Shown piece after piece: positions 1-64,000 of a stretch of 64,000 nucleotides of DNA (positions are counted from its first letter, which is position 1; every line of letters begins with the position of its first letter). Under the pieces are notes generated by a model. That model was not told the DNA's origin, searched no databases, and saw only the letters and a program-made list of their open reading frames with translations. Source of the stretch: Arenicola marina (taxonomy: Eukaryota; Annelida; Polychaeta; Arenicolidae); the NCBI GenBank assembly GCA_964019135.1, contig OZ025257.1:29495260-29559259 (forward strand), in the 5' to 3' direction. The position numbers and the translations under genes were made by a program.

Positions 1-440
1 ATCAAGGTTAAGAAAGATAAAGAGAGCAAGGCCAACGACAGGATCAAGGTTTAGAATGATAAAGGGAGCAAGACCAACGACAGGATCAAAGTTTAGAAAG
101 ATAAATGGAACAAGGCCAACGACAGAATCAAGGTTTGGAAAGATAAAGGGAACAAGACCAACGACCGGATCAAGGTTTAGAAAGATAAAGGGAACAAGGC
201 CAACGAGAGGATCAAGGTTTAGAAGAATAAAGGGAGCAAGGGCAATGACAGGATCAAGGTTTAGAAAGATAAAGGGAGCAAGACCAACGACAGGATCAAG
301 GTTAAGAAAGATAAAGAGAGCAAGGCCAACGACAGGATCAAGGTTTAGAAAGATAAAGGAGCAAGGCCAACGACAGGATCAAGGTTTAGAAAGAAAAAGG
401 GAGCAAGGCCGACGACAGGATCAAGGTTTAGAAAGATAAA
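1..440. repeat. 42-bp minisatellite, about 10 copies, cut by the window start
   Basis: Units with core aggtttagaaagataaaggg and ccaacgacaggatca at 42-bp spacing. The period is a multiple of three, which explains the open frame across it. Confidence 0.97.
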
Positions 441-719
441 CTTGTTACACTGTGCCACGTCATGCTCTACATGAAGGCTCCATTAATACTTGTTACACTG
501 TGCCACGTCATGCTCTACATGAAGTCTCCATTAATACTTGTTACACTGTGCCACGTCATGCTCTACATGAAGGCTCCATTAATACTTGTTACACTGTGCC
601 ACGTCATGCTCTACATGAAGGCTCCATTAATACTTGTTACACTGTGCCACTTCATGCTCTACATGAAGGCTCCATTAATAGTTGTTACACTGTGCCACGT
701 CATGCTCTACATGAAGTCT
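441..719. repeat. 48-bp minisatellite, about 6 copies
   Basis: Units with core acactgtgccacgtcatgct and ctacatgaaggctccattaa at 48-bp spacing. It directly abuts the 42-bp array with no spacer. Confidence 0.97.
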
Positions 720-1905
720 ATATTGCTGGATTACTGATTATTTCATTCATTACTTAGGGTAAAACACACGTGTTCGGCAAGCGAGGTAGTGCGTCATGCA
801 GCGATTGAGTAATGCGATAGTGAGAAACAGTGTAACGACAGAGCCAGTCACACAGTCATATGCGGTCACCCTGAGCGGTAAGCGTCTCAGGTCCCCGTCC
901 ACTACATTTAGATAGCCAAATGCACAGTATACAAACTAGTTCAGTCAGGGTAGGGGCGGATTGAAAACGACACGCATACCCTAGCAAATTATAGTAAATT
1001 ATATATAAGCAAATAGAAGAACACAAGGAAACGAAATCAAGTACGAGTTGACAGAACACGCCCAAAGGAAACAAAAAGGGAAAACCGAAAGAGTGGGAAG
1101 AATGCAGTTAATAAATTCAACGAAGCTAAAGTAAGAGGAAAATCGTATAAAAACATCGTATAGAAAAACAAACAGTCATGACGAGGCCACGTGACGAGGC
1201 TACGTGACGAGACCACGTGACAAGGCCACGTGACCAGACCACGTGACGAGGCCACGTGACTAGACCACGTGACGAGACCACGTGACGATCAAACCACAGA
1301 CCGGAAGACTTACTATAATTCCATCCCTTCAGGGATGTGTCTGAGGGGTGGATGGTGTGGTAGGCATTGTACTGGTCAGAGAGAGAAAAACACACGACTT
1401 GCAGTACTGAAACACGCATTATAAGGGACAGATGGACAGATAAAAGAGAGGTAAATAGACAAACAGTTGAGGTGCTGGTGACCGCTTGGCGATTCGACGC
1501 ACCGCCATCTTTGGATACGTGGGTGTATGCCTTATATAGCCTACGAGTCGCTCAACCGCCCTAGACTTCCGTGGACACATGGTAGGAAGGCGGTAAGGAA
1601 AAACATAATGGTTATCCATGTTATTAGACTGGTTCTCGCCTTCTCCTTGCACGTGCACTTTGTTTTGAGTAGAGGGGCGAGAGTCGTTGTGTTGCGTTGC
1701 GCCTAAAATGTTACGGAGGCGCCTTCTGGCTAGGGTAACATAGCGAGACGTGACAACGGCAGCAAGCACAGGCAAGGAACGTGTTACACGCTAATCTACA
1801 AAGGTGTGACGAACGACAAGCGCACGCTTCTACAACAATGACACGTCATTTCTAATCAGTTCGGCAACTAACCAAGCGTTCTAAATAAAACTCCCAAAGG
1901 GGTCT
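720..1905. other. No recognisable gene
   Basis: Apart from the 13-bp array at 1,180-1,290, I see only short open frames without family resemblance. Possibly WDR59 intron. Confidence 0.6.
1180..1290. repeat. 13-bp minisatellite, 8 copies, each with an E-box
   Basis: Unit acgaggccacgtg. Seven of the eight copies contain the palindrome CACGTG, often as CACGTGAC. Regulatory meaning is unproven. Confidence 0.95.
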
Positions 1906-3145
1906 CACGGGTAACGTTTATCAAACAGCAAGGCCCGGGTAGACCAGTGGCTGGGATAAGTAACTTGACGGGTAACGTTTATCAAACAGCAAGGCCCGGG
2001 TGGACCAGTGGCTGGGATAAGTAACCTGACGGGTAACGTTTATCAAACAGCAAGGCCGGTGGACCAGTGGCTGGGATAAGTAACTTGACGGGTAACGTTT
2101 ATCAAACAGCAAGGCCCGGGCGGGCCAGTGGCTGGGATAAGTAACCTGACGGGTAACGTTTATCAAACAGCAAGGCCCGAGTGGACCAGTGGCTGGGATA
2201 AGTAACCTGACGGGTAACGTTTATCAAACAGCAAGGCCCGGGTGGACCAGTGGCTGGGATAAGTAACCTGACGGGTAACGTTTATCAAACAGCAAGGCCC
2301 GGGTGGACCAGTGGCTGGGATAAGTAACCTGACGGGTAACGTTTATCAAACAGCAAGGCCGGTGGACCAGTGGCTGGGATAAGTAACTTGACGGGTAACG
2401 TTTATCAAACAGCAAGGCGCGGGTGGACCAGTGGCTGAGATAAGTACCCTGACGGGTAACGTTTATCAAACAGCAAGGCCCGGGTGGACCAGTGGCTGGG
2501 ATAAGTAACCTGACGGGAAACGTTTATCAAACAGCAAGGCCCGGGTGGACCAGTGGCTGGGGTAAGTAACCTGACGGGTAACGTTTATCAAACAGCAAAG
2601 CCGGGTGGACCAGTGGCTGGGATAAGTAACCTGACGGGTAGCGTTTATCAAACAGCAAGGCGCGGGTGGACCAGTGGCTGGGATAAGTAACCTGACGGGA
2701 AACGTTTATCAAACAGCAAGGTCCGGGTGGACCAGTGGCTGGGGTTAGTAACCTGACGGGTAACGTTTATCAAACAGCAAGGCCCGGGCGGACCAGTGGC
2801 TGGGATAAGTAACTTGACGGGTAACGTTTATCAAACAGAAAGGCCCGGGTGGACCAGTGGCTGGGATAAGTAACCTGACGGGTAACGTTTATCAAACAGC
2901 AAGGCCCGGGTTGACCAGTGACTGGGATAAGTAACCTGACGGGTAACGTTTATCAAACAGCAAGGCCCGGGTGGACCAGTGGCTGGGATAAGTAACCTGA
3001 CGGGTAACGTTTATCAAACAGCAAGGCCCGGGTGGACCAGTGGCTGGGGTAAGTAACCTGACGGGTAACGTTTATCAAACAGCAAGGCCCGGGTGGACCA
3101 GTGGCTGGGATAAGTAACCTGACGGGTAACGTTTATCAAACAGCA
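1906..3145. repeat. 61-bp minisatellite, about 20 copies
   Basis: Units with cores ggtaacgtttatcaaacagc and accagtggctgggataagta in 61-bp spacing. A few units lack one to three bases around the cccggg. No coding sense. Confidence 0.98.
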
Positions 3146-3409
3146 GGGGTGTTATCAGACAGGATGAACCAGGAACACATGAAGAAGCTTAAATACCGTC
3201 GACTATGTCGTGAAATGCGATTAGGCGATGTCCACCCCGGGGGATATAACCACGAAGTCCCATGAAAGCGCGGCCAATGCACTGTGGCAGAGCAAGAAGC
3301 GATGTGTATGTATACACTGTAATTATGCATGATAAGTATAAATAGTAGATTGTCACTAAGCGCTAGCATGCATGACTAATGTAAACTGTTGTGAGGGTGA
3401 AATTACGTA

Positions 3410-6335
3410 GCACGGAGGGCGGGGATGGGCTGAGGGAGGGGGTGGGTGAGAGAGGGGATGGCTGAAGGAGGGGGGCGGAGGGAGGGGATGGGCGGAGAAA
3501 AAGCGTGGACGGAGGGAGGGGAGGAGTGGAGGGGATTGGCGGAGGCAGGGGGTGGACGGAGGGAGGGGGTGGACGGAGCGATGGGCTGAGGGAGAGGGTG
3601 GACGGAGGGAGGGGCTGGACGGAGGGTGGACGGAGGGAGGGGGTGGACGGAGGGGTGGGCTAAGGGAGGGGACGGGCGAAGGGAGGGGGTGGACGGAGGG
3701 AGGGATGGGCGGAGGGAAGTGGTGGACGGAGGGTGGACGGAGGGAGAGGGTGGACGGAGAGAGAGGGTGGACGGAGGGAGGGATGGGCGGAGGGAGAGGG
3801 TGGACGGAGGGAGAGGGTGGACGGAGGGAGAGGGTGGACGAAGGGAGGGGGTGGACGGAGGGGTGGGCTAAGGGAGGGGACGGGCGAAGGGAGGGGGTGG
3901 ACGGAGGGAGGGATGGGCGGAGGGAAGTGGTGGACGGAGGGTGGACGGAGGGAGAGGGTGGACGGAGGGAGACGGTGGACGGAGGGAGGGATGGGCGGAG
4001 GGAGAGGGTGGACGGAGGGAGAGGGTGGACGGAGGGAGGGGGTGGACGGAGGGGTGGGCTAAGGGAGGGGACGGGCGAAGGGAGGGGGTGGACGGAGGGA
4101 GGGATGGGCGGAGGGAAGTGGTGGACGGAGGGTGGACGGAGGGAGAGGGATGGCGGAGGGAGAGGGTGGACGGAGGGAGAGGGTGGACGGAGGGAGGGAT
4201 GGGCGTTGGGAGGGATGGGCGGAGGGAGAGGGTGGACGGAGGGAGAGGGTGGACGGAGGGAGGGATGGGCGGAGGGAGGGATGGGCGGAGGGAGAGGGTA
4301 GACGGAGGGAGAGGGTGAACGGAGGGAGAGGGTGGACGGAGGGGGGGATGGGCGGAGGGAGAGGGTGGACGGAGGGAGGGATGGGCGGAGGGAGAGGGTG
4401 GACGGAGGGAGAGGGTGGACGGAGGGAGAGGGTAAACGGAGGGAGAGGGTGAACGGAGGGAGAGGGAGGACGGAGGGAGGGATGGGTGGAGGGAGAGGTT
4501 GAACGGAGGGAGAGAGTGGACGGAGGGAGAGGGTGGACGGAGGGAGAGGGTGGACGGAGGGAGAGGGTGGACGGAGGGAGGGATGGGCGGAGGGAGAGGG
4601 TGGACGGAGGGAGAGGGTGGACGGAGGGAGAGGGTGGACGGAGGGAGGGATGGGCGGAGGGAGGGATGGGCGGAGGGAGAGGGTGGACGGAGGGAGGGAT
4701 GGGCGGAGGGAGGGGGTGGACGGAGGGAGGGATGGGCGGAGGGAGAGGGTGGACGGAGGGAGGGATGGGTGGAGGGAGAGGGTGGACGGAGGGAGAGGGT
4801 GGACGGAGGGAGGAATGGGCGGAGGGAGAGGGTGGACGGAGGGAGAGGGTGGACGGAGGGAGGGATGGGCGGAGGGAGAGGGTGGACGGAGGGAGAGGGT
4901 GGACGGAGGGAGAGGGTGGACGGAGGGAGGGATGGGCGGAGGGAGGGATGGGCGGAGGGAGAGGGTGGACGGAGGGAGGGATGGGCGGAGGGAGGGGGTG
5001 GACGGAGGGAGGGATGGGCGGAGGGAGAGGGTGGACGGAGGGACAGGGTGGACGGAGGGAGAGGGTGGACGGAGGGAGAGGGTAAACGGAGGGAGAGGGT
5101 GAACGGAGGGAGAGGGAGGACGGAGGGAGGGATGGGTGGAGGGAGAGGGTGAACGGAGGGAGAGGGTGGACGGAGGGAGAGGGTGGACGGAGGGAGAGGG
5201 TGGACGGAGGGAGAGGGTGGACGGAGGGAGGGATGGGCGGAGGGAGAGGGTGGACGGAGGGAGAGGGTGGACGGAGGGAGAGGGTGGACGGAGGGAGGGA
5301 TGGGCGGAGGGAGGGATGGGCGGAGGGAGAGGGTGGACGGAGGGAGGGATGGGCGGAGGGAGGGGGTGGACGGAGGGAGGGATGGGCGGAGGGAGAGGGT
5401 GGACGGAGGGAGGGATGGGTGGAGGGAGAGGGTGAACGGAGGGAGAGGGTGGACGGAGGGAGAGGGTGGACGGAGGGAGGGATGGGCGGAGGGAGAGGGT
5501 GGACGGAGGGAGAGGGTGGACGGAGGGAGGGATGGGCGGAGGGAGAGGGTGGACGGAGGGAGAGGGTGGACGGAGGGAGAGGGTGGACGGAGGGAGGGAT
5601 GGGCGGAGGGAGGGATGGGCGGAGGGAGAGGGTGGACGGAGGGAGGGATGGGCGGAGGGAGGGGGTGGACGGAGGGAGGGATGGGCGGAGGGAGAGGGTG
5701 GACGGAGGGACAGGGTGGACGGAGGGAGGGATGGGCGGAGGGAGAGGGTGAACGGAGGGAGGGATGGACGGAGGGAGAGGGTGGACGGAGGGAGGGATGG
5801 CCGGAGGGAGGGGGTGGACGGAGGGAGGGATGGGCGGAGGGAGGGGGTGGACGGAGGGAGGGATGGGCGGAGGGAGAGGGTGGACGGAGGGAGAGGGTGG
5901 ACGGAGGGAGGGATGGGCGGAGGGAGAGGGTGAACGGAGGGAGGGATGGACGGAGGGAGAGGGTGGACGGAGGGAGAGGGTGGACGGAGGGAGGGATGGG
6001 CGGAGGGAGAGGGTGGACGGAGGGAGAGGGTGGACGGAGGGAGGAATGGGCGGAGTGAGAGGGTGGACGGAGGGAGAGGGTGGACGGAGTGAGAGGGTGG
6101 ACGGAGGGAGGGATGGGCGGAGGGAGAGGGTGGACGGAGGGACAGGGTGGACGGAGGGAGGGATGGGCGGAGGGAGAGGGTGAACGGAGGGAGGGATGGA
6201 CGGAGGGAGAGGGTGGACGGAGGGAGAGGGTGGACGGAGGGAGATGGTGGAGGGAGGGAGGGATGGGCGGAGGGAGGGATGGGCGGAGGGAGACGGTGGA
6301 CGGAGGGAGGGGATCGGCGGAGGGCTGGGATGAGT
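3410..6335. repeat. 17-bp G-rich minisatellite, about 170 copies
   Basis: Units of tggacggagggagaggg and tgggcggagggagggga run head to tail on the plus strand. Several stretches contain four G3 runs with loops of 1-4 nt, so they meet the usual G-quadruplex pattern. Internal blocks of about 0.2 kb and 650 bp are themselves repeated. The long open frames here come only from lack of stops and are not genes. If WDR59 continues leftward, the G-rich strand is the template strand. Confidence 0.98.
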
Positions 6336-7895
6336 GGAGGGAGGATGTTGAGCGGGAGGGTTGGGTGGGGTGGTTTGGCGTGGAGCGGGGCGCTTTCTGC
6401 TAGTAAACCATTGGTGTAGGTCTTACGATACTATATGCTACAGTGCAATAGTCAGGCTGTATTTCAATCTGTATCGTATTTGTATTCAGCGTATATATAC
6501 TCCGTGCTAAAGATACTCTAAAAGAAAAGAGGAAATAAGAAACAATCTAATCCATAAGAACCCATACGTCAAAGCAAATGTGGCACGATCGCAAAGACCA
6601 CAAATAAAATGGAAAAGATCACAAAACAGCATCAAATAAAAAGACACGAGCCCCGCTGTAGAAGTGGTCAAACCATCGGACTAAACGAGGCAAGCGAATG
6701 AGACACTAAACTCACGCCAGAAATGGTCACAACCATCTGACTAAAGATGCACTATGCTCCAGGCTGGCGGTGAAAGGGAGGGACTTGTGGTGGTTATTGT
6801 GTCAGGTCTGAAAGTCAGCGATGAAACCACGTGATAGGAGTCAGCGAGAACTTACGAGAACTCCCACTGACGGGAACTTCGGCGGATGAGATGAGGAAAT
6901 AAGAATCGTTCTAAGGGGTAAAAAATGGAAATAAAGAAAAAACACAAATGGTGTTAATCGCCATTGACAACATGACGTCAAAATATGGTGACGAGGATTC
7001 AGGGTGAAGTAACATCACACGGGTCGACCAAATGTTTTGAAAAGTAACTAATCCAGAGTGGCAATGGGACCAGTGACGGTTGGAAGAAAAGTTATATAAC
7101 CGGAGATATGATGACTTTAACAGCTGACGTCATAATGCTAAATGTACACATTAAGGGATTGCGACACACTGCCAGGCTGACAACAACTTAAACAAAGAGA
7201 CGTCATCATCCCAGCGATGTGAACGCTATAGCTGACGTCAGCCTGCTAGGATGACATGAATATGAAGGACGGCATAAAGCTAGGGGAGCACGTTCACACT
7301 GGGAGACGACCGAAACATATGCTGGTTAGGAGGCACGCAAACTTATCGAAGGGCACACAACATTAGATGTTTGCAGGCACCACGGACAAGCAACATCCAC
7401 TATTGGTACAGGTGGATATGGAGACACTGGCGGGTCTAAGGTGACAAGTCCCAGGTGGTCCCAACATACATCAAGCAAACATCAGAAGATATAAGAGCAA
7501 TACAACGACACATGTAAACTATAGATGGTCAGTAACAGTTTTAGCGATAACTGACATGTCCGTTAGAAATCAGATCAACTTAGTTGTCTGCTAAATGTGA
7601 TATCAGAATTTACAGAAGAAGTCGACATTTCACAGTAGCAGCAGTTGCATTGGATAGGTCAACAAACACGAATAATAACAATATTATGCGTCATACATGT
7701 ATTTGGCGATAAACACATCGTTATAGGCTGCCCAATGTAATCAGTTTATAAGACAGTAAAATAACAAAAACCATCCTGTTACAATGTAAATGTATATAAT
7801 GTATACACAGAGAAATATCCGGCTATTAAACAGTGTGATTACGATACGATGCTGGCTTAGTGGGTAGGCGGAGTGAGACTTGGGGCGAGACTCAC
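6336..7895. other. Unique sequence, no exon seen (probable intron)
   Basis: Moderately AT-rich, several tgacgtca-like strings (for example 6,973, 7,131, 7,223). No frame resembles the missing WDR59 C terminus. Likely the first part of the intron after exon 7896-8040. Confidence 0.55.
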
Positions 7896-8040
7896 GTTGA
7901 GCGGCACCGCGTTTTCCGTCGACGTGCTCCTGGACACGGAGGGACTCGGCGGGACTTTTTCAAGGTCAGACTTCCCACCGAACGCGCAGCAGAGCATAGC
8001 GAGTGTCTGGACATCGTGAAGGCGACAGTAATGGTCCAGA
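7896..8040 (-). CDS. WDR59: WDR59 exon (last one visible)
   Basis: Encodes HYCRLHDVQTLAMLCCAF followed by a Ser/Thr-rich segment, then donor gtgagt. Phase 0 out, so coding must resume downstream. The remaining C-terminal region with the CxxC zinc-binding motifs is not recognisable in 1-7,895 and is expected beyond the left edge. Confidence 0.92.
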
Positions 8041-11000
8041 CTGCAGAAACACCAAGGAATCATGGGCTAAGTGCCTAAGGTACAGCATATGTGACCTGCT
8101 GGGATAATGAGAGAAAGGACACATAATATCCAGACTTAAAGCTGAACATGATAGGGTCTGCCAGCCTAGTGTGTGCTACCTGCTACGGAAATAGGACTAT
8201 TTCAGTATGAGAGTATTTGGAAATGGAGGTGGGGGAGGAGGGCTTCGCGTGAGACGCCAACCAAATACAAAATGGTAAAATCTACCCCAACTAAACCCAT
8301 TCATTGTCTTATTAACGCTGATTCCTTGTCATGAGGATGTAGATGACGTGCTCACAGAGATTTCACCATCTGACGACCGAAAGGGTGAACTGCCCAAGGA
8401 GGTCCCTTGTCGGGGTCAGGGTCAGGTTGGAGACATTCACTTGTTGCCAAGGCAGCAAGCGACCAAACCTGTAACCAATAATGACAGGCAGCTGAGAAAC
8501 TATCTGCAAGTGTACAGTAATACACCCTTACAACAATACAGTAACACACCCTTACAACAATACAGTAACACACCCTTACAACAATACAGTAACACACCCT
8601 TACAACAATACAGTAACACACCCTTACAACAATACAGTAACACACCCTTACAACAATACAGTAACACACCCTTACAACAATACAGTAACACACCCTTACA
8701 ACAATACAGTAACACACCCTTACAACAATACAGTAACACACCCTTACAACAATACAGTAACACACCCTTCCAACAATACAGTAACACACCCTTACAACAA
8801 TACAGTAACACACCCTTACAACAATACAGTAACACACCCTTACAACAATCCAGTAACACACCCTTACAACAATACAGTAACACACCCTTACAACAATACA
8901 GTAACACACCCTTACAACAATACAGTAACACACCCTTACAACAATACAGTAACACACCCTTACAACAATACAGTAACACACCCTTACAACAATACAGTAA
9001 CACACCCTTACAACAATACAGTAACACACCCTTACAACAATACAGTAACACACCCTTACAACAATACAGTAACACACCCTTACAACAATACAGTAACACA
9101 CCCTTCCAACAATACAGTAACACACCCTTACAACAATACAGTAACACACCCTTACAACAATACAGTAACACACCCTTACAACAATACAGTAACACACCCT
9201 TACAACAATACAGTAACACACCCTTACAACAATACAGTAACACACCCTTACAACAATACAGTAACACACCCTTACAACAATACAGTAACACACCCTTACA
9301 ACAATACAGTAACACACCCTTACAACAATACAGTAACACACCCTTACAACAATCCAGTAACACACCCTTACAACAATACAGTAACACACCCTTACAACAA
9401 TACAGTAACACACCCTTACAACAATACAGTAACACACCCTTACAACAATCCAGTAACACACCCTTACAACAATACAGTAACACACCCTTACAACAATACA
9501 GTAACACACCCTTACAACAATACAGTAACACACCCTTACAACAATACAGTAACACACCCTTACAACAATACAGTAACACACCCTTACAACAATACAGTAA
9601 CACACCCTTACAACAATACAGTAACACACCCTTACAACAATACAGTAACACACTCCTACACCTATACAGGAACACATGCCTAAACAAAATGTGGTTAAGT
9701 GTAATACAAGGCACTCGGTTATAATACATGTGGTTAAGTGTAATACAAGGCACTCGGTTATAATACATGTGGTTAAGTGTAATACAAGGCACTCGGTTAT
9801 GTTTAATATAATACATGTGGTTAAGTGTAATACAAGGCACTTGGTTATGTTTAATATAATACATGTGGTTAAGTGTAATACAAGGCACTCGGTTATGTTT
9901 AATATAATACATGTGGTTAAGTGTAATACAAGGCACTTGGTTATGTTTAATATAATACATGTGGTTAAGTGTAATACAAGGCACTCGGTTATGTTTAATA
10001 TAATACATGTGGTTAAGTGTAATACAAGGCACTCGGTTATGTTTAATATAATACATGTGGTTAAGTGTAATACAAGGCACTCGGTTATGTTTAATATAAT
10101 ACATGTGGTTAAGTGTAATACAAGGCACTCTGTTATGTTTAATATAATACATGTGGTTAAGTGTAATACAAGGCACTCTGTTATGTTTAATATAATACAT
10201 GTGGTTAAGTGTAATACAAGGCACTCGGTTATGTTTAATATAATACATGTGGTTAAGTGTAATACAAGGCACTCGGTTATGTTTAATATAATACATGTGG
10301 TTAAGTGTAATACAAGGCACTCGGTTATGTTTAATATAATACATGTAGTTAAGTGTAATACAAGGCACTCTGTTATGTTTAATATAATACATGTGGTTAA
10401 GTGTAATACAAGGCACTCTGTTATGTTTAATATAATACATGTGGTTAAGTGTAATACAAGGCACTCTGTTATGTTTAATATAATACATGTGGTTAAGTGT
10501 AATACAAGGCACTCTGTTATGTTAAATATAATACATGTGGTTAAGTGTAATACAAGGCACTTGGTTATGTTTAATATAATACATGTGGTTAAGTGTAATA
10601 CAAGGCACTCGGTTATGTTTAATATAATACATGTGGTTAAGTGTAATACAAGGCACTCTGTTATGTTTAATATAATACATGTGGTTAAGTGTAATACAAG
10701 GCACTCTGTTATGTTTAATATAATACATGTGGTTAAGTGTAATACAAGGCACTCTGTTATGTTTAATATAATACATGTGGTTAAGTGTAATACAAGGCAC
10801 TCTGTTATGTTTAATATAATACATGTGGTTAAGTGTAATACAAGGCACTCGGTTATGTTTAATATAATGCATGTGGTTACTTATAATACAATTCACTTGG
10901 TTATGTGTATTACGACAAATGACTGTCCGCTTCCTTGGCCTTTTGTAATGAAGTGAGGATCCCTCCAACCATTAACTGCTTTACATACCTGGACTAGATC

Positions 11001-13025
11001 CTTCCGGCCCACGTGGCCCGCTGCCGTGGCATTGGCTCTACACATGGAGGGCACATCCTTGTCCTTCAACCTGTAACACCCAATGAAAGACTGTCTGTCC
11101 CCACACTGAGCCCTCCAACGACCACGACACTACAACAGGCCATACAGCCCGTCATAATATAGGGTCACCAAGCATAATATGAGTAATAATATAGCAACAT
11201 AAAGAAAGAGAAACAAAAACCTGTACAGAAAGTTACTAATACATTGCATGGTGAGCTGTGTAAGCAGAAAGGCAGTGGCTTGAAGTAATGTGACTAACTT
11301 ATGGTTGGTTGGTTGTATATTCCGGACGCTTTAACCACTTTCGGTCATATCGCGTCAATGGGAGAAGGAAGGGAGGGTAGAGCCATGTCCCCGGGGGTAA
11401 CCCCCCTACTCTTTGCGAAAAAGGACATTATATTTGTATCCTGCGACCACACAGACATGGACACAGCGGGGCGCGCTAACCCACTGAGCTATCGGGCCGG
11501 CCCCGACTACCGTATGAAGGCACCTACTGGTAGCTCTCGGCCAGTTGTTTATTGATAGGCAGCAGGCCCGCTATGTTGTATATGATGACGGCTCCGGCAT
11601 CACTCTTTTTGTTCTCGTTGTTCCTGTTCTCCGATATCACACAATCTCGTGCGCGAGATTTACTGCGAGATCTCTGTTTCTGTAAAATAAAGTATAATAT
11701 ATGGTAAGTGAATACTGTTTCCATTGCGAATCACGATTTGGGAACCAACAATGTGTTATAACTTATTTATACATATATTTCCCGCGAAATAAATGCATTA
11801 GGGCTGTACAGTTACTGCGGGATCTGATCGAGACCCTACCAGACAGGGATACCTATGCTCTACGTCAATGCCTAGCATCAACGGCCTGTACGTGCCGCCT
11901 ACCTTCCGGTTGTTTGCCTTCACTCGCCTCACACACAAGATAGGCTAAAGCTGTCATTGGTTGCGTAACTAAGCACTGAATTTAATGAGCATATAAGAAT
12001 TATAACCATCAGAGTAAGTTTATGTAATATATGAGCGGTTAGACAATGGAAATGCGGCTGTTTTATGAGTGACTGTCAGTGTCAGGCGAACTGTCATGTG
12101 CTGCGCGGGGTTTTCCATGTCGGATGACGTAATAATCACCAAGACTCGTATGTCTGCGCGCGGTATCTATGGTTACGTATAAACGCTCCTTATATGGAAT
12201 GACCAGACGAAGACAATAGTGCTCTGTTTGTCGTACAAATGTAAACAGATTATCCTCAAAATACAACGCTTCCAACAATCTCATCGAACGGACCACATAC
12301 ACTATAGAGAGATAGGTCTTATCTTTAACAATATTATGATTTTATAGTTAGAAATGAATGGACCAAAGCAAACCAAAAATAGTTTCACAGCCGCTCGATT
12401 CACCCCGCACAATACGCGCAATCAAACGGTGACCACAACGAGTACGCGTCACGCTGCTGTTGCAAGGCACCAGCGTGATGCGCACTCGTTCTGAGGGCAA
12501 AGGACCTAAACCGGAAACAGAACCCGCGAGAACTGTACAGCTCTTTACAACGGTGACATACAAGCGATGAACAGCGACATTACCCGCTCCTTAAAGCTGT
12601 AGTAGCCAGCCAGGGTACTCTCTGTGGTCGGGGGACTGCGAGTGCTGGCAAACAGGTTCCGGAGTACGGGGGCTCCCTGGGGGGTCCTGGAGCCCTGGGA
12701 GAAGGCAGATAGCGACGACAGCGCTCTGCGGAGAACAAGTATAGAAAGATGGGTGCCCATCACGCAACAACAGCAATGTGAATGATCTCAATGAGCATTT
12801 CTCGGCAGCAGTTCTAAAATGTTATTCCATTATTCCCCTCAATTAATTCCCAATAATCGTGCGTCAAAAGGCTCAGTATACATACAACACATGAAGCGAA
12901 CCGAGGAGACAACGGACTTGGTACCTCGGCGTGAGCTCCACGTTCGATGAAGTCCTGCGCATTTGGACGGTCGGCGAGTATTGTGAGAAACACACCAGGA
13001 AACCTGTCAATGTAAATCACGCCTT

Positions 13026-13070
<45 letters not shown>

Positions 13071-16000
13071 AAAGGGAGAGAGAGGTCGTTTAACCAATGC
13101 TGTGGTACATCGAATACAAGAGAATAAAAAGAAACATATATGTATACGAAAACACAAATATGTTGCACTACATCCTGATATTAAAGTTGCATGTCGAGCT
13201 CTTTCCCGCCAAAACTAAAGAGGTCAAAATACAAATAAGAATCCGTCCTTGAATCATTCACGACTTCTTTTGTCTATACTCCACACTTGCCAGACTGCCA
13301 AATAGTGTCTCCTAGCCTTGCCCGTTATATCAATTTACCACAAGTTTTCATTTTAGTGGTAAACGTCATCAGTTTGTGTCCTTCGCGATGCTTTGTTATA
13401 AGTAGCAGTACCGCGACCGAGTTCTGTGGTGTCCCGGGATAGACACGTTTGCCACACCATAGCCGAAACGGCGATGTTTATCAGGTTTTTGAATGTATAG
13501 AATAAAACAATCGAGTTTCCTACAAATTTTGATATAAATTTCGCCTGGGCTTAGTTTTGGCGGGAAAGTCCTCGACATGCAACTTTAAGTGGCATTGGTT
13601 GAGGAGAGTCCCATTAAGACATAAGAGTCGCTGGCATGGAACCCACCTTCAAACAAAGAGAAAAAAAAAGAGTTTTATATGATAAGATATGAAAGAAAAA
13701 CGAAACGGAAAATGATTTTTGTTTGGTTTTCTTAATTTGCAAATTATGCCTGTATCTAGTGTTGTGGTGATGTTTGTCGGATATTATTGGAAACATCCAG
13801 GGTTGGAAGAAGTATATGGGAAGTTCATTATTGACATATTTATGGTAAAATGTCCGTTCTTGTAGTTTGTGTATGTCTTTTAATTTAAATTGTGGCAGGG
13901 GCTCCGTGTGCGATTTTATTTTGTCATTCGTTATAAATCTGACGATTTTGCAATTTACTTGGTGACCCCACACAGGATACAATAATATAAATGTGGTATA
14001 AGTAGAAAAGTATAAATGCTGACTAGAATGGAAGAATGTTCTCTAATCTAGAAAGTGCGCCCGTAACCTTATTTATTTTCGCAGCAACTTTATTTAATGG
14101 CTATGCGAGTAAATGTTTATCTGATGAGAGGCCCAGTAAATTAAAGCTTTCAACGTATTTGTTTCAATCGATCAGAAGCTACGGAATAGCAATTTTCCTT
14201 TTGGGGCGTGTGAAATATCATAACTTTAGTATTGGATATATTAAGATACAATTCATTTAATTTTAACCAATCGCTTTACATTTGTTAGTTCCTTATTTAA
14301 TTTCCTGATATTTGGTGCGGTGGTCTCTAAAATGCTGAACAATGCCGTTTCATCTGTGTATACAATAGCCTGAAACAATTTACTGTCGTTTTCTATATCA
14401 TTGACATATATTATAAAGAGATATTAAAATGGACCCTTGCGGAACTCGACGAGAGAGACCCATTTAGGAAGATTTCATGCTGTCAATGCAAACAAATTAA
14501 CCATAATGTTTTAATTTGGTAAGTAGGATGCCGTGGCTAAGAGTATCAAAACCTTGGGAGAGGTCGCAATGGTTCTACTATTGACACAGGCAGTGGTGAG
14601 CAGTACAGGGCTTGCCTGGCAGCATAAGCCATAACTGAAGATAACTTGGACGACCATGTATAAGAGGCTAAATAAATGTAAACAAAACGAGTGCACGAGG
14701 GATGTGTTGTCGCTCACGTTGCCAGGGCAACAGACTGACCTGCTCCACAAAACCGGGCGCCACATGTCCTGGGGTAGGGCACATGGGTGTCCTGCATGCC
14801 AATGATGGAGGGGTGGATGGAGGAGTAGATGAAGTAGCCCGGGGGCTGCATGGTGTAGGGGGACTCGGTCTCTGGACTGCGGCGATCCTCCACCTGAAAT
14901 AAACACATGGGATGACGTCACTACCAATCACGCATTCGTTGAGGCTGTTAGTGAATATTGTCTCATTCGCCATGCGTCAAACGGTACATCGTTATTGCAC
15001 ATTGTAATATTACACTATTTGTCATGTCCACCGGAATATTACTCGCTGGACATGCTCATCCCGTTATTGCAATTTCACATGTTCACTGTACTATTGCACA
15101 AGGCCATTGCAACTGAGATCTGTTGCGACGAGTCTCACCGAGAGCGAGTCGAGGCTGCTGACCAGCTGGCGGAGACAGGGCTCGATGCAGGAACGGTTGA
15201 ACTTGACATGAGTTAGGGCAGTGTCCCTCAGCACCTACAAGGTCAAGTTATATTAGACGTTACGCTCACATCGGTATACTTCGGGGTCTTTCAAGGCCAG
15301 AACAAATTTTTCTTTTACAAACTAAGTCTGTATTACCCAATTATCCATACACTGCGTGAGCAATCTTCCATGACACTGCGGCAGTGGAGCCACCACGCTA
15401 GATCAGCAAAGACACAACTGCAAATGACCTTGATCACTTTGTTCTGCATGTTCTTGTCGATGACCGTGCCCTTGACCAGCATAAAGGTCGGGGCAGCGTT
15501 GTTCGGGTAGCTCTCAGGGAAGGTCATCGTGAGCTTGACTAAGCTTTTCCCAGTGCCCGCAGATACGGTGCAGGTTCTCTTATCCGCGTCCATCTAAAAA
15601 GACACATTTTGTTTCATTTCATTTACAATAGCTGCCAATTTTGTTCTGACGCATACTTTAATTCAGGTTCCCTTATTTAGTTTTGAGAGTTTATATTCTG
15701 ATTGTGTCACACCCCGATATCAACTCAGATGTGTGCAGAAGCACGGCCATAATACGGTACCCTAAATATGATATTTCTGGAAGCATCACTGCCCCTTACA
15801 GAATACTCACGTCTTCAACCGTCACGTTGGACATCTCGAAGTTGACAAGAGTGAACTCCTGTTGCAGTGTCTTCGGCTGTTGCGGTGAGTGCATCTCCTC
15901 CCTCCGGGAGACGAGACTCGCGGATTTGACCGGCGAACCGTTGCCGTTGTCTTTCCCGCCCGAACTTCCATCGAGTTTCCCTTTAAGCATAAACAACGTG

Positions 16001-19000
16001 TATGTTTTATCATAAACCGCCATTGCGTCGCGTCTGCAGGCGTCCCAACGAGCGGGTCGCCGGCGTGTCGTTATGACGGAGGAGATTTAAAGGGTCTTTA
16101 GTGAAAACGTCACGAAGAGCCGAAGTATTGACGGAGGTGATCTAAAGGGTCATTAGTGAAAACGTTACGTAGAGCGGCAGTATTGACCGATGTTATTTAA
16201 AGGGTCATCGGCAAAACGTGACGTAGAGCGGAAGTATTGATCGATGTGATTTAAAGGGTCATCGGTGAAAACGTCACTTAGAGCGGAAGTATTGACCGAT
16301 GTGATTTAAGGGGACATCGGTGAAAACGTCACGTAGAGCGGAAATATTGATCGATGTGATTTAAAGGGTCATCGGTGAAAACGTTACGTAGAGCGGAAGT
16401 ATTGACCGGTGTGGTCTAAAGGGACATCGGTGAAAACGTCACGTAGAGCGGAAGTATTGACCGATGTGATTTAACGGTCATCGGTGAAAACGTCATGTAG
16501 AGCGGAAGTATTGACCGATGTGATTTAAGGGTCATCGGTGAAAACGTCACGAAGAGCCGAAGTATTGACGGAGGTGATCTAAAGGGTCATTAGTGAAAAC
16601 GTTACGTAGAGCGGCAGTATTGACCGATGTTATTTAAAGGGTCATCGGCAAAACGTGACGTAGAGCGGAAGTATTGATCGATGTGATTTAAAGGGTCATC
16701 GGTGAAAACGTCACGAAGAGCCGAAGTATTGACCGAAGTGATTTAAAGGGTCATCGGTGAAAACGTCACGTAGAGCGGAAGTATTGACCGATGTGATTTA
16801 AAGGGACATCGGTGAAAACGTCACGTAGAGCGGAAGTATTGATCGATGTGATTTAAAGGGACATCGGTGAAAACGTCACGTAGAGCGGAAATATTGATCG
16901 ATGTGATTTAAAGGGTCATCGGTGAAAACGTCACGTAGAGCGGAAATATTGATCGATGTGATTTAAAGGGTCACTGGTGAAGACGTTAGAGCGGAATGGT
17001 CGTTAATGAGTCGAACAACTTACCCGTGACGTCATCCCCTGACTTGGCGGGCGGGATATTGACGGGCTGCGAGACCTCGGCGCTGACGTCCCGGCCGGGC
17101 TGCGGTGAGAGGGTGGCGTCGGGCGGGCCGTGGGGGAGGCTCTCGGGTTGGGAGGCGCTCTGCCGAATGCTGTCCGAGTCGGTACTGCGTGCGGCTGTCA
17201 TGACGAGACCAGCGTCATCCCCCTCTCCGGCTTGCTCATTCACCTCCTCACCACACAACTGGCGGGGCGGAAAACAAATAGCCAACATTTTGTTTACTAA
17301 GGAAAACAAGGGTGCGTGGGACAACAGAAAGGTTATTTCACGAATGGGTGTTCGGATGGCTGATAACCGACTACAACAAGTGATTGATGTTAATTACCTT
17401 GGCTTTCAACCATGACGTAATAAAATAAAGGACATGGTAACAATCTGAACGGTGGATTCACATGAACTGTGGTTATTGTACATCACAGGTACGCGACACT
17501 TCCATCACTGCCATTTGACTGTTACACACTTGAATGTGTCCACCGGTGGTTGGGTCCGTCATACATCGTTCAAATCATTACCACGCCATGTATTATCAAT
17601 ATGTCGTGTTTAAAAGCCATCCGTCCTACTTACATACTAAATATATCCCATTGTCCATTTCTCCTGTTTGACCGAAAAAATCAACCTTGATTAACCCCAA
17701 GAAAATAGCACGAAAAGTATTATACCTGAAACATATAGACATACCTTGAGTAGCTGTGGATCAATTTTCCAAAGACGTAAGCTTTGATCTTTTGACCAAG
17801 TAACTAATTCATAATCTGAAGACAAAATTTAATGTGAAACATCATTATAGCAACCCAGCAGGGGCGGAATGTTAACCAAGACAGTCACGTAGATATAAAA
17901 TGGTGACAATATTTTGCGGCCGAAACGCCCCCTGGTTTGAATCGCTCGGGCGCCCTAACCAAGACCCATTGAGGATACCTGAGATCCAAAGCACGATATT
18001 ACACAAGGATAGCTGTAGTCGCTTGGACAGCAAAGACCAAAAACAAAATGGAAATTGCAAACCTTTAAACATTAAACTACTTAAACAACTTCAACCAAGT
18101 GACCGGTTTATTAATCAGGAAAAAAATCTACCAATTCTCCTCAATTTACAAACCCAGCATAGCAATATACTGGGGTGACAGCAGGGGTAATTATCATGAA
18201 GGGGTGACAAGGAACAGCCACATGTGGTCTGCTGACCTTCCCCTTGGCGGCGCCACTGAAACTCGAGCACGACGTCTTGGTGTCCCATGAAGGTGTGGAT
18301 GGGTTGTCGCAGGTCGTTTAGGTGCCACAGGAAGAGGTTGTACTCCCCTCGCCGCAGCTGGGGCACCATAACCGTGGTCAGACTCTTTCCGAAGGGCTTC
18401 AGGGAGAAAACAATCTATCAAGTTGCATTTATGGTCCCAATATCGGATGTTCTTTTACGCATATTGTCTTGGATTCGCGGGAATGATCTTAAAAATAAAC
18501 AGACGGGTGGTAACTAAGGGCGTGTTCGGTTTACCTGAACCCGACGGGAAACCGAAATCGTTTTTGAAACCCGTTTCAACGGTTTCCCATATAAAGGCGA
18601 ACGCATAGTTCCATTTGTTTACAGTTTCAGATTGTATTTTGGCAATGGCCATGTGCTTATGAAGTTATGCCAGCATAAATATGCCGTCTGTTTCATTTTA
18701 ATTAACTATGGTGTATGTGTTGAGCTCTCTCGATAGTTTCACTGTTTCGAGGAAACCGGTTTCGGTTCTTCTCCTGTCGAACAGTCAGTTCGGCAAACCG
18801 GTTTTGGTTTCATGTTAATCGAACGCCCTAAGTAAAGTTTACCGTGGAACAGATACACGGGTTAAATACATCTAGGACGAGAGAGTATATGGCCGCCTCG
18901 GTCAACTGACCAATCAGCAGGCAGTGTGGTAGACCCCTTAAACCCTTGAACACTCCCTTAACGGTGTTATATTAGCAATCCTTAGGTGCTTCCGAGGAGA

Positions 19001-22000
19001 GCATGGGATTATCTATGTACAGTACAGACTACAGTACAGACAGGGGAAGGGGCGGAATGAGCCGCTTCATGTATTACCGTATAGCGGGCCTTCCACACTG
19101 ACTACAGTACAGACAGGGGAAGGGGCGGGATGAGTCGCTTCATGTATTACCGTATAGCGGGCCTTCCACACAGACTACAGTACAGACAGGGAAAGGGGCG
19201 GGATGAGCCGCTTCATGTATTACCGTATAGCGGGCCTTCCACACAGACTACAGTACAGACAGCGGAAGGGGCGGGATGAGCCGCTTCATGTATTACCGTA
19301 TAGCGGGCCTTCCACACCGACTACAGTACAGACAGGGGAAGGGGCGGGATGAGCCGCTTCATGTATTACCGTATAGCGGGCCTTCCACACAGACTACAGT
19401 ACAGACAGGGGAAGGGGCGAGATGAGCCGCTTCATGTATTACCGTATAGCGGGCCTTCCACACAGACTACAGTACAGACAGGGCGTGATGAGCCGCTTCA
19501 TGTATTACCGTATAGCGGGCCTTCCACACCGACTACAGTACAGACAGGGGAAGGGGCGGGATGAGCCGCTTCATGTATTACCGTATAGCGGGCCTTCCAC
19601 ACAGACTACAGTACAGACAGGGGAAGGGGCGGGATGAGCCGCTTCATGTATTATCGTATAGCGGGCCTTCCACACAGACTACAGTACAGACAGGGGAAGG
19701 GGCGGGATGAGCCGCTTCATGTATTACCGTATAGCGGGCCTTCCACACAGACTACAGTACAGACAGGGGAAGGGGCGGGATGAGCCGCTTCATGTATTAC
19801 CGTATAGCGGGCCTTCCACACAGACTACAGTACAGACAGCGGAAGGGGCGGGATGAGCCGCTTCATATATTACCGTATAGCGGGCCTTCCACACAGACTA
19901 CAGTACAGACAGGGGAAGGGGCGGGATGAGCCGCTTCATGTATTACCGTATAGCGGGCCTTCCACACAGACTACAGTACAGACAGGGGAAGGGGCGGGAT
20001 GAGCCGCTTCATGTATTACCGTATAGCGGGCCTTCCACACAGACTACAGTACAGACAGCGGAAGGGGCGGGATGAGCCGCTTCATGTATTACCGTTTAGC
20101 GGGCCTTCCACACAGACTACAGTACAGACAGCGGAAGGGGCGGGATGAGCCGCTTCATGTATTACCGTATAGCGGGCCTTCCACACAGACTACAGTAGAG
20201 ACAGCGGAAGGGGCGGGATGAGCCGCTTCATGTATTACCGTATAGCGGGCCTTCCACACAGACTACAGTACAGGCAGGGGAAGGGGCGGGATGAGCCGCT
20301 TCATGTATTACCGTATAGCGGGCCTTCCACACAGACTAGAGTACAGACAGGGGAAGGGGCGGGATGAGCCGCTTCATGTATTACCGTATAGCGGGCCTTC
20401 CACACAGACTACAGTACAGACAGCGGAAGGGGCGGGATGAGCCGCTTCATGTATTACCGTATAGCGGGCCTTCCACACCGACTACAGTACAGACAGGGGA
20501 AGGGGCGGGATGAGCCGCTTCATGTATTACCGTATAGCGGGCCTTCCACACAGACTACAGTACAGACAGGGGAAGGGGCGGGATGAGCCGCTTCATGTAT
20601 TACCGTATAGCGGGCCGTCCACACAGACTACAGTACAGACAGGGGAAGGGGCGAGATGAGCCGCTTCATGTATTACCGTATAGCGGGCCTTCCACACAGA
20701 CTACAGTACAGACAGGGCGTGATGAGCCGCTTCATGTATTACCGTATAGCGGGCCTTCCACACCGACTACAGTACAGACAGGGGAAGGGGCGGGATGAGC
20801 CGCTTCATGTATTACCGTATAGCGGGCCTTCCACACAGACTACAGTACAGACAGGGGAAGGGGCGGGATGAGCCGCTTCATGTATTATCGTATAGCGGGC
20901 CTTCCACACAGACTACAGTACAGACAGGGGAAGGGGCGGGATGAGCCGCTTCATGTATTACCGTATAGCGGGCCTTCCACACAGACTACAGTACAGACAG
21001 GGGAAGGGGCGGGATGAGCCGCTTCATGTATTACCGTATAGCGGGCCTTCCACACAGACTACAGTACAGACAGGGGAAGGGGCGGGATGAGCCGCTTCAT
21101 ATATTACCGTATAGCGGGCCTTCCACACAGACTACAGTACAGACAGGGGAAGGGGCGGGATGAGCCGCTTCATGTATTACCGTATAGCGGGCCTTCCACA
21201 CAGACTACAGTACAGACAGGGGAAGGGGCGGGATGAGCCGCTTCATGTATTACCGTATAGCGGGCCTTCCACACAGACTACAGTACAGACAGCGGAAGGG
21301 GCGGGATGAGCCGCTTCATGTATTACCGTTTAGCGGGCCTTCCACACAGACTACAGTACAGACAGCGGAAGGGGCGGGATGAGCCGCTTCATGTATTACC
21401 GTATAGCGGGCCTTCCACACAGACTACAGTACAGACAGCGGAAGGGGCGGGATGAGCCGCTTCATGTATTACCGTATAGCGGGCCTTCCACACAGACTAC
21501 AGTACAGACAGGGGAAGGGGCGGGATGAGCCGCTTCATGTATTACCGTATAGCGGGCCTTCCACACAGACTACAGTACAGGCAGGGGAAGGGGCGGGATG
21601 AGCCGCTTCATGTATTACCGTATAGCGGGCCTTCCACACAGACTAGAGTACAGACAGGGGAAGGGGCGGGATGAGCCGCTTCATGTATTACCGTATAGCG
21701 GGCCTTCCACACAGACTACAGTACAGACAGGGGAAGGGGCGAGATGAGCCGCTTCATGTATTACCGTATAGCGGGCCTTCCACACAGACTACAGTACAGA
21801 CAGGAGAAGGGGCGGGATGAGCCGCTTCATGTATTACCGTATAGCGGGCCTTCCACACAGACTACAGTACAGACAGGGGAAGGGGCGAGATGAGCCGCTT
21901 CATGTATTGCCGTATAGCGGGCCTTCCACACAGACTACAGTACAGATAGGAGAAGGGGCGGGATGAGCCGCTTCATGTATTACCGTATAGCGGGCCTTCC

Positions 22001-25000
22001 ACACAGACTACAGTACAGACAGGAGAAGGGGCGGGATGAGCCGCTTCATGTATTACCGTATAGCGGGCCTTCCACACAGACTACAGTACAGACAGGAGAA
22101 GGGGCGGGATGAGCCGCTTCATGTATTACCGTATAGCGGGCCTTCCACACAGACTACAGTACAGACAGCGGAAGGGGCGGGATGAGCCGCTTCATGTATT
22201 ACCGTATAGCGGGCCTTCCACACAGACTACAGTACAGACAGCGGAAGGGGCGGGATGAGCCGCTTCATGTATTACCGTATAGCGGGCCTTCCACACAGAC
22301 TACAGTACAGACAGGGGAAGGGGCGGGATGAGCCGCTTCATGTATTGCCGTATAGCGGGCCTTCCACACAGACTACAGTACAGACAGGGGAAGGGGCGGG
22401 ATGAGCCGCTTCATGTATTACCGTATAGCGGGCCTTGCACACAGACTACAGTACAGACAGGGGAAGGGGCGAGATGAGCCGCTTTATGTATTACCGTATA
22501 GCGGGCCTTCCACACAGACTACAGTACAGACAGGGGAAGGGGCGGGATGGGCCGCTTCATGTATTACCGTATAGCGGGCTATCCACACAGACTACAGTAC
22601 AGACAGGGGAAGGGGCGGGATGAGCCGCTTCATGTATTACCGTATAGCGGGCCTTCCACACAGACTACAGTACAGACAGGGGAAGGGGCGGGATGGGCCG
22701 CTTCATGTATTACCGTATAGCGGGCCTTCCACACAGCTAGACTACAGTACAGACAGGGGAAGGGGCGGGATGAGCCGCTTCATGTATTACCGTATAGCGG
22801 GCCTTCCACACAGACTACAGTACAGACAGCGGAAGGGGCGGGATGAGCCGCTTCATGTATTACCGTATAGCGGGCCTTCCACACCGACTACAGTACAGAC
22901 AGGGGAAGGGGCGGGATGAGCCGCTTCATGTATTACCGTATAGCGGGCCTTCCACACAGACTACAGTACAGACAGGGGAAGGGGCGGGATGAGCCGCTTC
23001 ATGTATTACCGTATAGCGGGCCTTCCACACAGACTACAGTACAGACAGCGGAAGGGGCGGGATGAGCCGCTTCATGTATTACCGTATAGCGGGCCTTCCA
23101 CACCGACTACAGTACAGACAGGGGAAGGGGCGGGATGAGCCGCTTCATGTATTACCGTATAGCGGGCCTTCCACACAGACTACAGTACAGACAGGGGAAG
23201 GGGCGGGATGAGTCGCTTCATGTATTACCGTATAGCGGGCCTTCCACACAGACTACAGTACAGACAGCGGAAGGGGCGGGATGAGCCGCTTCATGTATTA
23301 CCGTATAGCGGGCCTTCCACACCGACTACAGTACAGACAGGGGAAGGGGCGGGATGAGCCGCTTCATGTATTACCGTATAGCGGGCCTTCCACACAGACT
23401 ACAGTAGAGACAGGGGAAGGGGCGGGATGAGCCGCTTCATGTATTACCGTATAGCGGGCCTTCCACACAGACTACAGTACAGACAGGGGAAGGGGCGGGA
23501 TGAGCCGCTTCATGTATTACCGTATAGAGGGCCTTCCACACAGACTACAGTACAGACAGGGGAAGGGGCGGGATGAGCCGCTTCATGTATTACCGTATAG
23601 CGGGCCTTGCACACAGACTACAGTACAGACAGGGGAAGGGGCGAGATGAGCCGCTTCATGTATTACCAGATAGCGGGCCTTCCACACATACTACAGTACA
23701 GACAGGGGAAGGGGCGGGATGAGCCGCTTCATGTATTACCGTATAGCGGGCCTTCTACACAGACTACAGTAAAGACAGGGGAAGGGGCGGGATGAGCCGC
23801 TTCATGTATTACCGTATAGCGGGCCTTCCACACAGACTACAGTACAGACAGCGGAAGGGGCGGGATGAGCCGCTTCATGTATTACCGTATAGAGGGCCTT
23901 CCACACAGACTACAGTACAGAATGGGGAAGGGGCGGGATGAGCCGCTTCATGTATTACCGTATAGCGGGCCTTCCACACAGACTAGAGTACAGACAGGGG
24001 AAGGGGCGGGATGAGCCGCTTCATGTATTACCGTATAGCGGGCCTTCCACACAGACTACAGTACAGACAGGGGAAGGGGCGGGATGAGCCCCTTCATGTA
24101 TTACCGTATAGCGGGCCTTCCACACAGACTACAGTACAGACAGGGGAAGGGGCGGGATGAGCCGCTTCATGTATTACCGTATAGCGGGCCTTCCACACAG
24201 ACTACAGTACAGATAGGGGAAGGGGCGGGATGGGCCGCTTCATGTATTACCGTATAGCGGGCTATCCACACAGACTACAGTACAGACAGGGGAAGGGGCG
24301 GGATGAGCCGCTTCATGTATTACCGTATAGCGGGCCTTCCACACAGACTACAGTACAGACAGAGGAAGGGGCGGGATGGGCCGCTTCATGTATTACCGTG
24401 TAGCGGGCTATCCACACAGACTACAGTACAGACAGCGGAAGGGGCGGGATGAGCCGCTTCATGTATTACCGTATAGCGGGCCTTACACACCGACTACGGT
24501 ACAGACAGGGAAAGGGGCGGGATGAGCCGCTTCATGTATTACCGTATAGCGGGCCTTCCACACAGACTACAGTACAGACAGCGGAAGGGGCGGGATGAGC
24601 CGCTTCATGTATTACCGCATAGCGGGCCTTCCACACCGACTACAGTACAGACAGGGGAAGGGGCGGGATGAGCCGCTTCATGTATTACCGTATAGCGGGC
24701 CTTCCACACAGACTACAGTACAGACAGGGGAAGGGGCGGGATGAGCCGCTTCATGTATTACCGTATAGCGGGCCTTCCACACAGACTACAGTACAGACAG
24801 GGGAAGGGGCGGGATGAGCCGCTTCATGTATTACCGTATAGCGGGCCTTCCACACCGACTACAGTACAGACAGGGGAAGGGGCGGGATGAGCCGCTTCAT
24901 GTATTATCGTATAGCGGGCCTTCCACACAGACTACAGTACAGACAGGGGAAGGGGCGGGATGAGCCGCTTCATGTATTACCGTATAGCGGGCCTTCCACA

Positions 25001-28000
25001 CAGACTACAGTACAGACAGGGGAAGGGGCGGGATGAGCCGCTTCATGTATTATCGTATAGCGGGCCTTCCACACAGACTACAGTACAGACAGCGGAAGGG
25101 GCGGGATGAGTCGCTTCATGTATTACCGTATAGCGGGCCTTCCACACAGACTACAGTACAGACAGGGGAAGGGGCGGGATGAGCCGCTTCATGTATTTCC
25201 GTATAGCGGGCCTTCCACACAGACTACAGTACAGACAGGGGAAGGGGCGGGATGAGCCGCTTCATGTATTACCGTATAGCGGGCCTTCCACACAGACTAC
25301 AGTACAGACAGCGGAAGGGGCGGGATGAGTCGCTTCATGTATTACCGTATAGCGGGCCTTCCACACAGACTACAGTACAGACAGGGGAAGGGGCGGGATG
25401 AGCCGCTTCATGTATTACCGTATAGCGGGCCTTCCACACAGACTACAGTACAGACAGGGGAAGGGGCGGGATGAGCCGCTTCATGTATTACCGTATAGCG
25501 GGCCTTCCACACAGACTACAGTACAGACAGGGCGTGATGAGCCGCTTCATGTATTACCGTATAGCGGGCCTTCCACACCGACTACAGTACAGACAGGGGA
25601 AGGGGCGGGATGAGCCGCTTCATGTATTACCGTATACCGGGCCTTCCACACAGACTACAGTACAGACAGGGGAAGGGGCGGGATGAGCCGCTTCATGTAT
25701 TATCGTATAGCGGGCCTTCCACACAGACTACCGTACAGACAGGGGAAGGGGCGGGATGAGCCGCTTCATGTATTACCGTATAGCGGGCCTTCCACACAGA
25801 CTACAGTACAGACAGGGGAAGGAGCGGGATGAGCCGCTTCATGTATTACCGTATAGCGGGCCTTCCACACAGACTACAGTACAGACAGCGGAAGGGGCGG
25901 GATGAGCCGCTTCATGTATTACCGTATAGCGGGCCTTCCACACAGACTACAGTACAGACAGGGGAAGGGGCGGGATGAGCCGCTTCATGTATTATCGTAT
26001 AGCGGGCCTTCCACACAGACTACAGTACAGACAGGGGAAGGGGCGGGATGAGCCGCTTCGTGTATTACCGTATAGCGGGCCTTCCACACAGACTACAGTA
26101 CAGACAGCGGAAGGGGCGGGATGAGCCGCTTCCTGTATTACCGTATAGCGGGCCTTCCACACAGACTACAGTACAGACAGCGGAAGGGGCGGGATGAGCC
26201 GCTTCATGTATTACCGTATAGCGGGCCTTCCACACAGACTACAGTACAGACAGCGGAAGGGGCGGGATGAGCCGCTTCATGTATTACCGTATAGCGGGCC
26301 TTCCACACAGACTACAGTACAGACAGGGGAAGGGGCGGGATGAGCCGCTTCATGTATTACCTTATAGCGGGCCTTCCACACAGACTACAGTACAGACAGC
26401 GGAAGGGGCGGGATGAGCCGCTTCATGTATTACCGTATAGCGGGCCTTCCACACAGACTACAGTACAGACAGGGGAAGGGGCGGGATGAGCCGCTTCATG
26501 TATTACCGTATAGCGGGCCTTCCACACAGACTACAGTACAGACAGCGGAAGGGGCGGGATGAGCCGCTTCATGTATTACCGTTTAGCGGGCCTTCCACAC
26601 AGACTACAGTACAGACAGCGGAAGGGGCGGGATGAGCCGCTTCATGTATTACCGTATAGCGGGCCTTCCACACAGACTACAGTACAGACAGCGGAAGGGG
26701 CGGGATGAGCCGCTTCATGTATTACCGTATAGCGGGCCTTCCACACAGACTACAGTACAGACAGGGGAAGGGGCGGGATGAGCCGCTTCATGTATTACCG
26801 TATAGCGGGCCTTCCACACAGACTACAGTACAGACAGCGGAAGGGGCGGGATGAGCCGCTTCATGTATTACCGTATAGCGGGCCTTCCACACAGACTACA
26901 GTACAGACAGCGGAAGGGGCGGGATGAGCCGCTTCATGTATTACCGTATAGCGGGCCTTCCACACAGACTACAGTACAGACAGCGGAAGGGGCGGGATGA
27001 GCCGCTTCATGTATTACCGTATAGCGGGCCTTCCACACAGACTACAGTACAGACAGCGGAAGGGGCGGGATGAGCCGCTTCATGTATTACCGTATAGCGG
27101 GCCTTCCACACAGACTACAGTACAGACAGGGGAAGGGGCGGGATGAGCCGCTTCATGTATTACCGTATAGCGGGCCTTCCACACAGACTACAGTACAGAC
27201 AGCGGAAGGGGCGGGATGAGCCGCTTCATGTATTACCGTATAGCGGGCCTTCCACACAGACTACAGTACAGACAGGGGAAGGGGCGGGATGAGCCGCTTC
27301 ATGTATTACCGTATAGCGGGCCTTCCACACAGACTACAGTACAGACAGGGGAAGGGGCGGGATGAGCCGCTTCATGTATTACCGTATAGCGGGCCTTCCA
27401 CACAGACTACAGTACAGACAGGGGAAGGGGCGGGATGAGCCGCTTCATGTATTACCGTATAGCGGGCCTTCCACACAGACTACAGTACAGACAGGGGAAG
27501 GGGCGGAATGAGCCGCTTCATGTATTACCGTATAGCGGGCCTTCCACACAGACTACAGTACAGACAGGGGAAGGGGCGGGATGAGCCGCTTCATGTATTA
27601 CCGTATAGCGGGCCTTCCACACAGACTACAGTACAGACAGCGGAAGGGGCGGGATGAGCCGCTTCATGTATTACCGTATAGAGGGCCTTCCACACAGACT
27701 ACAGTACAGACAGGGGAAGGGGCGGGATGAGCCGCTTCATGTATTACCGTATAGCGGGCCTTCCACACAGACTACAGTACAGACAGCGGAAGGGGCGGGA
27801 TGAGTCGCTTCATGTATTACCGTATAGCGGGCCTTCCACACAGACTACAGTACAGACAGGGGAAGGGGCGGGATGAGCCGCTTCATGTATTACCGTATAG
27901 CGGGCCTTCCACACAGACTACAGTACAGACAGGGGAAGGGGCGGGATGAGCCGCTTCATGTATTACCGTATAGCGGGCCTTCCACACAGACTACAGTACA

Positions 28001-31000
28001 GACAGGGGAAAGGGCGGGATGAGCCGCTTCATGTATTACCGTATAGCGGGCCTTCCACACAGACTACAGTACAGACAGGGGAAGGGGCGGGATGAGCCGC
28101 TTCATGTATTACCGTATAGCGGGCCTTCCACACAGACTACAGTACAGACAGGGGAAGGGGCGGGATGAGCCGCTTCATGTATTACCGTATAGCGGGCCTT
28201 CCACACAGACTACAGTACAGTCAGGGGAAGGGGCGGGATGAGCCGCTTCATGTATTACCGTATAGCGGGCCTTCCACACCGACTACAGTACAGACAGGGG
28301 AAGGGGCGGGATGAGCCGCTTCATGTATTATCGTATAGCGGGCCTTCCACACAGACTACAGTACAGACAGGGGAAGGGGCGGGATGAGCCGCTTCATGTA
28401 TTACCGTATAGCGGGCCTTCCACACAGACTACAGTACAGACAGGGGAAGGGGCGGGATGAGCCGCTTCATGTATTATCGTATAGCGGGCCTTCCACACAG
28501 ACTACAGTACAGACAGCGGAAGGGGCGGGATGAGTCGCTTCATGTATTACCGTATAGCGGGCCTTCCACACAGACTACAGTACAGACAGGGGAAGGGGCG
28601 GGATGAGCCGCTTCATGTATTACCGTATAGCGGGCCTTCCACACAGACTACAGTACAGACAGGGGAAGGGGCGGGATGAGCCGCTTCATGTATTACCGTA
28701 TAGCGGGCCTTCCACACAGACTACAGTACAGACAGGGGAAGGGGCGGGATGAGTCGCTTCATGTATTACCGTATAGCGGGCCTTCCACACAGACTACAGT
28801 ACAGACAGGGGAAGGGGCGGGATGAGCCGCTTCATGTATTACCGTATAGCGGGCCTTCCACACAGACTACAGTACAGACAGGGGAAGGGGCGGGATGAGC
28901 CGCTTCATGTATTACCGTATAGCGGGCCTTCCACACAGACTACAGTACAGACAGGGCGTGATGAGCCGCTTCATGTATTACCGTATAGCGGGCCTTCCAC
29001 ACCGACTACAGTACAGACAGGGGAAGGGGCGGGATGAGCCGCTTCATGTATTACCGTATACCGGGCCTTCCACACAGACTACAGTACAGACAGGGGAAGG
29101 GGCGGGATGAGCCGCTTCATGTATTATCGTATAGCGGGCCTTCCACACAGACTACAGTACAGACAGGGGAAGGGGCGGGATGAGCCGCTTCATGTATTAC
29201 CGTATAGCGGGCCTTCCACACAGACTACAGTACAGACAGGGGAAGGAGCGGGATGAGCCGCTTCATGTATTACCGTATAGCGGGCCTTCCACACAGACTA
29301 CAGTACAGACAGCGGAAGGGGCGGGATGAGCCGCTTCATGTATTACCGTATAGCGGGCCTTCCACACAGACTACAGTACAGACAGGGGAAGGGGCGGGAT
29401 GAGCCGCTTCATGTATTATCGTATAGCGGGCCTTCCACACAGACTACAGTACAGACAGGGGAAGGGGCGGGATGAGCCGCTTCATGTATTACCGTATAGC
29501 GGGCCTTCCACACAGACTACAGTACAGACAGCGGAAGGGGCGGGATGAGCCGCTTCCTGTATTACCGTATAGCGGGCCTTCCACACAGACTACAGTACAG
29601 ACAGCGGAAGGGGCGGGATGAGCCGCTTCATGTATTACCGTATAGCGGGCCTTCCACACAGACTACAGTACAGACAGCGGAAGGGGCGGGATGAGCCGCT
29701 TCATGTATTACCGTATAGCGGGCCTTCCACACAGACTACATTACAGACAGGGGAAGGGGCGGGATGAGCCGCTTCATGTATTACCTTATAGCGGGCCTTC
29801 CACACAGACTACAGTACAGACAGCGGAAGGGGCGGGATGAGCCGCTTCATGTATTACCGTATAGCGGGCCTTCCACACAGACTACAGTACAGACAGGGGA
29901 AGGGGCGGGATGAGCCGCTTCATGTATTACCGTATAGCGGGCCTTCCACACAGACTACAGTACAGACAGCGGAAGGGGCGGGATGAGCCGCTTCATGTAT
30001 TACCGTTTAGCGGGCCTTCCACACAGACTACAGTACAGACAGCGGAAGGGGCGGGATGAGCCGCTTCATGTATTACCGTATAGCGGGCCTTCCACACAGA
30101 CTACAGTACAGACAGCGGAAGGGGCGGGATGAGCCGCTTCATGTATTACCGTATAGCGGGCCTTCCACACAGACTACAGTACAGACAGGGGAAGGGGCGG
30201 GATGAGCCGCTTCATGTATTACCGTATAGCGGGCCTTCCACACAGACTACAGTACAAACAGCGGAAGGGGCGGGATGAGCCGCTTCATGTATTACCGTAT
30301 AGCGGGCCTTCCACACAGACTACAGTACAGACAGCGGAAGGGGCGGGATGAGCCGCTTCATGTATTACCGTATAGCGGGCCTTCCACACAGACTACAGTA
30401 CAGACAGCGGAAGGGGCGGGATGAGCCGCTTCATGTATTACCGTATAGCGGGCCTTCCACACAGACTACAGTACAGACAGCGGAAGGGGCGGGATGAGCC
30501 GCTTCATGTATTACCGTATAGCGGGCCTTCCACACAGACTACAGTACAGACAGGGGAAGGGGCGGGATGAGCCGCTTCATGTATTACCGTATAGCGGGCC
30601 TTCCACACAGACTACAGTACAGACAGCGGAAGGGGCGGGATGAGCCGCTTCATGTATTACCGTATAGCGGGCCTTCCACACAGACTACAGTACAGACAGG
30701 GGAAGGGGCGGGATGAGCCGCTTCATGTATTACCGTATAGCGGGCCTTCCACACAGACTACAGTACAGACAGGGGAAGGGGCGGGATGAGCCGCTTCATG
30801 TATTACCGTATAGCGGGCCTTCCACACAGACTACAGTACAGACAGGGGAAGGGGCGGGATGAGCCGCTTCATGTATTACCGTATAGCGGGCCTTCCACAC
30901 AGACTACAGTACAGACAGGGGAAGGGGCGGAATGAGCCGCTTCATGTATTACCGTATAGCGGGCCTTCCACACAGACTACAGTACAGACAGGGGAAGGGG

Positions 31001-34000
31001 CGGGATGAGCCGCTTCATGTATTACCGTATAGCGGGCCTTCCACACAGACTACAGTACAGACAGCGGAAGGGGCGGGATGAGCCGCTTCATGTATTACCG
31101 TATAGAGGGCCTTCCACACAGACTACAGTACAGACAGGGGAAGGGGCGGGATGAGCCGCTTCATGTATTACCGTATAGCGGGCCTTCCACACAGACTACA
31201 GTACAGACAGCGGAAGGGGCGGGATGAGTCGCTTCATGTATTACCGTATAGCGGGCCTTCCACACAGACTACAGTACAGACAGGGGAAGGGGCGGGATGA
31301 GCCGCTTCATGTATTACCGTATAGCGGGCCTTCCACACAGACTACAGTACAGACAGGGGAAGGGGCGGGATGAGCCGCTTCATGTATTACCGTATAGCGG
31401 GCCTTCCACACAGACTACAGTACAGACAGGGGAAAGGGCGGGATGAGCCGCTTCATGTATTACCGTATAGCGGGCCTTCCACACAGACTACAGTACAGAC
31501 AGGGGAAGGGGCGGGATGAGCCGCTTCATGTATTACCGTATAGCGGGCCTTCCACACAGACTACAGTACAGACAGGGGAAGGGGCGGGATGAGCCGCTTC
31601 ATGTATTACCGTATAGCGGGCCTTCCACACAGACTACAGTACAGACAGCGGAAGGGGCGGGATGAGCCGCTTCATGTATTACCGTATAGCGGGCCTTCCA
31701 CACAGACTACAGTACAGACAGGGGAAGGGGCGGGATGAGCCGCTTCATGTATTACCGTATAGCGGGCCTTCCACACAGACTACAGTACAGACAGGGGAAG
31801 GGGCGGGATGAGCCGCTTCATGTATTACCGTATAGCGGGCCTTCCACACAGACTACAGTACAGACAGGGGAAGGGGCGGGATGAGCCGCTTCATGTATTA
31901 CCGTATAGCGGGCCTTCCACACAGACTACAGTACAGACAGCGGAAGGGGCGGGATGAGCCGCTTCATGTATTACCGTATAGCGGGCCTTCCACACAGACT
32001 ACAGTACAGACAGGGGAAGGGGCGGGATGAGCCGCTTCATGTATTACCGTATAGCGGGCCTTCCACACAGACTACAGTACAGACAGGGGAAGGGGCGGAA
32101 TGAGCCGCTTCATGTATTACCGTATAGCGGGCCTTCCACACAGACTACAGTACAGACAGGGGGAGGGGCGGAATGAGCCGCTTCATGTATTACCGTATAG
32201 CGGGCCTTCCACACAGACTACAGTACAGACAGGGGAAGGGGCGGGATGAGCCGCTTCATGTATTACCGTATAGCGGGCCTTCCACACAGACTACAGTACA
32301 GACAGGGGAAGGGGCGGAATGAGCCGCTTCATGTATTACCGTATAGCGGGCCTTCCACACAGACTACAGTACAGACAGCGGAAGGGGCGGGATGAGCCGC
32401 TTCATGTATTACCGTATAGCGGGCCTTCCACACAGACTACAGTACAGACAGCGGAAGGGGCGGGATGAGCCGCTTCATGTATTACCGTATAGCGGGCCTT
32501 CCACACAGACTACAGTACAGACAGCGGAAGGGGCGGAATGAGCCGCTTCATGTATTACCGTATAGCGGGCCTTCCACACAGACTACAGTACAGACAGGGG
32601 AAGGGGCGGGATGAGCCGCTTCATGTATTACCGTATAGCGGGCCTTCCACACAGACTACAGTACAGACAGGGGAAGGGGCGGGATGAGCCGCTTCATGTA
32701 TTACCGTATAGCGGGCCTTCCACACAGACTACAGTACAGACAGGGAAAGGGGCGGGATGAGCCGCTTCATGTATTACCGTATAGCGGGCCTTCCACACAG
32801 ACTACAGTACAGACAGGGGAAGGGGCGGAATGAGCCGCTTCATGTATTACCGTATAGCGGGCCTTCCACACAGACTACAGTACAGACAGCGGAAGGGGCG
32901 GGATGAGCCGCTTCATGTATTACCGTATAGCGGGCCTTCCACACAGACTACAGTACAGACAGCGGAAGGGGCGGGATGAGCCGCTTCATGTATTACCGTA
33001 TAGCGGGCCTTCCACACAGACTACAGTACAGACAGCGGAAGGGGCGGGATGAGCCGCTTCATGTATTACCGTATAGCGGGCCTTCCACACAGACTACAGT
33101 ACAGACAGGGGAAGGGGCGGAATGAGCCGCTTCATGTATTACCGTATAGCGGGCCTTCCACACAGACTACAGTACAGACAGGGGAAGGGGCGGGATGAGC
33201 CGCTTCATGTATTACCGTATAGCGGGCCTTCCACACAGACTACAGTACAGACAGGGAAAGGGGCGGGATGAGCCGCTTCATGTATTACCGTATAGCGGGC
33301 CTTCCACACAGACTACAGTACAGACAGGGAAAGGGGCGGGATGAGCCGCTTCATGTATTACCGTATAGCGGGCCTTCCACACAGACTACAGTACAGACAG
33401 GGGAAGGGGCGGAATGAGCCGCTTCATGTATTACCGTATAGCGGGCCTTCCACACAGACTACAGTACAGACAGCGGAAGGGGCGGGATGAGCCGCTTCAT
33501 GTATTACCGTATAGCGGGCCTTCCACACAGACTACAGTACAGACAGGGGAAGGGGCGGGATGAGCCGCTTCATGTATTACCGTATAGCGGGCCTTCCACA
33601 CAGACTACAGTACAGACAGGGGAAGGGGCGGAATGAGCCGCTTCATGTATTACCGTATAGCGGGCCTTCCACACAGACTACAGTACAGACAGGGAAAGGG
33701 GCGGGATGAGCCGCTTCATGTATTACCGTATAGCGGGCCTTCCACACAGACTACAGTACAGACAGGGGAAGGGGCGGGATGAGCCGCTTCATGTATTACC
33801 GTATAGCGGGCCTTCCACACAGACTACAGTACAGACAGGGAAAGGGGCGGGATGAGCCGCTTCATGTATTACCGTATAGCGGGCCTTCCACACAGACTAC
33901 AGTACAGACAGGGGAAGGGGCGGAATGAGCCGCTTCATGTATTACCGTATAGCGGGCCTTCCACACAGACTACAGTACAGACAGGGAAAGGGGCGGGATG

Positions 34001-37000
34001 AGCCGCTTCATGTATTACCGTATAGCGGGCCTTCCACACAGACTACAGTACAGACAGGGGAAGGGGCGGAATGAGCCGCTTCATGTATTACCGTATAGCG
34101 GGCCTTCCACACAGACTACAGTACAGACAGGGAAAGGGGCGGGATGAGCCGCTTCATGTATTACCGTATAGCGGGCCTTCCACACAGACTACAGTACAGA
34201 CAGGGGAAGGGGCGGAATGAGCCGCTTCATGTATTACCGTATAGCGGGCCTTCCACACAGACTACAGTACAGACAGGGAAAGGGGCGGGATGAGCCGCTT
34301 CATGTATTACCGTATAGCGGGCCTTCCACACAGACTACAGTACAGACAGGGGAAGGGGCGGAATGAGCCGCTTCATGTATTACCGTATAGCGGGCCTTCC
34401 ACACAGACTACAGTACAGACAGGGAAAGGGGCGGGATGAGCCGCTTCATGTATTACCGTATAGCGGGCCTTCCACACAGACTACAGTACAGACAGGGGAA
34501 GGGGCGGGATGAGCCGCTTCATGTATTACCGTATAGCGGGCCTTCCACACAGACTACAGTACAGACAGGGGAAGGGGCGGGATGAGCCGCTTCATGTATT
34601 ACCGTATAGCGGGCCTTCCACACAGACTACAGTACAGACAGCGGAAGGGGCGGGATGAGCCGCTTCATGTATTACCGTATAGCGGGCCTTCCACACAGAC
34701 TACAGTACAGACAGGGGAAGGGGCGGGATGAGCCGCTTCATGTATTACCGTATAGCGGACCTTCCACACAGACTACAGTACAGACAGGGAAAGGGGCGGG
34801 ATGAGCCGCTTCATGTATTACCGTATAGCGGGCCTTCCACACAGACTACAGTACAGACAGGGGAAGGGGCGGGATGAGCCGCTTCATGTATTACCGTATA
34901 GCGGGCCTTCCACACAGACTACAGTACAGACAGGGGAAGGGGCGGGATGAGCCGCTTCATGTATTACCGTATAGCGGGCCTTCCACACAGACTACAGTAC
35001 AGACAGGGGAAGGGGCGGGATGAGCCGCTTCATGTATTACCGTATAGCGGGCCTTCCACACAGACTACAGTACAGACAGGGGAAGGGGCGGGATGAGCCG
35101 CTTCATGTATTACCGTATAGCGGGCCTTCCACACGGGGGACGTGGAGGACAGCTTGCCTTCAGATTGCTTTGGCTTCGTCACATCCCAGAACTGAAAAAA
35201 GTCAATGTTGAGAATAGCTAGTCGATAGTCGTAATTAAATCAATGACCCGGGTTATCAGGTCGCGGCCCGGGCCCAGGTTAAACTAGGGTTGGGCCGGTT
35301 TGAAGTTAAACGCCGGAAAAAAAATCTCCAATCTCGAATTAAAATCGCTTGATGCTTTATATTTCTTGGGACTAATATTTCTAAGGCCCTACAAAATCAC
35401 TTGAAATGGTTAAGGAAGTGATTAACTATTAAAATATCACTTTTAAAATAAAAAACTTAAGTGTACGTTTCCTCAATAGTTTCTATTACTAACTCGCTCA
35501 TTGTATCGCACTGACACTACTGCCTACTAGCCTGGGGATACAAACGAAATCGACTGCCAAAGATACAGCAAAAAGCTAAACGTATCAGAAGGAGGAATTG
35601 GTCATTTTGATTTATGCACCTGAATCTCCTGACCATGAACATGAAGTTCAGGCGCTAAAGAGTTATTATAATCTGATGGATAATGAATGATGTCCCTGCA
35701 TAGTTCGTTAATAAGTTGCACTCTTGCGACAAACATAGCAATGAAAACCAGACAAAAACACTAAACAAATAGCCGCACACACACACACTTATTTAATGTT
35801 TGTGTCTCCTTGACCGGGGCCTTATTCAACCCTGGCACTTATTTAATGTTTGTGTCTCCTTGACCGGGGCCTTATTCAACCCTGGCACTTATTTAATGTT
35901 TGTGTCTCCTTGACCGGGGCCTTATTCAACCCGGGCACTTGTTTAATGTTTGTGTCTCCTTGACGGGGCCCTTATTCAAGCCGGGCACTTATTTAATGTG
36001 TGTGTCTCCTTGACCGGGGCCTTATTCAACCCGGGCACTTGTTTAATGTTTGTGTCTCCTTGACCGGGCCCTTATTCAACCCTGGCACTTATTTAATGTT
36101 TGTGTCTCCTTGACCGGGGCCCTTATTCAACCCTGGCACTTATTTAATGTTTGTGTCTCCTTGACGGGGCCCTTATTCAACCCTGGCACTTATTTAATGT
36201 TTGTGTCTCCTTGACCGGGGCCTTATTCAACCCGGGCACTTGTTTAATGTTTGTGTCTCCTTGACCGGGGCCTTATTCAAGACGGGCACTTATTTAATGT
36301 TTGTGTCTCCTTGACCGGGGCCTTATTCAAGCCGGGCACTTGTTTAATGTTTGTGTCTCCTTGACCGGGCCCTTATTCAACCCTGGCACTTGTTTAATGT
36401 TTGTGTCTCCTTGACCGGGCCCTTATTCAAGCCGGGCACTTATTTAATGTTTGTGTCTCCTTGACCGGGGCCTTATTCAACCCGGGCACTTGTTTAATGT
36501 TTGCGTCTCCTTGACCGGGCCCTTATTCAACCCTGGCACTTATTTAATGTTTGTGTCTCCTTGACCGGGGCCCTTAATCAACCCTGGCACTTATTTAATG
36601 TTTGTGTCTCTTTGACGGGGCCCTTATTCAACCCTGGCACTTATTTAATGTTTGTGTCTCCTTGACCGGGGCCTTATTCAACCCTGCAACTTATTTAATG
36701 TGTGTGTCTCCTTGACCGGGCCCTTATTCAACCCTGGCACTTATTTAATGTTTGTGTCTCCTTGACCGGGCCCTTATTCAACCCTGGCACTTATTTAATG
36801 TTTGTGTCTCCTTGACCGGGCCCTTATTCAAGCCGGGCACTTATTTAATGTTTGTGTCTCCTTGACCGGGGCCTTATTCAACCCGGGCACTTGTTTAATG
36901 TTTGTGTCTCCTTGACCGGGCCCTTATTCAACCCTGGCACTTGTTTAATGTTTGTCTCTCCTTGACCGGGCCCTTATTCAACCCTGGCACTTATTTAATG

Positions 37001-40000
37001 TTTGTGTCTCCTTGACCGGGGCCCTTATTCAACCCTGGCACTTATTTAATGTTTGTGTCTCCTTGACGGGGCCCTTATTCAACCCTGGCACTTATTTAAT
37101 GTTTGTGTCTCCTTGACGGGGCCCTTATTCAACCCTGGCACTTATTTAATGTTTGTGTCTCCTTGACCGGGCCCTTATTCAACCCTGGCACTTATTTAAT
37201 GTTTGTGTCTCCTTGACCGGGCCCTTATTCAACCCTGGCACTTATTTAATGTTTGTGTCTCCTTGACCGGGGCCTTATTCAACCCGGGCACTTATTTAAT
37301 GTTTGTGTCTCCTTGACGGGGCCCTTATTCAACCCTGGCACTTATCTAATGTTTGTGTCTCCTTGACCGGGGCCCAGGTTAATGTTTGTGTCTCCTTGAC
37401 CGGGCCCTTATTCAAGCCGGGCACTTATTTAATGTTTGTGTCTCCTTGACGGGGCCCTTATTCAACCCTGGCACTTATTTAATGTTTGTGTCTCCTTGAC
37501 GGGGCCCTTATTCAACCCTGGCACTTATTTAATGTGTGTGTCTCCTTGCCGGGGCCTTATTCAACCCTGGCACTTATTTAATTTTTGTGTCTCCTTGACC
37601 GGGGCCTTATTCAACCCGGGCACTTATTTAATGTTTGTGTCTCCGTGACCGGGGCCTTATTCAACCCTGGCACTTATTTAATGTTTGTGTCTCCTTGACG
37701 GGGCCCTTATTCAACCCTGGCACTTATTTAATGTGTGTGTCTCCTTGCCGGGGCCCTTATTCAAGCCGGGCACTTATTTAATGTTTGTGTCTCCTTGACC
37801 GGGCCCTTATTCAAGTCGGGCACTTATTTAATGTTTGTATCTCCTTGACCGGGCCCTTATTCAAGCCGGGCACTTATTTAATGTTTGTGTCTCCTTGACC
37901 GGGCCCTTATTCAAGCCGGGTACTTATTTAATGTTTGTGTCTCCTTGACCGGGCCCTTATTCAAGCCGGGCACTTATTTAATGTTTGTGTCTCCTTGACC
38001 GGGCCCTTATTCAAGCCGGGCACTTATTTAATGTTTGTGCCTCCTTGACCGGGCCCTTATTCAAGCCGGGCACTTATTTAATGTTTGTGTCTCCTTGACC
38101 GGGCCCTTATTCAAGCCGGGCACTTATTTAATGTTTGTGTCTCCTTGACCGGGCCCTTATTCAAGTCGGGCACTTATTTAATGTTTGTGTCTCCTTGACC
38201 GGGCCCTTATTCAAGCCGGGCACTTATTTAATGTTTGTGTCTCCTTGACCGGGCCCTTATTCAAGCCGGGCACTTATTTAATGTTTGTGTCTCCTTGACC
38301 GGGGCCTTATTCAACCCTGGCACTTATTTAATGTTTGTGTCTCCTTGACCGGGGCCTTATTCAACCCGAGCACTTATTTAATGTTTGTGTCTCCTTGACC
38401 GGGGCCTTATTCAACCCTGGCACTTATTTAATGTTTGTGTCTCCTTGACCGGGGCCTTATTCAACCCTGGCACTTATTTAATGTTTGTGTCTCCTTGACC
38501 GGGCCCTTATTCAACCCTGGCACTTATTTAATGTTTGTGTCTCCTTGACCGGGGCCTTATTCAACCCTGGCACTTATTTAATGTTTGTGTCTCCTTGACC
38601 GGGGCCTTATTCATCCCTGGCACTTATTTAATGTTTGTGTCTCCTTGACCGGGCCCTTATTCAAGCCGGGCACTTATTTAATGTTTGTGTCTCCTTGACC
38701 GGGGCCTTATTCAACCCTGGCACTTATTTAATGTTTGTGTCTCCTTGACCGGGGCCTTATTCAACCCTGGCACTTATTTAATGTTTGTGTCTCCTTGACC
38801 GGGGCCTTATTCAACCCTGGCACTTATTTAATGTTTGTGTCTCCTTGACCGGGGCCTTATTCAACTCTGGCACTTATTTAATGTTTGTGTCTCCTTGACG
38901 GGGCCCTTATTCAACCCTGGCACTTATTTAATGACCGGGCCCTTATTCAAGCCGGGCACTTATTTAATGTTTGTGTCTCCTTGACCGGGGCCTTATCCAA
39001 CCCTGGCACTTATTTAATGTTTGTGTCTCCTTGACCGGGGCCCTTATTCAACCCTGGCACTTATTTAATGTTTGTGTCTCCTTGACGGGGCCCTTATTCA
39101 ACCCTGGCACTTATTTAATGTTTGTGTCTCCTTGACCGGGGCCTTATTCAACCCGGGCACTTATTTAATGTTTGTGTCTCCTTGACCGGGGCCCTTATTC
39201 AACCCTGGCACTTATTTAATGTTTGTGTCTCCTTGACCGGGGCCTTATTCAAGCCGGGCACTTATTTAATGTTTGTGTCTCCTTGACCGGGGCCTTATCC
39301 AACCCTGGCACTTATTTAATGTTTGTGTCTCCTTGACCGGGGCCCTTATTCAACCCTGGCACTTATTTAATGTTTGTGTCTCCTTGACCGGGGCCTTATT
39401 CAACCCGGGCACTTATTTAATGTGTGTGTCTCCTTGACCGGGGCCTTATTCAACCCTGGCACTTATTTAATGTTTGTGTCTCCTTGACCGGGGCCTTATT
39501 CAACCCGGGACTTATTTAATGTTTGTGTCTCCTTGACCGGGGCCTTATTCAAGCCGGGCACTTATTTAATGTTTGTGTCTCCTTGACCGGGGCCTTATTC
39601 AAGCCGGGCACTTATTTAATGTTTGTGTCTCCTTGACCGGGGCCTTATTCAAGCCGGGCACTTATTTAATGTTTGTGTCTCCTTGACCGGGGCCTTATTC
39701 AACCCGGGCACTTATTTAATGTTTGTGTCTCCTTGACCGGGGCCTTATTCAACCCGGGCACTTATTTAATGTTTGTGTCTCCTTGACCGGGGCCTTATTC
39801 AACCCGGGCACTTATTTAATGTTTGTGTCTCTTGACCGGGGCCTTATTCAACCCGGGCACTTATTTAATGTTTGTGTCTCCTTGACCGGGGCCTTATTCA
39901 AGCCGGGCACTTATTTAATGTTTGTGTCTCCTTGACCGGGGCCTTATTCAACCCGGGCACTTATTTAATGTTTGTGTCTCCTTGACCGGGGCCTTATTCA

Positions 40001-43000
40001 ACCCGGGCACTTATTTAATGTTTGTGTCTCCTTGACCGGGGCCTTATTCAAGCCGGGCACTTATTTAATGTTTGTGTCTCCTTGACCGGGGCCTTATTCA
40101 ACCCGGGCACTTATTTAATGTTTGTGTCTCCTTGACCGGGCCCTTATCCAACCCGGGCACTTATTTAATGTTTGCGTCTCCTTGACCGGGGCCTTATTCA
40201 ACCCTGGCACTTATTTAATGTTTGTGTCTCCTTGACCGGGGCCTTATTCAACCCTGGCACTTATTTAATGTTTGTGTCTCCTTGACCGGGGCCTTATTCA
40301 ACCCTGGCACTTATTTAATGTTTGTGTCTCCTTGACCGGGGCCCTTATTCAACCCTGGCACCTATTTAATGTTTGTGTCTCCTTGACCGGGGCCTTATTC
40401 AACCCTGGCACTTATTTAATGTTTGTGTCTCCTTGACCGGGGCCTTATTCAACCCGGGCACTTATTTAATGTTTGTGTCTCCTTGACCGGGGCCCTTATT
40501 CAACCCTGGCACTTATTTAATGTTTGTGTCTCCTTGACCGGGCCCTTATTCAACCCTGGCACTTATTTAATGTTTGTGTCTCCTTGACCGGGGCCCTTAT
40601 TCAACCCTGGCACTTATTTAATGTTTGTGTCTCCTTGACCGGGGCCTTATCCAACCCGGGCACTTATTTAATGTTTGTGTCTCCTTGACCGGGGCCCTTA
40701 TTCAACCCTGGCACTTATTTAATGTTTGTGTCTCCTTGACCGGGGCCTTATCCAACCCGGGCACTTATTTAATGTTTGTGTCTCCTTGACCGGGGCCTTA
40801 TTCATCCCTGGCACTTATTTAATGTTTGTGTCTCCTTGACCGGGCCCTTATTCAAGCCGGGCACTTATTTAATGTTTGTGTCTCCTTGACCGGGGCCTTA
40901 TTCAACCCTGGCACTTATTTAATGTTTGTGTCTCCTTGACCGGGGCCTTATTCAACCCTGGCACTTATTTAATGTTTGTGTCTCCTTGACCGGGGCCTTA
41001 TTCAACCCTGGCACTTATTTAATGTTTGTGTCTCCTTGACCGGGGCCTTATTCAACTCTGGCACTTATTTAATGTTTGTGTCTCCTTGACGGGGCCCTTA
41101 TTCAACCCTGGCACTTATTTAATGACCGGGCCCTTATTCAAGCCGGGCACTTATTTAATGTTTGTGTCTCCTTGACCGGGGCCTTATCCAACCCTGGCAC
41201 TTATTTAATGTTTGTGTCTCCTTGACCGGGGCCCTTATTCAACCCTGGCACTTATTTAATGTTTGTGTCTCCTTGACGGGGCCCTTATTCAACCCTGGCA
41301 CTTATTTAATGTTTGTGTCTCCTTGACCGGGGCCTTATTCAACCCGGGCACTTATTTAATGTTTGTGTCTCCTTGACCGGGGCCCTTATTCAACCCTGGC
41401 ACTTATTTAATGTTTGTGTCTCCTTGACCGGGGCCTTATTCAAGCCGGGCACTTATTTAATGTTTGTGTCTCCTTGACCGGGGCCTTATCCAACCCTGGC
41501 ACTTATTTAATGTTTGTGTCTCCTTGACCGGGGCCCTTATTCAACCCTGGCACTTATTTAATGTTTGTGTCTCCTTGACCGGGGCCTTATTCAACCCGGG
41601 CACTTATTTAATGTTTGTGTCTCCTTGACCGGGGCCTTATTCAACCCTGGCACTTATTTAATGTTTGTGTCTCCTTGACCGGGGCCTTATTCAACCCGGG
41701 ACTTATTTAATGTTTGTGTCTCCTTGACCGGGGCCTTATTCAAGCCGGGCACTTATTTAATGTTTGTGTCTCCTTGACCGGGGCCTTATTCAAGCCGGGC
41801 ACTTATTTAATGTTTGTGTCTCCTTGACCGGGGCCTTATTCAAGCCGGGCACTTATTTAATGTTTGTGTCTCCTTGACCGGGGCCTTATTCAACCCGGGC
41901 ACTTATTTAATGTTTGTGTCTCCTTGACCGGGGCCTTATTCAACCCGGGCACTTATTTAATGTTTGTGTCTCCTTGACCGGGGCCTTATTCAACCCGGGC
42001 ACTTATTTAATGTTTGTGTCTCCTTGACCGGGGCCTTATTCAACCCGGGCACTTATTTAATGTTTGTGTCTCCTTGACCGGGGCCTTATTCAAGCCGGGC
42101 ACTTATTTAATGTTTGTGTCTCCTTGACCGGGGCCTTATTCAACCCGGGCACTTATTTAATGTTTGTGTCTCCTTGACCGGGGCCTTATTCAACCCTGGC
42201 ACTTATTTAATGTTTGTGTCTCCTTGACCGGGGCCTTATTCAACCCGGGCACTTATTTAATGTTTGTGTCTCCTTGACCGGGGCCTTATTCAAGCCGGGC
42301 ACTTATTTAATGTTTGTGTCTCCTTGACCGGGGCCTTATTCAACCCGGGGACTTATTTAATGTTTGTGTCTCCTTAACCGGGCCCTTATCCAACCCGGGC
42401 ACTTATTTAATGTTTGCGTCTCCTTGACCGGGGCCTTATTCAACCCTGGCACTTATTTAATGTTTGTGTCTCCTTGACCGGGGCCTTATTCAACCCTGGC
42501 ACTTATTTAATGTTTGTGTCTCCTTGACCGGGGCCTTATTCAACCCTGGCACTTATTTAATGTTTGTGTCTCCTTGACCGGGGCCCTTATTCAACCCTGG
42601 CACCTATTTAATGTTTGTGTCTCCTTGACCGGGGCCTTATTCAACCCTGGCACTTATTTAATGTTTGTGTCTCCTTGACCGGGGCCTTATTCAACCCGGG
42701 CACTTATTTAATGTTTGTGTCTCCTTGACCGGGGCCCTTATTCAACCCTGGCACTTATTTAATGTTTGTGTCTCCTTGACCGGGCCCTTATTCAACCCTG
42801 GCACTTATTTAATGTTTGTGTCTCCTTGACCGGGGCCCTTATTCAACCCTGGCACTTATTTAATGTTTGTGTCTCCTTGACCGGGGCCTTATCCAACCCG
42901 GGCACTTATTTAATGTTTGTGTCTCCTTGACCGGGGCCCTTATTCAACCCTGGCACTTATTTAATGTTTGTGTCTCCTTGACCGGGGCCTTATTCAACCC

Positions 43001-46000
43001 TGGCACTTATTTAATGTTTGTGTCTCCTTGACCGGGGCCTTATTCAACCCTGGCACTTATTTAATGTTTGTGTCTCCTTGACCGGGGCCTTATTCAACCC
43101 GGGCACTTATTTAATGTTTGTGTCTCCTTGACCGGGGCCTTATTTAATGTTTGTGTCTGCTTGACCGGGGCCTTATTCAACCCTGGCACTTATTTAATGT
43201 TTGTGTCTCCTTGACCGGGGCCTTATTCAACCCGGGCACTTATTTAATGTTTGTGTCTCCTTGACCGGGGCCCTTATTCAACCCTGGCACTTATTTAATG
43301 TTTGTGTCTCCTTGACCGGGGCCTTATTAAACCCGGGCACTTATTTAATGTTTGTGTCATCTTGACGGGGCCCTTATTCAACCCTGGCACTTATTTAATG
43401 TTTGTGTCTCCTTGACCGGGGCCTTATCCAACCCGGGCACTTATTTAATGTTTGTGTCTCCTTGACCGGGGCCCTTATTCAACCCTGGCACTTATTTAAT
43501 GTTTGTGTCACCTTGACCGGGGCCTTATTCAAGCGGGGCACTTATTTAATGTTTGTGTCTCCTTGACCGGGGCCTTATTCAAGCCGGGCACTTATTTAAT
43601 GTTTGTGTCTCCTTGACCGGGCCCTTATTCAAGCCGGGCACTTATTTAATGTTTGTGTCTCCTTGGCGGGGCCTTATTCAAACGGGCGCTTATTTAATGT
43701 TTGTGTCTCCTTGACCGGGGCCTTATTCAACCCGGGCACTTATTTAATGTTTGTGTCACCTTGACCGGGGCCTTATTCAACCCGGGCACTTATTTAATGT
43801 TTGTGTCTCCTTGACCGGGGCCTTATTCAACCCTGGCACTTATTTAATGTTTGTGTCTCCTTGACCGGGGCTTTATTCAACCCTGGCACTGATTTAATGT
43901 TTGTGTCTCCTTGACCGGGCCCTTATTCAACCCTGGCACTTATTTAATGTTTGTGTCACCTTGACCGGGGCCTTATTCAATCCGGGCACTTATTTAATGT
44001 TTGTGTCTCCTTGACGGGGCCCTTATTCAACCCTGGCACTTATTTAATGTGTGTGTCTCCTTGACCGGGGCCTTATTCAACCCGGGCACTTATTTAATGT
44101 TTGTGTCTCCTTGACGGGGCCCTTATTCAACCCTGGCACTTATTTAATGTTTGTGTCTCCTTGACCGGGGCCTTATTCAACCCTGGCACTTATTTAATGT
44201 TTGTGTCTCCTTGACCGGGGCCTTATTCAACCCGGGCACTTATTTAATGTTTGTGTCACCTTGACCGGGGCCTTATTCAACCCGGGCACTTATTTAATGT
44301 TTGTGTCTCCTTGACCGGGGCCTTATTCAACCCTGGCACTTATTTAATGTTTGTGTCTCCTTGACCGGGCCCTTATTCAACCCTGGCACTTATTTAATGT
44401 TTGTGTCACCTTGACCGGGGCCTTATTCAATCCGGGCACTTATTTAATGTTTGTGTCTCCTTGACGGGGCCCTTATTCAACCCTGGCACTTATTTAATGT
44501 TTGTGTCTCCTTGACCGGGGCCTTATTCAACCCGGGCACTTATTTAATGTTTGTGTCTCCTTGACGGGGCCCTTATTCAACCCTGGCACTTATTTAATGT
44601 TTGTGTCTCCTTGACCGGGGCCTTATTCAACCCTGGCACTTATTTAATGTTTGTGTCTCCTTGACCGGGGCCTTATTCAACCCTGGCACTTATTTAATGT
44701 TTGTGTCTCCTTGACCGGGGCCTTATTCAAGCCGGGCACTTATTTAATGTTTGTGTCTCCTTGACCGGGGCCTTATTCAAGCCGGGCACTTATTTAATGT
44801 TTGTGTCTCCTTGACCGGGGCCTTATTCAACCCTGGCACTTATTTAATGTTTGTGTCTCCTTGACCGGGCCCTTATTCAACCCTGGCACTTATTTAATGT
44901 TTGTGTCTCCTTGACCGGGGCCTTATTCAAGCCGGGCACTTATTTAATGTTTGTGTCTCCTTGACGGGGCCTTATTCAACCCTGGCACTTATTTAATGTT
45001 TGTGTCTCCTTGACCGGGCCCTTATTCAAGCCGGGCACTTATTTAATGTTTGTGTCTCCTTGACCGGGGCCTTATTCAACCCGGGCACTTATTTAATGTT
45101 TGTGTCTCCTTGACCGGGGCCTTATTCAACCCGGGACTTATTTAATGTTTGTGTCTCCTTGGCCGGGGCCTTATTCAAGCCGGGCACTTATTTAATGTTT
45201 GTGTCTCCTTGACCGGGGCCTTATTCAAGCCGGGCACTTACTTAATGTTTGTGTCTCCTTGACGGGGCCTTATTCAACCCTGGCACTTATTTAATGTTTG
45301 TGTCTCCTTGACCGGGGCCTTATTCAAGCCGGGCACTTATTTAATGTTTGTGTCTCCTTGACCGGGGCCTTATTCAAGCCGGGCACTTATTTAATGTTTG
45401 TGTCTCCTTGACCGGGGCCTTATTCAACCCTGGCACTTATTTAATGTTTGTGTCTCCTTGACCGGGGCCTTATTCAACCCGGGCACTTATTTAATGTTTG
45501 TGTCTCCTTGACCGGGGCCTTATTCAAGCCGGGCACTTATTTAATGTTTGTGTCTCCTTGACCGGGGCCTTATTCAACCCTGGCACTTATTTAATGTTTG
45601 TGTCTCCTTGACCGGGGCCTTATTCAACCCGGGACTTATTTAATGTTTGTGTCTCCTTGACCGGGGCCCTTATTCAACCCTGGCACTTATTTAATGTTTG
45701 TGTCTCCTTGACCGGGGCCTTATTCAAGCCGGGCACTTATTTAATGTTTGTGTCTCCTTGACCGGGGCCTTATTCAAGCCGGGCACTTATTTGATGTTTG
45801 TGTCTCCTTGACGGGGCCTTATTCAACCCTGGCACTTATTTAATGTTTGTGTCTCCTTGACCGGGGCCTTATTCAAGCCGGGCACTTATTTAATGTTTGT
45901 GTCTCCTTGACCGGGGCCTTATTCAAGCCGGGCACTTATTTAATGTTTGTGTCTCCTTGACCGGGGCCTTATTCAACCCGGGCACTTATTTAATGTTTGT

Positions 46001-49000
46001 GTCTCCTTGACCGGGGCCTTATTCAACCCTGGCACTTATTTAATGTTTGTGTCTCCTTGACCGGGGCCTTATTCAACCCGGGCATTTATTTAATGTTTGT
46101 GTCTCCTTGACCGGGGCCTTATTCAAGCCGGGCACTTATTTAATGTTTGTGTCTCCTTGACCGGGGCCTTATTCAACCCGGGCACTTATTTAATGTTTGT
46201 GTCTCCTTGACCGGGGCCTTATTCAACCCTGGCACTTATTTAATGTTTGTGTCTCCTTGACCGGGCCCTTATTCAACCCTGGCACTTATTTAATGTTTGT
46301 GTCACCTTGACCGGGGCCTTATTCAATCCGGGCACTTATTTAATGTTTGTGTCTCCTTGACGGGGCCCTTATTCAACCCTGGCACTTATTTAATGTGTGT
46401 GTCTCCTTGACCGGGGCCTTATTCAACCCGGGCACTTATTTAATGTTTGTGTCTCCTTGACGGGGCCCTTATTCAACCCTGGCACTTATTTAATGTTTGT
46501 GTCTCCTTGACCGGGGCCTTATTCAACCCTGGCACTTATTTAATGTTTGTGTCTCCTTGACCGGGGCCTTATTCAACCCGGGACTTATTTAATGTTTGTG
46601 TCTCCTTGACCGGGGCCTTATTCAAGCCGGGCACTTATTTAATGTTTGTGTCTCCTTGACCGGGGCCTTATTCAAGCCGGGCACTTATTTAATGTTTGTG
46701 TCTCCTTGACCGGGGCCTTATTCAACCCTGGCATTTATTTAATGTTTGTGTCTCCTTGACCGGGCCCTTATTCAACCCTGGCACTTATTTAATGTTTGTG
46801 TCTCCTTGACCGGGGCCTTATTCAAGCCGGGCACTTATTTAATGTTTGTGTCTCCTTGACGGGGCCTTATTCAACCCTGGCACTTATTTAATGTTTGTGT
46901 CTCCTTGACCGGGCCCTTATTCAAGCCGGGCACTTATTTAATGTTTGTGTCTCCTTGACCGGGGCCTTATTCAACCCGGGCACTTATTTAATGTTTGTGT
47001 CTCCTTGACCGGGGCCTTATTCAACCCTGGCACTTATTTAATGTTTGTGTCTCCTTGACCGAGGCCTTATTCAACCCTGGCACTTATTTAATGTTTGTGT
47101 CTCCTTGACCGGGGCCTTATTCAACCCGGGACTTATTTAATGTTTGTGTCTCCTTGACCGGGGCCTTATTCAAGCCGGGCACTTATTTAATGTTTGTGTC
47201 TCCTTGACCGGGGCCTTATTCAACCCGGGACTTATTTAATGTTTGTGTCTCCTTGACCGGGGCCTTATTCAACCCGGGACTTATTTAATGTTTGTGTCTC
47301 CTTGGCCGGGGCCTTATTCAAGCCGGGCACTTATTTAATGTTTGTGTCTCCTTGACCGGGGCCTTATTCAAGCCGGGCACTTATTTAATGTTTGTGTCTC
47401 CTTGACGGGGCCTTATTCAACCCTGGCACTTATTTAATGTTTGTGTCTCCTTGACCGGGGCCTTATTCAAGCCGGGCACTTATTTAATGTTTGTGTCTCC
47501 TTGACGGGGCCTTATTCAACCCTGGCACTTATTTAATGTTTGTGTCTCCTTGACCGGGGCCTTATTCAAGCCGGGCACTTAATTAATGTTTGTGTCTCCT
47601 TGACCGGGGCCTTATTCAAGCCGGGCACTTATTTAATGTTTGTGTCTCCTTGACCGGGGCCTTATTCAAGCCGGGCACTTATTGAATGTTTGTGTCTCCT
47701 TGACCGGGGCCTTATTCAACCCTGGCACTTATTTAATGTTTGTGTCTCCTTGACCGGGGCCTTATTCAACCCGGGCACTTATTTAATGTTTGTGTCTCCT
47801 TGACCGGGGCCTTATTCAAGCCGGGCACTTATTTAATGTTTGTGTCTCCTTGACCGGGGCCTTATTCAACCCTGGCACTTATTTAATGTTTGTGTCTCCT
47901 TGACCGGGGCCTTATTCAACCCGGGACTTATTTAATGTTTGTGTCTCCTTGACCGGGGCCCTTATTCAACCCTGGCACTTATTTAATGTTTGTGTCTCCT
48001 TGACCGGGGCCTTATTCAAGCCGGGCACTTATTTAATGTTTGTGTCTCCTTGACCGGGGCCTTATTCAAGCCGGGCACTTATTTGATGTTTGTGTCTCCT
48101 TGACGGGGCCTTATTCAACCCTGGCACTTATTTAATGTTTGTGTCTCCTTGACCGGGGCCTTATTCAACCCTGGCACTTATTTAATGTTTGTGTCTCCTT
48201 GACCGGGGCCTTATTCAAGCCGGGCACTTATTTAATGTTTGTGTCTCCTTGACCGGGGCCTTATTCAACCCTGGCACTTATTTAATGTTTGTGTCTCCTT
48301 GACCGGGGCCCTTATTCAACCCGGGACTTATTTAATGTTTGTGTCTCCTTGACCGGGGCCTTATTCAACCCTGGCACTTATTTAATGTTTGTGTCTCCTT
48401 GACCGGGGCCTTATTCAACCCGGGCACTTATTTAATGTTTGTGTCTCCTTGACGGGGCCCTTATTCAAGCGGGGCACTTATTTAATGTTTGTGTCTCCTT
48501 GACCGGGGCCTTATTCAAGCCGGGCACTTATTTAATGTTTGTGTCTCCTTGACCGGGGCCTTATTCAACCCTGGCACTTATTTAATGTTTGTGTCTCCTT
48601 GACGGGGCCCTTATTCAACCCTGGCACTTATTTAATGTTTGTGTCTCCTTGACCGGGGCCTTATTCAATCCGGGCACTTATTTAATGTTTGTGTCTCCTT
48701 GACCGGGGCCTTATTCAACCCGGGCACTTATTTAATGTTTGTGTCTCCTTGACCGGGGCCTTATTCAACCCTGGCACTTATTTAATGTTTGTGTCTCCTT
48801 GACCGGGCCCTTATTCAACCCTGGCACTTATTTAATGTTTGTGTCACCTTGACCGGGGCCTTATTCAATCCGGGCACTTATTTAATGTTTGTGTCTCCTT
48901 GACGGGGCCCTTATTCAACCCTGGCACTTATTTAATGTGTGTGTCTCCTTGACCGGGGCCTTATTCAACCCGGGCACTTATTTAATGTTAGTGTCTCCTT

Positions 49001-52000
49001 GACGGGGCCCTTATTCAACCCTGGCACTTATTTAATGTTTGTGTCTCCTTGACCGGGGCCTTATTCAACCCTGGCACTTATTTAATGTTTGTGTCTCCTT
49101 GACCGGGGCCTTATTCAACCCGGGACTTATTTAATGTTTGTGTCTCCTTGACCGGGGCCTTATTCAAGCCGGGCACTTATTTAATGTTTGTGTCTCCTTG
49201 ACCGGGGCCTTATTCAAGCCGGGCACTTATTTAATGTTTGTGTCTCCTTGACCGGGGCCTTATTCAACCCTGGCACTTATTTAATGTTTGTGTCTCCTTG
49301 ACCGGGCCCTTATTCAACCCTGGCACTTATTTAATGTTTGTGTCTCCTTGACCGGGGCCTTATTCAAGCCGGGCACTTATTTAATGTTTGTGTCTCCTTG
49401 ACGGGGCCTTATTCAACCCTGGCACTTATTTAATGTTTGTGTCTCCTTGACCGGGCCCTTATTCAAGCCGGGCACTTATTTAATGTTTGTGTCTCCTTGA
49501 CCGGGGCCTTATTCAACCCGGGCACTTATTTAATGTTTGTGTCTCCTTGACCGGGGCCTTATTCAACCCTGGCACTTATTTAATGTTTGTGTCTCCTTGA
49601 CCGAGGCCTTATTCAACCCTGGCACTTATTTAATGTTTGTGTCTCCTTGACCGGGGCCTTATTCAACCCGGGACTTATTTAATGTTTGTGTCTCCTTGAC
49701 CGGGGCCTTATTCAAGCCGGGCACTTATTTAATGTTTGTGTCTCCTTGACCGGGGCCTTATTCAACCCGGGACTTATTTAATGTTTGTGTCTCCTTGACC
49801 GGGGCCTTATTCAACCCGGGACTTATTTAATGTTTGTGTCTCCTTGGCCGGGGCCTTATTCAAGCCGGGCACTTATTTAATGTTTGTGTCTCCTTGACCG
49901 GGGCCTTATTCAAGCCGGGCACTTATTTAATGTTTGTGTCTCCTTGACGGGGCCTTATTCAACCCTGGCACTTATTTAATGTTTGTGTCTCCTTGACCGG
50001 GGCCTTATTCAAGCCGGGCACTTATTTAATGTTTGTGTCTCCTTGACGGGGCCTTATTCAACCCTGGCACTTATTTAATGTTTGTGTCTCCTTGACCGGG
50101 GCCTTATTCAAGCCGGGCACTTAATTAATGTTTGTGTCTCCTTGACCGGGGCCTTATTCAAGCCGGGCACTTATTTAATGTTTGTGTCTCCTTGACCGGG
50201 GCCTTATTCAAGCCGGGCACTTATTTAATGTTTGTGTCTCCTTGACCGGGGCCTTATTCAACCCTGGCACTTATTTAATGTTTGTGTCTCCTTGACCGGG
50301 GCCTTATTCAACCCGGGCACTTATTTAATGTTTGTGTCTCCTTGACCGGGGCCTTATTCAAGCCGGGCACTTATTTAATGTTTGTGTCTCCTTGACCGGG
50401 GCCTTATTCAACCCTGGCACTTATTTAATGTTTTTGTCTCCTTGACCGGGGCCTTATTCAACCCGGGACTTATTTAATGTTTGTGTCTCCTTGACCGGGG
50501 CCCTTATTCAACCCTGGCACTTATTTAATGTTTGTGTCTCCTTGACCGGGGCCTTATTCAACCCGGGCACTTATTTAATGTTTGTGTCTCCTTGACCGGG
50601 GCCTTATTCAAGCCGGGCACTTATTTGATGTTTGTGTCTCCTTGACGGGGCCTTATTCAACCCTGGCACTTATTTAATGTTTGTGTCTCCTTGACCGGGG
50701 CCTTATTCAACCCTGGCACTTATTTAATGTTTGTGTCTCCTTGACCGGGGCCTTATTCAAGCCGGGCACTTATTTAATGTTTGTGTCTCCTTGACCGGGG
50801 CCTTATTCAACCCTGGCACTTATTTAATGTTTGTGTCTCCTTGACCGGGGCCCTTATTCAACCCGGGACTTATTTAATGTTTGTGTCTCCTTGACCGGGG
50901 CCTTATTCAACCCTGGCACTTATTTAATGTTTGTGTCTCCTTGACCGGGGCCTTATTCAACCCGGGCACTTATTTAATGTTTGTGTCTCCTTGACGGGGC
51001 CCTTATTCAAGCGGGGCACTTATTTAATGTTTGTGTCTCCTTGACCGGGGCCTTATTCAAGCCGGGCACTTATTTAATGTTTGTGTCTCCTTGACCGGGG
51101 CCTTATTCAACCCTGGCACTTATTTAATGTTTGTGTCTCCTTGACGGGGCCCTTATTCAACCCTGGCACTTATTTAATGTTTGTGTCTCCTTGACCGGGG
51201 CCTTATTCAACCCTGGCACTTATTTAATGTTTGTGTCTCCTTGACGGGGTCCTTATTCAAGCGGGGCACTTATTTAATGTTTGTGTCTCCTTGACCGGGC
51301 CCTTATTCAAGCCGGGCACTTATTTAATGTTTGTGTCTCCTTGACCGGGCCCTTATTCAACCCTGGCACTTATTTAATGTTTGTGTCTCCTTGACCGGGC
51401 CCTTATTCAAGCCGGGCACTTATTTAATGTTTGTGTCTCCTAGACGGGGCCCTTATTCAAAAGGGCGCTTATTTGAACAGGGGCGCTTTTTCGAGCCACT
51501 ACGGTATATCAAATTAACTGCTTTAAAAGCCAATCGCTATGTGTGCCAAATGAAATCTATATTGATGTCCCTGGTCGATGCTAAGTAATGTTCTCTGTCT
51601 TGTGTGTTAATAATATGAATAAGCTCGCAACCTTCCAACAGAATCTAAGCAAGAAGCTGAGCCTGGCGAATAGCGCTGACCTTGATCCGACAGATAAGCA
51701 CTGACCTTGATCCGACAGATAAGCACTGACCTTGACCGTGCTGTCCTGACTGGACGTGGCCATGTGCACGTCGCTGTGGGGACTCCAGTCCAGGCCGTGG
51801 ATCTTTGCCAGGTGTGCCGCCATGTACTGCACGGGGGCCGTGCCCCTCTGGAGACACACACAACGGACCACAGCGTCAGACGAGGTAACAACACTGAGTC
51901 ACACATACATATATTATACAATTTAAAGCAATATACTTACATGCGCCATCTTAGATTGTTTACATGTTAGAATCAAGACTAAAAGTATCTCAAAATTATG

Positions 52001-55000
52001 ATGCATATATGTTTTAGATCTCTGAGAGTCTGTAAAACAACAATTTCAACATAAAACTTCGCGTTTTATTTTTATCGCGCGCGGACGTCCTAGCGAGCCG
52101 CGGTCGACATCACACACAAAATAGCGAACTGCGAACAGGCGCGCAGGGATATAAAGCCGGCCACCAACTTCTGCTCCGTTAACCAAAATGCTTCTCTCCG
52201 GATAGCCCACATGCTTTCAGAATTCAAATTCAAGACGGAATATACTTATTTGACATGGGGAAGAGGTTGGTAATACAAAAAATTACGGAATATATTGCTT
52301 TAAGCCCGGGTGGTAATGAAAAACAACGAGAAAGACAACGTTTGTTTCCTTGCGCGACACTAAAAGATGTAGCTTTGCCATTCATCTGAAGCGAGACATA
52401 CCCTGGGGTCCCACAGTCTAATGTCACCGTCATGGGTTGTGGCCAGCAGATTACTGTTCAGCTTGTTCCATTTCACTTGAGAGGCACCGGCTGAAATATA
52501 TGGATCAGATCTTCATATGCTGAAGTAGAGAAATTCACTAGCAAGAACTGATGCAAAATGGCATCCCAGTAATGGTACACGCAAATATGGCGACCTGCCT
52601 CGACCGGATCTATTACGAGGAGGGAACCAGCGGGCGGAATGGTTGGCGAGGGAGGCTGGCAGGATATGGCGGGGATTGACAGGTACCAAACACAGCGATG
52701 TTTGCCGTGGCGGCGGAGTAGCATAGGTGAGGTGGCATTGGTGAGGTGGCATTGATGAGGTGGCATTGGTGAGGTGGCATTGATGAGGTGGAATTGATGA
52801 GGTGGCATTGGTGAGGTGGCATTGATGAGGTGGCATTGGTCAGGTGGCATTGATGAGGTGGCATTGATCACGTGTTATTGATGAGGTGGCATTGGTGAGG
52901 TGGCATGGATGAGGTGGCATTGGTGAAGTGGCATTGATGAAGTGGCATTGATGAGGTGGCATTGGTGAGGTGGCATTGATGAGGTGGCATTGGTCAGGTG
53001 GCATTGATGAGGTGGCATTGATCACGTGTTATTGATGAGGTGGCATTGGTGAGGTGGCATGGATGAGGTGGCATTGATGAGGTGGCATTGGTGAGGTGGC
53101 ATTGATAAGGTGGCATTGGTGAGGTGGCATTGGGGAGGTGGTATTGATGAGGTGGCATTGAGGAGGTGGCATTGATGACGTGGCATTGATGAGGTGGCAT
53201 TGGTGAGGTGGTATTGATGAGGTGGCATTGATGAGGTGACATTGATGAGGTGGCATTGATGAGGTGGCATGGATGAGGAGACATTGATGAGGTGGCATTG
53301 GGGAGGTGGTATTGATGAGGTGGCATTGATGAGGTGGCATTGATGAGGTGACATTGATGAGGTGGCATTGATGAGGTGGCATTGATGAGGTGAAATCTTA
53401 GAACTTGACTGGTGTTAAGGTGAATCACATCAAAACAAATGACAAATATGGGTTAAACTGGTCTTACGCTTAATTATAGATTTATAAGACGAATAATAAA
53501 ATAAAGTGTTATTAAGCAATTTGCAATTTCGAAATAGAGGTCATGGAAGCCCACAAACCATATATTAGTTAACAGCACGTTGATGCCAGTTAACACTTAC
53601 CTACAGCTTGTAATGAAATGGCGGGTTTTCTTGTATCTCTGAAAAGAAATTAAATTCAATTGCAAAAAATGGATCTCCGACATTAAATAAATGGTTGGAG
53701 CTTTGTGCCACTTTTATGCCCACAAAGGATAAATTGATGGTACAGATAAGAAGTTGGGGCGGATCACACACATGCCCCAGATGAGGGGACCAGGGTCCCA
53801 AGTTATATATTGCGGAACCAGAATCTTACAAGTTTTGCGGTAAATTTCATATCATACGCTATATAATAGTTGTTAAAATAATATTTTTCATTTCCCCCCA
53901 CATACACGATACGATGGGCACCATAGACCTCATGGTGACGTCATCTACCGTCCGCCATAACCCCTGTGGTAGCCTGATGGGATCACTAGACAACGCGGCA
54001 GTCGTTATTTGATCTCACCTGGTGTCCCAAATCAGAGCGAACGAGTCACCCGAGCACGTGGCCAGCAACGGGGGTTCACACGGATTCCAGTCCAGGTCAC
54101 TGCAACCCACGGTAGCCACATTTCATGGCAAAGCGGAGGGAATTGGCATGGATGAATTCTAACCGGTTCTCTCCTCGCATGAGGAAGTTCAGAACACTTT
54201 TACCAATGAGGTTTGTTCTTATTGAAATGTGTCCACCTGCTGCAGTTAACAACATGTCTTCGTGATCAATGAGCGAATTTGCTATAACAAGTTATAGTAA
54301 AATATGTAAATATGTAACATTCATCTGATCTGTATAAGATCATATGACACGCATACTGTTAAAGTTATTTTGTGACGACACCAAGGCAACAGGTACGAGC
54401 GCTAGTACAAGTGTAATACCAAAGAGACCCCATGACACGGAATCTATGATATCAGAAAGTAAGAAGGAAGCATGCCGGGAAGTGATAACACAAACGTCAC
54501 GAGAATCAAGCAATCAGTGACCTGATGACCCTGGTGTGTGCCTTCAGGGAGCCACGTGGACTGCTGCTTCCCTTCCCATCGTCCCAGCTCCATATGTCAG
54601 CTCGCTGATTACACTAAAAGAAAATTATGAAAGATATATAGGCGTTCTATTGGTATTACCTATACGCATTTCGGAATTCTATATTGATGAACGATTTATG
54701 ACTGTGTTTCCCTTCGATTGGGGTTCCACATTCATGCGCATACATGGACTTGTGATCATTTAAAATAATTCGGCGACCAGCAGACAAGTTGGTCAAAACT
54801 ACTTATAAATATAGCTGTTTGTGTGCCAACAAGACACCATAATATTCGGGTTTCCACAAGTATTACCGGTAACAGTAGCAGATGGAACATGTTCCGACAT
54901 CAGTGCGCTGTACAATATTTAGGCCGATAAATGCCCCCTTCCCTTCCTTCTGATGTGCATGAATAACTTCCTTTAGTACATGAATTTCAATCTTCAGTTA

Positions 55001-56354
55001 AATCTACTGTAGCCTAGGCCCAGGCCACCATTGGGAAGAAACGTACGTTAGGCCATTAGCAGTTCAACTTGTTGCTCAAACCACCAAAAACATAGCTCTT
55101 TTTCATCGTAGATCTAGGCCTATCTCCACTTGGAAAATAATAACCTGTTAGTATTAAACGAAGGAGCGTGTGCGTTAGACGCTTCCCGGCCGCACGTACA
55201 TTCAAACAGAGTGGCGAGGGTGAGCGAGGCGCACTCAAATCGGTTCATCTTGGGCCCACTCACACACCAATGAAATATTCACGGCAGTCACAAAGACATT
55301 GGACATGGAGGAGCGAGGGTTTCACTGGGGCCCACTCATCTACCAATGTAAATACTCACAGCAGTCACAAAGACATTGGCCATGGAGGCGTGAGGGTTCC
55401 ATTGGGCTGCACTCATCTCCCATTTGCTCTGTCGAGGTATCTTCTTGACATCCGCAGTTTTATTTAGGTTAACAATGGCTAGGGCTCGTCGCCTGAATCA
55501 CAGTGAGATACATAACAACTATATTTATCGATCATAATCATTTTTTCGTTAACATAATTGTGACGGTAGAAAGTATGCAAAGAAGCTACTTAATATACCG
55601 GTATATATATCTCAGATGTTATACATGCATGCGTGAACAAGACAGACCGGTAGTAACCGTGAAGAGTTCCCTCTGCGAGATAACTTCCAGTTCTAACGTA
55701 AGGCGGCGCCACATGAAGGGTCACAACATACGTAACTTGCTCCGGCACAATGGCGCCTTGCTCGATATTGATGGGGGCGGGTTGGCTTAATTTTTTTCTA
55801 CTTACCAGTCGGCCGAAACGAAGCGTTAACACTCGCCAAATTAATTTTAAGAGCCAACTTTCGGCGCAGATCGCGATTAGATTAGGTTGGACAAGCGCTT
55901 TAAGATCTAATCATGTATCTAGAAAGGATCTAAAATACAGCAACCTTGTAGATTTTGGCATTTAATGTCTTCCGATGATAAAGAAAAACTTATAACCTTG
56001 CCATATTTGTGAAATATGCAGTCAAAGTGCATGAAGAAATGTATTTACGTTGAGATATTTCACTTTAAAGCATGTTGTTATCTATTTTTTAAATGTTGTG
56101 CTTTGTTACAAATTAAATGTTTCTATTTCATACGATGGGTGCCGACAGTTGGAACCAAACAGTATTATTGTTAATAAAATACTGCAAACACATATCATGG
56201 TACACAGATAATTCCACAACCTACTGAAGCAGCTTTAAACAAAAAAGTTAAATGGTGATTTTTGTTTACATCACCATCTAACAATATATTTGTTATACAC
56301 TTACCCAGCAAGGAGGGCAAATTGTCCTGTGCAGTCCACTGCCATGGCATTTGC
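7896..56354 (-). CDS. WDR59: WDR59 orthologue (GATOR2 subunit), 21 internal exons, both ends missing
   Basis: WDR59 belongs to GATOR2 (with WDR24, MIOS, SEH1L and SEC13), which relieves GATOR1 inhibition of mTORC1 at the lysosome. I joined 21 minus-strand exons: 56305-56354, 55360-55492, 54522-54613, 54019-54099, 53601-53638, 52402-52490, 51731-51847, 35114-35191, 18237-18396, 17745-17815, 17024-17258, 15811-15980, 15429-15593, 15139-15234, 14740-14893, 12925-13003, 12584-12725, 11528-11679, 10989-11070, 8356-8468, 7896-8040. All junctions are GT-AG, phases agree throughout, and the product has 814 codons without a stop. The order follows the known protein: WD40 propeller (about residues 1-303 of the visible part), low-complexity linker (304-400), RWD (about 415-525), then C-terminal motifs. 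The human protein is about 974 residues, so roughly 18 N-terminal and more than 150 C-terminal residues are not here. Family assignment is from remembered conservation, not a search. Confidence 0.94.
8356..8468 (-). CDS. WDR59: WDR59 exon
   Basis: Encodes VWSLAALATSECL and HPFGRQMVKSL, phase 0 in. The acceptor (ggttacag) lies only about 45 nt from the start of the 24-bp tandem array in the preceding intron. Donor gtgagc. Confidence 0.93.
8513..9665. repeat. 24-bp minisatellite, about 48 copies
   Basis: Unit core cagtaacacacccttacaac. Very homogeneous, with rare tac/tcc and tta/ttc variants. It lies in the WDR59 intron just upstream of the exon at 8356-8468. The period divisible by three gives open frames on both strands that are not genes. 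Confidence 0.99.
9681..10905. repeat. 48-bp minisatellite, about 25 copies
   Basis: Unit core aatacatgtggttaagtgta with acaaggcactcggttatgtt. The first two units are shortened. It follows the 24-bp array within about 15 bp in the same intron. Alternation of ctcgg, ctctg and cttgg distinguishes units. Confidence 0.99.
10989..11070 (-). CDS. WDR59: WDR59 exon
   Basis: Encodes LKDKDVPSMCRANA and ends HVGRKDLVQ, conserved in the family. Acceptor after gttacag, donor gtatgt. Too short to appear as a free ORF. Confidence 0.91.
11305..11512 (-). mobile_element. tRNA-derived SINE
   Basis: On the minus strand the element starts ggggccggcccgatagctca and continues gtgggttagcgcgcc, a good pol III A box (TAGCTCAGTGG). 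A weaker B-box-like ggtcgcaggat follows about 35 nt further on. It lies in the WDR59 intron 11,071-11,527, in the same orientation as the gene. The family is not identified. End points are approximate. Confidence 0.7.
11528..11679 (-). CDS. WDR59: WDR59 exon
   Basis: Starts KQRSRSKSRARD (basic) and contains GAVIIYNIAGLLPINKQLAE, conserved in WDR59. It ends two bases into a glutamine codon, donor gtaggt. Confidence 0.91.
11680..12583. other. WDR59: WDR59 intron, unique sequence
   Basis: No repeat array and no exon-like frame with splice sites was found. The frames present have no family resemblance. Confidence 0.65.
12584..12725 (-). CDS. WDR59: WDR59 exon, Ser-rich
   Basis: Encodes RALSSLSAFS at the 5' end and GYYSFKER at the 3' end, both as in the family, with a variable Pro/Ser/Thr segment between. 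Donor gtaatg, phase 0 out. Confidence 0.88.
12925..13003 (-). CDS. WDR59: WDR59 exon
   Basis: Encodes FLVCFSQYSP and VQMRRTSSNVELTP, continuing the FCGAG motif after splicing. A (CT)n microsatellite sits just upstream of the acceptor and may act as its pyrimidine tract. 79 nt with split codons at both ends. Confidence 0.88.
13027..13062. repeat. (GA)n microsatellite upstream of an acceptor
   Basis: A run of ag dinucleotides. On the gene strand it is (CT)n, about 25 nt upstream of the acceptor of exon 12925-13003, where it can serve as a polypyrimidine tract. Confidence 0.9.
13620..14600 (-). mobile_element. Decayed non-LTR reverse-transcriptase fragment
   Basis: Minus-strand pieces in several frames match a jockey/CR1-type reverse transcriptase in order. 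They are CDLSQGFDTLSHGILLTKL (motif A region, about 14,521-14,571), VPQGSIL (motif B), YTDETALF (motif C at 14,340-14,363, normally YADD), and a C-terminal part with KIVRFITNDKIKSHTEPL near 13,900. Stops and frameshifts show it is dead. It sits in the intron 13,004-14,739. Confidence 0.75.
14740..14893 (-). CDS. WDR59: WDR59 exon after RWD
   Basis: Encodes VEDRRSPETESPYT and ends VPYPRTCGARFCGAG, a conserved WDR59 motif. Acceptor tttatttcag, donor gtcagt, 154 nt, phase 1 out. Confidence 0.92.
15139..15234 (-). CDS. WDR59: WDR59 exon, RWD C-terminal helix
   Basis: Encodes VLRDTALTHVKFNRS and CIEPCLRQLVSSLDSLS, the last helix of the RWD domain. 32 codons, phase 0 on both sides, donor gtgaga. 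Confidence 0.93.
15429..15593 (-). CDS. WDR59: WDR59 exon, RWD domain core
   Basis: Starts MDADKRTCTVSA and contains MTFPESYPNNAAPTF, which carries the YPxxxP-like signature of RWD domains. It is 55 codons, phase 0 on both sides. The methionine at its start follows an AG and is internal to the protein. Confidence 0.94.
15811..15980 (-). CDS. WDR59: WDR59 exon, entry to the RWD domain
   Basis: Encodes a Gly/Ser-rich stretch and then TLQQEFTLVNFEMSNVTVED, the first helix and strand of the RWD domain. Donor gtgagt. The acceptor (cttaaag) has a weak pyrimidine tract, so the 5' boundary is chosen mainly by phase. Confidence 0.87.
16085..16990. repeat. 55-bp minisatellite, about 16 copies
   Basis: Units contain aaaacgtcacgtagagcgga and gtattgaccgatgtgattta. 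They fill most of the WDR59 intron between exons 17024-17258 and 15811-15980. A variant block starting gaagagccgaag at 16,113 recurs at 16,551, so a 438-bp segment of about eight units was duplicated. Confidence 0.98.
17024..17258 (-). CDS. WDR59: WDR59 exon, acidic and Ser/Pro-rich linker
   Basis: Starts LCGEEVNEQAGEGDD and continues as Ser/Pro/Asp-rich low-complexity sequence, the poorly conserved linker between propeller and RWD. Supported by phase (0 in, 1 out), by uninterrupted reading through 235 nt, and by position. Donor gtaagt. Confidence 0.82.
17745..17815 (-). CDS. WDR59: WDR59 exon, last WD40 blade
   Basis: Encodes YELVTWSKDQSLRLWKIDPQ, the final WD repeat. Acceptor ttgtcttcag, donor gtatgt, 71 nt. 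Confidence 0.93.
18237..18396 (-). CDS. WDR59: WDR59 exon, WD40 blade 5/6
   Basis: Starts PFGKSL, so the spliced junction reads YT-PF as in the family. It then gives TTVMVPQLRRGEYNLFLW and HTFMGHQDVVLEFQWRRQGE. Acceptor ctgaag, donor gtcagc, 160 nt. It lies on the far side of the 16-kb array from its upstream exon. Confidence 0.93.
18397..19019. other. WDR59: Unique tail of the WDR59 intron that holds the 73-bp array
   Basis: About 620 bp between the array and the next exon. It includes scattered gaaaccgg/accggtttc inverted strings near 18,540-18,820, which suggest an old palindromic element. No coding signal. Confidence 0.55.
19020..35134. repeat. 73-bp minisatellite, about 220 copies, containing exon tail and splice donor
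   Basis: Near-perfect 73-bp tandem units run without interruption for 16.1 kb. On the minus strand each unit contains the 21-nt tail of the WDR59 exon at 35114-35191 (VWKARYT), its donor gtaatac, a pyrimidine-rich tract (ccgccccttcccctgtctg) and actgtag. The array starts inside the exon at 35,134 and fills nearly the whole intron. Recurrent point variants (gggg/gcgg, ggga/aaga, cgg/cga) and a 66-bp short unit mark higher-order duplications. Four copies of the short unit near 19,480, 20,714, 25,529 and 28,953 show blocks of 1,234 and 3,424 bp. Confidence 0.99.
35041..35064 (-). other. Example of a microexon-like segment in the first array unit after the exon
   Basis: In the unit next to the genuine exon, a 24-nt segment would encode SVWKARYT in the same phase as the exon. 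It is preceded on the minus strand by a C/T-rich tract and tgtactgtag, and followed by the same donor gtaatac. The implied intron from the true donor is 49 nt. The arrangement recurs in most units. Whether any copy is spliced in is unknown. Confidence 0.45.
35114..35191 (-). CDS. WDR59: WDR59 exon whose 3' end seeds the 73-bp array
   Basis: Begins FWDVTKPK and ends SPVWKARYT, then donor gtaatac; 26 codons in phase 0 on both sides. The last 21 nt (VWKARYT) together with the donor are the first part of the 73-bp tandem unit that fills the following intron. Only the first 57 nt of the exon are unique. Confidence 0.92.
35192..35784. other. WDR59: Unique intron sequence between the exon and the 50-bp array
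   Basis: AT-rich, ends in a short (AC)n run before the array. The pyrimidine tract next to the exon at 35,191 (gacttttttcag) is the functional acceptor of a 16.5-kb intron. Confidence 0.65.
35785..51475. repeat. 50-bp minisatellite, about 314 copies
   Basis: Tandem 50-bp units with core atgtttgtgtctccttgacc and the variable part cggggccttattcaaccctg (ggcc/gccc, ccctgg/cccggg/gccggg). It fills the 16.5-kb WDR59 intron between 51,731 and 35,191. Larger repeats are visible: a rare truncated unit (atttaatgaccggg) recurs 2,191 bp apart at 38,931 and 41,122, and the rare variant gaccgaggcc recurs 2,542 bp apart at about 47,061 and 49,603. The right edge degrades into aagggcgcttatttgaacag near 51,470. 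Confidence 0.99.
51676..51734. repeat. 25-bp tandem repeat of a splice donor
   Basis: On the minus strand, TCAAG|gtcagtgcttatctgtcgga occurs first at the true donor of exon 51731-51847, again 25 nt on, and a third partial copy reads caaggtcagcgc. The two extra donors would add 25 or 50 nt and shift frame. Confidence 0.9.
51731..51847 (-). CDS. WDR59: WDR59 exon, WD40 blade 4
   Basis: Encodes AAHLAKIHGLDWSPHSD and ATSSQDSTVK, 39 codons in phase 0 on both sides. The WD dipeptide completing this repeat (FWD) is on the next exon, 16.5 kb away. The donor and following intron bases occur three times in tandem (25-bp unit), giving two decoy donors downstream. Confidence 0.93.
52402..52490 (-). CDS. 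WDR59: WDR59 exon, WD40 blade 3
   Basis: Encodes AGASQVKWNKLN and ATTHDGDIRLWDPR. This is a full WD-repeat body ending in WD. Donor gtatgt, phase 0 out. Confidence 0.93.
52724..53393. repeat. 14-bp minisatellite, about 48 copies
   Basis: Unit gaggtggcattgat with many g/a variants, in the WDR59 intron between exons 53601-53638 and 52402-52490. The variant atcacgtgttatt at 52,867 recurs at 53,021, showing a 154-bp (11-unit) duplication. Confidence 0.98.
53601..53638 (-). CDS. WDR59: WDR59 small exon (38 nt)
   Basis: Encodes DTRKPAISLQAV, the loop between blades 2 and 3. A 38-nt exon with strong acceptor (ttcttttcag) and donor gtaagt. Both phases fit the neighbouring exons. Confidence 0.9.
53639..54018. 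other. WDR59: WDR59 intron, no array
   Basis: AT-rich, unique. Contains ggtgacgtcatc near 53,935. Nothing else recognisable. Confidence 0.6.
54019..54099 (-). CDS. WDR59: WDR59 exon, WD40 blade 2 end
   Basis: Encodes SDLDWNP followed by ATCSGDSFALIWDT, a classical WD-repeat ending. Donor gtgaga. Length 81 nt, split codons at both ends. Confidence 0.92.
54522..54613 (-). CDS. WDR59: WDR59 exon, WD40 blade 2
   Basis: Encodes CNQRADIWSWDDGKG and LKAHTRVI, the propeller strand and GH-like turn of blade 2. The acceptor follows ttttcttttag and the donor is gtcact. It ends two bases into a serine codon completed by the next exon. Confidence 0.9.
55251..55408. repeat. 77-bp tandem duplication of an exon end and its donor
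   Basis: The 3' part of the WDR59 exon ending at 55,360, from MSAAQWNPH onward, with donor and about 20 nt of intron, is repeated downstream (55,251-55,330). In the second copy TGG has become TGA and the donor gtgagt has become gtgaat. A further 20-nt remnant of a third copy may follow. About 2.3 copies in all. Confidence 0.85.
55360..55492 (-). CDS. WDR59: WDR59 exon, WD40 blade 1/2
   Basis: Contains KIPRQSKWEMSAAQWNPH, a very characteristic WDR59 stretch, preceded by AIVNLN. It ends VFVTA followed by donor gtgagt. The last roughly 60 nt of this exon and its donor are repeated just downstream in the intron (see the 77-bp duplication). Length 133 nt, phase 2 in, phase 0 out. Confidence 0.92.
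55650..55905. repeat. Dispersed repeat, copy 1
   Basis: Shares gcgccacatgaa, a gggggcgggttg block, accagtcggccgaaacgaag and gcagatcgcgattagattag with the segment at 61,805-62,060, same orientation. Non-coding. It lies between WDR59 exons 56305-56354 and 55360-55492. Class not identified. Confidence 0.8.
56305..56354 (-). CDS. WDR59: WDR59 exon (first one visible; usual exon 2)
   Basis: Encodes AMAVDCTGQFALLAG, matching the start of the first propeller blade of WDR59. The acceptor is preceded by a pyrimidine-rich stretch and the donor is gtaagtg. The exon starts in phase 0 and ends after two bases of a glycine codon, which the next exon completes. The upstream exon with the initiator methionine was not located. 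Confidence 0.85.
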
Positions 56355-56828
56355 CTGAGAGGAATGAATAGTTTTATAAGCAGAGATATAAGTTGCATGT
56401 TACATGCTTGGCATTACCCAAGGTGAATATGTTTCCTAAAATTGAGGATTTTCTTTTTGAAAGGTGTATTTGTCTCTACGTTGCCACATATGACCAGAGA
56501 CACTCAAATCTCATTTGATGAGAGAACAAAATTTAGCCCCTTTGGGCTAACAGACGATTGGCACTGCCTATGATATTTACAAAATATAGAAAGTGTCTAT
56601 TTACTTAAAGTACTTATATACCTATACATAATTTCTCCTCTGAAAGTCCCAACATAACCGATATTAATTAATCGATGTTAATCAAGCAACCACAAATGAG
56701 AATCCGTAAATTTATTTATTAATTTCAATCAGTCTTATTTACTTTGTACATACAAAACAAATAAATATGATGAAAAAAAAGCTGTCCCTCTTATCCCAAA
56801 AGAAATAAATAAGGACCTGCAAGTCCTT

Positions 56829-56854
56829 GTACTGAGCAACAGTTTGCTCAGTAC
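56829..56854. other. Short perfect hairpin
   Basis: gtactgagcaa is followed after four bases by its exact reverse complement. It could fold as an 11-bp stem. No terminator or element assignment is possible. Confidence 0.6.
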
Positions 56855-59574
56855 TCCAGCGCCCTGCCATCTTGCTAGGCTGTCAATGACTATCCTCTGC
56901 TTTACATCTTTGAAGTGAAGCCAACCAGCTGAAAGTAAAAATTTCATTGCTTTATCAAACACATACACCTTCCACAGATCTTAATATTGCACATTATTGT
57001 GTCAGGCAAGACTGGAAAATTCTGTGAGTAGATCCAGAAGGCAAACAATTGAGCATCAATTGAGGATATCTGTGGGCCATGTATGCTACAATTAAGAAAA
57101 CTCTGAGTAAATGTCTCATTTGTTGAAGACTTTATGTCACAAAACACTGACTTGACACTTGTCATTGTATTGCCACTGTTTCTTGACGTATTACCCCCAT
57201 TATGCAGCAGGAAATGCAGAAATGACACATATTATCGGACTTTGTTGAACTCATTAAGATATTGTCGAACGATGCAGAACAAAACCTTTGAATATCTTAG
57301 CTGCTCCTGTGGTCTATTTGTGCTCCTTCACATAATATCGGCCAAAAAAATAAGACAATTACTGGTGGTGTGGCCTGAGGTGTAGGTCATGTACTGAAGC
57401 ACTATTGCTTTTCAACACTGATGATTTGATCAGGAAACATTCTGCATTATCCCTTTATTAAACTGATGAAGGCTAATGAACAGCCAGTAAATTACTTTAT
57501 ATAGCTAATCTTCTGTGGTGAGTGGAGTAACATTCAAAGGGGTCAAATCTAAGATGGTAGAAAAAGGTGGCTAGATCTACGAGTTTTACGACTAGACACT
57601 TGATCATTATATATACTTTCCTAAATAAACTTGAATCCTAGTAACGAAAAAACAGTGTCACTGCTATCCTATTAAGATAATACATATGCCCACTCCCCCC
57701 ACCACCCTTCCTCTCCCAAAAAATTATCTGAGCCATATACACAAATGTTTCATATTGGCTTCGCATAACTGTATGCAATGGTAGGCAATACCTTATGCAT
57801 TGAGTTTTCACACCATATCCATCTTAGATCACTATAGTCGGCGCGTTTAATATCTGCCACCTCGCTTTCGTAAATATTTTTGACCGTACACCATTTGCAG
57901 CCACAATTTATGTATTTATTTGCTCCATTACACGAGAGCCTTGTGATTTTAACTTACTTGAAAGTGTATCTTGTTTAATAACAGCACAACTCGATAGTCT
58001 CTAGCATAAAGTATAGCAGATGAAAGTGTGTTGACAGCCGCCTTTTCATGACGTCGTAAGGTGAAGGTTATATTACTGCATTTTCATTGGTTAAAAGAAG
58101 TAAGCCCATGGAAGAGTCTAATATCAGGCACTAGAAAAGGGGACAGAGCATTATATGCCCATGCAAAGTTTCTATAGTAACAGAAATTTTAGCGTCTCAA
58201 AGCAAAAGTAATGCGAAAGGAATGATTTTGTAGCTTTAATATTTATATATATGAGAGGAACTATAAACGCATGTAAGCTTAATTCAAGTTACGGCTTGAC
58301 ATGGACACATCCTAACCCCCTTGCCCAAAATACCAGCAATACTATCACCCACACTGGCCACAGACATGACAGATGACAAGCTAAACAGGGGCCCGCTAAA
58401 CAGAGCGACGCCATAGCGAAACTTGTCTGCTTCGTTTGCGTGAAATGCATAATGTTGGCATCATGTGAATTCTTTTGACAACAGGACTGTGAGTACGCCA
58501 AATTCTGTTGGGTCTTTGGTTCAAGTTGACAAATATAAACTGATTTTAGGCTTGTCAATGAAACATTTCGTGTCAAATTAGAAAACGAGGCGGCAAATAG
58601 TTTCCGTGCCGAATATTCAGTGATATATATCTAAACTAAAGTCAAAGTCATAAATGCCGGAGCGTGTCGTTTCGGCCCATATTTTCCACGAATTTGTCGC
58701 GATTGCTCTAAAAATCACTGACGTGAGAAAGCAACACCGTGCAATTTTATTGATACCAAACTTACGTGGGTACTGCGAGGACACTGTCTGTGTTGTTGAC
58801 CAGTAGAAAGGATGTACTGCAGCCGGAGCCAGCCAGCCAGAAAGCTTGGTAATACTGCAGCCGCAGCCGTGGATTTGTGGTACAGCCAGCCCGCAGTGGA
58901 CATTGGGTCCACATGGCAAGGCGGAATGTGGGCTTCGAACCGTACATGTCATACCAGTGACCGGGAACCAATTAACTTTTTCAGCCATGTCAATGAGGTC
59001 TCCTTTCACTTAGAATTCGTCTCAAATCGCGCTTTATACAACTAACTTTGGAGCCCTAGCGGAGTGACAGTGGTCATTTGTGTCGTAAACGTGAGTGCAC
59101 TAGGGTGACAGGGGCGTTGTTCCGGGGGAGGGGGGCACTGGGGCACTGTTATACAAATCTGAGGGGGGGGGGGGGGGAGGGGGGGGGGGTCCGCGATTCT
59201 GAAACGGTGCGTTCATAAAGCGGGTTGCCGCGAAAAATACAATTTCGGATCGGATTTTAGCGGTAAAACGCCTCGACCGCAAAAAAACACGTTATACCAA
59301 TTCCAAAAGAAAGATTCAGGAAGCATGACATAATTTGTTTGGTCGAAGACACACATGTATCAAGAGCCACAGTACAAATATAACAGCAATAAACATGAGT
59401 TTTCTGATCTGAGTCCTAAACTGTTTTTGCTGTTATGTTATGCCTTTACTGCCGGGAAACCCTTTAAATATCCTTTTCCGGGAAATATCCTTTTCAATGT
59501 AGCTGGTGCTCGGGAGTATTTTTTTTTATTTCTTCTAGCTGCGGCAGGTGCAGCTAGGTGCCCGGCATCAACGT

Positions 59575-59708
59575 TTCTTTTATCAGTGGTAGGCAGACAA
59601 GGGGTAATCATAATCAGTAATCGTAATCGATTGTAATCGATTACATTTTTCAAGTAATCGTAATAGTAATCGATTACATTTATAAAGTAATCGTAATCGT
59701 AATTACTT
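59575..59708. repeat. Imperfect (TAATCG/GATTAC) repeat
   Basis: Interspersed taatcgtaatcgattac motifs over about 130 bp. Similar strings occur inside hAT-type transposon remnants in other animals, but no transposase is seen here. Confidence 0.5.
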
Positions 59709-59819
59709 TTGATGATTATACTTGACTATGTTCAATCAGGCTGTCTTAGTCTAGAAACTGAGCGTCACGCTTTCCATGTCGCCAGTATGATCAATAGAAA
59801 CTGGCCACTGAAGTCCTTC

Positions 59820-60018
59820 TGTGGAGATGCACCCCCCCCCCCCCCCTCCCCAACTACCCTACCCTTCCGGTCCTTTGTGCCCCACATCGAGACATAACCA
59901 GATATAACAAATTAAGCCGGCTGGGTATACCCGAAAGTGGACCACCTTCTAATCCCATAACTATCTTGTTTGCACTGGATCGACATGCAATCTGGGCGAC
60001 AGTGTCTCTTATTGACAG

Positions 60019-60049
<31 letters not shown>

Positions 60050-60052
60050 CCG
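59820..60052. repeat. Homopolymer C tracts
   Basis: Long C runs at about 59,831-59,846 and 60,029-60,051. Related G or C runs occur at 59,163-59,190, 60,615-60,624, 62,979-62,991 and 63,668-63,682. Such runs are prone to sequencing and assembly error. Confidence 0.8.
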
Positions 60053-60949
60053 TCTCGATCCCCGGCCTGTGCACGTACGCCATATATATGCAGGCGCGTC
60101 GGCTCGGGAAACCAGCGAACCGCCTTACACTCTGCATCGTCGTAAAAGACTGAGCAGCGCAGACAAGAAAACTAACCATGATACTTTTCTGTAAGTTAAT
60201 ATTAGTTAGAAATCGATCACATCGTGCATATGACGAAAAAAAGTCTAGGTCACCGACTTGTAACTTGAACAACTTGCAACATTTAAAGGTACTGGTTCAG
60301 TAAAATGTGTAACATTATGTCTCAGGCTTGCGATAATCAACATGTTGAATTTTATGTGATACACAATTTCGTATGTGATACACATGATGTCATGTGGCAT
60401 TTTTGCAAAATTATGGACAGTTGACAGTGGGTACAGTCTGTTGTCCTTAAAAAACTGAGGTTGAGAAGTTTTTTAATTCATAACTAAAGAAGGAGATATT
60501 TAACCAACTATATATGTGCCAATTTTGAAGTGTTTCTGATGGAATATAATTTCAGGCATGAAAATATCCCTCGCCCTTAACGAGGTTGTAACTCCTGATG
60601 AAGATAGTAGAAGGGGGGGGGGGGTCCGGTGTCTAGTGCCGATTTTTCAAAATTCTCAGTGTCAAATGTCGATTTATCCAGACGTTCCGTACGTGTCGCT
60701 TTTTGGCCAGGTTACGTGTCGTTTCAAAAAAAAATCTGTATAGATGTCGCTTTCTCAGATTCTCAGTGTTGGCATTTGGGGGTTAATGTCGAATGTCGAC
60801 TTTTCTTAAAAAAAAATGCCCGTGTCGCTTGTCGCGACTTACCCCTTTCAGACCCCTGGTAGAGCCAAAGAGGACCTGCCAAAGGCACCTGGTATTGTTA
60901 AAGATGATTCAGGGCAGCAATAAATAGATAAAGGAGGTTCTACGAAACA

Positions 60950-62480
60950 ATAGTGTAATTAATTACAGGGGCATATCACTATTACCCACCTCGGCTACAT
61001 TATTCACCCTAGTGGCAGGCTAAATGAAAGATGTGTAGATGGGCAGAATATTCTTGCAAGTTTCTTAAGGAGCAAGCTGGCTGCAGCCGATCAAATGTTT
61101 ACGTTACAGGCTATGATTCTAAAGTATTTAGATAAATCAGAGGGAAGATTCTAGTGTGCATTTATTGATTTTTCAAACGCATTCGACGGAGGTTTGCATA
61201 AGCAGCTATGATTCAAGCTATACAGTGAGGGCGCGCATGGTGATATAATGAAAGTGTTACAATTAATGTATACCAAACTGTCATGTGTCTAAACCTCTGA
61301 AGGCTTTATACGGACTCGTTTACCAGCAATATTGGTACACGGCAAGGTGTATATGGAGTTCCTCCCTCTTCAATGTGTACTTAAAGGGAACCGCCAGTCT
61401 GACTTCTAACGCTGCTTTACCGATTCATATAATACCCAATTGTCTATCCTCCAAATTACAGAATTTTTCGTCCTATCTATAGCTCAAAATAAAATTTAGA
61501 AGTGACCGCCGGGCACGATTTCGCTGCCTACCCAGGCGGCAGCCCTTTTGGGAGGTGTGTCCGCGCTTGACCAATCAGGAGGCGATACTCTAATTTATTC
61601 AAACCGGAAATTGCGCCTATTGTGTGAGCAAAACAAGAGCGCGTGATCATCGCTAATCTAAAGAGCTGCGATTCTAACTCCAATAATCATGGCATTGTTG
61701 CGGAGTCAATCGTCGCAAGACGTATATCAATTTGTATGAACGGTACTTCTCTATATAAACACTAAGATCTTGCTCTACTGCGCGGCTTGGAACTGCCGCT
61801 GTTCAACTGTAAATCGCGGCCCTGATCTCTCTCTCTGCGAGTGATAACATAAGGCGGTGCCACATGAATAGTCACAATACGCGTCACTGCTTCCGGCAAA
61901 ATGGCGCTCTGCTTGACATTGCTGGGGGCGGGTTGCCTTAATTTTTTTCCCCTTACCAGTCGGCCGAAACGAAGCGTTAACACTCGCCAATTGAATTTAA
62001 AGATGTATACTTTCGGTGCAGATCGCGATTAAATTAGGTTGGACACCCGCTTAAGGTGAACTTGTGTACACGTGAAAGAAGGCTGGGTGTGTATGTGAAT
62101 GAGGTCTTCCCGAATGTTATCCAGTTAATATCTGCAGGTGATCGGACGCAGTCGGTCGTTTACATATTAAGCAATAAATAAAAGCAAGATTACGGTATTT
62201 AGAAATAGTGGACAATTGAGAAGGAATGAAGAATGGCGCTTCAAAGGAAAGACCCTTCAGGTTGTGTCTTACTATAAATATTTAGGTATCATATCTTCTT
62301 CGTGATTTTTGGCGAAGAAAACTCTCGCGTCCCAAACGGGCAAAGCCGTGAAATTATTAAAGAAATGAAAAAAAAAACACTGTGGTGGTTTAAAGGTTGA
62401 TTGATTGCGTTGACAAAATTATGGAACCTGTTACATACAGTGCCAACATTTGGGGCGTACCAAAAGTCTTGTGTGATACG
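60950..62480 (+). mobile_element. Decayed non-LTR reverse-transcriptase relic, interrupted by another repeat
   Basis: Plus-strand pieces include FIDFSNAFD (motif A, 61,161-61,187) and, after an interruption, NEEWRFKGKTLQVVSYYKYL at about 62,225-62,285, as in the post-RT region of these elements. Several stops are present. The middle (about 61,490-62,060) is occupied by a dispersed repeat also found near 55,650-55,900, so the relic appears split by a later insertion. Confidence 0.7.
61490..62060. repeat. Dispersed repeat, copy 2, nested in the reverse-transcriptase relic
   Basis: The right half (61,805-62,060) matches copy 1 at 55,650-55,905, including accagtcggccgaaacgaag. The left half (ccaatcaggaggcg...) is probably part of the same element but has no second copy here. 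No ORF of note. Confidence 0.7.
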
Positions 62481-63346
62481 GGAAGCAAGTTTGTTGTTGA
62501 AGATAATATGGGTATGGACTGTGCGACCTTCTTTTTTAAATTGTCGGGAAAGCCAAAGGGAGTAGTTAAATAAGTTATAAAGGAAGTGAATGGTATTGGT
62601 TGGAATTTTACTTTTGTTATCTTCGGGAGTTGGGTTATGATTAAATAAAATGTTGTGCAAACTGAATGGTCTATTATTTTTTGTAATGGCTTGGAACAAT
62701 GGAGTGACGTAAATTCTTTGTTGTAAAAAGTTTGGGTATTTTGCAAAAAAAACGGTGGATAGTTGCTTCTAGTTGGGCAGTAAATACAGTGAGGGTTATC
62801 TATTATTTTACAGTTGGATAAGTATTTGTTAGTGTGTTATTTTGTATTGAAAGTCTGAGAGTTGTCAATTGTGTTTTTGTAGATATATGTTTTCTATGTC
62901 TTGATGTGTATGGAAAACTCTCTCCCAGTTTGTAATAGAGATGGGGATATGTTGTGTGGCTAGAAAATTGTACACCTCCCCCCCCCCCCCTTTGCAAAAA
63001 ACTCCTAGATCCGCCCTTGCCATGTACCCCTAGTCACAACTATCCTTCCCACGTTAGCTTTGCTTTCGCACTGCATTAAAAATAACATTACACGGTCGGA
63101 TCTCCACGGTGCCCGATGTCGGACATCGCGATGCCATCCTAAAGTCTGGTAGTCCTTGTATGAGAGAGTAATTCAATGACATATATAAAACATATACATT
63201 TATTTTACATAATATTAATATCCCTGAATGCTACTTTACGGACATCTCTCTTTTGTAAACTATTGACACGACCACTTGTTATTCTGGTCCGATATATTAA
63301 TTATAGTAATGATCAGTAATGGCCTCAAATGATATTGTCTTATGGA
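62481..63346. other. Intergenic, downstream of the oxidoreductase gene
   Basis: AT-rich with a C run at 62,979-62,991. The minus-strand frames at 62,289-62,746 lie over the reverse-transcriptase relic and are taken as antisense shadows. Confidence 0.5.
63199..63204 (-). promoter_or_regulatory. Polyadenylation signal AATAAA for the oxidoreductase gene
   Basis: AATAAA on the minus strand about 143 nt after the stop codon, in AT-rich sequence. It is the nearest canonical hexamer I found downstream. No transcript evidence is available. Confidence 0.5.
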
Positions 63347-63483
63347 TCACTTGGAGACACCCTGCTGAGCGAGCCACTCGCGGAAGTTGACGACTGTGCC
63401 CGAGTTGAGGGACTCCTTGCAGATGGTGGCCACCTGAATGGCGGTCATAGTATCCTGACCACTCACTGTACATTCAGCTTTAC
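63347..63483 (-). CDS. Gfo/Idh/MocA oxidoreductase, last exon with stop codon
   Basis: Continues in frame as GKAECTVSGQDTMTAIQVA and then CKESLNSGTVVNF, the typical end of the family (TGxD-x-xxAxxxAxAxxxS...G.xV), and ends VSK with TGA at 63349-63347. 137 nt. Acceptor ttacag; an alternative AG lies six bases further in the same phase. This gene is transcribed toward WDR59, on the same strand. Confidence 0.85.
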
Positions 63484-63778
63484 CTGTAACACAAGTAGCG
63501 ATACGAAACTATATTGCAATTACACCATTGGAGATTGTCTGAGACATTCTTGTGATATAATTACTGATTGTGTTTAAGCTAAAATATTAAACGTTTTAAT
63601 AAAAAAAAAAGTTAAACAAAATTGTGCAGCAGGTGTGCAACAAGCCTGTTTGATTAATGACATATCGCCCCCCCCCCCCCCCACCAATACGTCAGATCGT
63701 TATCCCTCCTGCATTGACAACAATTCCCAAGCTCTAGCTATCACGCGGTATGTAATGGAACCTCGACCTCGACCTGAC

Positions 63779-63944
63779 CTTGAGCGACGTCCAGGAAGTG
63801 CTGCAGCTCGCCGCTGTACGCTTCCTCGTAGCGGACCACACCGTTCACGAAGATAGGCCAGTTGAGCTGTCCGTCCATACTCCACTCTGCCACATTCTCT
63901 GGGCGCTTGTTCTCCGACTGTAGCATTCCGCGATTACCAAACAC
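63779..63944 (-). CDS. Gfo/Idh/MocA oxidoreductase, penultimate exon (inositol 2-dehydrogenase-like)
   Basis: The NAD(P)-dependent Gfo/Idh/MocA family includes inositol 2-dehydrogenase and YrbE-like proteins. This exon begins VFGNRGMLQSENKRP, the family's FG-x-x-GM motif of the C-terminal sheet domain, and ends EEAYSGELQHFLDVAQ, the usual AY-x-x-E-x-x-HF helix. Acceptor gaacag at 63946-63945, donor gtcagg, 166 nt with one extra base that completes a glycine with the next exon. The Rossmann domain lies beyond the right edge. The exact substrate cannot be told from this part; inositol dehydrogenase-like is an inference. Confidence 0.85.
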
Positions 63945-64000
63945 CTGTTCAAAGGCAATGCCCACAATGATTAAACAACACATTTATTTAAAAATAAAAT

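What the first reader, a model, noticed from the sequence alone, without database searches (positions are those of the whole stretch)
19020..35191. A 16-kb minisatellite grown out of an exon/5'-splice-site junction
The 73-bp unit is not merely intronic. Its first 21 nt are the coding end (VWKARYT) of the WDR59 exon at 35114-35191, followed by that exon's donor. The gene therefore carries about 220 copies of the exon tail and splice donor in one intron, most with an intact GT. The true donor must be chosen over hundreds of identical decoys. Readthrough to a decoy would shift frame (73 is not a multiple of 3) and meet a stop in the second unit. I have an unverified recollection of minisatellites at exon/intron boundaries in amphioxus, so the class may not be wholly new, but this size and arrangement seem remarkable.
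Basis: partly seen in the sequence, partly recalled or inferred. Interest (0 to 1): 0.92.

Follow-up and report, generated by a model that had tools for sequence, protein, structure and literature searches.

The report
Splice junction copied 220 times over
In an animal that is probably an annelid worm, the last 21 coding letters of a gene segment and the splice signal behind it have been copied head to tail about 220 times inside the following intron, and similar copying of splice junctions turned up in other genes of the same genome, so splicing there has to cope with many decoys.

Summary
Confirmed. On the minus strand, WDR59 exon 9 (35191-35114) ends inside a 73-bp x 220 array (19024-35134). 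Each unit is 21 exonic plus 52 intronic nt; GT is intact in 207 of 220 parsed units. Inner copies show no coding constraint: passive cargo that splicing probably tolerates. The class is known: amphioxus "mirages". This is not Branchiostoma: a WDR59 tree places the window beside Capitella, so probably an annelid (867 Mb). It is not alone. Exon-tail/donor copies occur at 4 of 23 WDR59 donors examined, 5 of 12 in a TRPM gene, 2 of 9 in WASH7, 0 of 3 in CLC, 0 of 1 in a C2 gene, 2 of 15 in a WD40 sample. In four genes donor crossings exceed a random-founder null (10 against 2.34, P about 2e-4; genes not all chosen blind); acceptor crossings do not (1 against 2.23). The size is ordinary here (39% of sampled DNA is tandem array). 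New: copy number, breadth, host. No transcripts seen; splicing is inferred.

The parts
35114..35191 (-). WDR59 exon 9; its last 21 nt (35134-35114) are the first copy of the repeat
   Evidence: protein match to WDR59, AG/GT borders
19024..35134 (-). 73-bp array, about 220 units, each = 21 nt exon tail + donor + intron start + acceptor-like tract
   Evidence: TRF; unit parse
35108..35113 (-). true 5' splice site of exon 9, ACG|GTAATA; scores 4.5, tied third-fourth lowest of 17 donors scored in the gene (weight table recalled)
35065..35085 (-). first copy of the acceptor-like tract (CTTCCCCTGTCTGTACTGTAG) inside the unit; scores 7.1, above 5 of 16 real acceptors and in the top 5.3% of 1199 background AGs
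18237..18396 (-). exon 10 (PFGKSLTTVMVPQ...), whose acceptor ends the 16.7-kb intron
18397..19023 (-). unique remainder of the intron, with the real acceptor ccctgaag
55244..55422 (-). second exon-tail/donor duplication, exon 3 (77 bp x 2.3, 33/40 identity across the junction)
51672..51735 (-). third donor duplication, exon 8 (25 bp x 2.6, only 5 exonic nt)
35786..51474 (-). 50-bp array in the preceding intron; its unit matched none of the 20 window exons (intronic array for comparison)

Best explanation
The array is a mirage-type minisatellite. A local tandem duplication with 2 bp of shared sequence copied 73 bp across the exon 9/intron junction of WDR59 (read from the joints). Unequal exchange and block duplication then grew it to 16 kb (units 49-95 and 96-142 are equal in 40 of 47 units: shown; the exchange process is inferred). 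The copies lie in the intron and drift without visible coding constraint (shown). It is probably spliced out whole from the first donor to the exon 10 acceptor (inferred). The likely reason the first donor wins is exon definition: it is the only copy with a genuine acceptor one exon length (78 nt) upstream, while inner copies form 24-nt units that are short for exon definition, and an intron inside one unit would be only 49 nt (inferred). Misuse of a decoy donor beyond the first unit meets a stop codon (shown) and would mostly end in decay (inferred). The same process acts in other genes of this minisatellite-rich genome, more at exon 3' ends than at exon starts; the likely reason is that GC-rich exon-edge sequence seeds arrays and that copies at donors are tolerated better than copies at acceptors (inferred).
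For: Birth joint. Neutral drift of exon copies: 15 distinct exonic changes = 3 synonymous, 10 missense, 2 stops against expected 24/68/8%; changes per position are alike in exonic (15 in 21) and intronic (34 in 52) parts. Large block duplication with private differences in 7 of 47 units. Recurrence: WDR59 exons 3, 8, 9 and 21, the last 35-39 bp x 84 filling nearly all of its intron; TRPM 41 bp x 169, 43 bp x 53, 122 bp x 3, 71 bp x 8 and a 47-bp set of 3, with the exon joints confirmed against TRPM structures, E 1e-64; WASH7 70 bp x 14 and 41 bp x about 8; WD40 loci L036 and L038. Statistics: 10 of 47 donors crossed against 2.34 expected, P 1.7e-4, and 7.3e-4 without the index array; acceptors 1 of 44 against 2.23. 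GC: exons 0.57, introns under 4 kb 0.41, array 0.56.
Against: No transcript was seen, so the claim that splicing skips the array is inference. The exon 9 donor is weak (tied third-fourth lowest of 17), which makes faithful choice among about 206 decoys harder to credit. RNA folding gave no difference between true and decoy donors. AG is kept in 215 of 215 full units while GT is lost in 13 of 215; I read this as chance (no change at 2 positions is not rare), but use of the acceptor would give the same. The donor excess rests on four genes: WDR59 was given, TRPM was extended after hits in it, one of the 12 TRPM exons used (L008:6128) has no family match and one of the 9 WASH7 exons, which is also one of its two donor cases (L026:4747), has only a weak one (Pfam WASH-7_mid E 0.059, no PDB match). 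In CLC, C2 and 13 of 15 WD40 exons no donor copy was seen, and three acceptor-side cases exist (TRPM exon d, CLC, L035).
Confidence: 0.78

Rival explanations
1. The units act: about 206 mini-exons with both splice sites are decoys that pair unproductively with the true sites and slow removal of the intron, so copy number tunes WDR59 output (decoy-exon intron detention).
For: 206 of 219 mini-exons keep both AG and GT, 198 of 219 read SVWKARYT in frame; the unit acceptor scores like real ones.
Against: No constraint on unit sequence beyond chance; arrays of this kind recur in unrelated genes with units that have only 12 or 5 intronic nt and so no room for a pyrimidine tract (41-bp and 43-bp TRPM units), so a role special to WDR59 is not needed.
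Confidence: 0.08
2. Some mini-exons are included, giving protein variants with extra SVWKARYT octapeptides.
For: 24 nt is a multiple of 3, phase 0 on both sides.
Against: Copies drift as non-coding sequence, with stops in 5 of 219; the motif, found in 116 of 120 homologues, is present twice in none of them.
Confidence: 0.05
3. Assembly artefact: the array is an inflated repeat in a draft.
For: I saw no reads.
Against: 54 distinct units, and a 47-unit block that recurs with differences in 7 units; contig C10 is 43 Mb and the same architecture recurs on C1, C4, C10, C11 and C18.
Confidence: 0.04
4. 5' splice junctions are an active hot spot of array birth, for instance by transcription- or splicing-coupled breakage, rather than places where copies merely survive.
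For: Donor crossings exceed a random-founder null about fourfold while acceptors do not.
Against: Survival bias and GC-rich seeds can give the same pattern; three acceptor-side cases exist.
Confidence: 0.2

Closest known systems
Mirage minisatellites of amphioxus (Adh3; globins BflGb6 and BflGb9; TnC; PGBD5)
   Same: [quoted passage not shown] regular mRNAs reported for Adh3 and globins (passages of PMC3087553; PMC3902484)
   Different: those passages give 6 and 3 repeat units for the two BflGb6 haplotypes, and unit lengths of 10-72 bp (Adh3) and 150-160 bp (globins). Here units of 25-122 bp in up to 220 copies, several genes, probable annelid
Internal tandem repeats at exon-intron boundaries of human segmentally duplicated genes
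   Same: minisatellite units at exon borders, with effects on splicing (passages of PMC2812944)
   Different: on average 30-bp units repeated 4 times; recent paralogues; linked to intron gain. Here the intron has a separate real acceptor beyond the array
Earthworm metallothionein exon-4 duplications and intron-1 minisatellites
   Same: annelid gene with exon copies absent from the transcript and large repeats in an intron (passages of PMC12783039)
   Different: two exon-4 duplications, one inverted; the intron repeats are not called exon-derived in those passages
Satellite-filled gigantic introns of Drosophila Y genes
   Same: long arrays carried in introns of working genes (search listing only: title and start of abstract of PMC6508621)
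   Different: described there as satellite DNA; exon-derived copies are not mentioned in the little I saw

Membership tests
mirage minisatellite (amphioxus type) | tandem repeat spans an exon/intron border | tested here: met
   21 exonic + 52 intronic nt per unit, first copy is the exon end
mirage minisatellite (amphioxus type) | many units keep AG/GT splice signals | tested here: met
   GT 207 of 220 parsed units, AG 215 of 215 full units
mirage minisatellite (amphioxus type) | regular mRNA despite the copies | not testable with these tools
   no transcripts held
mirage minisatellite (amphioxus type) | length instability between alleles or cells | not testable with these tools
   one assembly only; block duplication suggests it
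mirage minisatellite (amphioxus type) | homogenised inner units, array edges left out | tested here: inconclusive
   here the exon copy equals the consensus and units further in vary more than the first twenty; in the WDR59 exon 21 array the exon copy differs from the commonest unit
mirage minisatellite (amphioxus type) | occurs in cephalochordates (taxon, not mechanism) | tested here: not met
   WDR59 tree puts the window beside Capitella, 98/93, inside Spiralia, 100/99; Branchiostoma falls with chordates
intron gain by tandem duplication (Rogers model) | the intron itself is new and uses sites made by the duplication | tested here: inconclusive
   627 bp of unique intron with its own acceptor lie beyond the array, arguing against; orthologous intron positions could not be read
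decoy-exon intron detention | intron retained through non-productive pairing with decoy sites | not testable with these tools
   needs RNA

The most novel reading that the evidence does not exclude
In this probable annelid, 5' splice junctions are the preferred birthplace of minisatellites: tandem copying of exon tail plus donor recurs across genes and is a main way in which introns grow, so that a large share of genes carry tens to hundreds of copies of their own splice donor and the splicing system is buffered against them.
Probability: 0.35. Interest if true: 0.9.

Novelty: new variant of a known kind. Interest (0 to 1): 0.74.

Why it matters
It gives a natural splice-site choice experiment: one true donor against about 206 copies of the same site in one intron, repeated with other units in other genes of the same genome. 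Long-read RNA from the animal would show directly how well exon definition picks the outermost donor, and whether copy number carries a cost. It also offers a visible route by which introns lengthen and, if a copy is ever used, by which new exons arise. If donors really seed arrays more often than acceptors, that bias is a measurable trace either of selection against upstream decoy acceptors or of a mutational hot spot at 5' splice junctions.

Tried and rejected
Tried without use. RNA folding of exon 9 with 1, 3 or 6 units: donors are about equally accessible, so structure does not mark the true one. Conservation of splice sites within units: GT changes are no rarer than elsewhere. Origin of the other arrays of the window from its 20 exons: of 13 units compared, only the 73-, 25- and 77-bp ones match an exon convincingly; the 13-bp unit gave an 11-base match at E 0.044, taken as chance; the other nine gave none at E 0.05. 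A search for the 73-bp unit elsewhere in the genome gave no answer (not scored; pattern search did not complete), so I cannot say whether the unit occurs elsewhere. Literature: I noticed no paper on such arrays in annelids in the listings (25 of 76 papers listed; 15 of 64; 4 of 4; 12 of 137), apart from the earthworm paper above; (narrow terms) returned nothing; the Adh3 paper was not found under the DOI I tried, so what I say of it comes from passages of PMC3087553 and PMC3902484.

Considered and rejected. Branchiostoma as source: B. floridae WDR59 is 49% identical over 80% of the query, less than annelids, nemerteans and a brachiopod (53-56%), and falls with chordates in the tree. Chance: a 97% identical 16-kb array beginning inside a coding exon needs no statistics. 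Size as the surprise: rejected, since 39% of twenty 10-kb samples is tandem array and four are array from end to end. Acceptor capture at L026 9227, L034 and the 41-bp array of L035: the arrays abut the exon, but exon sequence in the units is absent or too short to count. The arrays after L026 exon 8582 and in L031 and L040 begin in the intron.
Full report
WHAT IS THERE. TRF reports one array at 19024-35134, period 73, 221 copies, 97% matches. Read on the minus strand, WDR59 exon 9 (35191-35114) ends ...CCCGTGTGGAAGGCCCGCTATACG|gtaatac, and the array begins with the last 21 nt of that exon. My parse gives 220 units: 215 of 73 bp, 4 of 66 bp and one irregular stretch of 150 bp; 54 distinct sequences, 66 units equal to the consensus, the exon copy among them. 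GT is intact in 207 of 220 parsed units and the exact donor ACGGTAATA occurs 204 times. The unit joint reads TAGTCT|GT|GTGG, where the intron beyond the array has TAGTCT|GT|ACTG and the exon has CCCCC|GT|GTGG: the founding duplication shared 2 bp.

THE GENE. Joined exon peptides match human WDR59 (7uhy_D) at E 2.5e-88. I placed 20 exons in the window (borders of exons 13, 17 and 19 are uncertain) and four more in the neighbouring 10 kb, L021. The end of exon 9 is highly conserved: a VWKARYT-type motif was found in 116 of 120 homologues (exactly PVWKARYT in 85), followed by P[FYLV] in 115 of the 116, and twice in none. That fixes exon 9 to exon 10 (18396, PFGKSL...) at phase 0.

Each full-length unit also carries a pyrimidine-rich tract ending in TAG. 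It scores 7.1 on a recalled weight table, above 5 of the 16 real acceptors scored in this gene and in the top 5.3% of 1199 AGs outside the arrays. So a unit reads as 24-nt mini-exon + 49-nt intron: AG and GT are both intact in 206 of 219, and the peptide is SVWKARYT in 198 of 219, in frame. Reading on from exon 9 instead gives a stop 81 nt past the donor. Wrong splicing could thus be in frame or out of frame.

HOW IT EVOLVES. 49 distinct changes: 15 in the 21 exonic positions, 34 in the 52 intronic ones. The exonic ones are 3 synonymous, 10 missense and 2 stops, as neutral drift predicts (24/68/8%). GT is lost in 13 of 215 and AG in 0 of 215 full units; with two positions each this is weak. 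Inner copies are therefore not visibly held as exons. Units 49-95 recur as units 96-142, equal in 40 of 47, which speaks for real growth and against simple assembly duplication. Units away from the exon vary more: 0.65 differences per unit at units 1-20, 1.65 at 141-160, 1.00 at 201-220.

WHOSE GENOME. The window lies at C10:29495260-29559259 of an 867-Mb assembly of 762 contigs. In a tree of the window's WDR59 and 25 homologues it pairs with Capitella (98/93) inside Spiralia (100/99), while Branchiostoma falls with the chordates. It is probably an annelid; the species is not known. Twenty 10-kb stretches (C1-C10, at 5 and 15 Mb) are 39% tandem array (period 10 or more, 3 copies or more), and four are array from end to end. 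A 16-kb array is ordinary here; what it copied is the point.

NOT ALONE IN THE GENE. In WDR59, arrays cross the 3' ends of exons 3, 8, 9, 21 and the last exon, and no exon start, of 24 exons. Exon 3: 77 bp x 2.3. Exon 8: 25 bp x 2.6, with only 5 exonic nt. Exon 21 (L021): the tail GGGACCAGCACTACAGAAACACGAG plus 10-14 intronic nt, 84 copies, GT intact in 75, filling nearly the whole intron. In the last exon the array holds the end of the reading frame and the stop codon, as I read it by eye.

NOT ALONE IN THE GENOME. From the 20 random stretches I ranked open frames by codon use, leaving out frames with 30% or more array overlap, and sent 10 to Pfam; 8 had a hit: seven short exons (CLC, four of TRPM, C2, WASH7) and one long frame (L018, not examined for edges); two had none. 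Of 10 short exons compared with their own locus (those 7 plus 3 without a Pfam hit), 3 had edge copies: CLC (acceptor side), TRPM exon a (donor) and exon d (acceptor). I then extended TRPM: 41 bp x 169 (29 exonic + 12 intronic nt, GT 167 of 169), 43 bp x 53 (38 + 5 nt, GT 46 of 53), 122 bp x 3 and 71 bp x 8, each starting in an exon tail. The joined exons align through these joints with solved TRPM channels, E 1e-64. Of 10 further frames of TRPM and CLC sent to Pfam, 6 had a hit (two Ion_trans hits below the curated cut-off) and 4 had none; two of those four are covered by the TRPM alignment. WASH7 was extended because its first exon had shown nothing. It has a donor array at exon L002:9727, 70 bp x 14, GT 14 of 14; this lies in the original random stretch and had been missed because of the overlap filter. 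A second, 41 bp x about 8, GT 6 of 8, follows exon L026:4747, an exon with only weak family support (Pfam WASH-7_mid E 0.059, in the right order; no PDB match). Around the 16 WD40 matches fetched (of 150 listed; 15 exons in 13 loci; mostly the top of the list, two skipped; 7 of the 20 loci asked for not obtained), L036 (5 copies, GT 5 of 5) and L038 (7 copies, GT 6 of 7) have donor arrays and L035 an acceptor-side one whose two upstream copies have CAT for CAG; I counted none at the other exons. Donors with copies: WDR59 4 of 23, TRPM 5 of 12, WASH7 2 of 9, CLC 0 of 3, C2 0 of 1, WD40 2 of 15.

STATISTICS. Null: each array founded by a unit-long segment placed at random in the gene with arrays collapsed. 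WDR59, TRPM, WASH7 and CLC together (48 exons, 45 arrays): 10 of 47 donors crossed against 2.34 expected (P 1.7e-4; without the index array P 7.3e-4); acceptors 1 of 44 against 2.23 (no significant lack, P 0.35); donor against acceptor, one-sided binomial P 0.006. Caveats: WDR59 was given, TRPM was extended because of hits, exon lists are partial (12 TRPM and 9 WASH7 exons used, of which L008:6128 and L026:4747 are not firmly confirmed), merged arrays take one period each (WASH7 283 instead of 70, which raises the expectation), and the acceptor copy of CLC and the donor copies of TRPM exon a are not TRF arrays across the edge and were not counted.

HOW IT PROBABLY WORKS. Shown: birth across the junction, block growth, no visible coding constraint, recurrence. 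Inferred: the intron is removed whole. Exon definition favours the first donor, the only one with a real acceptor 78 nt upstream; 24-nt units are short for exon definition and 49 nt is short for an intron (general knowledge, not tested). Reading past the donor meets a stop also in the TRPM 41-, 43- and 71-bp arrays (22, 2 and 6 nt past the donor), so the cost would be some lost mRNA. Copies at acceptors put decoys upstream of the true site, which may be why few are seen. Exons are GC-richer than short introns (0.57 against 0.41) and the array keeps that (0.56), which may make exon edges good seeds.

COMPARED WITH WHAT IS KNOWN. Amphioxus mirages are the same kind (passages of PMC3087553, and PMC3902484). 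Human boundary repeats (PMC2812944) and earthworm metallothionein exon copies (PMC12783039) are relatives in part. I noticed no report of such arrays in annelids at this scale or copy number in the listings, three of which were capped; most subscription papers are not held. Hence: new variant of a known kind.

Noticed in passing
L021:3378-6510 (C10, left of the window): Second giant exon-tail array of WDR59 (35-39 bp, 84 copies) that fills nearly the whole intron after exon 21.
   Followed up: yes
L021:1356-2366: 45-bp x 22 array that begins in the last coding exon and holds the stop codon, so the C-terminal residues (CVTGDD, read by eye) come from the repeat.
   Followed up: partly
L022:4371-10000 and L023:1-1348: TRPM gene: 41-bp unit (29 exonic + 12 intronic nt) in 169 copies over about 7 kb.
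   Followed up: yes
L008:7898-8889: TRPM exon d: acceptor plus exon head copied several times upstream; by eye the copies also hold a donor-like GGCAG|GTATAA and an in-frame TGA, so they look like poison mini-exons.
   Followed up: partly
L035:987-1276 (minus orientation): Acceptor-side 96-bp x 3 array where both upstream copies have CAT in place of CAG; possible selection against upstream decoy acceptors (n = 2).
   Followed up: no
L001-L020: 39% of 200 kb of this genome is tandem array of period 10 or more; four 10-kb stretches are array throughout.
   Followed up: partly
window 35786-51474: 15.7-kb array of a 50-bp unit in the preceding intron, with 100- and 150-bp higher-order periods; no match to the window's WDR59 exons.
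   Followed up: no
window 3412-6344: 17-bp G-rich array (GGGAGGGGGTGG) with GC skew 0.83 at 4001-6000, a possible G-quadruplex former; the three minus-strand frames are open for 787 to 1024 codons.
   Followed up: no
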